Positions 1 to 64,000 of a stretch of DNA of 64,000 nucleotides are shown in pieces; the first letter of the stretch is position 1, and each line of letters begins with the position of its first letter. The stretch comes from Streptomyces sp. DHE7-1. Lineage in GTDB: Bacteria > Actinomycetota > Actinomycetes > Streptomycetales > Streptomycetaceae. The stretch covers positions 5,548,001 through 5,612,000 of the forward strand of contig JACJDG010000003.1 in assembly GCA_016432725.1 (NCBI GenBank), given 5' to 3'. The position numbers and the translations under genes were made by a program. The notes under the pieces are model-generated. The model saw only the letters and a program-made list of their open reading frames with translations, did no database searches and was not told where the DNA came from.

Positions 1-88
1 CGTACTGGGTGTACTCGGGCTTTCGGCCGGTGCGGCGAGAGTGCGTGCCGGGCGTCGCGGCGCAGGCGTGACTTTGCGGACACGACCT
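1..88 (-). mobile_element. partial MITE-like element (truncated by window start)
   Basis: Read on the reverse strand, these bases match the left half of the complete element at 10158-10340 over almost their whole length, with only about eight to ten differences by eye. The shared terminal sequence ends at base 88 (...GGACACGACCT). It encodes nothing recognisable. The rest of the copy lies outside the window. The stop codon of the neighbouring HxlR gene starts inside the last two bases of the element. Confidence 0.8.
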
Positions 89-485
89 AGGACGGCTGCC
101 GGGCGTCGTAGGCCGCGCGGGAGGCGAGCACGTCGTCCATCGCGCCCTCCACGCAGTGGATGAGGGCGAGCAGCCGCTCCGCGACCCGGTGGCCGAGCGG
201 GGTCAGTTCGTAGTCCACGCGCGGCGGGTTGGTCGGCTGGGCCTCGCGGTGCACCAGGCCGTCGCGCTCCAGCGCGTGCAGCGTCTGGGACAGCATCTTC
301 TCGCTCACGCCGTCGACCCGGCGGCGCAGTTCGTTGAAGCGCAGCGAGCCCTCCTGGAGCGCGCCGAGCGTCAGTCCGCCCCAGCGGCCCGTGACGTGCT
401 CGAGCGTGCCGCGCGAGGGGCACGACTTGGCGAACACGTTGAACGCGAGGTCGTCCTCGATGACGGGCTGCTGGTCTGTGCTCAT
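87..485 (-). CDS. HxlR-family transcriptional regulator
   Basis: A 132-residue winged-helix regulator. The N-terminal motif SCPSRGTLEHVTGRW (Cys22) corresponds to the conserved CP-x-R...(G)(D/R)(K/R)W signature of HxlR proteins. It is followed by a recognition helix region (RFNELRRRVDGVSEKMLSQTL) and the wing (RVDYELTPLGHRV). Members such as HypR and QorR use the conserved N-terminal cysteine to sense quinones, aldehydes or disulfide stress. It is divergent from the flavodoxin-fold reductase at 603, the usual layout for a repressor and its redox target. A perfect palindrome at 526-544 lies between them. The stop TAG overlaps the end of the repeat element at 1-88, so the C-terminus may have been reshaped by that insertion. 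Effector unknown. Confidence 0.92.
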   Translation of the reverse strand: MSTDQQPVIEDDLAFNVFAKSCPSRGTLEHVTGRWGGLTLGALQEGSLRFNELRRRVDGVSEKMLSQTLHALERDGLVHREAQPTNPPRVDYELTPLGHRVAERLLALIHCVEGAMDDVLASRAAYDARQPS

Positions 486-525
486 ACCACAAGCCTACGC
501 GAGCGCAGCGCTCACCACCAGGTTG

Positions 526-544
526 CACTAACTAGAAGTTAGTG
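526..544. promoter_or_regulatory. palindromic operator candidate, HxlR/reductase intergenic region
   Basis: Perfect inverted repeat CACTAAC-TAGAA-GTTAGTG (7-bp arms, 5-bp spacer) in the 117-bp divergent promoter region. It is strikingly AT-rich for this genome. Its position between the regulator start (485) and the reductase start (603) fits autoregulation plus control of the reductase. Operator role is inferred. Confidence 0.6.
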
Positions 545-602
545 TTTTCCTTTCGTCATCGTCAGTGAGCCGCCCCGTCGCGGGATTTCCGAGGAGTCCG
601 TC

Positions 603-1187
603 ATGACCACGCCTGTTGTCTCCATCGCCTACCACTCCGGCTACGGCCACACCGCGGTGCTCGCCGAGGCCGTCCGCGCCGGCGCCGCCGAGGCGGGTGC
701 CGAGGTCCACCTGATCAAGGTCGACGAGATCACCGACGAGCAGTGGGAGACGCTGGACCGCTCCGACGCGATCGTCTTCGGCTCGCCCACCTACATGGGC
801 ACCGCCTCCGGCGCCTTCCACGTCTTCGCCGAGGCCTCCTCCAAGCGCTGGTTCGGCCAGGACTGGAAGGACAAGCTGGCGGCCGGCTTCACCAACTCCG
901 GTTCCAAGAGCGGCGACAAGCTGCACACGCTGCAGTTCTTCCAGATCCTCGCCGGACAGCACGGCATGCACTGGGTCAACCTCGGCCTGCACCCGGGCTG
1001 GAACAACAGCGAGGGCTCCGAGCACGACCTCAACCGCCTCGGCGTCTTCGCGGGCGCGGCCGCCCAGACCAACGTGGACGAGGGCCCGGACGCCGTGCAC
1101 AAGGCGGACATCGCCACGGCGGAGCACCTGGGCCGCCGGGTCACCGAGACGGCCCGCGTCCTGGCCCGCGGCCGCGCGGCGGTCTGA
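603..1187 (+). CDS. flavodoxin-fold NAD(P)H:quinone/FMN reductase (WrbA-like)
   Basis: A 194-residue cytosolic flavoprotein. The FMN phosphate loop is visible as HSGYGHT at residues 10-17 of an IAYHSGYGHTAVLAEAV strand-loop-helix. The second flavin-contact loop is GSPTYMGTASG near residues 61-71. The end of the fold, FFQILAGQHGMHWVNLG, is typical of WrbA/NQO-type reductases, which transfer two electrons from NAD(P)H to quinones and avoid semiquinone formation. ATG start with GAGGAG about ten bases upstream. Regulated most likely by the divergent HxlR protein through the palindrome at 526-544. The exact substrate cannot be read from sequence. Confidence 0.88.
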   Translation: MTTPVVSIAYHSGYGHTAVLAEAVRAGAAEAGAEVHLIKVDEITDEQWETLDRSDAIVFGSPTYMGTASGAFHVFAEASSKRWFGQDWKDKLAAGFTNSGSKSGDKLHTLQFFQILAGQHGMHWVNLGLHPGWNNSEGSEHDLNRLGVFAGAAAQTNVDEGPDAVHKADIATAEHLGRRVTETARVLARGRAAV

Positions 1188-1373
1188 GCGGGCGGGCGGC
1201 GGCCCCGGGCGGGCGGGCGGCCCCGGGCGGGCGGCGGTCAGCGCGCCCGACGCGTGACCGGGGGCGCGGGGAGCCGGCCGTGATCGTCTCGGCCGTCGTC
1301 CTCCCGGGCTCGGCCACCGATGACGGCCCTGAGGCGGACCAGAGACCTTATAGGGCGCTGACCCGCGGAAGTC

Positions 1374-2468
1374 TCAGTAGCCGAAGTCCTGCGTCCACCA
1401 GGGGCCGCCCGAGCCCATGTGCACGCCGACTCCGAGGGTCTTGAAGTCGCAGTTCAGTATGTTGGCGCGGTGGCCGGGGCTGTTCATCCAGGCGTCCATC
1501 ACGGCAGCAGCGTCCGCCTGGCCGCGGGCTATGTTCTCGCCGCCGAGGTCGGTTATGCCCGCCTTCGCGGCCCGGTCCCAGGGGCTGGCCCCGTCCGGGT
1601 CGGTGTGGTCGAAGAAGCCCCGCGCGGCCATGTCGTCGCTGAAGGCCTCGGCCAGCGAGGTCAGCGAGGAGTTCGCCGAGAGCGCGCTGCACCCGACCTT
1701 GGCCCGCTCCTCGTTGACCAGCTTCAGCACCTCGGCCTCGACGGCGGTCTGCGTCGACACCGTCACCGGCGCGGAGGTCCGCTTCGGGGCCTTGGCCGTC
1801 GGGTGGGACGGGGTGGTCTTCCGCTCGGGGGCCTTCGCCGTGGACGAGGGCTTCTCCGAGGGCGACTTCGTCGGCGGGGCCGAGGCCGAGGCCGACTCGG
1901 ACGCGGTGTCGGACGGGGCCGGCGAGGTCGCCCGGTGGGTGTCGCGGCTCGCGGCGGAGCCGCCGCTCCGGCTGTCGGCGCTGCCCGAGCTGCCGCCCTG
2001 CTCGGACGCGGTGTTGCTGGGGGAGTCCGCCGCCTGCACCCGGTCGCCGCCGGTAGTGTTGGTGCCGCCGCCGAGCTGGTAGTTCTCCAGACCGGGCACC
2101 GCACCGGTGGCCACCGCGACGGTGCCGAGGGCCACGGCGGCCGAGACGCCGAGCAGCCCGGTGCGCACCGGGGTGGCGGCCTTCTTCTTGCGCCGGCGGC
2201 CGTGGGGCGTGCCGCCTGCCGGGGTGAAGCCGTCGTCGCCGGGCGTCCGCGCGGGCTCGTCGTCCACCGCGTACAGGTAGGCGGCGCTCCGGGCGGTGGT
2301 CTCGGCGTACGCCTCCGGGTGCAGGTAGGGGGCGATGCCCATGGGAGCGCGGTCGTCCGCGTAGTCCTGCGGGTTCTCGCCGTCCGTGGCCGAGCGGTAC
2401 GTCTGCGTGACCCCCGTGGCCCGGCCGGTGGTGGCGCGGCCGGCGGCGGAGCGTCGGTGGCGTCCCAT
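1374..2468 (-). CDS. membrane-anchored CAP/SCP-domain extracellular protein
   Basis: A 364-residue protein from the preferred ATG at 2468, which has GAGGAAGAGG just upstream; an earlier ATG at 2546 is possible. Residues 1-100 are a polar, Tyr-rich cytoplasmic region ending in a basic RRRKKK patch. Residues 101-123 form one membrane segment. A Ser/Ala/Pro-rich spacer follows to about residue 240. The C-terminal ~120 residues are a CAP domain (PF00188): LVNEERAKVGCSAL, SDDMAARGFFDHTDPDG, GENIARGQ and MNSPGHRANIL. Bacterial CAP proteins of this architecture are exported or surface proteins of unclear biochemical role. The basic patch before the anchor suggests an N-in, C-out topology. Single gene with a palindrome (2541-2560) upstream. 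Confidence 0.9.
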   Translation of the reverse strand: MGRHRRSAAGRATTGRATGVTQTYRSATDGENPQDYADDRAPMGIAPYLHPEAYAETTARSAAYLYAVDDEPARTPGDDGFTPAGGTPHGRRRKKKAATPVRTGLLGVSAAVALGTVAVATGAVPGLENYQLGGGTNTTGGDRVQAADSPSNTASEQGGSSGSADSRSGGSAASRDTHRATSPAPSDTASESASASAPPTKSPSEKPSSTAKAPERKTTPSHPTAKAPKRTSAPVTVSTQTAVEAEVLKLVNEERAKVGCSALSANSSLTSLAEAFSDDMAARGFFDHTDPDGASPWDRAAKAGITDLGGENIARGQADAAAVMDAWMNSPGHRANILNCDFKTLGVGVHMGSGGPWWTQDFGY

Positions 2469-2540
2469 GCCCTTGCCCTCTTCCTCGTCTCGCGGTCGAC
2501 CCGGCGCCACGGTGGTGAGCGACTCCGTATGGCCAACTCC

Positions 2541-2560
2541 ACTCACTCGAAGGAGTGAGT
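2541..2560. promoter_or_regulatory. perfect palindrome between CAP-domain gene and acylphosphatase
   Basis: ACTCACTC-GAAG-GAGTGAGT, 8-bp perfect arms with a 4-bp loop, in the divergent promoter region. Related TCGAAGG-GTG strings occur twice upstream of nsdA (14268-14286 and 14401-14418). Likely a repressor/activator site or hairpin; no regulator can be named. Confidence 0.45.
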
Positions 2561-2649
2561 TTCATATGAGATTCATTGGGTCCGGACGGTACCGCATGCC
2601 ACTGGGGCGGGGTGTGTCCCGTGTGACATTGGCCGGTTAGGTTGCACCC

Positions 2650-2931
2650 ATGAGCGAGGATGTTCGACTGGTCGCCTGGGTGAGGGGACGCGTCCAAGGT
2701 GTGGGTTTCCGCTGGTTCACGCGGGCCAAGGCGCTGGAGATCGGCGGCCTGAGTGGTTTTGCTCTCAATCTGGGCGACGGCCGCGTCCAGGTCGTCGCCG
2801 AAGGGTCCCGGAACGGCTGCGAGGGTCTGCTGGACTGGCTCCAGGACGGCGACACGCCCGGACGCGTCGACGGAGTCACCGAGATCTGGGACACACCCCG
2901 CGGCGGATACGACGGCTTCGCCATCCGGTGA
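2650..2931 (+). CDS. acyP: acylphosphatase
   Basis: A 93-residue enzyme, the family's usual length, that hydrolyses acyl-phosphates such as 1,3-bisphosphoglycerate to carboxylate and phosphate. The two catalytic signatures are intact: [11 protein letters not shown] near residues 14-24 with the phosphate-binding Arg, and [13 protein letters not shown] near residues 36-48 with the catalytic Asn. Start is ATG with no clear Shine-Dalgarno; only a few bases separate it from a TAGGTT element, so the mRNA may be leaderless or short-leadered. Monocistronic, upstream of the smc region. Confidence 0.95.
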
Positions 2932-3167
2932 ACCGATTCTGTGGAGCCGCCCCGGCAGCCGCGCGGTGACCTGCCCCTGGCACATGCCCACAGCAGAAAT
3001 GGGCTGGTGGTTGCCAAGGAGAGCGCCACATGGCAGGCTCCGCAGGTACAGCTGATCGCCAGGCCCCGAGGGCCCCGCAGGAGACGCCGCGCCACCGTCC
3101 GGTGACCGTGCGCCCCGGGTTCGCCCGCCAATACGGGGTGTGATCGTGTTGACCGTCAAACTTTTTG

Positions 3168-3265
3168 GTGAGACGCTGAAAGCCCCGCGCACCTTAGCTG
3201 TTTGGCATGTAGGAACGCAGAGCAACACTCGAGTGTGCCAAGCACCGCGGGTGCGAATCCCTCAC
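3168..3265 (+). ncRNA. candidate structured leader RNA (nested helices) upstream of coiled-coil gene
   Basis: The 381-bp gene-free stretch 2932-3312 contains three nested complementary segments. GTGAG (3168-3172) pairs with CTCAC (3261-3265). CGCACC (3188-3193) pairs with GGTGCG (3250-3255). GUUUGGCA (3200-3207, one G-U pair) pairs with UGCCAAGC (3236-3243). The apex holds CACTCGAGTG. GGGTGCGAATCCC resembles a tRNA T-arm or a riboswitch core loop, but no acceptor stem or complete known riboswitch consensus could be matched. The gene at 3313 starts 47 bases downstream with its own GGAGG. Upstream, TTGACC (3149-3154) could be a -35 element. Function is unknown. Confidence 0.35.
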
Positions 3266-3312
3266 GACCCACACCGCATCGGTCGGTCACTCATTGTGGA
3301 GGACCATCCATC

Positions 3313-3516
3313 ATGGCAAAGGCGCTTCTCGGTTACGTCGGCGGCTCCGACCCTCGACTCCTCGCCGAGATGCGACGGCTGCAGCAGCGTGTCCAGGACC
3401 TGGAGTCCGAGCTCGTACGGATCCAGGCGGAGAACGACGCGCTGGCGGCTGCCGCTTCTCAGGACAGGATCATGGAGAGCATCGACGCACACCAGGCGGA
3501 GCCTGCGCTCACCTGA
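3313..3516 (+). CDS. small conserved coiled-coil protein
   Basis: A 67-residue protein starting ATG GCA AAG at 3313 with GTGGAGGA ten bases upstream; longer upstream starts run through the structured leader and are unlikely. Residues ~15-45 (RLLAEMRRLQQRVQDLESELVRIQAENDAL) carry Leu/Met/Val at heptad positions and should form a coiled coil. The rest is Ala-rich and acidic. I recognise no catalytic motif. It is followed by a strong terminator at 3612 and then smc, so it is probably transcribed alone. Function unknown; a small oligomeric adaptor is an inference from the coiled coil only. Confidence 0.8.
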   Translation: MAKALLGYVGGSDPRLLAEMRRLQQRVQDLESELVRIQAENDALAAAASQDRIMESIDAHQAEPALT

Positions 3517-3611
3517 TCGCTGCACCGCTCCACGACAGCAGTCGCAGCGGTTGGGGCGCCCGTATCAACCGCGCTAGTAGAAGGCAACCGCGACCCGGTA
3601 GCCAGAGTGGC

Positions 3612-3640
3612 AAGGGACGCTTCGGCGTCCCTTCTTTCTT
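3612..3640 (+). terminator. intrinsic terminator
   Basis: AAGGGACGC-TTCG-GCGTCCCTT, a 9-bp perfect stem closed by a stable UUCG tetraloop and followed by CTTTCTT. It ends transcription of the small coiled-coil gene before smc. Confidence 0.9.
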
Positions 3641-3759
3641 CCCCCGTGCATCCTTTCACCGTCTTTAACGTTTGGTTTGCCCTGCGTGTTCAATGGCGAA
3701 ACCGTGCGGTTGCGAGTGTCCGTGGAGTGAGATAGCGACGGCGGGTAAAGTCCGGCGGC

Positions 3760-6700
3760 GTGCACCTCAAGGCCCTGACCCTCCGCGGGTTCAAGTCGTT
3801 CGCCTCGGCGACCACACTCCGGTTCGAACCGGGCATCACGTGTGTCGTCGGTCCGAACGGCTCGGGCAAGTCCAACGTGGTGGACGCGCTGAGCTGGGTC
3901 ATGGGTGAGCAGGGCGCCAAGTCCCTGCGCGGCGGCAAGATGGAGGACGTCATCTTCGCCGGCACCACCGGCCGCCCGCCGCTGGGCCGCGCCGAGGTGT
4001 CCCTGACCATCGACAACTCCGACGGCGCCCTGCCCATCGAGTACGCCGAGGTCACCATCACGCGGATCATGTTCCGCAACGGCGGCAGCGAGTACCAGAT
4101 CAACGGCGACACCTGCCGTCTGCTGGACATCCAGGACCTGCTCTCCGACTCCGGCATCGGCCGCGAGATGCACGTCATCGTCGGCCAGGGCCAGCTCGAC
4201 TCCGTCCTGCACGCAGACCCCACCGGCCGCAGGGCGTTCATCGAGGAGGCCGCGGGTGTCCTCAAGCACCGCAAGCGCAAGGAGAAGGCGCTGCGGAAGC
4301 TCGACGCGATGCAGGCCAACCTCGCCCGCGTGCAGGACCTCACCGACGAACTGCGCCGCCAGCTCAAGCCGCTCGGCCGGCAGGCGGCGGTGGCCCGCCG
4401 CGCCGCCGTCATCCAGGCGGACCTCCGCGACGCCCGGCTGCGCCTCCTCGCCGACGACCTCGTCCGCCTGCGCGAGGCGCTGAAGTCCGAGATCGCCGAC
4501 GAGGCCGCCCTGAAGGAACGCAAGGAGTCCGCCGAGCGGGAGCTGAGGAAGGCGCTCCAGCGGGAGGCCTCGCTGGAGGACGAGGTGCGACGGCTCGCGC
4601 CGCGCCTGCAGCGCGCCCAGCAGACCTGGTACGAGCTGTCCCAGCTGGCCGAGCGGGTCCGCGGCACCGTCTCGCTGGCCGATGCCCGGGTGAAGAGCGC
4701 CACCTCCGCGCCCCCCGAGGAGCGGCGCGGCCGCGAGCCGGAGGACATGGAGCGCGAGGCCGCCCGCATCCGCGAGCAGGAGGCCGAGCTGGAGGCGGCT
4801 CTCGAAGCAGCGCAGCGGGCCCTGGACGACACGGTCGCCCACCGCGCCGAGCTGGAGCGTGAACTTGCGGTCGAGGAACGCCGGCTGAAGGACGCCGCCC
4901 GCGCCATCGCCGACCGTCGCGAGGGACTCGCCCGCCTCTCCGGACAGGTCAACGCGGCCCGCTCGCGCGCCGCCTCGGCCCAGGCCGAGATCGACCGCCT
5001 GGCCGCCGGCCGCGACGAGGCGCAGGAGCGCGCGGTCCGGGCCCAGGAGGAGTACGAGACCCTGAAGGCCGAGGTCGACGGTCTCGACGCCGACGACGCC
5101 GACCTCGCCGAACGGCACGAGACGGCGAAGCGGGCCCTCGCCGGAGCCGAGTCCGCGCTGACCGAGGCCCGCGAGGCGGCCACCGCCGCGGAGCGCCGGC
5201 GCGCCGCGACCCGGGCCCGGCACGAGGCGCTGGCGCTGGGTCTGAGGCGCAAGGACGGCACCGGCATACTCCTGGGTGCCCGCGACCGCCTCACCGGGAT
5301 CCTGGGCCCGGCGGCGGAACTGCTGACGGTGGCCCCCGGACACGAAGTCGCACTGGCCGCGGCCTTCGGCGCCGCGGCCGACGCCGTCGCCGTGACCTCC
5401 CCGGCCGCGGCGGCCGAGGCGATCCGCCTCCTGCGCAAACAGGACGGCGGCCGGGCGGCCCTGCTCCTGACCGACACCCGGGAGGCCGCCGACGGCGGCC
5501 CGGACGACCCCGGCGACGGACCGGGGGACGAGCGCCCCGGCGGTGCCCTCCGCGCCGCCGACCTGGTGCGGGGCCCCGCCGGACTCATGCCCGCCGTGCG
5601 GCGGCTGCTGCGCCGGATCGTGGTCGTCGGCACTCTGGAGGACGCCGAGGACCTGGTCCACGCGCACCCCGGGCTGACCGCCGTCACCGCCGAGGGCGAC
5701 CTGCTCGGCGCGCACTTCGCGCACGGTGGCTCGGCCGGCGCGCCCAGCCTCCTGGAGGTGCAGGCCTCCGTGGACGAGGCGGCCGCCGAGCTGGAGGTGC
5801 TGGCCGTCCGCTGCGATGAGCTCACCGAGGCCCAGCACGCGGCGGCCGAGCGGCGCACCGCTGCCGCCGCGCAGGTGGAGGAGCTGGGGGAGCGGCGCCG
5901 GGCCGCCGACCGGGAGAAGTCGGCCGTGGCCCAGCAGCTCGGGCGGCTCGCGGGGCAGGCGAGGGGCGCGGCGGGGGAGGCCGAGCGGTCGGCCGCGGCC
6001 ACGGCACGCGCGCAGGAGGCGCTGGACAAGGCCGTGCTGGAGGCCGAGGAGCTGGCCGAACGGCTCGCCGTCGCCGAGGAGATGCCGGTCGACGAGGAGC
6101 CGGACACCTCGGTGCGGGACCGGCTCGCCGCCGACGGCGCCAACGCGCGGCAGACCGAGATGGAGGCCCGGCTCCAGGCCCGTACGCACGAGGAGCGGGT
6201 GAAGGGGCTCGCAGGTCGCGCCGACTCGCTGGACCGTGCGGCCCGCGCGGAGCGCGAGGCACGCGCGCGTGCCGAGCAACGGCGGGCCCGGCTCAGGCAC
6301 GAGGCGGCCGTCGCGGAGGCCGTCGCCTCCGGCACCCGTCAACTGCTCGCGCACGTCGAGGTGTCCCTCGGGCGGGCCGAGGAGGAGCGGGCCGCCGCCG
6401 AGGCCGCGAAGGCCCGGCGGGAGCAGGAGCTGACCGCCGCCCGGAACGCGGGCCGCGAGCTGAAGTCGGAGCTCGACAAGCTGACGGACTCGGTGCACCG
6501 GGGCGAGGTGCTCGGCGCCGAGAAGCGGCTGCGGATCGAGCAACTGGAGACGAAGGCGCTGGAGGAGCTGGGCGTGGAGCCGGCGGGACTGGTCGCGGAG
6601 TACGGCCCGCACCAGCCCGTGCCGCCCTCGCTCCCCGCCGCCGGCGAGGAGCTGCCCGAGGACCCGGAGCACCCGCGCAACCTGCCCCGGCCGTTCGCGC

Positions 6701-7344
6701 GGGCCGAGCAGGAGAAGCGGCTCAAGGCCGCCGAACGCGCCTACCAGCAGCTCGGCAAGGTCAATCCGCTGGCGCTGGAGGAGTTCGCGGCACTGGAGGA
6801 GCGGCACAAGTTCCTCAGCGAGCAGCTCGAGGACCTGAAGAAGACCCGCGCCGACCTCCTGCAGGTGGTGAAGGAGGTGGACGAGCGCGTCGAGCAGGTC
6901 TTCACCGAGGCCTACCGGGACACCGCCCGGGAGTTCGAGGGCGTGTTCAGCCGGCTCTTCCCGGGCGGCGAGGGACGCCTGGTGCTGACCGACCCGGACA
7001 ACATGCTCACCACCGGTGTGGACGTCGAGGCGCGTCCGCCGGGCAAGAAGGTCAAGCGGCTGTCCCTGCTCTCGGGCGGCGAGCGCTCGCTGACCGCCGT
7101 GGCGCTGCTGGTGTCCATCTTCAAGGCCCGGCCCAGCCCGTTCTACGTCATGGACGAGGTCGAGGCGGCCCTGGACGACACCAACCTCCAGCGGCTGATC
7201 CGGATCATGCAGGAACTCCAGGAGAGCTCGCAGCTCATCGTGATCACACACCAGAAGCGCACGATGGAGGTCGCCGACGCGCTCTACGGCGTCTCCATGC
7301 AGGGCGACGGCGTGTCGAAGGTCATCTCGCAGCGCCTGCGCTGA
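3760..7344 (+). CDS. smc: chromosome segregation ATPase SMC
   Basis: A 1194-residue SMC protein of full family length, starting GTG (MHLKALTLRGFKSFA). The N-terminal ATPase half has Walker A GPNGSGKSN at residues ~32-40. A first coiled-coil arm spans ~170-495, the hinge ~500-660 (beginning GTGILLGARDRLTGILG), and the returning arm ~680-1020. The C-terminal ATPase half has the signature LSGGERSLTAVAL near 1103 and Walker B FYVMDEVEAALDD near 1127. SMC with ScpA/ScpB condenses and aligns newly replicated chromosomes, which in Streptomyces matters most during sporulation septation. The gene is preceded by a terminator and followed by a 14-bp inverted repeat, so it looks monocistronic. Confidence 0.97.
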   Translation: MHLKALTLRGFKSFASATTLRFEPGITCVVGPNGSGKSNVVDALSWVMGEQGAKSLRGGKMEDVIFAGTTGRPPLGRAEVSLTIDNSDGALPIEYAEVTITRIMFRNGGSEYQINGDTCRLLDIQDLLSDSGIGREMHVIVGQGQLDSVLHADPTGRRAFIEEAAGVLKHRKRKEKALRKLDAMQANLARVQDLTDELRRQLKPLGRQAAVARRAAVIQADLRDARLRLLADDLVRLREALKSEIADEAALKERKESAERELRKALQREASLEDEVRRLAPRLQRAQQTWYELSQLAERVRGTVSLADARVKSATSAPPEERRGREPEDMEREAARIREQEAELEAALEAAQRALDDTVAHRAELERELAVEERRLKDAARAIADRREGLARLSGQVNAARSRAASAQAEIDRLAAGRDEAQERAVRAQEEYETLKAEVDGLDADDADLAERHETAKRALAGAESALTEAREAATAAERRRAATRARHEALALGLRRKDGTGILLGARDRLTGILGPAAELLTVAPGHEVALAAAFGAAADAVAVTSPAAAAEAIRLLRKQDGGRAALLLTDTREAADGGPDDPGDGPGDERPGGALRAADLVRGPAGLMPAVRRLLRRIVVVGTLEDAEDLVHAHPGLTAVTAEGDLLGAHFAHGGSAGAPSLLEVQASVDEAAAELEVLAVRCDELTEAQHAAAERRTAAAAQVEELGERRRAADREKSAVAQQLGRLAGQARGAAGEAERSAAATARAQEALDKAVLEAEELAERLAVAEEMPVDEEPDTSVRDRLAADGANARQTEMEARLQARTHEERVKGLAGRADSLDRAARAEREARARAEQRRARLRHEAAVAEAVASGTRQLLAHVEVSLGRAEEERAAAEAAKARREQELTAARNAGRELKSELDKLTDSVHRGEVLGAEKRLRIEQLETKALEELGVEPAGLVAEYGPHQPVPPSLPAAGEELPEDPEHPRNLPRPFARAEQEKRLKAAERAYQQLGKVNPLALEEFAALEERHKFLSEQLEDLKKTRADLLQVVKEVDERVEQVFTEAYRDTAREFEGVFSRLFPGGEGRLVLTDPDNMLTTGVDVEARPPGKKVKRLSLLSGGERSLTAVALLVSIFKARPSPFYVMDEVEAALDDTNLQRLIRIMQELQESSQLIVITHQKRTMEVADALYGVSMQGDGVSKVISQRLR

Positions 7345-7363
7345 TCACCATTTCAAGATCAAC

Positions 7364-7396
7364 TCACCCTGTGTTCACCTTTTGAACACAGGGTGA
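7364..7396. terminator. long perfect inverted repeat after smc
   Basis: TCACCCTGTGTTCA and TGAACACAGGGTGA form a perfect 14-bp stem around the loop CCTTT, 20 bases after the smc stop. There is no T-run afterwards, as is common for Streptomyces terminators. The arms are less GC-rich than usual, so a protein-binding role is also possible. Confidence 0.65.
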
Positions 7397-7431
7397 TCCA
7401 GTGCGTCTTATAACTCACAGGCGAACAGGTA

Positions 7432-7471
7432 TTGACTTCGAAACTTGAAGGCATAGTCTCTGCAACGTTGC
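7432..7471 (+). promoter_or_regulatory. glcP promoter with LacI-type operator at the start point
   Basis: TTGACT (7432-7437), a 16-base spacer and TAGTCT (7454-7459) make a good vegetative promoter. The perfect palindrome GCAACGTTGC (7462-7471) begins three bases after the -10, where transcription should start. A central CG with TGCAACGTTGC matches the usual LacI/GalR half-site pattern. Binding would block initiation; the regulator is not in this window. Confidence 0.6.
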
Positions 7472-7569
7472 TTTTACCTTCAGGTCTAAGTGGTGTGAAC
7501 GCGGCACCACGGGATACCTGTAAGGGCTCACCCCACGCGGCAGCGTTGCCGTGGCCCGAGGAGTTATTC

Positions 7570-8988
7570 GTGACCAGCACAGCGCAGGCACCCAAGCCAC
7601 GAGCCGGGACGGCTCACCCCGATCATCTCGGGCACGTCATCTTCATCGCGGCGGCGGCCGCCATGGGCGGTTTCCTGTTCGGTTACGACAGTTCCGTGAT
7701 CAACGGCGCCGTCGAGGCGATCCGGGGCCGCTACGACATCGGCTCCGCGGCTCTGGCCCAGGTCATCGCCATCGCCCTGATCGGCTGTGCCATCGGTGCC
7801 GCGACCGCCGGCCGGATAGCCGACCGGATCGGCCGCATCCGCTGCATGCAGATCGCCGCCGCGCTGTTCACGGTCAGCGCCGTCGGCTCCGCGCTGCCCT
7901 TCGCCCTGTGGGACCTCGCCTTCTGGCGCATCGTCGGCGGCTTCGCCATCGGCATGGCCTCCGTCATCGGCCCGGCCTACATCGCCGAGGTCGCCCCGCC
8001 CGCCTACCGCGGCCGGCTCGGCTCCTTCCAGCAGGCCGCGATCGTCGTCGGCATCGCCATCTCCCAGCTCGTCAACTGGGGTCTGCTGAACGCCGCCGGC
8101 GGCGACCAGCGCGGCACGCTGATGGGCCTGGAGGCCTGGCAGGTCATGCTCGGCGTCATGGTCGTCCCCGCGGTCCTGTACGGCCTGCTCTCCTTCGCGA
8201 TCCCCGAGTCCCCGCGCTTCCTGCTCTCCGTCGGCAAGCGTGACCGCGCCCGCGCGATCCTCGCCGAGGTTGAGGGCGGTGACGTGGACCTGGACGCCCG
8301 CGTCGCCGAGATCGAGCACGCGATGAAGAGCGAGGACCGGTCCACCTTCAAGGACCTGCTCGGCGGTGGCTTCTTCTTCAAGCCGATCGTCTGGGTCGGT
8401 ATCGGTCTGTCGGTGTTCCAGCAGTTCGTCGGCATCAACGTCGCGTTCTACTACTCCTCGACGCTGTGGCAGTCGGTCGGCGTCGACCCGACGGACTCGT
8501 TCTTCTACTCCTTCACGACGTCGATCATCAACATCGTCGGCACCGTGATCGCGATGATCTTCGTGGACCGCATCGGCCGCAAGCCGCTCGCCCTCATCGG
8601 CTCCGTCGGCATGGCCGTCGGCCTGGCGCTGGAGGCCTGGGCGTTCTCGTACGACCTCGTCGACGGCAAGCTGCCCGCCACCCAGGGCTGGGTCGCCCTG
8701 GTCGCCGCCCACGTCTTCGTGCTCTTCTTCGCCCTGTCCTGGGGCGTGGTCGTCTGGGTCATGCTCGGCGAGATGTTCCCGAACCGGATCCGCGCAGCCG
8801 CGCTGGGCGTGGCCGCCGCCGCCCAGTGGATCGCCAACTGGGCGATCACCGCGAGCTTCCCGTCGCTGGCCGACTGGAACCTGTCCGGCACGTACGTGAT
8901 CTACACGGTCTTCGCCGCGCTCTCCATCCCGTTCGTCCTGAAGTTCGTCAAGGAGACGAAGGGCAAGACGCTGGAGGAGATGGGGTAA
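7570..8988 (+). CDS. glcP: glucose permease GlcP (MFS sugar transporter)
   Basis: A 472-residue major-facilitator protein with about 12 predicted membrane helices. The GTG at 7570 (MTSTAQAPKPRAG) has GAGGAG eight bases upstream; upstream in-frame codons lie in the promoter. Sugar-porter signatures are clear: FGYDSSVINGA in helix 1, GRIADRIGRIRCM in loop 2-3, IAEVAPPAYRGRLGSFQQ, PESPRFLLS before the central loop, VDRIGRKPL and VKETKGKTLEEMG at the C-terminus. It closely resembles S. coelicolor GlcP, the H+-coupled glucose uptake permease, and sits beside smc as glcP1 does there. The promoter carries a LacI-type palindrome at the start point. Confidence 0.93.
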   Translation: MTSTAQAPKPRAGTAHPDHLGHVIFIAAAAAMGGFLFGYDSSVINGAVEAIRGRYDIGSAALAQVIAIALIGCAIGAATAGRIADRIGRIRCMQIAAALFTVSAVGSALPFALWDLAFWRIVGGFAIGMASVIGPAYIAEVAPPAYRGRLGSFQQAAIVVGIAISQLVNWGLLNAAGGDQRGTLMGLEAWQVMLGVMVVPAVLYGLLSFAIPESPRFLLSVGKRDRARAILAEVEGGDVDLDARVAEIEHAMKSEDRSTFKDLLGGGFFFKPIVWVGIGLSVFQQFVGINVAFYYSSTLWQSVGVDPTDSFFYSFTTSIINIVGTVIAMIFVDRIGRKPLALIGSVGMAVGLALEAWAFSYDLVDGKLPATQGWVALVAAHVFVLFFALSWGVVVWVMLGEMFPNRIRAAALGVAAAAQWIANWAITASFPSLADWNLSGTYVIYTVFAALSIPFVLKFVKETKGKTLEEMG

Positions 8989-9052
8989 CCGCCCCTTCCG
9001 AGTCCCGAGGAGAAGGGCCAAGTCCCCGCTGCCCCTCTCCTCGAACCCCCCG

Positions 9053-9087
9053 CCGTCCCCGCCCGGTCACTGCCCGGGCGGGGACGG
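9053..9087. terminator. bidirectional terminator between glcP and LLM oxidoreductase
   Basis: CCGTCCCCGCCCGG and its exact complement CCGGGCGGGGACGG enclose a 7-base loop (TCACTGC), followed by CTCTTT. It lies between two convergent genes. Confidence 0.88.
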
Positions 9088-9146
9088 CTCTTTGCCGCCC
9101 CGCCCCGCGCCGGCCCGGCACCGCCCGGCGGCCGTCCTCGCCGGGG

Positions 9147-10118
9147 TCAGCCGGCCAGTGCCGGGACCACCCGTTCCGCGAACAGCCGCAGGCTCCGCCA
9201 GCCCTCCGCCGGCGGCATCCCGCCGACCAGCGCATGCAGGACTAGGCCGTCCAGGCCGAGGCGCACGCACTGCTCGGGGGTGAGCACCCGGTACACGCCC
9301 TCCGCGCGCAGGTCGCGGACCGTGGCGGCAGCCGACCGCACCGCGGAGCGGGTCCCACCGGACTTCCAGGAGGCGTACGTCCGCGCCTCGTGCAGGAAGT
9401 GCCCGCCGTACTCGGCCCAGGTCCGGTCCGGATCCTCGGAGAGGTGCAGCAGCGGGTTCTCGGCAGCGGGCATCATGGTCCAGCCCTCGGTGCCGTACTC
9501 GGCGAGCCGCTCCTCGTCGTAGCCCGCCGGCTCCGGCAGGTGCGCGCCGGGGAAGAACGGCAGGCCCAGCCGGGCGGCCCGGCGCGCGGCGGCCCGGGAG
9601 GAACCGCCGACCAGCAGCGGCGGGTGCGGTTCGGTGTACGGGCGCGGAGTGAGCCGCACCCTACGCCCCCGGTAGCCGAACTCCTCGCCGGTCCACGCCT
9701 TCAGCAGGGTCTCCAGCAGCTCGTCCTGGAGCCGGCCGCGCCGCCGCCGGTCCACGCCGAACAGGGCGTACTCCTCGGGCCGGTACCCGATGCGGGCCAC
9801 CGTCACCAGCCGCCCGCCGCTCAGCAGGTCCAGTACGGCGATCTCCTCGGCCAGCCGCAGCGGATCGTGCAGCGGGCCGATCGCCGCCGCCACCGTCACC
9901 GCGATCCGGCGGGTGGCCCCGAGCACCGCGCCCGCGAAGGTGAACGGCGACGGCAGCCAGTTGTCGTCGGCGCCGTGGTGCTCCTCGGTCTGCACGGTGG
10001 TGACGCCGTGCTCGTCGGCGTACGCGGCCATCTCCAGCGCGGCCTGGTAGCGCGCGGAGAGAGAGGCGGGGGTGGCGCCGGGCTCGGCCAGGTTGAACCG
10101 CACGGCCGTGACGGGCAT
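9147..10118 (-). CDS. LLM-class (luciferase-like) flavin-dependent oxidoreductase
   Basis: A 323-residue TIM-barrel monooxygenase-like protein of the bacterial luciferase superfamily. The ATG at 10118 (MPVTAVRFNLAEPG) has GGGGGA upstream. Characteristic segments are TVQTEEHHGADDNWLPSP near residues 42-59, LAEEIAVLDLLSGGRLVTV near 90-108 and [19 protein letters not shown] near 170-190. These proteins use FMN, often with a partner reductase or F420, to oxidise small molecules; the substrate cannot be predicted. It is transcribed alone. The MITE-like element begins 40 bases upstream of its start and may supply or disrupt its promoter. Confidence 0.88.
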   Translation of the reverse strand: MPVTAVRFNLAEPGATPASLSARYQAALEMAAYADEHGVTTVQTEEHHGADDNWLPSPFTFAGAVLGATRRIAVTVAAAIGPLHDPLRLAEEIAVLDLLSGGRLVTVARIGYRPEEYALFGVDRRRRGRLQDELLETLLKAWTGEEFGYRGRRVRLTPRPYTEPHPPLLVGGSSRAAARRAARLGLPFFPGAHLPEPAGYDEERLAEYGTEGWTMMPAAENPLLHLSEDPDRTWAEYGGHFLHEARTYASWKSGGTRSAVRSAAATVRDLRAEGVYRVLTPEQCVRLGLDGLVLHALVGGMPPAEGWRSLRLFAERVVPALAG

Positions 10119-10157
10119 GACCGCGTCCCCCTTCACCGGATGGGTGTGCAGGGGGAC

Positions 10158-10340
10158 GCCAGGTCGTGTCCGCGAAGTCGCGCCTGCGTCGCGGCGCCCG
10201 GCACGCACTCTCGCCGCACCGGCCGGAAGCCCGAGTACACCCGGTAGGAGGGCGTCCGGCCGGCACGCCGGGAGCACGCACCGGACGCCGTGACGCCCGC
10301 CCTGCGGGCGAACGACGCGACTTCGCGGACACGACCTGGC
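10158..10340 (+). mobile_element. complete MITE-like inverted-repeat element (~183 bp)
   Basis: The ends are perfect 25-bp inverted repeats (10158-10182 and 10316-10340), beginning GCCAGGTCGTGTCCGCGAAG on the left. The interior is ~133 bp without a credible gene and includes further palindromic segments (GGGCGTCCGGCC, CGCCCGCCCTGCGGGCG). A second, inverted copy truncated by the window edge is at 1-88. The element separates the LLM gene from the NCS1 permease, which point away from it or end near it. No transposase is in the window, so mobilisation would have to be in trans. Confidence 0.8.
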
Positions 10341-10389
10341 TGACGGAACGTCAGGTGGCCATCGACGCGGCCCGGCGGCGCGGGCCCGG

Positions 10390-11861
10390 TCAGACGCCGG
10401 CGGCCGCGGGCTCCTCGGCGGGCTCGCCGGATCCGGCGGCGGTCCCGCCGGCCGGCGCCGGGCGCACCACCGCGGGCTTCGGCAGGGCCGTGTACAGCAG
10501 ACCGGAGATCACGATGGTGGCGACCCAGCCAAGGCCGTACTCGCCGATGACGTTGTTCTTCGCCAGCGGGCCGGTGAACCAGTCCGAGGTGGTGAACAGC
10601 AGGCCCCGGCGAGGCCGGCCGCCCAGGCCGCCACCGCGGCGGGGGAGAAGCCGCCCCGGTACCAGTAGGCGCTGGTGCGCGTGGTGTCGGCCATGGCCCG
10701 GCCGTCGTACTCGGTGCGCCGCAGCATGTCCGCGCCGAACACGCCGACCCAGGCCGAGAAGGCGACCGCCAGCAGGGAGAGGAAGGCGATGAACGAGCCC
10801 ATGAAGCTCGTCGCCACCAGCATCAGCACCCCGCCGAGGACGAGCGAGATCACGGCGTTCACCGAGACCGCCCAGTGGCGCGGCACCTTGAAGCCCAGGG
10901 TCTGCGCGGTGAAGCCCGCCGAGTACATGGACATCGAGTTGATCAGCAGCATGCCGATCAGCGCGATGAGCAGGTACGGCACCGCGAGCCACGTCGGCAG
11001 GATCTCGCCGAGGAAGGAGACGGGGTCCGCCGCCGAGGCCAGGTCGGGCGTGGAGACCGCCATGACCGCGCCCATCAGCACCATCGGCAGCACCACGATC
11101 CCGGCGCCGCCCACCGCCGTGCCCACGATCGCCTTCGACGACGCGGTGCGCGGCAGGTAACGGGTGAAGTCCGGCGCGGACGGGATCCAGCTGACCCCGC
11201 CCGCCGCGATCATCCCGATGCCGGTGATCACGGAGGCCGTGGAGCCCGCGCCGTGGTGCACGACCCTCGACCAGTCCGTGTGCACGGCCAGATAGCCGAG
11301 GACCAGCACGGAGAAGACGCCGAACACATAGGTCGCGTACTTGTTGCACTTCTGCACGGCGTTGATGCCGAGACCGGAGATCGCGAAGGTCGCGACGACG
11401 AAGGCCAGCAGCGTCACCATGTCCAGCACGCTGTTCGCCCTGATGCCGAACACGATGTCCAGGATGGTCAGCATCGCGTACGCGCCGGTCACCGCATTGA
11501 TCGTCTCCCAGCCCCAGCGGGCGACCCAGATCAGCGAACCGGGCAGCAGGTTGCCGCGCTGGCCGAACACCGCGCGCGACAGCGCCATGCCGGGGGCGCC
11601 GCCCCGCTTGCCGGCGATGCCGATCAGGCCGACCAGCCCGTAGGCCACGACCGGAGCGGCGGCCGCGACGACGAGGGCCTGCCAGATGTTCAGGCCGTAC
11701 GCCACCACCAGGCTCGCGCCCATGGTGAGCAGCAGCACGCTGATGTTGGCGCCGACCCAGGTCGGGAACAGTTCGCGGGTTCTCGCGGTCCGCTCGTGGT
11801 CGGGTACCTGCTCGATGCCACGGGTCTCGAGAGCGCCTTCGGCCTCGGCTGTCTTGCTCAT
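10390..11861 (-). CDS. NCS1-family cytosine/purine permease (reading frame broken once)
   Basis: About 490 residues after repair. The start MSKTAEAEGALETRG is followed by IEQVPDHERT and the NCS1 N-terminal pattern LFPTWVGANISV. About 12 membrane helices follow, with ARWGWETINAVTGAYA and WIPSAPDFTRYLP typical of cytosine/purine/allantoin permeases of the CodB-like group. The frame breaks at CCCC 10604-10607; adding one base joins FSPAAVAAWAAGLAG to GLLFTTSDWFTGPLAKNNV and restores the last two helices. The same kind of lost G/C recurs across the window, so I read it as a sequence error. It is divergent from ftsY. The substrate nucleobase is not certain. Confidence 0.85.
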
Positions 11862-12029
11862 GAAAGAGGGTGCCTCGGGGTGGGGGACGGGACGTCGGGG
11901 ACTCTACGCGCGTGGACGGAGCCAATACCATCGTACTTTGATCCGACTCATGCCTTCCAGTGGCTTTTGTCTCTCGGAGGAAGCCACGAACCCGGCGGCG
12001 GCGGACCCATGGCCGATACTGGACGCGTT

Positions 12030-13232
12030 ATGGAAACCATCATCCTTGCTGTAGTCATCGCCGTGGTCGTCCTCGGTGCGCTCGGCGGGCTCATCGTCGG
12101 CAGCCGGCGTCGCAAGCCGCTGCCCCCGCCGCCGCCCAGGACGCCCGACATCACCGCGCCCCCGGCCGAGCCGCACGTCGGCGAAGAGGCCGAGACACCG
12201 CGCGACGAACCGCGCCGGACGATCGAGGAGGTGGATCTTCCCGGCGGCCCCGCCCCGGTCGTCGTCGAGGAGCCGCCCACCGTCGAGGCTCCCGAGATCG
12301 AGATCCCGGAGCCCACCGCGGGGCGGCTGGTCCGCCTGCGCACCCGTCTCTCCCGCTCGCAGAACGCCCTGGGCAAGGGCCTGCTCACGCTGCTGTCTCG
12401 CGAGCACCTCGACGAGGAGACCTGGGAGGAGGTCGAGGACACCCTGCTCACCGCCGACGTCGGTGTGCAGCCCACCCAGGAGCTGGTCGAGCGGCTGCGC
12501 GAGCGGGTGAAGGTGCTCGGCACCCGCACCCCGCAGGAGCTGCGCGCACTGCTGCGGGAGGAGCTGCTCAAGCTGGTCGGCACCGACGTCGACCGCTCGG
12601 TCCGGACCGAGCCCGAGGACCGCAAGCCCGGCATCGTGATGGTCGTCGGCGTCAACGGCACCGGCAAGACCACCACCACCGGCAAGCTCGCCCGGGTGCT
12701 CGTGGCCGACGGCCGCACCGTGGTGCTGGGCGCCGCCGACACCTTCCGGGCCGCCGCCGCCGACCAGCTCCAGACCTGGGGCGAGCGCGTCGGCGCCTAC
12801 ACCGTGCGCGGCCCCGAGGCCGGCGACCCCGCCTCCGTCGCCTTCGACGCGGTGAAGGAGGGCAAGGAGATGGGGGTCGACGTGGTCCTCATCGACACCG
12901 CCGGCCGGCTGCACACCAAGACCGGCCTCATGGACGAGCTGGGCAAGGTCAAGCGCGTGGTCGAGAAGCACGCGCCGCTGGACGAGGTGCTGCTCGTCCT
13001 GGACGCCACCACCGGCCAGAACGGTCTGGTGCAGGCCCGAGTGTTCGCCGAGGTCGTGGACATCACCGGCATCGTGCTGACCAAGCTCGACGGCACCGCC
13101 AAGGGCGGCATCGTGGTCGCGGTCCAGCGCGAGCTGGGCGTCCCGGTCAAGCTGATCGGCCTCGGCGAGGGCGCGGACGACCTGGCGCCGTTCGAGCCGG
13201 AGGCGTTCGTGGATGCGCTCATCGGTGACTGA
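12030..13232 (+). CDS. ftsY: signal recognition particle receptor FtsY
   Basis: A 400-residue SRP-receptor GTPase. The ATG at 12030 begins METIILAVVIAVVVLGALGGLIVG, a hydrophobic N-terminal anchor (residues 3-24); an in-frame ATG 21 bases earlier is possible. Residues ~25-90 are Pro/Glu-rich. The N domain (RLRTRLSRSQNALGKGLL) follows, then the G domain with GVNGTGKTTTTGKLA near 206-220, AADTFRAAAADQL, DTAGRLHTK and TKLDGTAKGG. FtsY docks the Ffh-ribosome complex at the membrane translocon. Its partner gene ffh is 8 kb downstream. It ends at a strong bidirectional terminator. Confidence 0.96.
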   Translation: METIILAVVIAVVVLGALGGLIVGSRRRKPLPPPPPRTPDITAPPAEPHVGEEAETPRDEPRRTIEEVDLPGGPAPVVVEEPPTVEAPEIEIPEPTAGRLVRLRTRLSRSQNALGKGLLTLLSREHLDEETWEEVEDTLLTADVGVQPTQELVERLRERVKVLGTRTPQELRALLREELLKLVGTDVDRSVRTEPEDRKPGIVMVVGVNGTGKTTTTGKLARVLVADGRTVVLGAADTFRAAAADQLQTWGERVGAYTVRGPEAGDPASVAFDAVKEGKEMGVDVVLIDTAGRLHTKTGLMDELGKVKRVVEKHAPLDEVLLVLDATTGQNGLVQARVFAEVVDITGIVLTKLDGTAKGGIVVAVQRELGVPVKLIGLGEGADDLAPFEPEAFVDALIGD

Positions 13233-13262
13233 CGGCGGGGTGTGCTCACCCGCCGGATCGAA

Positions 13263-13299
13263 GAAGCGCCCGCCCCCGGTACACGGGGGCGGGCGCTTC
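13263..13299. terminator. bidirectional terminator after ftsY
   Basis: GAAGCGCCCGCCCCC and GGGGGCGGGCGCTTC form a 15-bp perfect stem around a 7-base loop, followed by GCCCTTT. It separates ftsY from the convergent prim-pol-like gene. Confidence 0.92.
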
Positions 13300-13386
13300 G
13301 CCCTTTCCGGCACATCCGCACGGGGCGGTCGCGCGGACGGCGCTCGTACGGAGTTCGCTCGGGCGGGGGCCGGACGCGGAGAACGC

Positions 13387-14049
13387 TCAGTCCCTCGCCC
13401 GCGACCGGTGGGCGACGTACGCCAGCGTGCCCAGCAGCAGCCTGGCGGCCGGCGGCCGGGTTGCCGAGTCCAGCGCGGGCGGACGCAGCCAGCGCACCGG
13501 CCCGAGGCCGCCCCGGTCGGAGGGCGGCGCGGTGATGTACGTCCCCGGGCCGAGGCCGCGCAGGTCCAGCGCGGACGGGTCGTCCCAGCCCATGCGGTAG
13601 AGGAGTCGGGGGAGGTCGGCGGCGGCGCCGGGGGCCACGAAGAAGTGGGCGCGTCCGTCGGCGGTCGCGGTGACCGGGCCGAGCGGGAGGCCCATGCGCT
13701 CGAGCCGCACCAGGGCGCGGCGCCCGGCGGGCTCGGCGACCTCGATGACGTCGAACGCGCGGCCGACGGCGAGCATCACCGAGGCGCCCGGGAACTCCGC
13801 CCAGGCCCTGGTCACCTCGCCGAGCGTGGCGCCGGCCGGCACCGTCGGCGCGAAGCCGAGCGGATGGGCGCCGGGGGCCCGGCAACCCGGCTGCCCGCAG
13901 GAGCAGACGCCCGCCGCGGCCCGTGCGCCCGGCACCACGTCCCAGCCCCAGAGTCCGGTGAACTCGGCGACGGCGGTGCACTCCGACGAACGGCCGCGCC
14001 GACGTGTGCCGGAACGGATCTCGCGCATACCGCCGATCGTGAAGCCCAT
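13387..14049 (-). CDS. stand-alone bifunctional DNA primase/polymerase N-terminal-like protein
   Basis: A 220-residue protein resembling the prim-pol fold (PF09250) of plasmid and phage replication proteins: GWDVVPGARAAAGVCSCGQPGCRAPGAHPLGF near residues 35-66 contains the Cys-rich loop, and the region RAHFFVAPGA to GPGTYITAPPSDRGGLGPVRW matches the family's later core. The usual catalytic Asp pair is not obvious: residues ~95-105 read GRAFDVIEVAEP with a single Asp-Glu set. Helicase or ATPase domains are absent, so it is a domain-only protein. Many Streptomyces carry it between ftsY and nsdA as a core gene, which argues for a resident cellular role. Start could also be MREIRSG seven residues in. 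Confidence 0.75.
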   Translation of the reverse strand: MGFTIGGMREIRSGTRRRGRSSECTAVAEFTGLWGWDVVPGARAAAGVCSCGQPGCRAPGAHPLGFAPTVPAGATLGEVTRAWAEFPGASVMLAVGRAFDVIEVAEPAGRRALVRLERMGLPLGPVTATADGRAHFFVAPGAAADLPRLLYRMGWDDPSALDLRGLGPGTYITAPPSDRGGLGPVRWLRPPALDSATRPPAARLLLGTLAYVAHRSRARD

Positions 14050-14505
14050 GCCCCCTCCAACGGGTCCGGCGCGCCGGTGGTTACGACGCGGAACGAGACG
14101 GAAGCGGAACGTGACGCTACGGCCGCGGTTCCGCTCGCTCCGTGAGGCCGAGGCGGCGCGTCGAAGCGTCGTGGGTGGCGCGAAGGGATTCGTGCGCCCC
14201 CGTGTGCATCACCCTGCCGACGGCCTGTCGTCCTATGTCAAGTGAATCGCGTTGCGCAGACCGTGAGTTCATTCGAAGGGGTGGCGAATGGTGGCGTTTC
14301 CCAGTCCGCCATGGCTGGACGGGTGATCGTGGGATTACTGTGAGTGTGTGAGGCCTGGGGGCACATGCCCTCGCGGGTATGCCGGAGGCAAGCCGTCGGT
14401 CCGTTCGAAGGGTGAGAACCGGCGGACGGGAGGCCCTGTTTACCGGCATTCTGATAGGGCTTGGCGCACTCGGCGGCAAGTGGTCTCAGGGATGGGGGCG
14501 TGCCA
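14050..14505. other. 456-bp gene-free region upstream of nsdA
   Basis: No credible gene: open frames here are GC-rich shadows. It holds two similar strings, TTCATTCGAAGGGGTGGCG (14268-14286) and CCGTTCGAAGGGTGAGAA (14401-14418), about 133 bp apart, and GTCCG/CGGAC complementary segments near 14399-14427. These are candidate regulator sites for nsdA or the divergent prim-pol-like gene. Confidence 0.4.
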
Positions 14506-15984
14506 GTGGGCGGCAACGGCGGAAGCGGGACGAACGCTGACAAGCGCCCCAACGAGCTGCTCGGCTCGTGGTTCGTGCGCAGCGGCTGGTCCAAGGGTGA
14601 GCTGGCCCGCCAAGTGAACCGCAGGGCACGCCAGTTGGGTGCCAACCACATCTCCACGGACACCTCGCGGGTGCGTCGCTGGCTGGACGGCGAGAACCCG
14701 CGCGAGCCGATCCCGCGGATCCTCTCCGAGCTGTTCTCCGAGCGCTTCGGCTGTGTCGTCTCCATCGAGGACCTCGGCCTGCGCGCCGCCCGCCCGTCCC
14801 CCTCCGCGTCCGGTGTCGACCTGCCCTGGACGGGCCCGCAGGCGGTGGCCCTGCTCAGCGAGTTCTCGCGCAGCGACCTGATGCTGGCGCGGCGCGGCTT
14901 CCTCGGGACCTCGCTGGCCCTGGCCGCGGGCCCGTCCCTGGTCGAGCCCCTGCAGCGCTGGCTCGTGCCGGCCCCCTCCTCCCCGGTCCCGCCGGAGCCC
15001 GAGTCCGTCCACGACTCCCGCAGGCCGGGCCGGCTGTCCAGGCCCGAGCTCGACCTGCTGGAGTCCACCACGCGCATGTTCCGCCAGTGGGACGCCCAGT
15101 GCGGCGGCGGTCTGCGCCGCAAGGCGGTCGTCGGCCAGCTCCACGAGGTCACCGACCTCCTCCAGGAACCCCAGCCCGAGGCCACCAGCCGCAAGCTCTT
15201 CAAGGTCGCCGCCGAACTCGCCGAGCTCGCGGGCTGGATGTCGTACGACGTGGGCCTCCAGCCCACCGCGCAGAAGTACTTCGTCCTCGCGCTGCACGCC
15301 GCGAAGGAGGCCGGCGACAAACCGCTCGGCTCATACGTGCTGTCCAACATGAGCCGCCAGATGATCCATCTCGGCCGGCCCGACGACGCCCTGGAACTGA
15401 TCCATCTCGCGCAGTACGGCAGCCGCGACTGCGCCAGTCCGCGCACCCAGGCCATGCTGTATGCGATGGAGGCCCGCGCCTACGCCAACATGGGCCAGCC
15501 CGGCAAGTGCAAGCGGGCCGTCCGGATGGCCGAGGACACCTTCGCCGACGCCGACGAGTGGGACGAGCCGGACCCCGACTGGATCCGCTTCTTCTCCGAG
15601 GCCGAGCTGTTCGCGGAGAACTCGCACTCCTACCGCGACCTCGCCTACGTGGCGGGCCGCAGCCCCACCTACGCCTCCCTGGCCCAGCCGCTGATGGAGC
15701 GGGCTGTGGAGCTGTTCGCCAAGGACCAGGAGCACCAGCGGTCGTACGCGCTGAACCTGATCGGCATGGCCACCGTGCACCTGCTGCGGCGTGAGCCCGA
15801 GCAGAGCACCCAGTACGCCTCCGACGCCATGCGGGTCGCCAAGAAGGTGCGCTCCGAGCGGGTGAACACCCGGATCCGCAAGACGGTCGACACCGCGGTG
15901 CGCGACTTCGGCGACCTCACCGCCGTCGTCGACCTCTCCGACCAGCTCGCCGTGGACCTGCCGGAGGCCGCGGAGGCCGTCTGA
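14506..15984 (+). CDS. nsdA: NsdA, TPR-type negative regulator of differentiation and antibiotics
   Basis: About 492 residues from GTG 14506 (MGGNGGSGTNADKRPNELLGS); a GTG two codons earlier is equally possible. The N-terminus resembles a short helix-turn-helix segment (WSKGELARQVNRRARQLG then STDTSRVRRWLDGENPR). A hydrophobic RRGFLGTSLALAAG stretch lies near residues 130-143. From ~180 onward there are helical TPR-like pairs such as LFKVAAELAELAGWMSYDVG and AMLYAMEARAYANMG. In S. coelicolor loss of nsdA increases actinorhodin and sporulation, hence negative regulator. The protein order ftsY, prim-pol, nsdA, amtB supports the name. Alone in its transcription unit. Confidence 0.88.
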   Translation: MGGNGGSGTNADKRPNELLGSWFVRSGWSKGELARQVNRRARQLGANHISTDTSRVRRWLDGENPREPIPRILSELFSERFGCVVSIEDLGLRAARPSPSASGVDLPWTGPQAVALLSEFSRSDLMLARRGFLGTSLALAAGPSLVEPLQRWLVPAPSSPVPPEPESVHDSRRPGRLSRPELDLLESTTRMFRQWDAQCGGGLRRKAVVGQLHEVTDLLQEPQPEATSRKLFKVAAELAELAGWMSYDVGLQPTAQKYFVLALHAAKEAGDKPLGSYVLSNMSRQMIHLGRPDDALELIHLAQYGSRDCASPRTQAMLYAMEARAYANMGQPGKCKRAVRMAEDTFADADEWDEPDPDWIRFFSEAELFAENSHSYRDLAYVAGRSPTYASLAQPLMERAVELFAKDQEHQRSYALNLIGMATVHLLRREPEQSTQYASDAMRVAKKVRSERVNTRIRKTVDTAVRDFGDLTAVVDLSDQLAVDLPEAAEAV

Positions 15985-16153
15985 ACCCGCAGGTCACCCA
16001 TGCGCCGGCCGTGGCCGGTCCTCCCGAACCGCCCGACTCGGCTCCCCCGCGCCAGGTCATCGGAGAGGCCCGCCGCGGCCGGTTTTCCTCGCGTCGAGAA
16101 GGTTGCGCCACGATAACGATCCCGCAGCCCGGCATCCCGCTCTTCACCGACGC

Positions 16154-16189
16154 GTAACACGCAGGGCGCCTTCGTCACCCGGGCGAAAC
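16154..16189 (+). promoter_or_regulatory. GlnR-type site upstream of amtB
   Basis: GTCAC-N6-GAAAC at 16174-16189 matches the actinobacterial GlnR half-box gTnAC-n6-GaAAc exactly. An upstream GTAAC (16154-16158) may begin a second, weaker half, though spaced 20 instead of 22 bases. The 330-bp gene-free stretch 15985-16314 contains nothing else recognisable. GlnR activates amtB-glnK-glnD under nitrogen limitation in Streptomyces. Confidence 0.7.
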
Positions 16190-16314
16190 AACGAGGGGCC
16201 TCCACCGAAACCGCGCTGCGCGAGTCTCATGGCGCATAACCGGCCCACCCCTCACCCGACCGGTCCGCCCAGGCACCGCCCGCACGGGGCCGTACAACCG
16301 ACGAGGAGACGCCG

Positions 16315-17992
<1,678 letters not shown>

Positions 17993-18018
17993 GACGACGC
18001 GAGGACAGGAGTCGCTGG

Positions 18019-20468
18019 GTGACGGGTACGGATGTGCGGAAAGAGACGGACGACTCGGGACCCGGCGGCTACGCGGCGGCCCGGCTGCGCCTCCTCACCG
18101 AGGAGGCGCGGTCCGGGCCGCCGCGCCGTTCAGCCCTCGCCGAGCTGACCGACGACTGGCTCTCCGGCCTCTTCACGGCCGCGGCCGAAGGACTCAGGGG
18201 TGTCTCGCTCGTCGCCGTCGGCGGCTACGGCCGTGGGGAGCTGTCCCCGCGCAGCGACCTCGACCTCGTGCTGCTGCACGACGGCGGCGACCCCGGCGCG
18301 ATCGCCGCCCTGGCCGACCGCCTCTGGTACCCGGTCTGGGACCTCGGCCTCGCGCTCGACCACTCCGTGCGCACCCCGGCCGAGGCCCGCCGGACGGCCG
18401 GTGAGGACCTGAAGGTCCAGCTCGGCCTGCTGGACGCCCGGCACCTCGCCGGCGACCTCGGCCTCACCGCCGGACTGCGCACCGCCGTCCTCGCCGACTG
18501 GCGCAACCAGGCCCCCAAACGCCTGCCCGAGCTGCAGGAGCTGTGCGCCGAGCGCGCCGAACGGCAGGGCGAACTGCAGTACCTCCTGGAACCCGACCTC
18601 AAGGAGGCCCGAGGCGGCCTCCGGGACGCCACCGCCCTGCGCGCCGTGGCCGCCTCCTGGCTCGCCGACGCCCCCCGCGAGGGTCTCGCCGACGCCCGCC
18701 GGCACCTGCTCGACGTCCGGGACGCCCTGCACCTGGCCACCGGCCGCGCCACCGACCGGCTCGCACTCCAGGAACAGGACCAGGTCGCGGCCGGACTGGG
18801 CCTGCTGGACGCCGACACCCTGCTGCGCCAGGTGTACGAGTCGGCGCGCGTCGTCTCGTACGCCAGCGACGTCACCTGGCGCGAGGTGGGGCGCGTGCTG
18901 CGCTCGCGGGCCGTCCGCCCGCGGCTGCGCGCCATGCTGGGCGGCGGCAAACCGGTCGCCGAGCGGTCGCCGCTGGCCGAGGGCGTGGTCGAGCAGGACG
19001 GCGAGGTGGTGCTCGCCCGCGCCGCACGCCCCGAACGCGACCCCGTACTGCCGCTGCGCGCCGCGGCCGCCGCCGCCCAGGCCGGCCTTCCGCTGTCCCT
19101 GCACGCCGTACGGCGCCTGGCCGCCACCACCCGCCCGCTGCCCACGCCCTGGCCCGCCGAGGCCCGCGAGCAACTGGTCACGCTGCTCGGTTCCGGCCGC
19201 CCGACCATCGACGTCTGGGAGGCCCTTGAGGCGGAGGGCCTGATCAGCCGCCTCCTGCCCGACTGGGAACGGGTCCGCTGCCGGCCGCAGCGCAACGCCG
19301 TCCACATCTGGACGGTGGACCGGCACCTGATCGAGACCGCGGTCCGCGCCTCCGAGCTGACCCGCCGCGTAGGCCGCCCCGACCTGCTCCTCGTCTCCGC
19401 GCTGCTGCACGACATCGGCAAGGGCTGGCCCGGCGACCACTCCGTGGCCGGCGAGATCATCGCCAGGGACGTGGCCGCGCGGATCGGTTTCGACCGGGCC
19501 GACGTCACGGTGCTCGCCACCCTCGTCCGGCACCACCTGCTGCTGATCGAGACGGCCACCCGGCGCGACCTGGACGATCCCGCCACCGTCCACTCGGTCG
19601 CCGAGGCCGTCGGCAGCCAAAGAACCCTGGAGCTGCTGCACGCCCTCACCGAGGCCGACGCGCTCGCGACCGGCCCCGCCGCCTGGTCCACCTGGCGCGG
19701 CTCCCTCGTCGCCGACCTGGTGCGCCGCGTGGCCGCCGTGCTGGCCGGCGACGCGGCCGAGGAACCCGAGCCCACCGCGCCCACCGCCGAGCAGGAGCGC
19801 CTCGCCATCGAGGCCTTCCGCACCGGCAGCCCCGTCCTCGCCCTGCGCGCGCAGACCGAACCGGGACCCGAGGAGGACACCCCCGGCGAGCCCGAACCGC
19901 TCGGCGTCGAACTGCTCATCGCCGTACCGGACCAGCCCGGCGTGCTGCCGGCGGTCGCCGGTGTCCTCGCCGTGCACCGGCTGACGGTGCGCACGGCCGG
20001 GCTGCGCGCCCTGCGCCTGCCCCACGACGTCGAGGACGCGTCGGTCCTGCTGCTGAACTGGCGGGTCGCGGCCGAGTACGGCTCTCTGCCCCAGGCCACC
20101 CGGCTGCGCGCCGACCTGGTCCGGGCCCTGGACGGCTCCCTCGACATCGCCGGCCGCCTGGCCGAACGGGACGCCGCCTATCCGCGCCGCCGCGGCCGGG
20201 TCGCCCCGCCGCCCCGGGTGACGGTGGCCCCGGCGGCCTCCCACCACGCCACGGTGATCGAGGTACGCGCCCAGGACGCCCCGGGCTGCTGTTCCGGATC
20301 GGGATGGCCCTGGAGAAGGCGGCGGTGCGGGTGCGCAGCATGCACGTCAGCACGCTGGGCGCCAACGCCGTCGACGCCTTCTACGTGACGACGGGCACCG
20401 GGGCCCCGCTGCCGCCGGAGGACGCGGCGTCGACGGCCAAGGTGCTGGAGGACACGTTGCGCGGATGA
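18019..20468 (+). CDS. glnD: PII nucleotidyltransferase GlnD (frame broken once near the C-terminus)
   Basis: About 816 residues after repair. Domains in order: nucleotidyltransferase with GGYGRGELSPRSDLDL near residues 67-82, a GlnE-like helical region, the HD hydrolase core LLHDIGKGWPGDHS near 463-476 with RHHLL downstream, and two C-terminal ACT domains (from ~630, and VIEVRAQDAPG near 752). GlnD modifies GlnK Tyr51 and removes the group again, with ACT domains sensing glutamine; in Streptomyces it acts as an adenylyltransferase. The frame breaks at CCGGGC near 20281-20286; one added C restores LLFRIGMALEKAAVRVRSMH and a stop at 20468. Confidence 0.94.
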
Positions 20469-20512
20469 CGCGCGGTCCCCCTCCCGGTCCGCCGCGTGGT
20501 GGGACGGGCGGG

Positions 20513-20539
20513 GGATATCCGCTCTCCGGGCGGATATCC
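20513..20539. promoter_or_regulatory. inverted repeat in the ffh upstream region
   Basis: GGATATCCG and CGGATATCC, 9-bp perfect arms around a 9-base loop, 48 bases before ffh. The right arm contains TATCCT, a possible -10. AT-rich arms are unusual here, suggesting a regulator site or a small RNA hairpin. Confidence 0.4.
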
Positions 20540-20586
20540 TGGAGGGCAGCCCAGAACGCCCCCGACTCCCGAGGACCGACGCCGCC

Positions 20587-22133
20587 GTGTTCGATACCCT
20601 CTCCGACCGCCTCAGTGCGACCTTCAAGAACCTCCGTGGGAAAGGCCGACTGAGCGAAGCGGACATCGACGCCACGGCGCGCGAGATCCGCATCGCACTG
20701 CTCGAAGCCGACGTGGCCCTGCCCGTGGTCCGCACGTTCATCAAGAACGTCAAGGAACGCGCGCTCGGCGCCGAGGTCTCCAAGGCGCTCAACCCCGCCC
20801 AGCAGGTCCTCAAGATCGTCAACGACGAACTGGTGACCATTCTCGGCGGCGAGACCCGCCGGCTCCGCTTCGCCAAGCAGCCCCCACCGTGATCATGCTC
20901 GCGGGTCTGCAGGGTGCCGGTAAGACCACCCTCGCGGGCAAGCTCGGCAAGTGGCTCAAGGACCAGGGCCACTCCCCGCTGCTCGTCGCCGCCGACCTCC
21001 AGCGCCCGAACGCCGTGAACCAGCTCGGCGTCGTCGCCGAGCGCGCCGGTGTCGCGGTCTACGCGCCGGAGCCGGGCAACGGCGTCGGCGACCCGGTCAA
21101 GGTCGCCAAGGACTCCATCGAGCACGCGCGGACCAAGGTCCACGACATCGTGATCGTGGACACCGCCGGCCGTCTCGGCATCGACCAGGAGATGATGCAG
21201 CAGGCCGCGGACATCCGCGACGCCGTCTCCCCGGACGAGATCCTGTTCGTCGTCGACGCGATGATCGGTCAGGACGCCGTCAACACCGCCGAGGCCTTCA
21301 GCGCCGGCGTCGGCTTCGACGGCGTGGTGCTCTCCAAGCTCGACGGCGACGCCCGCGGTGGCGCCGCCCTGTCGATCCGGCAGATCACCGGCAAGCCGAT
21401 CATGTTCGCGTCGAACGGCGAGAAGCTCGACGACTTCGACGCGTTCCACCCTGACCGGATGGCCTCCCGCATCCTCGACCTCGGTGACCTGCTCACCCTG
21501 ATCGAGCAGGCGGAGAAGACCTTCAGCCAGGAAGAGGCCGCCAAGATGGCCTCGAAGCTGGCGTCCAAGAAGGGCCAGGACTTCACCCTGGACGACTTCC
21601 TGGCCCAGATGGAGCAGGTCAGGAAGATGGGCTCCATCTCCAAGCTGCTCGGCATGCTCCCGGGCATGGGCCAGATCAAGGACCAGATCAACAACCTGGA
21701 CGAGCGGGACGTCGACCGCACCGCCGCGATCATCAAGTCGATGACCCCGGTCGAGCGCCAGGACCCGACGATCATCAACGGCTCCCGCCGCGCCCGTATC
21801 GCCAAGGGTTCCGGTGTCGACGTGAGCGCGGTGAAGAACCTCGTCGAGCGGTTCTTCGAGGCCCGCAAGATGATGTCCCGCATGGCCCAGGGCGGCGGCA
21901 TGCCCGGCATGCCGGGGATCCCGGGCATGGGCGGTGGCCCCGGCCGGACCAAGAAGCAGCCGAAGAAGGCCAAGGGCAAGCAGCGCTCCGGCAACCCGAT
22001 GAAGCGCAAGCAGCAGGAGCAGGAGGAGGCGGCCCGGCGCGCCGCGGCCGCCGAGGGCGGCGCCTTCGGGCTGCCGCAGCAGGGCGGCCAGGAGTTCGAG
22101 CTGCCGGACGAGTTCAAGAAGTTCATGGGCTGA
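20587..22133 (+). CDS. ffh: signal recognition particle protein Ffh (frame broken once)
   Basis: About 515 residues after repair. The N domain (MFDTLSDRLSATFKNLRGKG) and the start of the G domain end in a frame break at CCCCC 20881-20885. One added C gives AKQPPTVIMLAGLQGAGKTTLAGKLG, followed by AADLQRPNAVNQL, DTAGRLGIDQEMM and KLDGDARGGAAL. The C-terminal M domain (KMGSISKLLGMLPGMGQIKDQ) ends in a Met/Gly-rich signal-peptide-binding tail (MPGMPGIPGMGG) and a Lys-rich segment. Ffh binds SRP RNA and nascent signal sequences and pairs with FtsY. Ffh is indispensable, so the frameshift is a sequence error. Confidence 0.96.
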
Positions 22134-22150
22134 CTCCCGCCCGTACGTCA

Positions 22151-22188
22151 CTGAGGGCGCCTCCCCGAGCCAGGGGGGGCGCCCTCAG
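22151..22188 (+). terminator. terminator after ffh
   Basis: CTGAGGGCGCCTCCCC and GGGGGGGCGCCCTCAG pair over 16 positions (one G-U) around GAGCCA, 17 bases after the ffh stop. Confidence 0.88.
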
Positions 22189-22226
22189 CGCATGCCGAGG
22201 CAGGCGTGGTGCCGTAACGTCCAGGT

Positions 22227-24164
22227 ATGAGCAATGCGGCGCCACCCCGCAAGGCCCCTGACCAGCCGTGGCGCGCCGAGGGCACCCCTGACGAGACGCC
22301 CCGGCCGTCCGGTGGCGGACTGCGCGGCGGCAAGTGGTGGGGCCTGCTCGTCACCGCGGTGATCGTCTTCCTGCTGGCGTACGTCGGCCTGAACTACCTG
22401 GGCAAGGGGAACGAGCCGACGATCTCCTACACGGAGTTCAGCCGTGAGGTCGGCGCCGGCAACGTCGCCAGGATCTACTCCAAGGGCGACGCGATCCAGG
22501 GCGAGCTCAAGAGCCCCCGGGCCAACCCCGACGGGGGCGGCGACTACACCAAGTTCCGGACGCAGCGGCCGGCCTTCGCCGACGACAAGCTGTGGCAGAA
22601 CCTGAGCAGCCACGGCGTCACGGTGACGGCGCGCCCGGTCGTGCAGGAGCGCGGCCTCGTGTCCAACCTGCTGATCTCCCTGATCCCGATCGTGCTGCTG
22701 GCCGCGGTGTGGATCTTCATCGCCCGGCGGGCCGGCACGGGGCTGGGCGGCGCGGGCGGCATGTTCGGGCGCAAGGCGCCGCCCAGACCGGTCGAGCTCC
22801 GGCCGGGCACCGGGCGCACCACCTTCGCCGACGTGGCCGGCATCGACGAGGTCAAGGGCGAGCTCGACGACGTCGTCGACTTCCTCAAGCACCCCGACAC
22901 CTACCGCCGGATGGGCGCCAAGCTGCCCCGCGGTGTCCTGCTCGCCGGATCCCCGGGCACCGGCAAGACCCTGCTCGCGCGCGCGGTCGCGGGCGAGGCC
23001 GGCGTGCCGTTCTTCTCGGCCTCGGCGTCGGAGTTCATCGAGATGATCGTCGGCGTCGGCGCCTCCCGGGTCCGTGAGCTGTTCGCCGAGGCCCGCAAGG
23101 TGGCCCCGTCGATCATCTTCATCGACGAGATCGACACCATCGGACGGGTACGCGGCGGCGGCGCCTCGATGAGCGGCCACGACGAGCGCGAGCAGACCCT
23201 CAACCAGATCCTCACCGAGATGGACGGCTTCTCCGGCTCCGAGGGCGTGATCGTCATCGCGGCGACCAACCGCGCGGACATCCTCGACCCGGCGCTGACC
23301 CGGCCCGGCCGCTTCGACCGGGTGGTCAGCGTGGCCCCGCCGGACCGCGGCGGACGCGAGGCGATCCTGCGCATCCACACCCGGGAGATGCCGCTCGCCG
23401 GCGATGTGGACCTGACCCAGCTCGCGCGGGTGACGCCCGGTATGACGGGTGCGGATCTGGCCAATCTCGCGAACGAGGGCGCGCTGCTCGCGGTCAAGGG
23501 CAAACGGGATCAGGTGACGCGGGCGGACCTGTCCGAGGCGCTGGAGAAGGTCCAGCTCGGCGCCGAGCGCACCCTGGTGATGCCGGAGGAGGACCGCCGC
23601 CGCACCGCGTACCACGAGAGCGGCCACGCCCTGCTGGGCATGCTGCAGACCGGCGCCGACCCGGTCCGCAAGATCACCATCGTGCCGCGCGGCCGCGCGC
23701 TCGGCGTGACCATGTCCACGCCCGAGGTGGAGCGGTACGCGCACTCCGAGGGCTATCTGCGCGGCCGCATCATCGGCGCGCTCGGCGGCATGGCGGCGGA
23801 GGAGGTCGTCTACGGAGTCGTCACCACCGGCGCCGAGAGCGACCTCGAGCAGGTCACCAACATCGCGCGCGGGATGGTGGCCCGCTGGGGCATGAGCGAG
23901 CGCGTCGGCCGGTTCTCCGCGCTCCCCAGCGACGCCCAGCAGGCGTACGGACTGTCGGCCGCCCCGCAGACCCTCGACGTGATCGACGCCGAGATGCGCC
24001 GGATCGTCGACGAGTGCTACGAGGAGGCCTGCCAGAAGCTGCGCGACCACCGCGGCCGGCTGGACGCGCTGGCGCACGCGCTGCTGGAGAACGAGACGCT
24101 GGAGGAGGCGGACGCCTACCGGATCGCCGGCATCACCCGCCTGACCAAGGACGGGGAGGCCTAG
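22227..24164 (+). CDS. FtsH-family membrane ATP-dependent zinc metalloprotease
   Basis: A 645-residue AAA protease. A cytoplasmic start (residues 1-37) is followed by a first membrane helix (WWGLLVTAVIVFLLAYVGLNYL, ~38-59), an extracytoplasmic region (~60-145), a second helix (LLISLIPIVLLAAVWIFIARR) and the AAA domain with Walker A AGSPGTGKTLLARAV near 239-253, Walker B IIFIDEIDTIGR and second-region ATNRADILDPALTRPGRFDR. The peptidase domain contains the zinc motif HESGH. It degrades misassembled membrane proteins and selected soluble regulators. Streptomyces also encodes a canonical ftsH elsewhere, so this is likely a second paralogue; I leave the symbol empty. It follows ffh after a terminator and is monocistronic. 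Confidence 0.93.
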   Translation: MSNAAPPRKAPDQPWRAEGTPDETPRPSGGGLRGGKWWGLLVTAVIVFLLAYVGLNYLGKGNEPTISYTEFSREVGAGNVARIYSKGDAIQGELKSPRANPDGGGDYTKFRTQRPAFADDKLWQNLSSHGVTVTARPVVQERGLVSNLLISLIPIVLLAAVWIFIARRAGTGLGGAGGMFGRKAPPRPVELRPGTGRTTFADVAGIDEVKGELDDVVDFLKHPDTYRRMGAKLPRGVLLAGSPGTGKTLLARAVAGEAGVPFFSASASEFIEMIVGVGASRVRELFAEARKVAPSIIFIDEIDTIGRVRGGGASMSGHDEREQTLNQILTEMDGFSGSEGVIVIAATNRADILDPALTRPGRFDRVVSVAPPDRGGREAILRIHTREMPLAGDVDLTQLARVTPGMTGADLANLANEGALLAVKGKRDQVTRADLSEALEKVQLGAERTLVMPEEDRRRTAYHESGHALLGMLQTGADPVRKITIVPRGRALGVTMSTPEVERYAHSEGYLRGRIIGALGGMAAEEVVYGVVTTGAESDLEQVTNIARGMVARWGMSERVGRFSALPSDAQQAYGLSAAPQTLDVIDAEMRRIVDECYEEACQKLRDHRGRLDALAHALLENETLEEADAYRIAGITRLTKDGEA

Positions 24165-24198
24165 GGGCAGGGGCCGCCGGTACCGGCCGGGGGTGCCG

Positions 24199-25125
24199 CT
24201 ACGGCACCCGGGCGACCAGGTAGCGGAACACGTTCGGCATCCACACCGTCCCGTCCGCGCGCCGGTACGGGTGCAGCGCCTCCGCCAGCTCCTTGTCCAC
24301 CTGCTTGCCGTCGGTGGCCGCGATCGCCGCGTCGAAGAGACCGGTCGACAGCAGGCCGCGTACGGCGCTGTCGGCATCGGCGTACCCGAACGGGCAGGCG
24401 ACCCGCCCCGAGCCGTCCGGCTTCAGCCCGGCCCGCTGGGCGACCTCCTCCAGGTCGTCACGGCGGGCCGGCCGCCAACTGCCCGCGCTGCGCAGCGGAT
24501 CGGCGAGCTTCGTCGCCACCCGCAGCACCGAGGAGGTGGCGCAGCGCTCCGGCGGGCCCCAGCCGGCCAGCACCACGGCCGCCCCGCGCGCGGCCAGCGG
24601 TACCGCGCCCGCCAGCAGGCCGCCCAGGCCCTCGGAGTCGCCCGCCAGGCAGCCGATCGGCTCGAAGACGGTCATCAGCGTGTACGCGGGCGTCCGCGCG
24701 CCGTCCGCGCCGCCGGGCAGATCCTCGGCGAGAGTCGTGCCCGTTGCCGTTGCCGTTGCCGTTGCCACTTCCGTGCCCATCCCCGGCCCCGTGCCCGTTC
24801 CGCCTCCCGGACGCGCGCGCGTGCGCCGCGCGACGTCCGGCGACAGGCGCTCGCGCGCCAGGGCGAGCAGTTCCCGGCAGGAGTCGACGCCGGTCACGGC
24901 GGCCCCTCTGGAGGACGCCATCAGCAGGGCCAGACCGGAACCGCAGCGCAGGCCCAGCAGCCGGGTCGCCGGGCCCACCTCGAGCCGTTCGTAGACGGCC
25001 TCGTAGAGCGGGACCAGCATCCGCTCCTGGATCTCGGACCAGTCACGCGCGCGTGCGCACGGGTTCACGCCGGGTGGTACGGGACTCGGGTGGGACAAGT
25101 GCTCCCGCACGAGCGTAGGTGTCAT
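24199..25125 (-). CDS. SAM-dependent methyltransferase-like protein with repeat-encoded insert
   Basis: A 308-residue protein from ATG 25125 (MTPTLVREHLSHPSP). The Rossmann segment LLGLRCGSGLALLMASSRGAAVTGVDSC at ~58-85 resembles methyltransferase motif I (GxGxG replaced by GLRCGSG, then acidic D after strand 2). PAYTLMTVFEPIGCL and ARGAAVVLAGWGPPERC fit motifs IV and V. A Gly/Thr/Ala-rich insertion near 107-130 includes VATATATATGT, encoded by a hexanucleotide repeat, and probably forms a disordered loop. Catalytic activity is uncertain because motif I is not canonical. It is convergent with the FtsH-type gene. Confidence 0.65.
   Translation of the reverse strand: MTPTLVREHLSHPSPVPPGVNPCARARDWSEIQERMLVPLYEAVYERLEVGPATRLLGLRCGSGLALLMASSRGAAVTGVDSCRELLALARERLSPDVARRTRARPGGGTGTGPGMGTEVATATATATGTTLAEDLPGGADGARTPAYTLMTVFEPIGCLAGDSEGLGGLLAGAVPLAARGAAVVLAGWGPPERCATSSVLRVATKLADPLRSAGSWRPARRDDLEEVAQRAGLKPDGSGRVACPFGYADADSAVRGLLSTGLFDAAIAATDGKQVDKELAEALHPYRRADGTVWMPNVFRYLVARVP
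24743..24766. repeat. hexanucleotide microsatellite (GTTGCC)x4
   Basis: Four perfect copies of GTTGCC inside the methyltransferase-like gene, encoding (Ala-Thr) repeats. Copy-number change would add or remove two residues without shifting the frame. Confidence 0.9.
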
Positions 25126-25648
25126 AGGTAAGCGCCCCAATCCGCCGACTGTTCGTCGCTGTGCCCGATTGCGAGGCCCCCGTGCCGATCGCTCGCACCC
25201 TCCACGTATGTCAGGTAACTCCCGGCTCGCGATGCCGTCCAGGGGTCGTGGGCCCCGCTTGGGGACTGAGCGCACAAGTGGCGAGATTTCACACGCACGC
25301 AACCCGGGCGCCCGTACGGTGTCGCTCCGGCGGCGGACGGGCCGGTGACGAGGGGCGCGGACCCACCCGGTAACGTCACGATCGGCGCGGACGCTGACAG
25401 AGGTGACGGCCGCACGCGAGAGCGACCGAAACCCACCTTGCGCATCCGGCGCCCACCGCCACAGCACCGCTTACACGCCGCGTCGTACGTCGGACTACGC
25501 ACCGGCTTGGTACGAGCTGTGAGGCTTCTCCGCAGATCAGCGCACCCGCCCTCGTCAGGACGCATCAGCGGCAACTGACGGGTACGTGCAAATTATTTGG
25601 GATGCCCCGGAATCGGAACACTGTGGCACCCACGCTCGTTGTCATTAC
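25126..25648. other. 523-bp gene-free divergent region
   Basis: Between the methyltransferase-like gene and the HEAVHG gene. Open frames on both strands lack starts with ribosome sites and resemble no protein. An ECF-like promoter candidate, GGAAC-N17-CGTT, sits immediately upstream of 25649 (GGAAC near 25615), and the stretch around 25590-25602 (GCAAATTATTTGG) is unusually AT-rich. Confidence 0.4.
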
Positions 25649-26244
25649 GTGAGCACGACACAGACACCACCTGTTCTCGCCGCAGAGCTGGCACAGGCGT
25701 GGGCCGACATTCAGCGGTACCACCCCGAGCTGCCTGACCTTGCCGCGCCAGAGTCCCTGATCGGGGAGTCGTCGTCCGCGTGCGGTCACGAACTCTCCTT
25801 CGAGCGCCTGCTCCACGAGGCCGTCCACGGCATCGCCGCCGCGCGCGGTGTCCGCGACACCTCCCGCGCCGGCCGCTACCACAACCGCCGCTTCCTGGCC
25901 GTGGCCGAGGAACTGGGCCTGGACCACCCCGAGGAGCCGCATCCCAGCAGCGGCTTCTCGCTGGTCACGCTCAATCCGGAGGCGAAGCGGCGCTACCGTC
26001 CGACCATCGAGCGCCTCCAGCGCGCCCTGAAGGCGCACACGGTGGCCACCTCGGCCGACACCTCCCGCACCTTCCGGGGCCCGGCCGCCCGCCACGGCTC
26101 CTCCGGCGGCGGCGTCCGCGTCAAGGCGGTCTGCGACTGCGGCCGCAACGTCCGGGTGGTGCCCTCGGTCCTGGCCCAGGCCCCATCGTGTGCGGCGGCT
26201 GCGGCAAGCCGTTCCGGATCCCGGAGGTCGTGGGAGTGGCGTAA
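25649..26244 (+). CDS. SprT-like zinc metalloprotein (HEAVHG; frame broken once)
   Basis: About 198 residues from GTG 25649 (MSTTQTPPVLAAELAQAWADIQ). FERLLHEAVHGIAAARGV near residues 50-67 carries the HExxH-type zinc motif as HEAVHG. SRAGRYHNRRFLAVAEELGL supplies the third ligand region of SprT/WSS1-like proteins. The C-terminus is a zinc ribbon: VCDCGRNVRV, then CGGCGKPF after repairing a lost C at CCCC 26181-26184. SprT-like proteins are DNA-associated or protein-maturation metallopeptidases; here the fold match is by motif only. No strong ribosome site precedes the GTG, so it may be leaderless. Substrate unknown. Confidence 0.72.
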
Positions 26245-26571
26245 CCGCGAGCCGCGAGTGCCGGCATCTCGTGGGTGCCGGAAGCGGGCTCGTCCCGCGT
26301 GGCCCGCCGACGGCGGTCCGCGCGGCGCCGGGCGGCGCACCCGACGCGATCTCACCCCGGCGCCGGGTGCCGCTCGGTCATGCCCGGGTGCGGCCGTGCC
26401 CCGCGGCGCAGAGCGGCCCGAGGGGTATGGCACAATGGCTAGCTGTACTCGACAGTCGCACAGGACCCCTCTCTCCTCCGGCTGACGCGTCCATCGGGCA
26501 TATCGGGTACCGCAACCCCACGCGGCAGCTCGCCGTGCCCAACCACGTCAAAATCAGGAGAGTCCACTCCC
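26245..26571 (+). other. 327-bp leader region of the rpsP operon
   Basis: No gene. CCGGCA (26261-26266) and TGCCGG (26276-26281) form a weak hairpin just after the preceding stop. An extended -10-like TATGGCACAAT near 26426-26436 is the best promoter candidate. The remaining ~135 bases would be an untranslated leader. Confidence 0.35.
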
Positions 26572-26991
26572 GTGGCAGTGAAGATCAAGCTGAAGCGTCT
26601 GGGCAAGATCCGTTCGCCTCACTACCGCATCGTCGTCGCCGACTCCCGTACCCGCCGTGACGGCCGGGCCATCGAGGAGATCGGCAAGTACCACCCGACC
26701 TACAACCCGTCGGTCATCGAGGTGGACGCCGACCGCGTGGCGTACTGGCTGGGTGTCGGCGCGCAGCCGACCGAGCCCGTTCTCGCCATCCTGAAGAAGA
26801 CCGGCGACTGGCAGAAGTTCAAGGGCGAGCCGGCTCCCGCGCCGCTGCTCGTCGCCGAGCCGAAGTCCACGCGCCCGTCGTTCGAGGCTCTCGGCGGTGA
26901 CGACGAGGGCAAGGGTGAGGCCATCACCCAGAAGAAGAAGGCTGAGAAGAAGGACGAGGCCGCTGCCGAGTCCGAGTCGACCGAGGCCTGA
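26572..26991 (+). CDS. rpsP: 30S ribosomal protein S16
   Basis: 139 residues. It starts GTG ([26 protein letters not shown]) with AGGAGAG upstream. The conserved S16 core occupies residues 1-85, with [17 protein letters not shown] and the following [16 protein letters not shown]. The C-terminal ~50 residues are an Ala/Glu/Lys-rich extension ending ESESTEA, longer than in E. coli but usual in actinobacteria. S16 is an early 30S assembly protein. It opens the rpsP-khpA-rimM-trmD-rplS cluster. Confidence 0.98.
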
Positions 26992-26996
26992 GCAGC

Positions 26997-27236
26997 ATGC
27001 TCGAAGAGGCGCTTGAGCACCTCGTGAAGGGCATCGTCGACAACCCTGACGATGTGCGGGTCGCCTCGCGTGACCTGCGCCGCGGGCGCGTGCTCGAGGT
27101 CCGGGTCCACCCGGACGACCTCGGCAAGGTAATCGGCCGCAACGGCCGCACCGCGCGCGCACTGCGCACCGTCGTGGGCGCCATCGGCGGCCGCGGAGTC
27201 CGCGTCGACCTCGTCGACGTGGACCACGTCCGCTGA
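26997..27236 (+). CDS. khpA: KH-domain RNA-binding protein KhpA
   Basis: 79 residues, five bases after rpsP, so translationally linked. It has a single KH fold with the GxxG loop as GRNG in VHPDDLGKVIGRNGRTARALRTVV, and MLEEALEHLVKGIVDNPDDVRV at the start. It belongs to the YlqC/KhpA family, which with KhpB binds many RNAs and affects cell elongation in firmicutes. Role in Streptomyces is inferred. Confidence 0.94.
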   Translation: MLEEALEHLVKGIVDNPDDVRVASRDLRRGRVLEVRVHPDDLGKVIGRNGRTARALRTVVGAIGGRGVRVDLVDVDHVR

Positions 27237-27256
27237 CGCTTATCGCAGCACCGGCT

Positions 27257-27292
27257 CGGGCCGGGGAGGGCCACTGGGCCGTCCCCGGCCCG
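27257..27292 (+). terminator. hairpin between khpA and rimM (attenuator-like)
   Basis: CGGGCCGGGGA (27257-27267) and TCCCCGGCCCG (27282-27292) form an 11-bp perfect stem with a 14-base interior. Lying inside the ribosomal cluster with no T-run, it may lower readthrough into rimM-trmD-rplS or protect the upstream mRNA from 3' decay. Confidence 0.6.
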
Positions 27293-27319
27293 TAGTCGTA
27301 TGACAGGAGAGCAACCACA

Positions 27320-27817
27320 GTGCAGCTGGTAGTCGCACGGATCGGCCGAGCCCACGGCATCAAGGGCGAGGTCACCGTCGAGGTACGAACCGACGAGCCC
27401 GAGCTGCGGCTCGCCCCGGGAGCCGTTCTGGCCACCGATCCGGCCTCCACCGGACCGCTCACCATCGCCACCGGCCGGGTGCACAGCGGCCGACTCCTGC
27501 TGCGCTTCGAGGGCGTGGGCGACCGCAGCGCCGCCGAGGCCCTGCGCAACACCCTGCTGATCGCCGAGATCGACCCCGAGGAACTGCCCGAGGGCGAGGA
27601 CGAGTACTACGACCACCAGCTCATGGACCTCGACGTGGTCACCGAGGACGGCACGGAGGTCGGCCGGATCACCGAGATCTCCCACCTGCCCTCGCAGGAC
27701 CTGTTCATCGTCGAGCGTCCGGACGGCAGCGAGGTGATGATCCCCTTCGTGGAGGAGATCGTGACCGAGATCGACCTCGAGGAGCAGAGGGCCGTCATCG
27801 CGCCCCTCCGGGCCTGA
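27320..27817 (+). CDS. rimM: ribosome maturation factor RimM
   Basis: 165 residues from GTG 27320 ([22 protein letters not shown]) with AGGAGA upstream. The N-terminal RimM barrel (residues 1-85) is followed by a PRC-barrel domain containing [48 protein letters not shown]. RimM binds S19 and helps assemble the 30S head. It is a little shorter than many homologues only because the C-terminal tail is short. Confidence 0.96.
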
Positions 27818-27860
27818 TCGACGACGCCGCCGAGATCGCCTCGTCCCGGGAAGAGGACGC

Positions 27861-28694
27861 ATGAGGCTGGACGTCGTCACGATCTTCCCCGAGTACCTCG
27901 AACCGCTGAACGTCTCCCTCGTCGGCAAGGCACGCGCGCGCGGGCAGCTCGACGTCCACGTGCACGACCTGCGCGCGTGGACGTTCGACCGGCACAACAC
28001 CGTCGACGACACCCCCTACGGCGGCGGCCCCGGCATGGTCATGAAGACCGGGCCCTGGGGCGACGCGCTCGACACGGTGCTCGCCGACGGCTACGAGACC
28101 GGCGGCCGGGCCCCCGCGCTGATCGTGCCCACCCCCAGCGGCCGGCCCTTCACCCAGGAACTGGCGGTCGAACTCTCCGAGCGCCCCTGGCTGATCTTCA
28201 CCCCGGCCCGCTACGAGGGCATCGACCGGCGCGTCATGGACGAGTACGCGACCCGGATGCCCGTCTACGAGGTCTCCATCGGCGACTACGTGCTCGCCGG
28301 CGGCGAGGCGGCCGTCCTCGTCGTCACCGAGGCCGTGGCCCGGCTGCTGCCCGGCGTCCTCGGCAACGCCGAGTCCCACCGGGACGACTCCTTCGCGCCC
28401 GGCGCGATGGCGAGCCTGCTGGAAGGCCCCGTCTACACCAAGCCGCCCGTCTGGCGCGGCCGGGACATCCCCGAGACGCTGCTCAGCGGCCACCACGGCC
28501 GGATCGCCCGCTGGCGCCGCGACGAGGCCCTGCGGCGCACCACGGCCAACCGCCCCGACCTGATCGAGGGCTGCGACCCCAAGGCCTTCGACAAGAAGGA
28601 CCGGGAGATGCTGTCCATCCTGGGCTGGGAACCGGACCCGGAGGGGGAGCCGTACGGCCGGTTTTGGCGCCACGCCGACGGCGTGGAACAATAG
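27861..28694 (+). CDS. trmD: tRNA (guanine37-N1)-methyltransferase
   Basis: 277 residues, ATG start (MRLDVVTIFPEYLEPLNVSLVG). The SPOUT trefoil-knot signatures are DDTPYGGGPGMVMKTGP near residues 50-66 and the SAM site YEVSIGDYVLAGGEAAVLVV near 135-155. TrmD adds m1G37 next to the anticodon and prevents +1 frameshifting. It lies 43 bases after rimM, the conserved rimM-trmD-rplS order. The C-terminal ~30 residues (PEGEPYGRFWRHADGVEQ) are an actinobacterial extension. Confidence 0.97.
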   Translation: MRLDVVTIFPEYLEPLNVSLVGKARARGQLDVHVHDLRAWTFDRHNTVDDTPYGGGPGMVMKTGPWGDALDTVLADGYETGGRAPALIVPTPSGRPFTQELAVELSERPWLIFTPARYEGIDRRVMDEYATRMPVYEVSIGDYVLAGGEAAVLVVTEAVARLLPGVLGNAESHRDDSFAPGAMASLLEGPVYTKPPVWRGRDIPETLLSGHHGRIARWRRDEALRRTTANRPDLIEGCDPKAFDKKDREMLSILGWEPDPEGEPYGRFWRHADGVEQ

Positions 28695-28829
28695 GCCGCT
28701 GTTGTGCGTCCGTCCGGCGTGCGCCCCTGCCACAGGGGGACACGACGCCCGCACCGACTCGCACGGCAGTCCTCATGGAAACCTAGTTCCCGTTGATGAC
28801 CTGTGGCATCAGCGAAGAAAGCAGACGAA

Positions 28830-29180
28830 ATGTCTCACCTGCTCGACACCGTCGATGCCGCGTCGCTGCGCAGCGACGTCCCCGCCTTCCGCCCGGGTGA
28901 CACCGTTAACGTCCACGTCCGCGTCATCGAGGGCAACCGCTCCCGTGTGCAGCAGTTCAAGGGCGTTGTGATCCGTCGCCAGGGCTCCGGTGTCCGCGAG
29001 ACCTTCACGGTCCGCAAGGTCTCGTTCTCCGTCGGCGTCGAGCGCACCTTCCCGGTGCACACCCCGATCGTCGAGAAGATCGAGCTGGTCACCCGTGGTG
29101 ACGTGCGCCGCGCCAAGCTGTACTACCTCCGTGAGCTGCGCGGCAAGGCCGCGAAGATCAAGGAGAAGCGCGAGAACTGA
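28830..29180 (+). CDS. rplS: 50S ribosomal protein L19
   Basis: 116 residues from ATG 28830 ([20 protein letters not shown]); a GTG nine codons earlier is possible but lacks spacing to a ribosome site. The core [26 protein letters not shown] and [13 protein letters not shown] is invariant L19. L19 lies at the 30S-50S interface. The 135-base gap after trmD may hold a leader. The sip genes follow after 45 bases, so targeting and ribosome genes could share transcripts. Confidence 0.97.
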
Positions 29181-29225
29181 GCGCTTTTCCTTCGGTCACA
29201 TCGGGGCGGATAGCATCTGGCTCCG

Positions 29226-29930
29226 ATGGACACCGAAGCACAGCCGACGCAACGCGACCGCTCCTCCCGACCCGGTACCACGGGGACGGAGGGACGGTCG
29301 CGTTTCGCGTTGGTGCAGCGGATCACCGCGGGGCTGCCGGGCGGCCGGATCACCCTCACCCTCCTGGTCTGCCTGGTGTTTTTGCTTCTCCTCAACGCTT
29401 TCGTGGTGCAACCGTTCCAGATTCCGAGCGGATCGATGGAACAGGGATTGAGGATCGGTGACCGCGTCCTCGTAAATAAGTTGGCGTACCGTTTCGGAGC
29501 CCAGCCGCTCCGCGGTGACGTGGTTGTCTTCGACGGAACCGGGTATTTCGGGGACGCCGACTACATCAAGCGCGTTGTGGGGGTAGGCGGAGACCACGTG
29601 GTCTGCTGCGACAAGGAGGGAAGGCTCGAGGTGAACGGCCGGCCGGTCGACGAGACGGCGTTCCTCCATCCGGGGGACAGCCCGTCCAGCGTCCCCTTCG
29701 ACGTCGTCGTGCCCGCGGACCGGCTCTTCGTCCTCGGGGACCACCGCAGCCGCTCCAGCGACTCCCGCGACCACCTGGGCTCGCCCGGCGGCGGCATGAT
29801 CCCGGTGGACGACGTCATCGGCCGGGCCGACTGGGTCGCCTGGCCGTACGGTCACTGGCGGCACCTGACGCGGCCGGCGGCCTACGCGGGCGTGCCCGCG
29901 GCCACCCCCGCGGAGGGCGTGCATGGGTAA
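29226..29930 (+). CDS. sipW: type I signal peptidase SipW
   Basis: 234 residues. One N-terminal membrane helix (ITLTLLVCLVFLLLLNAFVV, ~41-60) is followed by the catalytic Ser motif IPSGSMEQGLRIGDRV, the catalytic Lys motif DYIKRVVGVGGDHV, and box E GDHRSRSSDSRDHLG. It cleaves signal peptides of exported proteins on the outer membrane face. First of four tandem signal peptidases known in Streptomyces as sipWXYZ. Its TAA overlaps the sipX ATG by eight bases (ATGGGTAA), showing translational coupling. Confidence 0.95.
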   Translation: MDTEAQPTQRDRSSRPGTTGTEGRSRFALVQRITAGLPGGRITLTLLVCLVFLLLLNAFVVQPFQIPSGSMEQGLRIGDRVLVNKLAYRFGAQPLRGDVVVFDGTGYFGDADYIKRVVGVGGDHVVCCDKEGRLEVNGRPVDETAFLHPGDSPSSVPFDVVVPADRLFVLGDHRSRSSDSRDHLGSPGGGMIPVDDVIGRADWVAWPYGHWRHLTRPAAYAGVPAATPAEGVHG

Positions 29931-31017
29931 CCGTGGCAAGCCGCGCGGAGCGCCGGCGACCGCCGCCGAGAGCCTGCTGCCCACCGGGACCCGCCGCACC
30001 GGCTCCGGGACGGGCGGCGGCCGCACGCGCGCGGAGCGGCGCAAGCTCCAGCGCAAGGTGAAGCGCAAGCGCAGACGGTCAGCCGTTCGGGAGATCCCCC
30101 TTCTGGTCGGCGTCGCGGTGCTCATAGCGCTGGTCCTGAAGACGTTCCTCGTGCAGGCGTTCGTGATCCCGTCCGGCTCCATGGAGCAGACGATCCGGAT
30201 CGGCGACCGCGTCCTGGTCGACAAGCTCACCCCGTGGTTCGGCTCCGAGCCGCAGCGCGGGGACGTCGTCGTCTTCCACGACCCGGGCGGCTGGCTGGCC
30301 GACGAGCAGACCGGTGCGAAGAAGGACGACCCGGTGGTCGTCAAGCAGTTCAAGGAAGGCCTCACCTTCATCGGCCTGCTGCCCTCCGACAACGAGAAGG
30401 ACCTGATCAAGCGGGTCATCGGGGTCGGCGGGGACCACGTCAAGTGCTGTGACGCGCAGGGCCGGGTCACCGTCAACGGCAGCCCGCTCAGCGAGACCGG
30501 CTACCTGAATCCGGGCAGCGCCCCGTCCGTCACCCCCTTCGACATCACCGTGCCGCAGGGACGGCTCTGGGTGATGGGCGACCACCGCGACAACTCCGCC
30601 GACTCCCGCGCGCACCAGAACACGCCGTACGGCGGCACGGTCTCCGAGGACTCGGTGGTGGGCCGCGCCATGGTGATCGGCTGGCCGATCGGCCACTGGA
30701 CCAGCCTCGACGAACCTAAAACCTTCGCAAGCGTTGCCGACTCCGTGTCGGGGTCGACCGCGGCCCCTCCGCCGTCGCATAGGGTTGCCTCCGGCGATCC
30801 GAACGGAATGACCCGCCTCCCGACCCCTGCGGAACTCCCGCTCGTTATGGGAGTGGTGGGCCTGCACCGTGGATGGCGCAGGCGGCGGCAGAGAGTAAGG
30901 AGTTGGCGTGGGGGATGTGGCGGTTGGCGCACGGTCGGGACACGACGGCGAGGAGCACCGCGGGCACCCCGTGGAGGCGAACGTCCCCGCTTCGGACGGC
31001 GGCGTGACGTCGGGTAA
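29923..31017 (+). CDS. sipX: type I signal peptidase SipX
   Basis: 364 residues. A long basic N-terminus (RAERRKLQRKVKRKRRR) precedes a membrane helix near 55-74. Catalytic Ser motif IPSGSMEQTIRIGDRV, Lys motif KDLIKRVIGVGGDHV, box E GDHRDNSADSRAHQ. A weak hydrophobic segment (LPLVMGVVGL) near residue 305 is followed by a strongly Arg/Gly-rich tail. That tail overlaps the start of sipY by 110 bases in another frame. The overlap is unusually long; either it is real coupling or the sipX tail hides a small indel. Confidence 0.92.
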   Translation: MGNRGKPRGAPATAAESLLPTGTRRTGSGTGGGRTRAERRKLQRKVKRKRRRSAVREIPLLVGVAVLIALVLKTFLVQAFVIPSGSMEQTIRIGDRVLVDKLTPWFGSEPQRGDVVVFHDPGGWLADEQTGAKKDDPVVVKQFKEGLTFIGLLPSDNEKDLIKRVIGVGGDHVKCCDAQGRVTVNGSPLSETGYLNPGSAPSVTPFDITVPQGRLWVMGDHRDNSADSRAHQNTPYGGTVSEDSVVGRAMVIGWPIGHWTSLDEPKTFASVADSVSGSTAAPPPSHRVASGDPNGMTRLPTPAELPLVMGVVGLHRGWRRRRQRVRSWRGGCGGWRTVGTRRRGAPRAPRGGERPRFGRRRDVG

Positions 31018-31921
31018 CTCCGACTTCTCGGCGTCCGGGGACGGCGGTCCGCAGGAGCACCGGCAGCAGAGCGACGGCGACGGCACGGACGGCACGTCGA
31101 ACCGGCCGAAGAAGCCGCGCTCCTTCTGGAAGGAACTGCCGATCCTGATCGGCATCGCGCTGGTCCTGGCGCTGCTGATCAAGACGTTCCTGGTGCAGGC
31201 GTTCTCGATCCCCTCGGACTCGATGCAGAACACCCTCCAGCAGGGTGACCGCGTCCTGGTCGACAAGCTCACCCCGTGGTTCGGCTCCGAGCCCGAGCGC
31301 GGCGAGGTCGTCGTCTTCCACGACCCGGACAACTGGCTGGCGGGTGAGCCCGCGCCCAACCCGAACCCGGTGCAGAAGGTCCTCAGCTGGATCGGCCTGA
31401 TGCCGTCCGCGGAGGAGAAGGACCTGATCAAGCGGGTGATCGGGGTCGGCGGCGACACGGTCGAGTGCAAGGAGAACGGCCCGCTGACGGTCAACGGCAA
31501 GGCGCTGAACGAGCCGTACGTCTACCCCGGCAACACGCCGTGCAGCCTGGACGACCAGGGCGGCCAGTTCAAGGTGAAGGTCCCCAAGGGCTACATCTGG
31601 GTGATGGGCGACCACCGCCAGAACTCCCGTGACTCCCGCTACAACCAGTCCGACAGCCACCACGGCATGGTCCCCGTCGACAAGGTCGTCGGCCGCGCCA
31701 TCGTGCGCGCCTGGCCTGTCAACCGCTGGGGCACGCTGCCGGTGCCGGACACCTTCGACCAGCCCGGCCTCGGTCAGCAGTCCTCCGCCGCGGCGTCCCT
31801 GACCGTCGCACCGCAGGGCGTGGCGCTGGCGGGCGTGCTGCCGGTCGCGATCTGGCGGCGCAGCCGCGCGGACCGGCTGCGGACCGGCGTCCAGGGCACG
31901 ACGGCCACCGGTAAGCGCTGA
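30908..31921 (+). CDS. sipY: type I signal peptidase SipY
   Basis: 337 residues. The GTG at 30908 has AAGGAG about seven bases upstream, which decides the start despite overlapping sipX. An acidic, Gly/Asp-rich cytoplasmic region (residues 1-70) precedes the membrane helix ELPILIGIALVLALLIKTFLV. Catalytic Ser motif IPSDSMQNTLQQGDRV, Lys motif KDLIKRVIGVGGDTV, box E MGDHRQNSRDSRYNQSD. A second hydrophobic segment (VALAGVLPVAIW) near the C-terminus probably spans the membrane. SipY is reported as the main signal peptidase in S. lividans; last gene of the sipWXY unit. Confidence 0.95.
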   Translation: MGDVAVGARSGHDGEEHRGHPVEANVPASDGGVTSGNSDFSASGDGGPQEHRQQSDGDGTDGTSNRPKKPRSFWKELPILIGIALVLALLIKTFLVQAFSIPSDSMQNTLQQGDRVLVDKLTPWFGSEPERGEVVVFHDPDNWLAGEPAPNPNPVQKVLSWIGLMPSAEEKDLIKRVIGVGGDTVECKENGPLTVNGKALNEPYVYPGNTPCSLDDQGGQFKVKVPKGYIWVMGDHRQNSRDSRYNQSDSHHGMVPVDKVVGRAIVRAWPVNRWGTLPVPDTFDQPGLGQQSSAAASLTVAPQGVALAGVLPVAIWRRSRADRLRTGVQGTTATGKR

Positions 31922-32032
31922 ACCCGCCGGCCGCGTGTGTGCGGCCCCTCTGTGAAGCTCCGGGAAAGCTGTTCCCAGGGTCCTGAAAGAGGGGCTGCCC
32001 CCGTCCGGTACCGGCAGGTAGGGTGCGGGTCC

Positions 32033-32809
32033 ATGAGCGGCGAGAGCACCACGCGTACGGCCCCGCGCACCGCGGGCACAGGCACGGCACGGGCCGGCGG
32101 CGGCCGGCTCGGTGAGCGGCTGTCCGGGGTGGCCATGGCGCTGGGCCTGGTGCTGTTCCTCGGCGGCTTCGCCTGGGGAGCCGTGGTCTACCGTCCGTAC
32201 ACCGTGCCGACCAGCTCGATGACGCCGACCATCGACGCCGGCGACCGGGTCCTGGCCCAGCGCGTCGACGGCACCGAGGTGCGGCGCGGCGACGTGGTCG
32301 TCTTCCGCGACAAGAGCTGGGTCACCAACGCCAACGTGGTCAAGCGGGTCGTCGCGGTCGGCGGCGACACCGTCTCCTGCTGCACCGACGGCAAGCTCAC
32401 CGTCAACGGCAAGAAGATCGACGAGCCCTATCTGCCCGCGGGCAGCCCGGCCGAGATCACGAACTTCCCGACCATCACCGTCCCCAAGGGCCGGCTGTTC
32501 CTCCTCGGCGACGAACGCCAGGGCTCCCTGGACTCGACCGCCCACCTCACCGACGCCGCCCGGGGCACGGTGGCGCGCGGCGCCGTCTCCGCGCGGGTCG
32601 ACTCCGTCGTCTGGCCCATGAACGGCATGCTCGAACGCCCCACCGGATTCGAGACGCTCGGCGCCCTCTCCCGGCCGGGTCCGCTCAGGACCATCGAGCT
32701 GATGATCGTCGGCGGCGCCGTCCTGGTCCTCGGCGGCGGCGCCTTCGGCTCGATCGCCAAGCGGCTGTCCCGCAAGCGCAACCACCCGGGGCCCGCCGGT
32801 GCCCGCTGA
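32033..32809 (+). CDS. sipZ: type I signal peptidase SipZ
   Basis: 258 residues from ATG 32033 (MSGESTTRTAPRTAG). A TAGGGT -10-like hexamer nine bases upstream suggests its own promoter with little or no leader, fitting reports that sipZ heads a separate operon. N-terminal helix GVAMALGLVLFLGGFAWGAVVY, catalytic Ser motif VPTSSMTPTIDAGDRV, Lys motif NVVKRVVAVGGDTV, box E GDERQGSLDSTAHL with the usual His replaced by Glu. A C-terminal helix (IELMIVGGAVLVLGGGAFG) gives two-span topology. It overlaps the nudix gene by 11 bases. Confidence 0.94.
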   Translation: MSGESTTRTAPRTAGTGTARAGGGRLGERLSGVAMALGLVLFLGGFAWGAVVYRPYTVPTSSMTPTIDAGDRVLAQRVDGTEVRRGDVVVFRDKSWVTNANVVKRVVAVGGDTVSCCTDGKLTVNGKKIDEPYLPAGSPAEITNFPTITVPKGRLFLLGDERQGSLDSTAHLTDAARGTVARGAVSARVDSVVWPMNGMLERPTGFETLGALSRPGPLRTIELMIVGGAVLVLGGGAFGSIAKRLSRKRNHPGPAGAR

Positions 32810-33299
32810 GCCCACGCGGCCGGGCGCGGACACCTACGAGGGCGGACTGCGCAGGGTGGCCCGGGTGGTCCTGCTCGACCCCGCGGACCGCATCCTGCTG
32901 CTGCACGGTCATGAGCCGGACGACCCGGCCGACGACTGGTGGTTCACCCCCGGTGGCGGTCTGGAGGGCGACGAGACGCGCGAAGAGGCCGCGCTGAGGG
33001 AACTCGCCGAGGAGACCGGCATCACCGACGTCGCCCTCGGCCCGGTGCTGTGGCGCAGGCGCTGCTCCTTCCCGTTCGCCGGCCGGCGCTGGGACCAGGA
33101 CGAGTGGTACTACCTCGCCCGCACGACCCAGACGGCCACCGCGGCCCTGGGCCTGACCGAGCTGGAGCGGCGCAGCGTCGCCGGAGCGCGCTGGTGGACG
33201 TGCCAGGAACTGACCCGGGCACATGAGACGGTGTATCCGACCAGACTCGCCGGGCTGCTGCGCACGCTGCTCGACGAAGGTCCCCCGCCAGGCCCGTGA
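32799..33299 (+). CDS. nudix hydrolase
   Basis: 166 residues from GTG 32799, which overlaps the sipZ end by 11 bases. The nudix box is complete, GGGLEGDETREEAALRELAE followed by ETGI, near residues 49-72. Nudix enzymes cleave nucleoside diphosphate linkages. The flanking WWFTPGGG and DEWYYLA segments resemble MutT-like or NUDT3-like sub-groups, but substrate cannot be assigned. It belongs to the sipZ operon, with no obvious functional link to signal peptidase activity. Confidence 0.93.
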   Translation: MPAEPTRPGADTYEGGLRRVARVVLLDPADRILLLHGHEPDDPADDWWFTPGGGLEGDETREEAALRELAEETGITDVALGPVLWRRRCSFPFAGRRWDQDEWYYLARTTQTATAALGLTELERRSVAGARWWTCQELTRAHETVYPTRLAGLLRTLLDEGPPPGP

Positions 33300-33378
33300 C
33301 TCTGGACACGGAAATCGTCTGAGGGCTCGTCGGACTGGCGCACAATGGGGGGATCGCACGGCTGAAGGGGAACATGCC

Positions 33379-33687
33379 ATGAGCGCCGAGGACCTCGAGA
33401 AGTACGAGACCGAGATGGAGCTGAAGCTCTACCGGGAGTATCGAGATGTCGTCGGTCTGTTCAAATACGTGATCGAGACCGAGCGGCGCTTCTACCTCAC
33501 CAACGACTACGAGATGCAGGTGCACTCGGTCCAGGGCGAGGTGTTCTTCGAGGTGTCGATGGCGGACGCGTGGGTCTGGGACATGTACCGGCCGGCCCGG
33601 TTCGTGAAGCAGGTGCGCGTCCTCACCTTCAAGGACGTGAACATCGAGGAGCTGAACAAGAGCGACCTCGAACTTCCGGGCGGCTGA
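33379..33687 (+). CDS. DUF2469-family conserved actinobacterial protein
   Basis: 102 residues from ATG 33379 ([21 protein letters not shown]), with AAGGGG upstream. The whole protein matches DUF2469: [44 protein letters not shown] and the tail [10 protein letters not shown]. It is a compact, acidic, soluble protein nearly invariant among actinobacteria. No enzymatic motif is visible and its function is unknown. Conserved position between the nudix gene and yraN suggests membership in the sipZ transcription unit. Confidence 0.93.
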
Positions 33688-33719
33688 CGGCCCCGGATTC
33701 CGTCGTACGGGTGACGGGG

Positions 33720-33728
33720 TTGTCCACA
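33720..33728 (+). promoter_or_regulatory. DnaA box (TTGTCCACA) upstream of yraN
   Basis: TTGTCCACA is an exact match to the Streptomyces DnaA-box consensus. It sits in the palindrome GGTTGTCCACAACC (33718-33731), 75 bases before yraN. May titrate DnaA or regulate the gene. Confidence 0.5.
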
Positions 33729-33802
33729 ACCGGCGAGTAGCCCACCAAGATCCACTTCTGTTCGCCCGCTGCGTGACCGTGGGTGCCGGAGGTGGTGCCG
33801 AC

Positions 33803-34168
33803 ATGAGCAGGGCACGCAGTGGACTCGGCAGGTACGGCGAGGATCTGGCCGCGCGGCGGCTGACCGAGGCGGGGATGACCATCCTGCGGCGCAACTGGCG
33901 CTGCGGTCGTTCCGGCGAGATCGACATCGTGGCCCGGGACGGGAACACGCTGGTCGTCTGCGAGGTGAAGACCCGCAGGGCCGGTGGCTTCCAGCACCCG
34001 ATGGCCGCCCTCACACCCGAGAAGGCGCGACGCCTGCACGGCCTGGCCGAACGCTGGATCCAGGCCCACGGCGGCGCCCCGCCCGGCGGCGTCCGCATCG
34101 ACCTGGTCGGCGTGCTGCTGCCCCGCCGGGGCGCCCCGGCCGTCGAGCACGCGCGAGGGGTGGTCTGA
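33803..34168 (+). CDS. YraN/UPF0102 family nuclease-fold protein
   Basis: 121 residues from ATG 33803 ([20 protein letters not shown]) with GGAGG upstream; a GTG ten codons earlier is less likely. The restriction-endonuclease-like core is [24 protein letters not shown], holding E...D...ExK near residues 36-60. The family is broadly conserved next to comM, ffh-region and rnhB genes; biochemical role is unproven but a Holliday-junction-resolvase-like fold is known. It is followed directly by comM (TGA then ATG one base later). Confidence 0.93.
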
Positions 34169-34169
34169 C

Positions 34170-35786
34170 ATGGGGTTCGCCCGTACGTGCTCCGTCGCCC
34201 TCGTCGGCGTCGAGGGCGTGGTCGTCGAGGTGCAGGCCGACCTGGAACCCGGGGTGGCGGCCTTCACCCTGGTGGGCCTGCCGGACAAGAGCCTGACGGA
34301 GAGCCGGGACCGGGTCCGGGCGGCGGTGGTGAACTCGGGCGGCGAATGGCCGCAGAAGAAGCTCACCGTCGGACTGAGCCCGGCGTCCGTGCCCAAGGCC
34401 GGCTCCGGCTTCGACCTGGCCGTCGCCTGCGCCGTGCTCGGCGCGGCCGAGCGGATCGACCCACGCGTCCTCGCCGAGATCGTGATGATCGGCGAGCTGG
34501 GACTGGACGGCCGGGTGCGGCCGGTACGGGGCATCCTGCCCGCCGTCCTCGCCGCCGCTGACGCGGGGTACGAACAGGTGGTCGTGCCGGAGAGCGCCGC
34601 CGCCGAGGCCTCGCTGGTCCCCGGTGTGTCCGTGCTCGGCGTCCGCAGCCTGCGGCAGCTCGTCGCCGTCCTCACCGACGAGCCCGTGCCCGAGGAGGAA
34701 CCGGACGGGCAGGGGCGCCCGGACCCCTGCTGGCCGGCCTGCGCGTGCCCGGCGCCGGAGCGGCCACCGGCATGCATGGCGCAGGCGCACCGCAGCCCGA
34801 CCACGACCTCGCCGACGTCGTGGGGCAGACCTCGGCGCGCACGGCCGTCGAGGTGGCCGCCGCCGGCGGCCACCACCTGTTCCTGGAGGGCCCGCCGGGA
34901 GCGGGCAAGACCATGCTCGCCGAGCGGCTGCCCGCCGTGCTGCCCCCGCTCACCCGGCAGGAGTCGCTGGAGGTCACGGCGGTCCACTCGGTGGCCGGAC
35001 TGCTGCCCCGGGCAAGCCCCTCGTCGACGTGGCGCCCTACTGCGCCCCGCACCACTCGGCCACCATGCAGTCCCTCGTCGGCGGCGGCCCCGGCGTCGCG
35101 CGGCCAGGCGCCGTGTCCCTGGCCCACCGAGGGGTGCTGTTTTTGGACGAGGCACCCGAGTTCCACGGTCAGACCCTGGACGCCCTGCGGCAGCCGCTGG
35201 AGTCCGGGCACGTGGTGATCGCCCGCAGCGCGGGAGTGGTCCGGTTCCCCGCCCGATTCCTGATGGTCCTGGCGGCCAACCCGTGCCCGTGTGGGCGGTT
35301 CTCGCAGCGGGACTCCCTGTGCGACTGCCCGCCGTCGGCGATCCGCCGCTATCAGGCCCGGCTGTCCGGCCCGCTCCTGGACCGCGTCGACCTGCGGGTC
35401 GAGGTCGATCCGGTCACCCGTGCCCAGCTCACCGCACCGGGGCCCGGGGCGAGTCCTCGGCGGCCGTCGCCGACCGGGTCCGGACGGCCAGGCAGCGGGC
35501 CGCGGCCCGCCTCGCCGGGACTCCCTGGGGCACCAACAGCGAGATGCCCGGAAGAGAGCTGCGCAGCCGCTTCCACGCCGCCGCCGGAGCGATGGACGAG
35601 GCCGAGCGCAGCCTCGAACGGGGCGTGCTCACGGCGCGCGGCATCGACCGGGTGCTGCGCGTCGCCTGGACGGTCGCGGACCTCGTCGGCCACGAGCGCC
35701 CGGACGCCGGCGACGTCCGCCTCGCCCTGCAGCTGCGCACCGGGATCCCACGGGGCGCGCCCATGGCCCTCGGGGCCCTGACATGA
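34170..35786 (+). CDS. comM: ComM/YifB Mg-chelatase-like AAA helicase (frame broken three times)
   Basis: About 539 residues once three lost bases are restored: a C at CCCC 34724-34727, a C at CCCC 35006-35009 and a G at GGGG 35439-35442. The N-terminal domain ([30 protein letters not shown]) is followed by the AAA core with Walker [32 protein letters not shown], Walker [14 protein letters not shown] and a zinc-like cluster [18 protein letters not shown], then the C-terminal domain [12 protein letters not shown]. ComM promotes branch migration during recombination of incoming DNA. It overlaps dprA by four bases (ATGA), a natural-transformation gene pair conserved in Streptomyces. Confidence 0.93.
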
Positions 35787-36940
35787 CCGCGGGAGCCGGC
35801 GCGGAGGAGGAACGGCTGGGGCGGGTCTTCCTCGCCCGGGTCATCGAGCCGGGGACGAGGCCGGCGGGCGCTGGCTGCGGGAGTACGGCGTGGCGGAAGT
35901 GGTCCGGCGGCTGCGCGACGGCGGACGGGCGCTGCCGGGGGTGAGCGGGAAAAGGTGGGCCGGGCTGGTGGCGCGGGCCGGACGGGCGGAGCCGGAGCGG
36001 GACCTCGACCAGGCGCGGAACGCCGGCGTGCGGTTCGTGTGCCCGGGGACACCGAGTGGCCGGGCCGGCTCGACGACCTGGGCGACGCGAGGCCCACCGG
36101 CCTGTGGGTGCGCGGCGCACCGAGTCTGCGGATGTGGGCCCTCGGCTCCGTCGCCGTGGTCGGGGCCCGCGCCTGCACCGAGTACGGGACGCATGTGGCG
36201 GCCACCCTCGCCGCCGAGCTGGCCGAGCGGGGCTGGGTGGTCGTGTCCGGCGGGGCCTACGGTGTCGACGGAGCCGCCCACCGGGGCGCCCTCGCCGCGG
36301 GCGGGGCCACCGTCGCCGTGCTGGCCTGCGGCGTCGACCGGCCCTACCCCCGCGGACACACCGCGCTGATCGACCGGATCGCGGAGCAGGGCCTGGTGGT
36401 GGGCGAGCTGCCGCCCGGTGACCACCCGACGCCGAGCCGGTTCATCCTGCGGAACCGGGTGATCGCGGCGCTCGGCCGGGGACCGTCGTCGTGGAGGCCG
36501 CCTGCCGCAGCGGCTCGCTGGCCACCGCGCGGGCCGCCGAGCGGCTCGGCAGATTCACGATGGGTGTCCCCGGGCCGGTCACCAGCTCTCTCTCCTCCGG
36601 GGTGCACGAACTGCTGCGCGGCGGAGCCACGCTGGTCACCGACGCCGCCGAGGTCATCGAACTCGTCGGCGACATGGGCGAACTGGCCCCGCCCCGGCGC
36701 GGACCCGTGCTCCCGCGTGACCTGCTGGATCCGGCCGCGCGGGCCGTTCTGGCCGCCCTGCCCGGCCATCGCCCGGCCGGCGCCGGGGAGATCGCGCGCG
36801 GCGCCCGGACCACCCCGGACGACGCGATCGCGAGACTGTACGAACTCCGAGCACTTGGTTACGTCGAACGACACGGCGACGGCTGGAAGTTGACACGCCA
36901 GGCGCTGATCTCGGTCCGGGGCGCCCCGTCACCGTGCTGA
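35783..36940 (+). CDS. dprA: DNA-processing protein DprA (frame broken three times)
   Basis: About 386 residues after restoring a G at each of GGGG 35851-35854, 36045-36048 and 36478-36481. The Rossmann core contains [36 protein letters not shown] with the family's SGxAxGID-like loop, [15 protein letters not shown], and [12 protein letters not shown] followed by [17 protein letters not shown]-terminal winged-helix region begins near [15 protein letters not shown]. DprA loads RecA on single-stranded DNA. Streptomyces is not known to be naturally transformable, so the gene likely serves conjugation or repair. It directly follows comM. Confidence 0.93.
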
Positions 36941-37295
36941 CCGAGCGTGTTCGGCCGTCCGGGGGAACGCCCTAAGCCCTTGGGATTTCCCGGAGTTGAC
37001 GCATCCGGGTGGTCACGCAGAGCGAGCCGCTGAACGCGAGGGTGCGGCCGCGGAAGGTGCTCCGCGCAGGGTGGTGCCTCGTTGTTCGCACACCGCGACT
37101 CCGCAGTCACGCTACGCTCACGAAGTCCGGGCGCAGACCGCGCCGACCCGACCCGAGACCCGCAGCTCACCCGGGTGCCCCGCACCACCCGCGGTGACCG
37201 ACCGCGCACCACTTCCGCCCACCCGTCCACCACCCACCTTCAAGCACCTCACGGCAGATCACGGCACTTCACGGCAGAACGGCACTAGGCGACGA
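36941..37295 (+). other. 355-bp whiG upstream region with short direct repeats
   Basis: No gene is supported; frames running into whiG lack a start with a ribosome site before 37296. Bases 37249-37286 contain three near-identical copies of TCACGGCA (followed by GA, CT and GA). A BldD-like arrangement AGTCACGCTACGCTCAC lies at 37105-37121. Promoter and BldD control are inferred from what is known of whiG in S. coelicolor. Confidence 0.4.
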
Positions 37296-38138
37296 ATGCC
37301 CCAGCACACCTCCGGCTCCGACCGGGCGGCGGTCCCACCGGCCGCCCGCGACGGTGGCAGCGTGCGGCCGCCCGCTCCCTCGACGCTCGACGAACTGTGG
37401 CGGTCGTACAAGGCGACGGGGGACGACCGGCTGCGGGAGCAACTGATCCTGCACTACTCGCCGCTGGTCAAGTATGTGGCGGGCCGGGTCAGCGTCGGTC
37501 TGCCGCCCAACGTGGAGCAGGCCGACTTCGTCTCCTCGGGGGTGTTCGGACTGATCGACGCGATCGAGAAGTTCGACATCGACCGGGAGATCAAGTTCGA
37601 GACGTACGCGATCACCCGGATCCGCGGCGCCATGATCGACGAGCTGCGGGCGCTGGACTGGATCCCCCGGTCCGTCCGGCAGAAGGCGCGCAACGTCGAA
37701 CGGGCCTACGCCACCCTGGAGGCACGGCTGCGACGGACCCCGACGGAGGGGGAGGTCGCCGCCGAGCTGGACATGGAGGTGGACGAGCTGCACGCGGTGT
37801 TCAGCCAGTTGTCGCTGGCCAACGTGGTCGCGCTGGAGGAACTGCTGCACGTGGGCGGCGACGGCGGCGACCGGCTCAGCCTCATGGACACGCTGGAGGA
37901 CACCGCCGCCGACAACCCGGTGGAGGTCGCCGAGGACCGGGAACTGCGGAGATTCCTCGCGCGTGCGATCAACACCCTGCCGGAGCGGGAGAAGACGGTC
38001 GTCACGCTCTACTACTACGAAGGGCTCACCCTCGCCGAGATCGGCAACGTGCTCGGGGTCACCGAGAGCCGGGTCAGCCAGATCCACACCAAGTCGGTGC
38101 TGCAGCTGAGGGCGAAGCTGGCGAGCTTCGGACGCTGA
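37296..38138 (+). CDS. whiG: sporulation sigma factor WhiG
   Basis: 280 residues from ATG 37296 ([20 protein letters not shown]), the length of S. coelicolor WhiG. Sigma-70 region 2 reads [26 protein letters not shown] with [26 protein letters not shown]. Region 3 is [10 protein letters not shown] to NVVALEEL. Region 4 is [23 protein letters not shown] with the recognition helix [18 protein letters not shown]. It belongs to the FliA/motility-type class and commits aerial hyphae to sporulation by driving whiI and whiH. It is held by the c-di-GMP-dependent anti-sigma RsiG, whose gene is not here. Unusual: a weak ribosome site (AGGCGA). Confidence 0.97.
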
Positions 38139-38179
38139 GTCGCTCCCGTTCGCGGGGGCGCCTCCGTAAAGTGGTCGAC

Positions 38180-38761
38180 GTGCCAAGGATTCGAGCGGCC
38201 TCCGTGGCCGAGCACCGGTCGATGCAGCGAGCCGCCCTGCTGGACGCGGCCCGGTCCCTGCTGTCCGACGGCGGTACCGACGCGCTGACCTTTCCCGCGC
38301 TGGCCGAACGGACGGGCCTGGCGCGGTCGTCCGTGTACGAGTACTTCCGCTCGCGCGCCGCCGTGGTCGAGGAGCTGTGCGAGGTCGACTTCCCCGTCTG
38401 GGCGGCGGAGGTCGAGGCGGCGATGGAGCGCGCGGCGACGCCCGAGGGCAAGGTCGAGGCGTACGTGCGGCAGCAGCTCGCACTGGTCGGGGACCGGCGG
38501 CACCGGGCCGTCGTGGCGATCTCGGCGAGCGAGCTGGACGCGGGAGCCCGCGAGAAGATCCGCGCGGCCCACGGAGGGCTGGTCGCGATGGTCGTCGAGG
38601 CGCTTGCGGAGACGGGGCACGAGCAGCCACGGCTGGCGGCGATGCTGTTGCAGGGAGTCGTGGACGCGGCCGTGCGGCGGATCGAACTGGGCGCGGCGGA
38701 GGAGCCGGACCGGATCACGGACGCCGCTGTACGGATGGCCCTGCGAGGCGTTCAGGGCTGA
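38180..38761 (+). CDS. TetR-family transcriptional regulator
   Basis: 193 residues from GTG 38180 (MPRIRAASVAEHRSMQRAAL); a GTG three codons earlier is possible. The helix-turn-helix is LLDAARSLLSDGGTDALTFPALAERTGLARSSVYEYFRS (residues ~19-58). The ligand domain follows, with VVEELCEVDFPVWAAEVEAAM. TAAAGT (38167-38172) lies just upstream at -10 spacing from the GTG, so a leaderless transcript is plausible. It follows whiG by 41 bases, but targets and ligand are unknown. The ~600 bp downstream is a repeat block. Confidence 0.9.
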   Translation: MPRIRAASVAEHRSMQRAALLDAARSLLSDGGTDALTFPALAERTGLARSSVYEYFRSRAAVVEELCEVDFPVWAAEVEAAMERAATPEGKVEAYVRQQLALVGDRRHRAVVAISASELDAGAREKIRAAHGGLVAMVVEALAETGHEQPRLAAMLLQGVVDAAVRRIELGAAEEPDRITDAAVRMALRGVQG

Positions 38762-38956
38762 GTGCCGGCCGCTGGACCGAGCGGGGTCCGCGGTTCTCCC
38801 GGCTTCTGGGGCACCCCAGGCTTCTGGAGTGGTGCCCTGCCGTCGGCGGCTGCGGTGGCAGGCCGTGCACCACGGGCGCCCCGCGCCGGTCCGAGCCGGT
38901 AGGCGTCACGCTCGCCCGCGCTCGCGGGACGCCGCCGCCCACTCGTGCCGCCTCGG

Positions 38957-39318
38957 GTGGCCCGCATACCCGCGGCTCGGGCTTCGCTGTTCGCGGCCGG
39001 ATCGGCCGGTGCGTCGGCCGCCGCTGGATGGCGCTGCCGGTTGCGGCACGCATGCCCGCGGCTGGAGGGGGGCTTCGGCTGGCCGTGGTCGGGCCGGCCG
39101 GTGCGCGTCGGCCGCCACCCAGTAGGCGCCGCCGGTGGTGGCACGCCTGCCCGCGACTGCGGGGCCCGGACTGGTCGTGTCGTGGTCGGGTCGGCCGGTG
39201 CGCGTCGGCCGCCGCCGGTGGCGGCACGCATGCCCGCGGCTGGGGGCTTCGGCTGGCCGTGGTCGGGCCGGCCGTTGCGTCGGCCGCCGCTGCACGGGCG
39301 CCGCCGGTGGAGGCCTGC
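38957..39318. repeat. degenerate tandem repeat block (about four units of 75-97 bp)
   Basis: In the 601-bp gap 38762-39362, copies of GTCGGCCGCC preceded by GCGCG/GCG recur at ~39013, 39107, 39204 and 39279. Each is preceded by GTGGTCGGG-CGGCCGGTG and by GCACGCATGCCCGCGGCTGG-like text (38957, 39043, 39138 and 39221). The similarity is clear but imperfect. Every frame stays open because of base composition; none has a ribosome site or a recognisable protein, so I consider it non-coding. Confidence 0.75.
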
Positions 39319-39362
39319 GCGCACGGGCCCGGGCGGATCGGTGTCGCCGCCTCTCCCTGCCG

Positions 39363-39935
39363 CTACGTCGGCACGTCCAGTACCGGGAGCAGGCGGGACG
39401 GTCCCCGGTGCAGCAGCCACGGTGGGAGCAGGGCCAGGGGTTCAGGTAGGTCTCGTCGGTCAGCAGGCCCCAGTGCAGGCAGGTGGCGGGGCAGTGCGGG
39501 GCGTGGCCTCCAGCCTGCCGACCACGTCACCCGCGTCCACCTGGTCCCCCTTCCGCACCGACGCCGCCACCGGCTCGTACGTCGTGCGGAGATCCGTCCC
39601 CGCCAGCTCCACCGACACCACGCCCCGCCCCGCCACCCGCCCCGCGAAGGACACCCGGCCGGGTGCCACCGCCCGTACCGGGGCACCGGCCGGCGCACCC
39701 AGGTCAACTCCCCGGTGCCCGGGGCCGTACACGGTCGCCGGCGGCTCCCAGCCCCGTACCACCGCCGGCCGTACCCCCACCGGCCAGGCGCGGGCGACGG
39801 CAGGAACCGGTGCCCGGGAGGGCGGTGCGGGTGCCGGGGCCGGGGTGTCCGCTGAGGCCAGGGGGTGGGCAGGAGTGCCGCGAGACCGAGCACCAAGCCC
39901 GCCCACCCACCCGAATGCCGCATCACTCGTCGCAT
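39363..39935 (-). CDS. secreted M23-family (LytM) peptidase (frame broken three times)
   Basis: About 191 residues after repair. The ATG at 39935 has GGAGGG upstream and opens a signal peptide, [20 protein letters not shown] then LLPTPLASA, cleaved before DTPAPAP. The frame is restored by a base at GGGGG 39861-39865, GGGG 39498-39501 and GGGG 39437-39440. The LytM core is [43 protein letters not shown] and [16 protein letters not shown]. The final HxH motif appears as [12 protein letters not shown], so the second His pair is degenerate and peptidase activity is uncertain. Such proteins act on peptidoglycan. Confidence 0.85.
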
Positions 39936-40222
39936 GCCGGAACCCTCCCGCACCCGCCGGATCATGGCCGGGATCTGTGGAGAACCCCCGGTTGTGGACA
40001 GCGGCGTCACCCGGCGCCCCGGCGGTCCCGTACACTTCTTCTGGCGATCCGGGTCACCGGGTCGACTTCGCACGCCCCGGTACGGGTCTTGTCGGACGGT
40101 GTCCGTCGGACGGTCCGTATCAGCGCCCCTCGGTCCTTCGCGGCACCGGCGCAACGCGGGCGTCAGGCGCGACGGCCGACCGGCTGTCGCGGCACAACCG
40201 AGAAATTCAAGGAGATACGGCC
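39936..40222 (+). other. rpsB leader/promoter region
   Basis: 287 bp with no gene. TACACT (40032-40037) is a plausible -10. Two DnaA-box-like strings one mismatch from consensus on the reverse strand (TGTGGAGAA 39976-39984 and TGTGGACAG 39993-40001) lie just upstream. AAGGAGAT at 40209-40216 is the rpsB ribosome site. Confidence 0.4.
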
Positions 40223-41118
40223 ATGGCCGTCGTCACGATGCGGGAGCTGCTGGAGAGCGGCGTCCACTTCGGTCACCAGACCCGTCGCTGGAACCCGAAG
40301 ATGAAGCGCTTCATCTTCACCGAGCGCAACGGCATCTACATCATCGACCTGCTCCAGTCGCTGTCGTACATCGACCGCGCCTACGAGTTCGTCAAGGAGA
40401 CCGTGGCCCACGGCGGCACGGTCATGTTCGTCGGTACGAAGAAGCAGGCGCAGGAGGCCATCGCCGAGCAGGCGACCCGCGTCGGCATGCCCTACGTCAA
40501 CCAGCGCTGGCTGGGCGGCATGCTCACCAACTTCTCGACCGTCTACAAGCGTCTGCAGCGCCTCAAGGAGCTCGAGCAGATCGACTTCGAGGACGTGGCC
40601 GCCTCCGGCCTCACCAAGAAGGAGCTGCTGGTCCTCTCCCGCGAGAAGGCCAAGCTGGAGAAGACCCTCGGCGGTATCCGCGAGATGCAGAAGGTGCCCA
40701 GCGCCGTCTGGATCGTGGACACCAAGAAGGAGCACATCGCCGTCGGTGAGGCCCGGAAGCTCAACATCCCGGTCGTCGCGATCCTCGACACCAACTGCGA
40801 CCCCGACGAGGTCGACTACAAGATCCCGGGCAACGACGACGCGATCCGCTCCGTCACCCTGCTCACCCGCGTGATCGCCGACGCGGTCGCCGAGGGCCTC
40901 ATCTCCCGCTCCCGTGTCGCCACCGGTGACAAGGGCGAGAAGGCCGCCGGCGAGCCGCTGGCCGAGTGGGAGCGCGACCTGCTCGAGGGCGAGAAGAAGG
41001 CCGACGAGGCCGAGAAGCCCGCCGAGGCCGCTGCCGAGGCCCCCGCCGCCGAGGCCGAGAAGCCGGCCGAGGCCCCGCCGCCGAGGCCGCTCCGGCCGCC
41101 GAGGGCGAGCAGGCCTGA
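40223..41118 (+). CDS. rpsB: 30S ribosomal protein S2 (tail frame broken once)
   Basis: About 298 residues. [63 protein letters not shown] and [27 protein letters not shown] are invariant S2. The C-terminal ~60 residues are an Ala/Glu/Pro-rich actinobacterial tail. A lost C at CCCC 41073-41076 shifts the tail; restoring it ends the protein EGEQA with TGA at 41118. S2 bridges the 30S head and platform. It heads rpsB-tsf-pyrH-frr-cdsA, with an attenuator-like hairpin before tsf. Confidence 0.98.
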
Positions 41119-41126
41119 CGTCAGTG

Positions 41127-41194
41127 GTGACAGTGGGGGCGGTACGGAATCCCTCCCGCCTCCGGCGCGGATGAGTCCGCCCCCACTGTTCACC
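41127..41194 (+). terminator. rpsB-tsf intergenic hairpin (attenuator-like)
   Basis: ACAGTGGGGGCGG (41130-41142) and CCGCCCCCACTGT (41177-41189) form a 13-bp perfect stem, extended by GGTG/CACC, with a 34-base interior. The bases after it are not a T-run. Partial termination between rpsB and tsf, adjusting their ratio, is the likely role. Confidence 0.65.
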
Positions 41195-41291
41195 CGTAGG
41201 TCGGCACGCCGTCCGTGATCCATGGCCGCACATGGACGCGGACCGTGCTCATCTCCGTTCTCCGAAGACTTCGAGAAAGACTCACAGACTC

Positions 41292-42128
41292 ATGGCGAAC
41301 TACACCGCCGCCGACGTCAAGAAGCTCCGTGAGCTGACCGGCGCCGGCATGATGGACTGCAAGAAGGCGCTGGACGAGGCCGAGGGCGATGTCGACAAGG
41401 CCGTCGAGGCCCTGCGCATCAAGGGCCAGAAGGGCGTCGCCAAGCGCGAGGGCCGCTCCGCCGAGAACGGCGCCGTGGTCTCCATCATCGCCGACGACAA
41501 CTCCTCCGGCGTCATCGTCGAGCTGAAGTGCGAGACGGACTTCGTGGCCAAGGGCGACAAGTTCCAGGCCGCGGCCCGGACCATCGCCGAGCACGTCGCG
41601 AAGACCTCCCCGGCCGACCTCGACGCCCTGCTCGCCTCCGAGATCGAGGCCGGCAAGACCGTCCAGGCGTTCGTGGACGAGGCCAACGCCAACCTCGGCG
41701 AGAAGATCGTCCTGGACCGCTTCGCGCAGTTCTCCGACGGCTTCGTCACCGCGTACATGCACCGCACCATGCCCGACCTGCCCCCGCAGATCGGTGTCCT
41801 GGTCGAGCTGGACAAGGCTGACGCCGAGGTCGCCAAGGGCATCGCCCAGCACATCGCCGCCTTCGCGCCGAAGTACCTCGCCAAGGAGGACGTGCCGGCC
41901 GAGGTCGTCGAGTCCGAGCGTCGCATCGCCGAGGAGACCACCCGCGCCGAGGGCAAGCCCGAGGCCGCGATCGCCAAGATCGTCGAGGGTCGCGTCAACG
42001 GCTTCTTCAAGGACGCCACGCTGCTCGGCCAGCCGTACGCGCTGGACAACAAGAAGTCGGTCCAGAAGGTGCTGGACGAGGCCGGTGTCACCCTGAAGCG
42101 CTTCACGCGCATCAAGGTCGGCATCTGA
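41292..42128 (+). CDS. tsf: elongation factor Ts
   Basis: 278 residues from ATG 41292 (MANYTAADVKKLRELTGAGMMDCKKALDEA). The N-terminal UBA-like region is followed by the core with ETDFVAKGDKFQAAA and the coiled-coil subdomain. The C-terminal QPYALDNKKSVQKVLDEAG is typical. EF-Ts exchanges GDP for GTP on EF-Tu. Second gene in the rpsB cluster, 173 bases after rpsB. Confidence 0.98.
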   Translation: MANYTAADVKKLRELTGAGMMDCKKALDEAEGDVDKAVEALRIKGQKGVAKREGRSAENGAVVSIIADDNSSGVIVELKCETDFVAKGDKFQAAARTIAEHVAKTSPADLDALLASEIEAGKTVQAFVDEANANLGEKIVLDRFAQFSDGFVTAYMHRTMPDLPPQIGVLVELDKADAEVAKGIAQHIAAFAPKYLAKEDVPAEVVESERRIAEETTRAEGKPEAAIAKIVEGRVNGFFKDATLLGQPYALDNKKSVQKVLDEAGVTLKRFTRIKVGI

Positions 42129-42230
42129 GTCCGTACCGCGATCGACGCGCGACCCCTATAGGGTCGACAGCAGTCGTCCGCGCACACCGCCGCACCCGGG
42201 CATGTGGCGGACGGCAGCAGATCTGACGAG

Positions 42231-42284
42231 GAGGCCATTGCCGCGCATGGGAGCGAAAAGCGACCCCAACCGGCAATGGCCTTC
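42231..42284 (+). promoter_or_regulatory. long inverted repeat in the tsf-pyrH gap
   Basis: AGGCCATTGCCG (42232-42243) and CGGCAATGGCCT (42271-42282) are 12-bp perfect arms with a 27-base interior. G-U and G-C pairs extend the outer end to about 42231/42284. A smaller palindrome GACCC-CTATA-GGGTC lies at 42151-42165. It is 37 bases before pyrH, so an attenuator or a ribosome-access control element is plausible. Confidence 0.6.
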
Positions 42285-42320
42285 TTCGTATGTGCAACAC
42301 GTGAAAGAGGCGGGATCTCC

Positions 42321-43079
42321 ATGACCACCAAGGCCCAGAAGAGCGACGACGGCAAAGTACGCGGCCGGTTTCTGCTGAAGCTGTCCGGAGAGGCCTTCTC
42401 CGGTGGCGGGGGCCTGGGCGTGGACCCGGACGTGGTGCACAAGATCGCCCGCGAGATCGCGGCCGTCGTCCGGGACGGCGCCGAGATCGCGGTCGTCATC
42501 GGCGGCGGCAACTTCTTCCGCGGCGCCGAACTCCAGCAGCGCGGCATGGACCGCGCCCGCTCCGACTACATGGGCATGCTCGGCACCGTGATGAACTGCC
42601 TCGCCCTCCAGGACTTCCTGGAGAAGGAGGGCATCGACAGCCGGGTGCAGACCGCCATCACGATGGGCCAGGTCGCCGAGCCGTACATCCCGCTGCGCGC
42701 CGTGCGCCACCTGGAGAAGGGCCGCGTGGTCATCTTCGGCGCCGGAATGGGCATGCCGTACTTCTCCACCGACACCACCGCCGCCCAGCGCGCCCTGGAG
42801 ATCGACGCCGAGGCGCTGCTCATGGGCAAGAACGGCGTGGACGGCGTCTACGACTCCGACCCCAAGAGCAACCCCGACGCCGTGAAGTTCGACGCGCTCG
42901 GCTACGGCGAGGTCATCACCCGGGACCTCAAGGTCGCCGACGCCACCGCCATCACCCTGTGCCGGGACAACAGCCTGCCGATCCTCGTGTTCGAGCTGCT
43001 CGCCGAAGGCAATATCGCCCGGGCCGTCAAGGGTGAGAAGATCGGCACGCTGGTGGGCGACCAGGGCAGCCGGGACTGA
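42321..43079 (+). CDS. pyrH: UMP kinase
   Basis: 252 residues from ATG 42321 ([20 protein letters not shown]). The amino-acid-kinase fold has LKLSGEAF, the glycine loop [47 protein letters not shown] and the uridylate-binding [13 protein letters not shown]. It phosphorylates UMP to UDP, is inhibited by UTP and activated by GTP in the family. Members are hexameric. It lies in the translation cluster as is usual. Confidence 0.97.
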
Positions 43080-43262
43080 CCGGCACACCCCGGGCGCCCC
43101 GGGTGCGCCACCTGTCCGGGGACGGACGGGACGCACCCAGGCCGGGGGATGGACAATGTCCTGCCGGTCGGGAACCGTGCAGGAAGAAGACGCGACGCAG
43201 CCGGCCGCCGCCCGACAGAGGAACCGCAGCCGGGCCTCACTCAAGACACGCAGGAGCAAGTG

Positions 43263-43820
43263 GTGATCGAAGAGACCCTCCTCGAGGCCGAGGAGAAGAT
43301 GGAGAAGGCCGTCGTGGTCGCCAAGGAGGACTTCGCCGCGATCCGCACCGGCCGTGCGCACCCGGCGATGTTCAACAAGATCGTTGCCGACTACTACGGC
43401 GCGCCGACGCCGATCAACCAGCTGGCTTCGTTCTCCGTGCCGGAGCCGCGCATGGCGGTCGTGACCCCGTTCGACAAGAGCGCGCTGCGCAACATCGAGC
43501 AGGCGATCCGGGACTCCGACCTGGGCGTCAACCCGAGCAACGACGGCAACATCATCCGCGTGGTGTTCCCCGAGCTCACCGAGGAGCGCCGCCGCGACTA
43601 CATCAAGGTCGCCAAGGGCAAGGCGGAGGACGCGCGGGTGTCGATCCGCTCGGTGCGCCGCAAGGCCAAGGACGCCATCGACAAGCTGATCAAGGACGGC
43701 GAGGTCGGTGAGGACGAGGGCCGCCGTGCGGAGAAGGAGCTCGACGACACCACCGCGAAGTACGTCGCTCAGGTGGACGAGCTGCTGAAGCACAAGGAAG
43801 CGGAGCTGCTCGAAGTCTGA
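43263..43820 (+). CDS. frr: ribosome recycling factor
   Basis: 185 residues, exactly the family length, from GTG 43263 ([25 protein letters not shown]). The two-domain L shape is encoded with [42 protein letters not shown] and the second long helix [23 protein letters not shown] with EF-G splits post-termination ribosomes. It ends TGATG, overlapping the cdsA start by one base. The 183-base gap after pyrH holds no further gene. Confidence 0.97.
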
Positions 43821-44923
43821 TGAGCCACTCTTCCTGGGGGGCGCCGCCAACGGCGGGGCAGACCGGTTACTGGGGGCCCACCGAGGGTGGGCCTGTCCAG
43901 GGGGCTGCCCCGGCGGGTCCCGCGTACGATGCGCCTGAGGCGCAGCACACTCGCCCCATGCCCATCGTGCCCGACGTACCCGCGCATGGCGGAGACCAGG
44001 ACGACGACCGGGGGGCCGCTCGCCTGAGCGGCCCCTTGTTCCGCAACGAGACGCAGAATCCGGAGCCCATGCCCGACGCCCCGCAGCCGGCGCACGCGCC
44101 GCAGAAGAAGAGCGCGGGCCGCGACCTGAGCGCCGCCATAGGCGTCGGTGTCGGGCTCGGTGTGGTGATCATCGCGTCCCTGTTCGTCGTCAAGGCCGTC
44201 TTCGTGGGTGTCGTCGCGGTCGCGGTGGTCGTCGGGCTGTGGGAGCTGACCAGCAGGCTGCGGGAGCGCAAGGACATCGGGGCGCCGCTGGTGCCGCTCG
44301 CGGTGGGCGGTGCGGCGATGGTGGTCGCCGGGTACGTCCGCGGCGCCGAGGGCGCGTGGGTCGCGATGGCGCTGACCGCGCTCGCGGTCCTGGTCTGGCG
44401 CATGACGGAACCGCCCGAGGGCTACCTCAAGGACGTCACGGCCGGTGTCTTCGCCGCGTTCTACGTGCCGTTCCTGGCCACGTTCGTCGCGATGATGCTC
44501 ACGGCCGACGACGGCCCCTGGCGTGTGCTGACCTTCCTGCTCCTGACGGTCGTCAGCGACACCGGCGCGTACGCCGTCGGCTGGCGCTTCGGCAAGAACA
44601 AGCTCGCCCCGCGCATCAGTCCCGGCAAGACCCGTGAGGGCCTGCTGGGCGCGGTGCTGTTCGCCATGGTCGCGGGCGCGCTGTGCATGCAGTTCCTGAT
44701 CGACGACGGCCGCTGGTGGCAGGGCCTCCTCCTGGGCCTCGCCGTCGCGGCGAGCGCCACCCTCGGGGATCTCGGCGAATCCATGATCAAGCGTGACCTG
44801 GGCATCAAGGACATGGGCACCCTGCTCCCCGGTCACGGCGGCATCATGGACCGGCTGGACTCGCTGCTGCCGACGGCGCCGGTGGTCTGGCTCCTGCTGG
44901 TGCTGTTCGTCGGCTCCGCCTGA
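43820..44923 (+). CDS. cdsA: phosphatidate cytidylyltransferase
   Basis: 367 residues. The ATG overlaps the frr stop (TGATG). A ~95-residue disordered Pro/Gly/Gln-rich cytoplasmic start precedes about seven to eight membrane helices. The CdsA signature is near the end: SDTGAYAVGWRFGKNKLAPRISPGKTREG and then KRDLGIKDMGTLLPGHGGIMDRLDSL. It makes CDP-diacylglycerol, the precursor of phosphatidylglycerol, cardiolipin and phosphatidylinositol. Last gene of the rpsB cluster, ended by a bidirectional terminator. Confidence 0.96.
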   Translation: MSHSSWGAPPTAGQTGYWGPTEGGPVQGAAPAGPAYDAPEAQHTRPMPIVPDVPAHGGDQDDDRGAARLSGPLFRNETQNPEPMPDAPQPAHAPQKKSAGRDLSAAIGVGVGLGVVIIASLFVVKAVFVGVVAVAVVVGLWELTSRLRERKDIGAPLVPLAVGGAAMVVAGYVRGAEGAWVAMALTALAVLVWRMTEPPEGYLKDVTAGVFAAFYVPFLATFVAMMLTADDGPWRVLTFLLLTVVSDTGAYAVGWRFGKNKLAPRISPGKTREGLLGAVLFAMVAGALCMQFLIDDGRWWQGLLLGLAVAASATLGDLGESMIKRDLGIKDMGTLLPGHGGIMDRLDSLLPTAPVVWLLLVLFVGSA

Positions 44924-44943
44924 GCCGCCCGGAGCACACGGAG

Positions 44944-44979
44944 GACGGGCCCCACCCTGGGCACAGGGTGGGGCCCGTC
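44944..44979. terminator. bidirectional terminator between cdsA and yceI
   Basis: GACGGGCCCCACCCTG and CAGGGTGGGGCCCGTC, 16-bp perfect stem around GGCA, between two convergent genes. Confidence 0.92.
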
Positions 44980-44995
44980 GTCGTGCGTGCCCGCC

Positions 44996-45649
44996 TCAGG
45001 AGGTGGTGCGGATGGCGGCGATGTCGAACTGGAGGCGGACCTTCTCGCTCACCATGGCCCCGCCCTGGGCGAGCCTGGCGTCGTAGGTCAGGCCCCAGTC
45101 GCACCGGTTGATGGTCGTGGTGCCGTCGAAGCCGACCCGCTCGTAGCCGAACGGGTCGGTCACGTGGCCGATGTAGGTGAGCTCCAGGTCGACGGGGCGG
45201 GTGACGTTCTTGATGGTGAGGTCGCCGGCCATCCGGTACACGTCCTCGCCCGCGAGCCGCACGGCGTTGCTCGTGAAGGTCATCCGGGGGAACGTCGCCG
45301 CGTCCAGGAACTCGCGGCCCACCAGATGTGCGTCGCGCTGCTCGACCCCGGTGTCCACGCTCGCGGTGTACATCACGATGTCGGCCCGGGACCGGGCCGG
45401 GTCCCCGGCGTCGAAGTAGAGCCGGCTCTCGTACTCCGTGAAGGCGCCGCGCACCGTGGTCACCATCGCGTGACGCACGGAGAACCCGATCCTGCTGTGC
45501 GCGGGGTCGATCGCCCACTCCCCGGTGAGGGACGCCAGACCGGGATCGGGCAGGACGGCGGTGGCACCGGACGCCGAGGCGGAGTGCGTGGCGGGGGAGG
45601 CGGGCGCCTCCGGACGCCGCTGGAAAGGGCTGCGGCCGAAAAGGTTCAT
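44996..45649 (-). CDS. YceI-family protein
   Basis: 217 residues, ATG at 45649. After ~40 low-complexity residues comes the YceI lipocalin-like barrel: LTGEWAIDPAHSRIGFSVRHAMVTTVRGAFTEYE, FDAGDPARSRADIVMYTASVDTG, FLDAATFPRMTFTS, and the C-terminal GFDGTTTINRCDWGLTY. YceI proteins bind isoprenoid-type lipids and are often linked to quinone or membrane stress. Despite the usual periplasmic location, no clear signal peptide is visible here. Monocistronic. Confidence 0.92.
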   Translation of the reverse strand: MNLFGRSPFQRRPEAPASPATHSASASGATAVLPDPGLASLTGEWAIDPAHSRIGFSVRHAMVTTVRGAFTEYESRLYFDAGDPARSRADIVMYTASVDTGVEQRDAHLVGREFLDAATFPRMTFTSNAVRLAGEDVYRMAGDLTIKNVTRPVDLELTYIGHVTDPFGYERVGFDGTTTINRCDWGLTYDARLAQGGAMVSEKVRLQFDIAAIRTTS

Positions 45650-45739
45650 GGAGCACCTTGCTACGGCAGCACGTCCGCCCCGGCAAGACCCGACCAGGAA
45701 ACCCGACCGTTCACCAGCAGAACTTCACAGGTGCGGAGA

Positions 45740-45960
45740 GGGCGCGCCAGGGTGCGAGGACGGGCTGCGCACGGTCGGGGGCATCACCGCGCAGCCTGCT
45801 CACCTGGGGCGTGCTCACCGTGGCCGGGCTGGCGGCCGTACTGGCCGCGTCCGCCGTCTACATGGTGGTCAGGCTGGCCGGCGCCGCGTATCTGCCCTTC
45901 CTCGGAGCGCAGGCGCTGCTTCGCAGCCGGCGCGACCGCACCGGTGCCGTCCGGGTGCCC
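45740..45960 (+). pseudogene. remnant of a LysE/RhtB-type amino-acid exporter
   Basis: LLTWGVLTVAGLAAVLAASA followed by VYMVVRLAGAAYLPFLGAQALLRSRR matches the middle of LysE-family exporters (xGLxxx..LKLAGAAYLxxLGxxxLRS). The frame around 45795-45805 is disrupted, since GGITA in one frame continues as LLTWG in another. The N-terminal ~40 residues and everything after the LRSRR loop are gone. The fragment has no ribosome site. It lies between yceI and the phosphatase gene. Confidence 0.65.
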
Positions 45961-46006
45961 CGGGCGCCGCGGTGTCTGCTCGTCGGGCGTCCGCGACGGT
46001 GGCAAT

Positions 46007-47182
46007 GTGGAAGATGTGAAAGCTGAGGACAGCTCAGCCGGTATGTGGCAGCTACGGCGGTCGAGCCACGCGTTGCTGCTGATCCCGATCGTCCTCATCG
46101 TGGTGATCACGGTGGTCGACCAGCTGGTCCCCGAGGACGTCCACCTCGGCCCGCTGCTCGTGATCGCCCCCGCGATCACCGCCTCGTTCACCGGCGCGTG
46201 GCTCACCGGCGTGATCGGCACCCTGGCGGTGGCGGCGCAGGCGTACATCGGCTGGCACTTCGGCGTGCTCTTCTCGCGCAACGTGCTGGTCCAGATCCTC
46301 GCCCTGGCGGTGCTCTCGGCCCTGAGCGTGGTCTTCTGCCTGGTGCGCGAGCGGCGCCAGCGCCAGCTCGCCCAGGTCCGATCGGTCGCCGAGGCCGCGC
46401 AGCACGGTCTGCTGTGGCCGCTGCCGGAGCGCATGGGGCCCCTGCAGATCGCCTGCCTGTACCTGGCCGCCGAGGACGAGGCGAAGATCGGCGGCGACCT
46501 GTACGCGGCCACCCGCATCACCGGCGGCGTGCGCCTCATGATCGGGGACGTCCGGGGCAAGGGGCTGTCCGCCATCGGTGAGGCGGCCCTCCTCCTCGGC
46601 GCCTTCCGCGAGGCCGCCCACCGGCACGCGACCCTCCCCGACCTGGCCACCACGCTGGACCACAGCGTGACCCGGTACCTGGCGGACTTCGAGCCGACCG
46701 CGGAGGCCGGCGAGCGGTTCGCGACCATGCTGCTGATCGAACTCCCCGACGACGACCACGTCATCCGGATGATCAGTTGCGGCCACCCCCCTCCGCTCCT
46801 GCTCAGTCCGAACAGCGCCCTCACGGTCCCCAGCCTGCACCCCGCACCACCGCTGGGGACCACGGAGACCGGACCGGAGGCCTACGCCATCGACGCGGCC
46901 TCCTTCGAACCCGGCGACACCCTCCTCCTCTACACGGACGGCGTCATCGAGGCCCGCGACCGCGAGGGCCGCTTCTACCCTTTGGAGACGCGCGTCGCCC
47001 AGTGGACCAGGAGCGGCCCCGAATCACTGCTCCACCACATCCACCGCGATCTGCTCGCCCACACCCGCGGCCGCCTCAACGACGACGCCGCCCTCGTCGC
47101 CCTGCACCGCCACCCGGACCGCCACGGTCACCGCCGTCACGGCCGCGTCATCCACTCGAGCGGCTTCGGGCACACCCCGTGA
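46007..47182 (+). CDS. membrane-anchored PP2C-type (SpoIIE-like) serine phosphatase
   Basis: About 391 residues from GTG 46007; GTG 46016 or ATG 46043 are alternatives, and none has a strong ribosome site. Three or four N-terminal membrane helices (LLLIPIVLIVVITVVDQL, LLVIAPAITASFTGAWLTGVIG, IGTLAVAAQAYIGWH, ILALAVLSALSVVFCLV) are followed directly by the SpoIIE domain: YLAAEDEAKIGGDLYAATRI, MIGDVRGKGLSAIGEAALLL, MISCGHPPPLLL, LLLYTDGVIEARDREGRFYP and LNDDAALVALHR. All metal-binding Asp residues seem present. Such proteins dephosphorylate anti-anti-sigma factors. No PAS or GAF sensor and no partner sigma or STAS gene is nearby. Confidence 0.88.
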   Translation: MEDVKAEDSSAGMWQLRRSSHALLLIPIVLIVVITVVDQLVPEDVHLGPLLVIAPAITASFTGAWLTGVIGTLAVAAQAYIGWHFGVLFSRNVLVQILALAVLSALSVVFCLVRERRQRQLAQVRSVAEAAQHGLLWPLPERMGPLQIACLYLAAEDEAKIGGDLYAATRITGGVRLMIGDVRGKGLSAIGEAALLLGAFREAAHRHATLPDLATTLDHSVTRYLADFEPTAEAGERFATMLLIELPDDDHVIRMISCGHPPPLLLSPNSALTVPSLHPAPPLGTTETGPEAYAIDAASFEPGDTLLLYTDGVIEARDREGRFYPLETRVAQWTRSGPESLLHHIHRDLLAHTRGRLNDDAALVALHRHPDRHGHRRHGRVIHSSGFGHTP

Positions 47183-47282
47183 ACCGCGCGTTGCCCGGCC
47201 GCGCCTCCCGCCCGGAGGCCGGCCGGCCCGGCGTGGCCGATGACGCCGGACCATCCGAAACGGGCGCGGCCTGGCGCGACCG

Positions 47283-48149
47283 TCACCGGTCCGGGTCCTG
47301 ACGATGGGAGACCTGGCCCCGGACCGTCCGCCACCGCGACCGCGTCTGCTCGACCACCTTGTCCCACTGGAGGCGGACCTCACGGTCGGACGGGCGGTTG
47401 CCCGAGCGGATCCGGCCGAGTTCGTCGCGCACCTCCCGCCCCAGGGCCGCCGAGGCGACCAGGCCGAGCATGGCCGTGAACAGGGCGGAGATCATCGCGA
47501 AGACCGCCCCGACCACCCCGTAGCGCGCGGCGGAGGTGTTGAAGAGACGCGGCATGTAGACGCTCGCGCCCACCGAGTACGCGGCGCTCAGGGCGGCGCC
47601 GGTGACGGCGAAGGGAATCAGGTCCGTCCAGCCGATCCGCTTCGCCGACAGGAGCCATCCGGTCCAGACGAGGAACACGGCGGTCACCGGAACCTCGCAC
47701 ACCAGGGCGACCAGGCCCACCCCGTGCCCGCCGAGGAGGGCCGAGAGCGCGGTGATGACCGCCGCGTAGCCGCCGAGGGTGAGGAGCCACCACAGCCCGT
47801 TGCGGGTGTTGCGCACACTGAGGGGCTTGAGTTCCCACGTCTGCTCGAACAGCCGCTGCGCCGCTCGCGTGAAACTCAGCATCGAGATCGTCAGGAACGC
47901 GACGCCGAAGACGCCCACACTCGCGCTGGCTCCTCCGGCGGGAGAGAACAGGGACCTGACCGCGTCGGCACCCGCGCCGGTGAGGTTGTAGCGCTGGACG
48001 ATCCGCTCGGCGGCGTCGTACTGCCCGAAGACGGCCCCGAGGAAGATGGAGACCGGGACCAGCGCCGTCAGGGCGCTGGACGCGAGGGCCATCGAGCGGT
48101 CGAAACCGACGATCTTCTGGAACCGGTTGACGACCCGCAACGCGAACAC
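47283..48149 (-). CDS. YihY/BrkB-family membrane protein
   Basis: At least 288 residues with five to six predicted membrane helices. RVVNRFQKIVGFDRSMALASSALTALVPVSIFLGAVFG at the start, SMLSFTRAAQRLFEQTW near residue 95 and GAALSAAYSVGASVYMPRLF near 183 match the YihY family. The C-terminal tail REVRDELGRIRSGNRPSDRE is cytoplasmic. Start uncertain: homology suggests residues upstream of GTG 48149 (RLVRTLTFWLRPVF) may belong to the protein, but no start codon with a ribosome site is evident. Function unknown; the old name ribonuclease BN is wrong for the family. It is downstream of the small membrane gene on the same strand. Confidence 0.85.
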   Translation of the reverse strand: MFALRVVNRFQKIVGFDRSMALASSALTALVPVSIFLGAVFGQYDAAERIVQRYNLTGAGADAVRSLFSPAGGASASVGVFGVAFLTISMLSFTRAAQRLFEQTWELKPLSVRNTRNGLWWLLTLGGYAAVITALSALLGGHGVGLVALVCEVPVTAVFLVWTGWLLSAKRIGWTDLIPFAVTGAALSAAYSVGASVYMPRLFNTSAARYGVVGAVFAMISALFTAMLGLVASAALGREVRDELGRIRSGNRPSDREVRLQWDKVVEQTRSRWRTVRGQVSHRQDPDR

Positions 48150-48266
48150 GGGCCGCAGCCAGAACGTCAGTGTCCTGACGAGGCGCTCTCGATTGATCTC
48201 CGCCGTCCTGCCTTCCGTGGGGATCGGGATCCCCGTGGGTGATCAGTGCTCCCGCCGCGTCCAGGG

Positions 48267-48698
48267 TCAACGACCGCCCCTGGTCTCGATGTGGATCCGC
48301 GTCAGTGCGAACAGGATCAGGAGGTCGAGTGTCATCACGGGGATGGCCCACAGCGGGTAGTACGGGACGAACATGAACTGGGTGATCAGGCTGACCGCCG
48401 CCACCGCTCCACCGGCCCCGCGACCCCAGCTCCGGCCCGACAGGACTCCCAGGCCGGCGACGACGAGTGCGACTCCGATCACGAGGTGGATCCAGCCCCA
48501 GGCGGTCAGGTCGAAGCGGTACGCGTACCGGGACGCGGCGAACAGGGTGTCGTGTGCGATTCCGGCCGCGCCCATCAGAATGCTGAGGGGCCCGCTGATC
48601 AGCATCATCAGCCCGGCGAACCTGGACGCGTCGTCGATCGCTCCACCGGCGCCGGGTCCGCCATGCACTCGCTGTGTCCTGTCAGGCACCGATGTCAT
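48267..48698 (-). CDS. small four-helix membrane protein (DUF7144-like)
   Basis: 143 residues from ATG 48698 ([19 protein letters not shown]). Four membrane segments: [60 protein letters not shown] and [17 protein letters not shown]. The spacing and the [14 protein letters not shown] motif match a common actinobacterial family of small membrane proteins often found near stress genes. No enzymatic motif. 117 bases upstream of the BrkB-like gene on the same strand, so likely co-transcribed. Confidence 0.8.
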
Positions 48699-48946
48699 GG
48701 CAGCAGCCTTCCTGTGCGGCCCGATCGCTTCCCCGCTCTCATGATGGATCTTTCCGAGCCGCCCCGCCTTCCGGGCGCGGAACACGGGTGAGAGGCATCC
48801 GCTCCTCCCGAGAGCCGCCGGAACACGTCGACGTGTCCTCGGTCCCGCTGACCAGCAGGCCGTGTGTCACCCGGATGGATCGACGCGCCGGTGGCGCAGG
48901 CGACGGCCGCAGGTCACCCAAATGGATCTGCGACACTGGTACCACC

Positions 48947-50053
48947 ATGCCCAAGCCCGGAGAACTCACTTTCGTCGCCCCCCGCGGAGCCAAGAAGCCG
49001 CCGCGGCATCTCGCCGATCTCACGCCCGCCGAGCGCAAGGACGCCGTGGCCGAGATCGGTGAGAAGCCGTTCCGTGCCAAGCAGCTGTCGCAGCACTACT
49101 TCGCGCGGTACGCGCACGACCCGGCGGAGTGGACCGACATCCCCGCCGCGGCGCGCGGCAGGCTGCGCGAGGCGCTGCTGCCCGAGCTGATGACCGTCGT
49201 ACGGCATCTGTCGACCGACCAGGGGACCACCCGCAAGACGCTGTGGCGGCTGTTCGACGGCACGCTCGTGGAGTCCGTGCTGATGCGGTACCCGGACCGG
49301 GTCACCATGTGCATCAGCTCGCAGGCCGGGTGCGGGATGAACTGCCCGTTCTGCGCGACCGGGCAGGCCGGTCTGGACCGGAACCTGTCCACCGCGGAGA
49401 TCGTGCACCAGATCGTGGACGGGATGCGGGCGCTGCGCGACGGAGAGGTGCCGGGCGGGCCCGCGCGGCTGTCCAACATCGTCTTCATGGGCATGGGGGA
49501 GCCGCTCGCCAACTACAAGCGCGTCGTGGGCGCGGTCCGGGCGCTGACCGACCCGGCTCCCGACGGGCTCGGCCTGTCGCAGCGCGGCATCACCGTGTCG
49601 ACGGTCGGGCTGGTCCCGGCCATTCACCGGTTCTCCGACGAGGGCTTCAAGTGCCGGCTCGCGATCTCCCTGCACGCCCCCGACGACGAACTGCGCGACA
49701 CCCTCGTCCCCGTGAATACGCGGTGGAAGGTGCGCGAGGTGCTGGACGCCGGGTTCGAGTACGCGGCGAAGTCCGGGCGCCGGCTGTCCATCGAGTACGC
49801 GCTGATCCGGGACATCAACGACCAGGCCTGGCGCGGTGACCGGCTCGGCCGGCTGCTCCGGGGCAAGCCCGTCCACGTCAACCTCATTCCGCTGAACCCG
49901 ACGCCGGGCTCGAAGTGGACCGCCTCGCGGCCCGAGGACGAGAAGGCGTTCGTGGAGGCCATCGCGTCCCATGGTGTACCGGTCACGATCCGGGACACCC
50001 GGGGGCAGGAGATCGACGGGGCCTGTGGTCAGCTCGCGGCGACCGAGCGATAA
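48947..50053 (+). CDS. rlmN: 23S rRNA/tRNA adenine-C2 methyltransferase RlmN
   Basis: 368 residues from ATG 48947 ([20 protein letters not shown]). A radical-SAM enzyme: the cluster motif CGMNCPFC sits at ~128-135, directly after MCISSQAG, whose Cys is the first methyl-handling residue. [14 protein letters not shown] and [13 protein letters not shown] follow. IDGACGQL near the C-terminus provides the second methyl-handling Cys. It methylates A2503 of 23S rRNA and A37 of some tRNAs. The 248-base gap upstream shows no gene. Single gene before the thiamine transport riboswitch. Confidence 0.97.
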
Positions 50054-50081
50054 TCTGGCCACGTCAACACATCTGCATATT

Positions 50082-50172
50082 CCGACAGGGGAGCGCCACA
50101 GCGCTGAGAGTGCGGCGATCGGGCCGCAGACCCTCTGAACCTCGCCCAGGTCATTCTGGGTAGGAAGTTCGG
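50082..50172 (+). promoter_or_regulatory. TPP riboswitch (THI element)
   Basis: The conserved strings appear in order: AGGGGAGC, GCGCTGAGAGTG, ACCCTCTGAACCT, and the 3' part GTCATTCTGGGTAGGAAG. Closing pairing CCGAC/GTTCGG defines the ends. TPP binding should shut off the thiamine transporter downstream. Confidence 0.95.
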
Positions 50173-50197
50173 TCATCACTCAAGCTGTTGCGCCCTG

Positions 50198-50223
50198 CCC
50201 GGGACTCCCTCGCGGAGCCCGGG
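50198..50223 (+). promoter_or_regulatory. hairpin after the TPP aptamer (candidate expression platform)
   Basis: CCCGGG-A-CTCC and GGAG-CCCGGG pair with one bulged A and a 5-base loop, extended by a G-C pair. No T-run follows, and the ribosome site AGGAGG (50253-50258) lies 30 bases on. It could terminate transcription when TPP is bound. Confidence 0.45.
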
Positions 50224-50265
50224 CGGGGCCGCGTCTCTTCCTGGCCAACCCCAGGAGGACATCCA

Positions 50266-51351
50266 GTGCACAACAAGACCCTCGTGGCCGTGGCCGCCGG
50301 GCTCGGTCTCGTCGCCCTGCCCGCGCTGACCGGGTGCGGGTCGGGCGACGCCAAGGGCTCCGCCGCGGACTCCAGGACCGTGACCCTCGTCAGCCACGAC
50401 TCGTGGCTGGTCTCGAAGAGCGTCATGAAGGACTTCGAGAAGAAGTCCGGGTACAAGGTCAAGGTCCTCAAGAGTGGCGACGCCGGGCAGGCCGTCAACA
50501 AGGCGCTGCTGACCAAGGACAACCCGCAGGGCGACGTCTTCTTCGGTGTCGACAACACCCTCCTCTCCCGCGCCCTCGACAACGGGCTGTTCCAGTCCTA
50601 CGAGCCGAAGGGCTCCGGTCAGGTGCTGCCCCGGTACCGCGTCGACCAGGGCAAGCACCGCGTCACGCCCGTCGACACCGGCGACATCTGCGTCAACTAC
50701 GACAAGGCCTGGTTCAGCGAGCACAAGCTGACCCCGCCGCAGTCCTTCGCCGACCTGGCCGAGCCCGCGTACCGGAACCTCCTCGTCACCGAGAACGCCG
50801 CCACCTCCTCGCCGGGGCTCGGCTTCCTGCTGGGCAGCGCCGCGAAGTTCGGCGACGACCACTGGCAGGACTACTGGAAGAAGCTGAAGGCCAACGGCGT
50901 CAAGGTCGTCGACGGCTGGGAGCAGGCCTACTACCAGGAGTTCTCCGGGTCGTCGGAGGGCAAGAAGGCCGGCGGCGACCGGCCGCTGGTGGTGTCGTAC
51001 GCCTCCTCGCCGCCCGCCGAGGTCATCTACGCCAAGAAGCGGCCGAGCACCGCCCCCACCGGGGTGTCCCAGGGCACCTGCTTCCGGCAGACCGAGTACG
51101 CGGGCCTGCTGAGCAACGCCACGAACACCAAGGGCGGCAAGGCGTTCCTGGACTTCCTGCTCACCAAGGAGTTCCAGGAGGACATGCCGCTCAACATGTT
51201 CGTCTACCCGGTCCGCGAGGGCGCGGCGGTGCCGCCGGACTTCGCGAAGTACGGGCCGCAGGCCAAGGACCCCGAGACCATGGCCCCCGGCACCATCGCC
51301 GCCAACCGTGACAGCTGGGTCAAGTCGTGGACGTCGCTCGTACTGAGGTAG
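50266..51351 (+). CDS. thiB: thiamine ABC transporter substrate-binding lipoprotein
   Basis: 361 residues from GTG 50266 (MHNKTLVAVAAGLGLVALPA) with CAGGAGGAC upstream. The lipobox LTGC near residues 20-23 marks a lipoprotein anchored outside the cell. The mature protein is a type-2 periplasmic-binding fold: VTLVSHDSWLVSKSVMKDFEK, GDVFFGVDNTLLSRALDNGLF, TPVDTGDICVNYDKAWF and VSYASSPPAEVIY, matching TbpA/ThiB. It binds thiamine or its phosphates. The TPP riboswitch directly upstream makes the assignment firm. It overlaps thiP by 25 bases. Confidence 0.95.
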   Translation: MHNKTLVAVAAGLGLVALPALTGCGSGDAKGSAADSRTVTLVSHDSWLVSKSVMKDFEKKSGYKVKVLKSGDAGQAVNKALLTKDNPQGDVFFGVDNTLLSRALDNGLFQSYEPKGSGQVLPRYRVDQGKHRVTPVDTGDICVNYDKAWFSEHKLTPPQSFADLAEPAYRNLLVTENAATSSPGLGFLLGSAAKFGDDHWQDYWKKLKANGVKVVDGWEQAYYQEFSGSSEGKKAGGDRPLVVSYASSPPAEVIYAKKRPSTAPTGVSQGTCFRQTEYAGLLSNATNTKGGKAFLDFLLTKEFQEDMPLNMFVYPVREGAAVPPDFAKYGPQAKDPETMAPGTIAANRDSWVKSWTSLVLR

Positions 51352-52999
51352 CGGCCCGCGAGGGCACCGCGCGCGGGAGCGCGGCGCGGCTGGGGCTGCT
51401 GGCTCTGCCCGTCGCGTTCTTCGCCGTGTTCTTCGCCTGGCCCGTCGCCGCGATCGTGGCGCGCGGGCTGAAGGCGGACGGCGCCTGGCGGTTCGGGCGG
51501 ATCGCGGACGTCGTCACCCAGCCGGACATCCGGCACGTGCTGTGGTTCACCACCTGGCAGGCGCTCGCCTCCACCGCGCTCACCCTGCTGCTCGCACTGC
51601 CCGCCGCCCATGTCTTCGCCCGCCTCGACTTCCCCGGCAAACAGCTGCTGCGGGCGGTCGTCACGGTCCCGTTCGTCCTGCCGACCGTCGTCGTGGGCAC
51701 GGCGTTCCTCGCGCTGGTGGGACGCGGCGGGCTGCTCGACGACCTGTGGGGCGTCCGGCTGGACACCACCGTGTGGGCCATCCTGCTGGCGCACGTCTTC
51801 TTCAACTACGCGGTCGTCGTGCGGACCGTGGGCGGGCTGTGGGCCCAGCTCGATCCGCGGCAGGAGCAGGCCGCGCGGATGCTGGGCGCCTCACCGCTGA
51901 CGGCGTGGCGGAAGGTGACCCTGCCCGCCCTGGCGCCCGCCGTGGCCGCCGCCGCGCTGATGGTCTTCCTGTTCACCTTCACCTCCTTCGGCGTCGTGCA
52001 GATCCTCGGCGGCCCCACGTTCTCCACCCTGGAAGTGGAGATCTACCGGCAGACCTCCGAGGTCTTCGACCTCTCCACGGCGGCCGTCCTGACCCTCGTC
52101 CAGTTCGTCGCGGTGGGCGCGATCCTCGCCGTGCACGCCTGGACGGTGCGGCGGCGCGAGAGCGCCTTGCGCCTGGTGGACCCCAAGGTGACCGCCCGCC
52201 GGCCGCGCGGCGCCGGGCAGTGGGCGCTGCTCGCCGGTGTCCTGCTCACCGTCGTGCTGCTGCTCGTGGCTCCGCTCGCCGTTCTCGTGCAGCGCTCCCT
52301 GGACGCGCCCGGCCTCGGCTACTACCGGGCCCTCACCGACGCCGACGGCGGGACCTTCCTGGTGGCGCCGCTGCACGCGGTGTGGACCTCCCTGGAGTAC
52401 GCCGTCGCCGCCACCGTGATCGCCCTGGCCGTCGGGGGACTCGCCGCCGCCGCGCTGGCCCGCCGGGACGCGGGACGGCTGGTGCGCGGATTCGACGCGC
52501 TGCTGATGCTGCCGCTCGGCGTCTCCGCCGTCACCGTGGGCTTCGGCTTCCTGATCGCCCTGGACCGGCCGCCGCTGGACCTCAGGCAGTCCTGGATCCT
52601 CGTCCCGCTCGCCCAGGCGCTGGTCGGCGCGCCCTTCGTGGTGCGGACCATGCTGCCCGTGCTGCGGGCGGTGGACGGCCGGCTGAGGGAGGCGGCGGCC
52701 GTGCTCGGCGCCTCGCCCTGGCGGGTGTGGCGCGAGGTAGACCTGCCGCTGGTGCGGCGGGCGCTGCTGATCGCGGCCGGGTTCGCCTTCGCGGTCTCCC
52801 TGGGGGAGTTCGGGGCGACCGTGTTCATCGCGCGGCCCGACAATCCGACGCTTCCGGTCGCCGTGGCCCGGCTGCTGAGCCGGCCCGGGGAGCTCAACTA
52901 CGGTCAGGCGATGGCCCTGTCCACGATTCTGATGGTGGTGTGCGCGGCGGCGCTGCTCGTCCTGGAGCGGCTGCGCACGGACCGGACGGGGGAGTTCTG

Positions 53000-53000
<1 letters not shown>
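51327..53000 (+). CDS. thiP: thiamine ABC transporter permease (fused two-domain)
   Basis: 557 residues, GTG start inside the end of thiB (MDVARTEVAAREGTARGSAARLG). Two homologous permease halves of about six helices each are fused. Each has an EAA-type coupling loop: QAARMLGASPLTAWRKVTLPAL near residue 190 and REAAAVLGASPWRVWREVDLPLV near 455. The fused layout is the rule for ThiP. It forms the membrane channel for the ThiB-delivered vitamin. The TGA overlaps the ATG of thiQ by one base. Confidence 0.95.
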
Positions 53001-54022
<1,022 letters not shown>

Positions 54023-54029
54023 CCGCCGC

Positions 54030-54172
54030 GTGCCCGTGGTACGGGCACGCCTCCTGCCCGCCCGTCCCGAAGTTCCGTGCGGGCGGGCGCTGTTGACGCT
54101 TCCCTACGAGCGCACGGTCGTGGCCGGACATGACCGCGGCCCGCCCCCGGGGATACGGGGACGGGCCGCGGT
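54030..54172. terminator. terminator cluster between thiQ and the LAETG protein gene
   Basis: Three hairpins: GTGCCCG-TGGTA-CGGGCAC (54030-54048), GCCCGCCCG/CGGGCGGGC (54057-54089) and ACCGCGGCCCG/CGGGCCGCGGT (54133-54143 with 54162-54172). They isolate two convergent genes. Confidence 0.8.
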
Positions 54173-54200
54173 GCTGCACCAGGGGGTGCGAAGTCGGGCG

Positions 54201-54893
54201 TCAGCCGCCGTTCTTCGCCCCACGGCGGCGCATGCCGAAGAAGACGGCGCCACCGCCGACGACGACCAGCGCGCCGGCGACACCGGCGATCATGCCGGTG
54301 TTGGAGTTGGCACCGGTCTCGGCGAGGTTGGAGTCACCGGCCGCCGGGGACGGCGCGTTGTCCGAGGTGCCCGCCGGGGCGGTGCTGCTCTCCGACGCCG
54401 ACGGAGCCGGCGTGGTGGACTCCTCCGGGGCGGACGGGGACGGCTTCGACGACGGGCTGGCCGGCGCGCTCGGGGAGGAGGACTCCTCCTTCTTGCAGGC
54501 CGTGGCCGGGGTCGTCAGCCCGTCCTTGATGTCCTCGTCGACGTTGAACCGGTCCGTCTTGACGTGGATGCGGTACGTCGCGTTCGGCTTCCAGTCCTCC
54601 TGGAAGGTCACCGTGGCGCCTTCGCGGGAGCCCTTGACCACCTGCGGCTGGCCGACCGGGGTCTCACCGGCGTCGGTCTTCCGGAACACCGTGATGGTGG
54701 CCGGGGTGCCGGAGGCGTCGACGTCGGTGACGACGATGACGCCCTTGTCGCCGTCGCACTTGGCTTCGGCGGAGAACTCACTGATGTTGCATGCGAGTGC
54801 CTGGCCGGCGACACCGAGCGCCAACGCGGCGGAGGCGGAGGCGACACCCAGGATGCGCACGGAACGACGTGCGTTACGGCGAGTTATGGACAC
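54201..54893 (-). CDS. LAXTG-anchored cell-wall protein
   Basis: 230 residues with a signal peptide ([20 protein letters not shown] then [14 protein letters not shown]). The folded part spans ~35-135 and includes two Cys ([19 protein letters not shown]). A Ser/Pro/Ala-rich stalk of ~60 residues leads to LAETG near 190, a hydrophobic span ([20 protein letters not shown]) and a basic tail (RRRGAK), the class E sortase arrangement of Streptomyces. The folded domain matches no family I know. No sortase gene is near, so it uses one elsewhere. Role in adhesion or surface structure is inferred. Confidence 0.88.
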
Positions 54894-55051
54894 GTTTGTC
54901 CTTTACAGAGTGCATAACTGCGGGGGTAACGGGGGAGTTGAGGCACATGGATGAGACGTGGTCCCAGCACCCCCAAGAGACACACAGGTCTATAAGCGTT
55001 CCATAAGAAGTGTCAATGCATATGCCCGCGAAGCCCGTTGACTTTACCTGC

Positions 55052-56179
55052 TTATTGCCCGCGGAGACGTTTCAGCGCCTCGGGAGCCTGCTCGATCCGG
55101 TCAACCAGGCTGATTCGGGACTCCATTGCCCGGCCTTCGGCCAGCGACCGCAGCAGCGGCCACGCGGGCAGCCGCCGCGTCCAGTGCTCCTCGTCCACCA
55201 GCACCATGGGCGTGGGCTCGCCCCGGGACTCGTAGTAGTTCGGCGTCGCGTTGTCGAAGACCTCCTGCACGGTCCCCGCCGCGCCCGGCAGGAACACCAC
55301 GCCGGCGGTGGAGCGGGCCAGCAGGCCGTCCTCGCGGATGGCGTTGGTGAAGTACTTGGCGATGTGCGCGGCGAAGACGTTAGGCGGCTCGTGGCCGTAG
55401 AACCAGGTCGGGATGCCCACCGACTCCCCGCCACCGGGCCAGCGTTCGCGCACCTCGAAGGCGGCCCGCGCCCACTCGGTGACCGACGGCCGGAAGGACG
55501 GCGCCTTGGCGAGGAGCAGGAGCGCCTCCTCGAGCATGGCGTCGGCGAAGGGCGCGGCGTACGCGCCGAGGTTCGCCGCCTCCATCGCGCCCGGTCCGCC
55601 GCCCGTGGCGACCGTGAACCCGGCGCGCGTCAGCTCGCGGCCCAGCCGCGCCGCGCCCGCGTACTCCGTCGTGCCGCGGGCCATCGCGTGCCCGCCCATG
55701 ACCCCCACCACCTGAGCGCCGGTGAGGAGTTCGTCCAGGGAGTCGGAGACCGAGTCGTCGTGGATGGCGCGCAGCATCGAGGCGAAGACGTCGCCGTCCG
55801 CCTTGGTGCGCTGGAACCAGGCGTAGGCCCGTGCGTCGGAAGTCGCCTCGTAGCCGTCGTCGAGCGAGTCGAACAACTCGTCCGGCGTGTAGGCGAAACC
55901 GCGGTACGGATCGAAGGGGAGCCCCGGTATGGGCGGGAAGACCAGGGCGCCGGCCGAGCGGATGTGCGCGGCGGCTTCGGGGTCCATCGGGCAGCCGAGG
56001 AAGACGGCGTCCGTGGTGTCGACGGTGAGCAGTTCTTCCGTACGTGCCGTCAGATCGACGGCCTGCACGCGGAATCGGGTCAGTGAGCCGTGCGCGGTGA
56101 CCACCTCGTCGAACTCGGCGAGGGACTCGATCTCACGGTCGTGGGCGGCTCGGTGCGGCTGGGCGGGTGTCTGATCCAC
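55052..56179 (-). CDS. LOG-family Rossmann nucleotide-binding protein
   Basis: 375 residues from the ATG at 56179 (MDQTPAQPHRAAHDREIESL). The nucleotide-binding motifs GGGPGAMEAANLGAY near 193-207 and LPGAAGTVQEVFDNAT near 300-315 match LOG proteins (PGGxGTxxE, here PGAAGTVQE), often mislabelled lysine decarboxylase. LOG enzymes remove ribose-5'-phosphate from AMP-type or cytokinin nucleotides. The ~140-residue N-terminal extension with ARTEELLTVDTTDAVFLGCP is longer than plant or Corynebacterium LOGs and resembles the long PpnN class. The glycine-to-alanine change in the PGGxGT motif deserves note. Function in Streptomyces unproven. Confidence 0.85.
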   Translation of the reverse strand: MDQTPAQPHRAAHDREIESLAEFDEVVTAHGSLTRFRVQAVDLTARTEELLTVDTTDAVFLGCPMDPEAAAHIRSAGALVFPPIPGLPFDPYRGFAYTPDELFDSLDDGYEATSDARAYAWFQRTKADGDVFASMLRAIHDDSVSDSLDELLTGAQVVGVMGGHAMARGTTEYAGAARLGRELTRAGFTVATGGGPGAMEAANLGAYAAPFADAMLEEALLLLAKAPSFRPSVTEWARAAFEVRERWPGGGESVGIPTWFYGHEPPNVFAAHIAKYFTNAIREDGLLARSTAGVVFLPGAAGTVQEVFDNATPNYYESRGEPTPMVLVDEEHWTRRLPAWPLLRSLAEGRAMESRISLVDRIEQAPEALKRLRGQ

Positions 56180-56223
56180 CCGCCCATGCTAGGCGTGCGT
56201 GTGTGCGAGCCCGGCCGGAAGGG

Positions 56224-56631
56224 TCAGCTCTGGACCGCTGCCGGGTCCATCCACACGACCTCCCAGGAGTGCCCGTCCAGGTCGTCGAACGACCGGCCGT
56301 ACATGAAGCCGTGGTCCTGGGTGTCACCGCTCGCCGAGCCGCCGGCCGCGATCGCCTTGTCGACCAGCTCGTCCACCTTCTCGCGGCTCTCCGCGCTCAG
56401 GCAGATCAGCACCTCGCTGGTCCTGGTGGAGTCCGCGATCTCCTTCTTGGTGAAGTCGGCGTAGCGCTGCTTGCTCAGCAGCATCGCGACGATCGTGTCG
56501 CTGATCACCACGCAGGCGCAGTCCTCGGTGCTGAACTGCGGGTTGATCGAGTAGCCGAGCTCGGTGAAGAACTTCTTCGAGGCCTCGACGTCGTCGGTAG
56601 CCAGGTTCACGAAGATCATCTGCTGGTACAC
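56224..56631 (-). CDS. VOC (glyoxalase/bleomycin-resistance-like) superfamily protein
   Basis: 135 residues from GTG 56631 (MYQQMIFVNLATDDVEASKKFF), chosen because GGGAGG lies upstream; a start at 56697 would have no such site. It has the VOC beta-alpha-beta pattern: FVNLATDDVEASKKFFTELGYSINPQF, VVISDTIVAMLLSKQRYADF, and DDLDGHSWEVVWMDP. The metal-ligand pattern is not fully conserved, so glyoxalase activity is unlikely. Resistance or unknown small-molecule binding are alternatives. Downstream of LOG on the same strand but 45 bases before its start, so possibly independent. Confidence 0.85.
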   Translation of the reverse strand: MYQQMIFVNLATDDVEASKKFFTELGYSINPQFSTEDCACVVISDTIVAMLLSKQRYADFTKKEIADSTRTSEVLICLSAESREKVDELVDKAIAAGGSASGDTQDHGFMYGRSFDDLDGHSWEVVWMDPAAVQS

Positions 56632-56740
56632 GGGGTGCCTCCCTGGGCTGCGGTCGCCGCTGTCGGGGGTTTGACCCCGGGCGGCGGGAGAACTCATCGC
56701 CGGGCGGTGATTTTTTTCCGCCCGGCTCCGGCGCGGGGTC

Positions 56741-58158
56741 TCAGCGGGCCGACGCCGGCGCCGCGAGGTGGGCGAGCGCCAGCGTGAGCGGGCCGAACAG
56801 CGCCAGCAGGACGGTCGCGCGCAGGACGGCGGCGGTGCGCAGCATCGCCGCCGGGGCGCCGAGCCGCAGCAGGGCGGCGGTGGTCTCGGCGCGGCACTGA
56901 CGGGCCTCCACGGCCGCGGTCAGCAGGGTCGCCACGGTGCAGCCGGTGACCACAAGCGCGCCGAGCGCGGTGAGCGGGCCGGGGGACGCGGCCGGGCCCT
57001 GGTACAGCACGGTCATGGCGTAGGCGGCGGAGACGGCCGCGCAGGCCACGCCGAGCGGCCGGCCGATCCGGGGGGCCTCCGCCATCAGCACGCGGCCGGC
57101 CAGCAGCCGGAGCGCTCCCGGGCGGGTGGACTGCAGCAGGCGTCCGCAGAGGTGGGTGAGGCCGGGGGCGGCGAGCACGAGCCCGGCGGCGGTGAGGGCC
57201 CAGCCGGCCAGTACGCCCACGGCCCCGGCGGGCAGGTGAGTGAGGGCGGGGGTGGTCGCGGGCCGGCCGGAGTAGGCCTGCACGGCGAGCCCCGCGGCGA
57301 CGGCCGAGATGCCCCACGGGAGCCCGGCGGGGGCGGCGGCCGGGGCGGGCCGGCGGCTCAGGGCGCCGGCGTCGTCGGCGCCCAGGACCTCGGTCCCGTT
57401 CACCTCGGTCCCGTTCACCTCGGCCCCGTTCACCTCGGCCCCGTTCACCTCCCCCCCGTTCGGCTCGGGCTCGCCGGCCGTCGTGGTGGTGGCTCCGGCG
57501 GCCGGGGCCGCGCGCCCTGCTGCGTCGCCGCCGAGGCGCGCGGCCGCGCCGCGAACCTTCCGTACGAGCCGAACGTCTCCCGGGGCGCCGGGTGGCCGTA
57601 CGCGCCGAAGCGGCCCAGTGGACGCGGCGCGGCGGCCGGCGGGCGCGGGTCCCGGGGCCGCAGGGCGACCGCGACGGCCGCGGCGGCGAGCGCCGGGAGC
57701 GCGGTCAGCAGGGTCAGCGCCGCGGGCAGCGGCAGGGAGCGGTCGGTGGCCAGGAACCGGGCCGCCGCGCCGCCGAGGGGCGTGCCCGCCAGGTCGCCGC
57801 GCAGCTGCAGGAAGAGCAGCAGCGCCAGCAGCGAGCCCAGGCCGCAGGACAGCACGGTGGTCAGGACCGAGACCGCCATCAGCCGCGCCGGGCCGAGCCC
57901 CACCGCCGACAGCCCCGGACGCGGCCTGGTGCCGGGATCCGTGCGGGCCACGGCGAGCGCGAGGTACACCGTGGCCGCGAGCGGCACCACGCACCAGGCC
58001 AGCCTGGACACCGCCGCGCCCGGAGCCGTGGGGCGGGCCAGCGCGTAGCCGAGGGAGGACAGCAGCAGGAAACCGGTGCCCGCCGAGGCCGCGGTCACCA
58101 GCAGCCGGCGCAGCTGTACCGCGGGCCGTGCCGCGCGGGTCAGACGGAGAGCGAGCAC
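56741..58158 (-). CDS. ABC transporter permease (frame broken once)
   Basis: About 472 residues from GTG 58158 (MLALRLTRAARPAVQLRRLL). Two groups of about four membrane helices: LVTAASAGTGFLLLSSLGYA, VSVLTTVLSCGLGSLLALLLFL and others in the first half; ISAVAAGLAVQAYSG, TALGALVVTGCTVATLLTAA and VLLALFGPLTLALAHLAAPA in the second. They are separated by a Gly/Ala/Pro-rich linker with a 15-bp tandem repeat. The frame breaks near GGGG 57503-57506; adding one base joins GSYGRFAARPRASAATQQG to AAGATTTTAGEPEPNG. It resembles FtsX/MacB-type permeases by layout but I cannot place it in a family. It overlaps the ATPase gene by 19 bases. Confidence 0.75.
57391..57465. repeat. 15-bp in-frame minisatellite
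   Basis: Four units of CGGTCCCGTTCACCT / CGGCCCCGTTCACCT (57391-57450, the first two identical and the next two identical) plus a decayed fifth (57451-57465). They encode repeated Asn-Gly-(Ala/Thr)-Glu-Val in the linker of the permease. Copy changes keep the frame. Confidence 0.9.
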
Positions 58159-58880
58159 GCGGCCCGGCCTTCCGTCTCCGTGGCCTCCGGCAGCGGCACG
58201 GTCCGCACCCGCCGCCCGTCCAGCAGGGAGACGGTGCGGTCGGCGAGGGCGGCGGTGTCGGCGTCGTGCGTGGCCAGGACGACCGTGATGCCGTGCGAGC
58301 GGGCCGCCGTGGTGAGGGTGCGCAGCACATGCGCCCGGTCACCGCGGTGCAGCGGGGCCGTCGGCTCGTCCGCGAAGAGGACCGTGGGTCCCGGGGCGAG
58401 CGCGCGGGCGATGGCCACCCGCTGGCGTTCGGCCTGCTGGAGCTCCCGGGGGTGCCTGCGCGCGTGCTCGCCGGCGTCGAGGCGCTCCAGCCACTCCAGC
58501 GCGGCGACCTTGGCGCGCCGCCGGCCGGTGCCGCGCAGCATGAGGGGCAGGGCGGTGTTCTCCCAGACGTTCAGCTCCGGTACCAGCACCGGGGCCGGTT
58601 CGACCCAGCCGAAGTGGTCGCGGCGCAGCCGCTCGCGGGCGGCCGGGCCCATGGTGTGCACGGGCGAGCTGTTGAACCAGACCTCGCCGTCGCGTACCGG
58701 GAGGAGTCCGGACAGGCAGTGCAGCAGGGTCGTCTTGCCGCTGCCGCGCGGGCCGGCGACGGCGAGGATCTCGCCCACCCGCACGCCGAGCGAGACCCCG
58801 GCGAGGCCGGGGGAGCCGTCCTGGTGCCTGAAGTGCAGGGTGCGTGCCCAGAGCACGTCGTTGTCCGGCGGGGCCTCCAT
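58140..58880 (-). CDS. ABC transporter ATP-binding protein
   Basis: 246 residues from ATG 58880 (MEAPPDNDVLWARTLHFRHQDG), an ATG three codons earlier being possible. Walker A GPRGSGKTTLLHCL near 42-55, Walker B TVLFADEPTAPL near 160, H-loop VLATHDADTAAL. The signature motif is degenerate, ELQQAERQRVAIARAL instead of LSGGQ. It resembles MacB/LolD-type exporters by length. It overlaps its permease gene. No membrane-fusion or binding-protein gene is present, so export or mechanotransmission is inferred from layout only. Confidence 0.85.
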   Translation of the reverse strand: MEAPPDNDVLWARTLHFRHQDGSPGLAGVSLGVRVGEILAVAGPRGSGKTTLLHCLSGLLPVRDGEVWFNSSPVHTMGPAARERLRRDHFGWVEPAPVLVPELNVWENTALPLMLRGTGRRRAKVAALEWLERLDAGEHARRHPRELQQAERQRVAIARALAPGPTVLFADEPTAPLHRGDRAHVLRTLTTAARSHGITVVLATHDADTAALADRTVSLLDGRRVRTVPLPEATETEGRAACSLSV

Positions 58881-59001
58881 GGCGTACACCTCGGTTCTGA
58901 TCCGTTTTCCCGTGCCTGATCGCTCGTCCGGGTGAACGAAGGCAGGGCCGATCGGTCACTGGCACGCTAGGCAGCCCGTCGCGGGAGCCCGGACAGCACA
59001 C

Positions 59002-59045
59002 GGCCCCGGGCCGCCGTTCTCACTCGAACGGGCGGCACCGGGGCC
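59002..59045 (-). terminator. terminator of the aminotransferase-lrp operon
   Basis: GGCCCCGG (59002-59009) pairs with CCGGGGCC (59038-59045), extended inward by GCCG(C)CCGTT/AAC(G)GGCGGC with minor mismatches. It lies just beyond the aminotransferase stop. Confidence 0.75.
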
Positions 59046-59089
59046 GGTGTTGATCATCCGGTCGGATGATCCGGGCTCGCGCCGAAGGC

Positions 59090-60471
59090 TCAGAGCTTCG
59101 TCCACGCCTCCGTGAGGGTGGCGCGCAGGATCTGCTCGATCTCGTCGAACGTCTCCTGGTTGGAGATCAGCGGCGGGGCGAGCTGGATGACCGGGTCGCC
59201 GCGGTCGTCGGCACGGCAGTACAGGCCGTTGTCGAAGAGCGCCTTGGAGAGGAAGCCGTACAGGACGCGCTCGGTCTCCTCGTCGTTGAAGGACTCCTTG
59301 GTGTGCTTGTCCTTCACCAGCTCGATGCCGTAGAAGAACCCGTTGCCGCGGACGTCGCCGACGATCGGCAGGTCGTGCAGCTTCTGCAGGGTCTGCAGGA
59401 AGGCGCCCTCGTTGTCCAGCACGTGCTGGTTCAGGCCCTCGCGCTCGAACAGGTCGAGGTTGGCGAGGCCCACCGCGGCCGACACCGGGTGGCCGCCGAA
59501 GGTGTAGCCGTGCAGGAAGGTGTTGTCGCCCTTGTAGAACGGCTCGGCCAGGCGGTCGGAGACGATGCAGGCGCCGATCGGGGAGTAGCCCGAGGTCATG
59601 CCCTTGGCGCAGGTGATCATGTCCGGGACGTAGCCGAACTTGTCGCAGGCGAACGTCGTGCCGAGGCGGCCGAAGGCGCAGATGACCTCGTCCGAGACGA
59701 GCAGCACGTCGTACTGGTCGCAGATCTCGCGCACCCGCTGGAAGTAGCCGGGGGGCGGCGGGAAGCAGCCGCCGGCGTTCTGCACCGGCTCCAGGAAGAC
59801 CGCGGCGACGGTGTCGGGGCCCTCGAAGAGGATCTGCTGCTCGATCTGGTCGGCGGCCCAGCGGCCGAAGGCCTCCGGGTCGTCGCCGAAGAGCGGGGCG
59901 CGGTAGATGTTGGTGTTCGGCACCTTGTGCGCGCCCGGCACCAGCGGCTCGAAGGGGCCTTCAGGCCCGGCAGACCGGTGATGGACAGAGCGCCCTGCGG
60001 GGTGCCGTGGTAGGCGACCGCACGCGATATGACCTTGTACTTGGTGGGCTTGCCGACCAGCTTGAAGTACTGCTTGGCGAGCTTCCAGGCGGTCTCGACG
60101 GCCTCGCCGCCGCCGGTGGTGAAGAAGACCTTGTTCAGGTCGCCGGGGGCCTCGTGGGCCAGCCGCTCGGCCAGCTCGACGGCCTTGGGGTGGGCGTAGG
60201 ACCACACCGGGAAGAAGGCCAGCTCCTGGGCCTGCTTGAAGGCGGTCTCGGCGAGCTCCGTGCGGCCGTGACCGGCCTGGACCACGAACAGGCCCGCGAG
60301 ACCGTCGAGGTAGCGCCTGCCCTTGTCGTCGTAGATGTAGGTGCCCTCGCCCCGGACGATGGTCGGGACGGGGGAGTTCTCGTACGAGGACATGCGGGTG
60401 AAGTGCATCCACAGGTGGTCGTACGCGGTACGGCTGAGGTCCTTCTCGGTCACGGTTATCGGGTTCCCCAC
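59090..60471 (-). CDS. class III (omega) aminotransferase, probably polyamine-directed (frame broken once)
   Basis: About 460 residues from the ATG at 60471 (MGNPITVTEKDLSRTAYDHL). PLP fold: GTYIYDDKGRRYLDGLAGL, FFTTGGGEAVETAWKLAKQY, HGTPQGALSITG, PVQNAGGCFPPPPGY, LVSDEVICAFGRLG and the PLP-lysine segment ITCAKGMTSGYSPIGA. A lost base at GGGG 59954-59957 splits it; adding one restores LKAPFEPLVPGAHKVPN. Class III enzymes move an amino group from omega-amines or diamines to pyruvate or 2-oxoglutarate. Next to gamma-aminobutyraldehyde-type dehydrogenase and polyamine-binding genes it is likely putrescine/polyamine aminotransferase. It overlaps the lrp stop region by 16 bases. Confidence 0.88.
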
Positions 60472-60977
60472 ATGTAGGTCTGCTTCTTGAGCTTCAGGTA
60501 GACGAAGCTCTCGGTGGAGCGCACGCCGGGCAGGGCCCGGATGCGTTTGTTGATGACGTCCAGCAGGTGGTCGTCGTCCTCGCAGACGATCTCGGCGAGG
60601 ATGTCGAACGAGCCCGCGGCCATCACCACGTACTCGACCTCCGACATGCCGGTCAGCGCGTCCGCGATCGACTCGACATCGCCCTCGACGTTGATCCCGA
60701 CCATCGCCTGCCTGCGGAAGCCCACGGTGAGCGGGTCCGTGACGGCGACGATCTGCATCACGCCCTGGTCCAGCAGCTTCTGGACGCGCTGGCGCACGGC
60801 CGCCTCGGAGAGGCCGACGGCCTTGCCGATCGCGGCGTACGGCCGGCGGCCGTCCTCCTGGAGCTGCTGGATGATGGCGAGGGAGACGGCGTCCAGTTGG
60901 GGACTGTTGCCGTTCCTGGACTCGCGGGGCGAGTCCCTCTGGTCTGCGCTTCGACTGGCCACGGCCTCACTCTGCAC
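60456..60977 (-). CDS. Lrp/AsnC-family transcriptional regulator
   Basis: 173 residues from GTG 60977 (MQSEAVASRSADQRDSPRES). The helix-turn-helix is LDAVSLAIIQQLQEDGRRPYAAIGKAVGLSEAAVRQRVQKLL near residues 29-70. The RAM ligand-binding domain has QAMVGINVEGDVESIADALT, EVEYVVMAAGSFDILAEIVC and the C-terminal RSTESFVYLKLKKQTYMWG. It overlaps and likely co-transcribes with the aminotransferase and is divergent from the aldehyde dehydrogenase, so it is the probable controller of this polyamine-degradation cluster. The 205-base divergent region (60978-61182) has no gene. Confidence 0.92.
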   Translation of the reverse strand: MQSEAVASRSADQRDSPRESRNGNSPQLDAVSLAIIQQLQEDGRRPYAAIGKAVGLSEAAVRQRVQKLLDQGVMQIVAVTDPLTVGFRRQAMVGINVEGDVESIADALTGMSEVEYVVMAAGSFDILAEIVCEDDDHLLDVINKRIRALPGVRSTESFVYLKLKKQTYMWGTR

Positions 60978-61182
60978 GACGTCTCGACAGTTTCGCAAGG
61001 CCGTCGCGATGAAATTCGTTGTTTACGAGTCCGAACCTTGCGGATTTCGCAGAAGAGGTGGCGGCGGGGGTGTTGAAAACGTGGGCGCGCCGATTAGGGT
61101 GGGGTGTCTCAGTCTTCGGACAGCCTCAGCGGCTGGCCGGGCTGGACAGCTCGAACCCTCGAACCAGATCAGGAGGCCGGCA

Positions 61183-62622
61183 GTGAGCACCGAGCTGCGT
61201 CGTCTGCGCAACTACATCGACGGTGAGTTCCGGGACGCCGCCGACGGACGGACCACCGAGGTGGTCAACCCCGCGACGGGCGAGGCGTACGCGACCGCGC
61301 CGCTGTCCGGTCAGGCGGACGTGGACGCCGCCATGGCGGCCGCCGCCGCGGCCTTCCCGGCCTGGCGCGACACCACCCCCGCGGAGCGCCAGAAGGCCCT
61401 GCTGAAGATCGCCGACGCCTTCGAGGAGCGCGCCGAGGACCTGATCGCGGCCGAGGTGGAGAACACGGGCAAGCCGACCGGGCTGACCCGCTCCGAGGAG
61501 ATTCCGCCGATGGTCGACCAGATCCGCTTCTTCGCGGGTGCGGCCCGGCTGCTCGAGGGCCGCTCGGCCGGCGAGTACATGGACGGCATGACCTCGATCA
61601 TCCGCCGCGAGCCGGTGGGCGTCTGCGCCCAGGTGGCCCCGTGGAACTACCCGATGATGATGGCCGTGTGGAAGTTCGCCCCGGCCATCGCCGCGGGCAA
61701 CACGGTCGTGCTGAAGCCCTCGGACACCACCCCCGCCTCGACCGTGCTGATCGCCGAGATCCTCGGCTCGATCCTGCCCAAGGGCGTCTTCAACGTCATC
61801 TGCGGCGACCGCGACTCCGGCCGCATGATGGTCGAGCACCCGACCCCGGCGATGGCCTCCATCACCGGTTCCGTCCGGGCCGGCATGTCGGTCGCCGAGT
61901 CCGCGGCGAAGGACGTCAAGCGGGTCCACCTGGAGCTGGGCGGCAAGGCCCCCGTCGTGGTCTTCGAGGACACCGACATCGCCAAGGCCGTCGAGGACAT
62001 CTCCGTGGCGGGCTTCTTCAACGCCGGCCAGGACTGCACGGCCGCGACCCGCGTCCTGGTCCAGGAGTCCATCCACGACGAGTTCGTCTCCGCGCTGGCC
62101 AAGGCCGCCGCCGAGACCAAGACCGGGCAGCCGGACGACGAGGACGTGCTCTTCGGCCCGCTGAACAACCCCAACCAGCTCAAGCAGGTCGCCGGCTTCA
62201 TCGAGCGGCTGCCCGCGCACGCCAAGGTGGAGGCCGGCGGCCAGCAGGTCGGCGACAAGGGCTACTTCTTCGCCCCGACCGTCGTCTCCGGCCTGAAGCA
62301 GGACGACGAGATCGTCCAGAACGAGGTCTTCGGCCCGGTCATCACCGTCCAGTCCTTCGCGGACGAGGATCAGGCCGTCGAGTGGGCCAACGGCGTCGAG
62401 TACGCCCTCGCCTCCTCGGTGTGGACCAAGGACCACGGCCGCGCGATGCGCATGTCCAAGAAGCTCGACTTCGGCTGCGTGTGGATCAACACCCACATCC
62501 CGCTGGTCGCCGAGATGCCCCACGGCGGCTTCAAGAAGTCCGGCTACGGCAAGGACCTGTCGGCGTACGGCTTCGAGGACTACACGCGGATCAAGCACGT
62601 GATGACGTCGCTCGACGCGTAG
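61183..62622 (+). CDS. aldehyde dehydrogenase, probably gamma-aminobutyraldehyde dehydrogenase
   Basis: 479 residues from GTG 61183 (MSTELRRLRNYIDGEFRDAA) with AGGAGG upstream. The ALDH fold is complete: PWNYPMMMAVWKFAPAIAAGNTVVLKPS, ITGSVRAGMSV, the catalytic Glu in VHLELGGKAPVVV, the catalytic Cys in NAGQDCTAATRVLV and EVFGPVITVQSF. It oxidises an omega-aminoaldehyde with NAD+. The active-site DCTAATR and the neighbourhood favour 4-aminobutanal to GABA in putrescine degradation. Divergent from lrp. A terminator and a polyamine-binding lipoprotein gene follow on the same strand. Confidence 0.92.
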   Translation: MSTELRRLRNYIDGEFRDAADGRTTEVVNPATGEAYATAPLSGQADVDAAMAAAAAAFPAWRDTTPAERQKALLKIADAFEERAEDLIAAEVENTGKPTGLTRSEEIPPMVDQIRFFAGAARLLEGRSAGEYMDGMTSIIRREPVGVCAQVAPWNYPMMMAVWKFAPAIAAGNTVVLKPSDTTPASTVLIAEILGSILPKGVFNVICGDRDSGRMMVEHPTPAMASITGSVRAGMSVAESAAKDVKRVHLELGGKAPVVVFEDTDIAKAVEDISVAGFFNAGQDCTAATRVLVQESIHDEFVSALAKAAAETKTGQPDDEDVLFGPLNNPNQLKQVAGFIERLPAHAKVEAGGQQVGDKGYFFAPTVVSGLKQDDEIVQNEVFGPVITVQSFADEDQAVEWANGVEYALASSVWTKDHGRAMRMSKKLDFGCVWINTHIPLVAEMPHGGFKKSGYGKDLSAYGFEDYTRIKHVMTSLDA

Positions 62623-62650
62623 GGCTCCCGACGCCCGGCCCCCGGGCACG

Positions 62651-62689
62651 CGCGGCCCCGGACGGGACACCTCCCCGTCCGGGGCCGCG
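62651..62689 (+). terminator. terminator after the aldehyde dehydrogenase
   Basis: CGCGGCCCCGGACGGG and CCCGTCCGGGGCCGCG, a 16-bp perfect stem around a 7-base loop (ACACCTC), 29 bases after the stop. Confidence 0.9.
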
Positions 62690-62794
62690 TGCGTGCGCGG
62701 CCGCGACGCCGCTGGACAGGGTGTCGGGTGGGGCCCGGTCCGCTCGACGCACCGTCAATTGCCGCTGCGCGCGCGGCGACGGCATCCTGCCGGG

Positions 62795-63982
62795 GTGACC
62801 CGGACTCCTCCGCCCGCCCCGTCCCGCCGTTCCCTGCTGCGCGCGCTCACCGGCGCCGCCGCGCTCGGCACCCTCGCCGGCTGCGGGGTGCCCGCCGCCT
62901 ACGTCGAGCCCGGCGACCGGTCCGTGACCGACGAGTCCGCCGCCGACCGCCGGCTCACCTGGGCGAACTGGCCCCTGTACATCGACACCGATGACGACGA
63001 CACGAGCCGGCGGCCCACCCTCGACGCCTTCGAGAAGCACACCGGGATCTCCGTGGGCTACACGGAGGAGATCAACGACAACGACGAGTTCTTCGGCAAG
63101 ATCAGCCCCGCGCTGATGAACCACCAGCGCACCGGACGCGACCTGATCGTCGTCAGCGACTGGATGTGCGCGCGGTTCGTCCGGCTCGGCTGGGTGCAGC
63201 GGATGGACCGCTCCCGCCAGCCCAACGTCGCCGAGCACCTGGACCCGCTGCTGCGTTCGCCCGCGTTCGACCCGGGCCGCGGGTCCACGGTGCCGTGGCA
63301 GTCCGGCATCACCGGCATCGCCTACGACCGCCGCCGGCTGGGCCGGGAGATCCGGGGAGTGGCGGACCTCTGGGCGAGCGACCTGAAGGGCAGGGTTACC
63401 CTGCTCTCCGGACTGGACGAGGCGTTCGCGCTGCTGATGCAGGGCGACGGTGTGGACATCACCCGGTGGACCACGGACGACTTCCACCGCGTCTGCGACC
63501 GGGTGGAGCGGGAGATCCACCGGGGCCAGATCCGCCGCTTTACCGGCAACGACTACACCAAGGACCTGGTCAGCGGTGACGTCCTCGCCTGCCAGGCCTA
63601 CTCCGGCGACGTCATCCAGCTCCAGGCGGACAACCCCGACATCCGCTTCGTCGTCCCCGAGTCGGGCGCCGAACTCTGGTCGGACTCCCTGATGATCCCG
63701 GACCGGGCCCGCCACAAGTCCAACGCCGAGCGCCTGATCGACTACTACTACCAACCCGAGGTCGCCGCGCGGCTCGCGGCCTGGGTCAACTACGTCTGCC
63801 CCGTCCCGGCCGCCAGGGAGGTCCTGGCCGCGTCCAGGGACAAGGACACGGCCGCCCTGGCCCGCAACCCCCTGATCTTCCCCGACTCCGCGATGCGCGG
63901 ACGCCTCGCCGTCGCCCGCGACATCACCTCCACGGAACGCCCGGAACTCGCGAAGCGCTGGAACACGATCGTGGGGCTCTAG
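62795..63982 (+). CDS. polyamine (spermidine/putrescine) ABC transporter substrate-binding lipoprotein
   Basis: 395 residues from GTG 62795 (MTRTPPPAPSRRSLLRALTG). A twin-arginine-like RRSLLRALTG leader ends in the lipobox LAGC near residue 29, so it is an exported lipoprotein. The mature part is PotD/PotF-like: LTWANWPLYIDTDDDD, FEKHTGISVGYTEEINDNDEFFGKI, DLIVVSDWMCARFVRLGW, VPWQSGITGIAYDRRRLGREIRGVADL and DVLACQAYSGDVIQLQADNP. The permease and ATPase genes should follow beyond the window end at 64000. Its place beside aminotransferase and aldehyde dehydrogenase supports polyamine uptake and degradation. Confidence 0.93.
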   Translation: MTRTPPPAPSRRSLLRALTGAAALGTLAGCGVPAAYVEPGDRSVTDESAADRRLTWANWPLYIDTDDDDTSRRPTLDAFEKHTGISVGYTEEINDNDEFFGKISPALMNHQRTGRDLIVVSDWMCARFVRLGWVQRMDRSRQPNVAEHLDPLLRSPAFDPGRGSTVPWQSGITGIAYDRRRLGREIRGVADLWASDLKGRVTLLSGLDEAFALLMQGDGVDITRWTTDDFHRVCDRVEREIHRGQIRRFTGNDYTKDLVSGDVLACQAYSGDVIQLQADNPDIRFVVPESGAELWSDSLMIPDRARHKSNAERLIDYYYQPEVAARLAAWVNYVCPVPAAREVLAASRDKDTAALARNPLIFPDSAMRGRLAVARDITSTERPELAKRWNTIVGL

Positions 63983-64000
63983 GGGCGTCTCCCCGATAGC

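Follow-up and report, generated by a model that had tools for sequence, protein, structure and literature searches.

A CTAG-bordered MITE family of Streptomyces with various ends around a conserved one-strand hairpin and an orientation linked to replication

Two short inverted repeats on the chromosome of Streptomyces sp. DHE7-1 are complete members of a large MITE family that occurs throughout the genus. Both lie in or at the edge of the window, by which we mean the whole 64,000-nt stretch that was analysed (G000:C1:5548001–5612000; the genome, G000, comprises 8.14 Mb in three contigs). Taken as a whole, the evidence is best explained by a family that would be mobilised in trans, with ends that can change, a core selected to pair on one strand, and loss of copies facing the wrong way relative to replication. 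We give this reading a probability of roughly 80 per cent.

Two copies in the window

The repeat described first from the window, here called copy 2, has perfect 25-bp ends, just as the preliminary description said: the left arm at 10158–10182 (plus strand) and the right arm at 10316–10340 (minus strand) are exact reverse complements at 25 of 25 positions. These arms include the two target copies, CCAG at 10159–10162 and CTGG at 10336–10339, which we read as decayed CTAGs, the right one being the mirror image of the left. The mobile unit itself is smaller (10163–10335) and is assigned to the minus strand, whose core forms a hairpin with G·U pairs (hereafter the RNA strand). Its conserved core hairpin occupies 10189–10294 on that strand and scores 89.9 bits with our core model, R1. 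As DNA, copy 2 folds at −84.5 kcal/mol, compared with a mean of −54.0 for shuffled sequences (z = −9.5); this fold and the presence of 13 copies in the same genome place the repeat far beyond chance.

Copy 1 had been taken for a truncated copy because the window edge (C1:5548001) falls inside it. It is a full 181-bp element (G000:C1:5547910–5548090, locus L012) whose right half covers 1–90 of the window on the plus strand, here the RNA strand, with part of the core at 1–60 (42.6 bits) and a CTAG target copy at 87–90. The inverted match between the two copies is real, joining 3–88 to 10161–10246, with six differences in 86 nt instead of the ‘about ten’ first counted.

The observation that the window holds no transposase also stands, as searches of the genome with three families (PF13359, PF01609, and PF13340) gave zero matches there. 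It had further been proposed that the two copies could support inversion of the segment between them. This is possible in principle, but we reject it here: both flanks of copy 2 are adjacent in relatives without the element and collinear with them. The flanks thus keep the ancestral order, and the segment between the copies shows no net inversion.

Copy number, end types, and spread

A blastn search of the DHE7-1 genome returned 57 match rows, a figure in which a palindromic place can appear once for each strand. Thirteen full copies, copy 2 among them, share at least about 84 per cent identity, and twelve of these share at least 93 per cent. Another thirteen copies at 76–79 per cent have other ends, and there are further partial or middle-only matches. 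Model R1 placed the core in at least fifty places of this chromosome, among the matches listed. Aligned copies from this genome show three main end types, type a (GGTCGTGTCCGC), type b (GGGCCTGTCTGA), and type c (GGGGGCGTCTCC), and one further type (TGCTGCGACCGG). Matching terminal repeats are present in most of the listed aligned elements.

Across genomes we worked with 103 distinct elements, which is 110 less those with identical flanks. Nearly all (95/103) are 166–185 bp long, with no transposase gene within. Matches were found in 62 of the 101 Streptomyces genomes sampled (own genome included, E ≤ 1e−6). The exact string CTAGGTCGTGTCCGC occurs in 23 of 150 genomes, again including our own, and its reversed control gave one hit in each of two. 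Twenty of 72,556 plasmid records matched, eighteen from Streptomyces and two from Embleya; one Embleya copy has the core and CTAG borders. None of 50,697 phage records matched.

Several elements depart from the standard form. L013 (own genome, C1:3427280) is chimeric, its two ends being of types a and b. L071 and L083 (218 and 235 bp) contain additional hairpin-like sequence inside the core. Three short elements of the own genome (L323, L324, and L325, near 6446300, 4764100, and 1631400) lack the core and have type-a ends with CTAG-type borders. In three further cases (L415, on a plasmid of Streptomyces sp. NBC_01450, and L319 and L322 in the own genome) an element abuts a neighbour of a different end type or lies inside that neighbour’s end.

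Borders, empty site, and target preference

CTAG is present at both ends of fifty-nine of the 103 elements. Among the other forty-four, twenty-four are one base off CTAG at one end and twenty are further off, though the borders of some of these twenty were probably misplaced by our border script. The intergenic stretch that holds copy 2 is present without the element in four relatives (G016, G012, G015, and G020). In G016 the matched flanks lie three bases apart, and the empty sites read TAGC, except for TATC in G015. Recent mobility had been called unlikely should the sequence prove single-copy apart from the two repeats, or fixed in all relatives without empty sites; neither is the case, as it is multi-copy and has empty sites in four relatives.

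Sequence analysis thus turned up each feature by which a MITE can be tested, including CTAG borders, an empty site, and partner transposons whose ends match fully or almost so (see below), and the elements would move in trans. An origin other than transposition, such as a protein-binding palindrome or a terminator amplified by conversion, might fit the position between convergent genes of 50 of the 100 elements that have a neighbour on each side. It is contradicted by the empty site, and also by the CTAG borders, the transposase-element ends, and the cases of one element against or inside another, and we give it almost no credence.

Ninety of the 103 elements had an upstream border (CTAG, CCAG, or CTGG) from which the empty site could be rebuilt. 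Fifty-one of these sites are gene stop codons, thirty-three are intergenic, and six are coding; for sixty-four background CTAGs in the flanks the counts are twelve, forty-six, and six (P = 2e−6 for the excess at stops). The nine CTAGs in the window outside the elements comprise one stop, seven intergenic, and one coding site. A CTAG target therefore places many insertions on TAG stop codons, and fifty-seven of the 103 elements have a gene’s TAG stop inside a terminal CTAG. Copy 1 is one example: the TAG stop of an HxlR-type gene (87–485, minus strand) is the CTA at 87–89, in its right CTAG. Copy 2 differs in its position upstream of a gene, 40 bp from the start codon of a luciferase-like monooxygenase (PF00296, 9147–10118, minus strand; the start at 10118 was set by eye, and longer open frames exist). 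Genes were called with our own codon-usage script, not taken from annotation.

Neighbouring genes are convergent around fifty elements, tandem around forty-three, and divergent around seven, with one neighbour lacking in three of the 103. Between tandem genes the element is sense in nineteen cases and antisense in twenty-four (P = 0.54), so there is no strand bias relative to the neighbouring genes, which disfavours the core as a 3′ hairpin of host mRNA.

Three other features of the window came up along the way. The palindrome CTGACG-N3-CGTCAG (10340–10354) adjoins copy 2, and both of its arms are kept in G016, G012, G015, and G020; it is a candidate regulator site, which copy 2 now cuts off from the downstream gene. 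The nearby cytosine/purine permease gene (PF02133, minus strand, frame 10509–11861) seems by eye to be frameshifted near 10600 (10560–10640), its C-terminal part running on in a frame that ends at 10390; this is either a sequencing error or a real lesion. Repeated segments at 29345–32430 resemble, by eye, several tandem signal peptidase I genes.

Partner transposons

The preliminary description had placed a partner insertion sequence (IS) elsewhere. We found such partners in other genomes. Several loci with a hit to DUF4096 (PF13340) have CTAG borders and related ends, and in others no such pair was found. Type b is matched exactly by L197 (genome G115), a 1670-bp element with a transposase over the cut-off for PF13340 and a second open frame that looks methyltransferase-like by eye. 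At its two ends it is identical to type-b MITEs over 18/18 and 27/27 nt, counting the CTAG. For type a, the ends of the 893-bp L235 (Streptomyces sp. WAC05374) depart from it at one position in 21 nt on one side and at two positions on the other, and those of L237 (Streptomyces sp. CB02009) are close. At L303 (Streptomyces nigrescens plasmid SNP1) the single end found equals a GGCC variant of type a over 20/20 nt. The transposase of L135, used in a scan that kept 80 named loci of 480 relatives, belongs to the IS5 family (PF13340, 104 bits; PF01609, 77 bits; NF033580 over the cut-off, both reading frames). L197, L132, L161, and L147 are all CTAG-bordered IS5-type transposons of about 1.3–1.7 kb, and each has a further open frame next to its transposase gene.

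The own genome gave a different result. None of its twenty-one DUF4096 hits is an IS with type-a ends, and among the thirty-four exact 12-mers listed all pairs were MITE-sized or smaller. Its IS5-type transposon L161 has ends near another type, not type a. Since no type-a transposon was found in this genome, recent movement here is unsupported.

We also considered the core as part of a transposase gene, and rejected this on the loci searched. A blastn search of cores against 114 (34 + 80) loci from the transposase searches returned pieces of 22–43 nt at most, and model R1 did not find the core in L197, L135, L161, or L132.

One conserved core, paired on one strand

About a dozen end sequences surround a single common core of about 106 nt. 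For the core analyses we kept 93 of the 103 elements by length and end score, which gave seventy-five distinct cores, of which seventy-two (105–107 nt) entered a tree. Between end groups the core is 79 per cent identical, compared with 45 per cent over 16 nt of the ends (3694 pairs, 93 elements). The end group switches nineteen times on the core tree, where the minimum for nine labels is eight and the mean for shuffled labels is sixty-two.

Read as the complement of the query (the minus strand for copy 2), the core forms a single hairpin of forty-five pairs, with 96.8 per cent of cells paired. Twenty-two of the forty-five pairs have changed on both sides, and none of 500 shuffles did as well. 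The pairing is asymmetric between the strands. Forty core sequences contain 346 G·U cells and ten A·C cells on the RNA strand, and at nine pairs G·U is frequent or the majority state across the forty. The RNA strand was the more stable in all thirty-five cores folded as RNA (mean −66.5 versus −44.7 kcal/mol) and, with DNA parameters, in all forty (−48.7 versus −34.7).

Changes inferred on the tree of seventy-two cores show the same asymmetry: Watson–Crick pairs became G·U fifty-five times and A·C sixteen times (P = 3.8e−6). The G·U state is not fixed, as forty-nine inferred changes run from G·U back to Watson–Crick. Under a looser alignment the core gave 42 versus 16, and the end repeats, used as a control, gave 24 versus 16, which is not significant (P = 0.27). 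Mutation that is neutral with respect to strand predicts equal numbers of the two changes; the excess points to selection for pairing on one strand. We infer that the core is probably kept for a strand-specific hairpin, formed in RNA or in single-stranded DNA.

Could the core instead be the neutral middle of an ordinary MITE family, with a recent common ancestor in which the G·U pairs were frozen and with ends changed by recombination between elements? The cores do align with few gaps, a single ancestor could explain the nine pairs that are so often G·U, and a type-a/type-b chimera exists. Yet a neutral middle would be expected to diverge more quickly than the ends, and it is the core that stays similar between types; the derived changes favour G·U, and nearly half of the pairs have changed on both sides. 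We therefore consider neutrality unlikely.

A second alternative keeps the pairing without selection on RNA, through template-switch correction of a DNA palindrome in which one arm is copied from the other. Mirror-image decay of the targets speaks for some such process: both CTAGs of copy 2 decayed in this way, and it is one of six among the eighty-four comparable elements (of 103) taken into the target-decay test that have CCAG at both ends when read inward, more than independent decay would give (P = 0.002), which suggests copying between hairpin arms. Correction of arm by arm should, however, erase G·U mismatches, and it gives no reason for G·U to exceed A·C on one strand. As the main cause of the pairing it is quite improbable, and we retain selection for one-strand pairing as the preferred explanation of the core.

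As to known RNA families, Rfam had no match at the gathering score in window positions 1–20000, and at four loci gave sub-threshold matches alone, to two miRNA models on the L104 core and to one snoRNA model elsewhere. Several frames of the core were also read by eye as possible coding sequence, and the changes seemed not to fall on third positions.

Orientation relative to replication

Taking dnaA as the marker of the origin, we compared the strand of each core with the direction of the replication fork. Core places came from model R1, among the matches listed alone, and where both strands of one place matched the second was left out. Nine of ten genomes contributed (G047 had matches, but none among those listed), and copies at orthologous sites were not collapsed. 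Among the matches listed in these nine genomes, the RNA strand runs against the fork in eighty-nine places and with it in twenty-seven (P = 6e−9). The counts are 41:9 in the own genome (G000), 19:6 in G066, 12:5 in G038, and 17:7 in the other six together; G000 and G066 alone are significant singly. The bias persists when the own genome is removed (48:18, P = 3e−4) and is 83:26 without G007, which was taken as a circularised record. The two copies in the window differ: copy 2 opposes the fork, and copy 1 points along it. Gene direction does not account for the bias, given the sense and antisense counts between tandem genes (19 versus 24).

Since the RNA strand mostly runs against the fork, the lagging-strand template is usually the strand with A·C mismatches, which forms the weaker hairpin. 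Hairpins are generally unstable when they form on that template.

The bias also differs with a proxy for age. Of ninety-two copies in three genomes, those with a relative of at least 95 per cent identity are split 14:10, compared with 58:10 for all others (P = 0.0096, or 0.003 by a rank test). The effect varies with the cut-off (P = 0.035 at 93 per cent, 0.23 at 90 per cent, and 1 at 85 per cent). By end type, the own genome has 7:5 for type a, 10:3 for type b, and 11:0 for type c, the difference between a and the other two not being significant (P = 0.086). Seven further type-c places bring that type to 18:0. Copies with close relatives are thus less biased, which suggests that wrong-way copies are lost, with age and end type confounded.

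The orientation might instead arise at insertion, if a transposase complex met the fork and inserted an asymmetric element one way. The overall bias would follow, and the single orientation shared by all type-c places of the own genome might reflect the end type itself. Polarity at insertion fits poorly with the presumably youngest copies being the least biased and with the near-even split of type a, though both comparisons are confounded with end type. We hold this alternative to be rather doubtful, and favour loss after insertion.

Proposed explanation

In the reading that we prefer, transposases of the IS5 family (DUF4096/DDE type; NCBIfam NF033580), which insert at CTAG, would move these MITEs in trans and duplicate the CTAG. 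Just over half of the sites are TAG stop codons of genes, where insertion would do little harm because the stop is restored. Over time the elements would have gained different terminal repeats, several of which resemble the ends of different CTAG-bordered IS5 transposons, so that the ends may track changing helpers as the core of about 106 nt is retained. The core would be conserved because one of its strands must form a hairpin; as G·U is accepted on the RNA strand, pairing would work in RNA, or single-stranded DNA, of that strand only. After insertion, copies would be preferentially retained when the strand with the strong hairpin does not serve as lagging-strand template.

A bolder form of this idea is a ‘satellite of satellites’. 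The one-strand hairpin, as RNA or single-stranded DNA, would be the unit of selection, swapping its ends again and again to borrow different CTAG-specific IS5 transposases across the Streptomycetaceae, with replication forks purging strong hairpins from the lagging-strand template. We offer this version tentatively, as one that may well prove wrong.

MITEs are usually viewed as passive deletion remnants of a single IS. Here the ends are changeable and the middle is conserved, which reverses that picture and makes switching of helpers testable. The orientation bias, apparently stronger in older copies, would if true be a natural record of encounters between forks and hairpins on a linear, GC-rich chromosome. 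Targeting of CTAG and stop codons is a way of spreading without breaking genes. There is a practical side as well, because the repeats are dispersed through Streptomyces genomes that serve antibiotic research, where they can mislead the placing of gene ends and assemblies.

Comparison with known systems

Integron attC sites are one-strand hairpins recognised through strand-specific mispairs. The MITE core is comparable as a one-strand hairpin, but its strand signal would be G·U versus A·C, with no integrase or cassette known.

The IS5-family group with DUF4096 and two reading frames (NF033580, transpos_IS5_3) shares CTAG borders and terminal repeats with the MITEs and is the likely source of their transposase. 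It differs in that the MITEs carry no transposase, and their core was not found in the IS5 loci searched.

In the parts consulted of the literature on MITEs, IS5 and CTAG, stem-loop repeats, and orientation (PMC4681348, PMC8269248, PMC4752480, PMC3116915), the family is undescribed; subscription journals and ISfinder were outside the scope. The end and core strings had no match in the literature searched. We found there no earlier description of changeable ends around a conserved one-strand core with an orientation linked to replication.

REPINs are tied to RAYT tyrosine transposases and, in the sections consulted of one account, are likewise paired hairpin elements with compensatory changes and extragenic positions (PMC3116915). 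Unlike them, the Streptomyces MITEs have a CTAG duplication and IS5-type ends. The same sections name nemis and ERIC as MITEs (PMC3116915). Like our elements, nemis and ERIC are short and non-coding, with terminal inverted repeats, a target duplication, many copies, and the ends of autonomous elements. The Streptomyces family differs from both in its many end types around one core, its strand-asymmetric wobble hairpin, and its replication-linked orientation.
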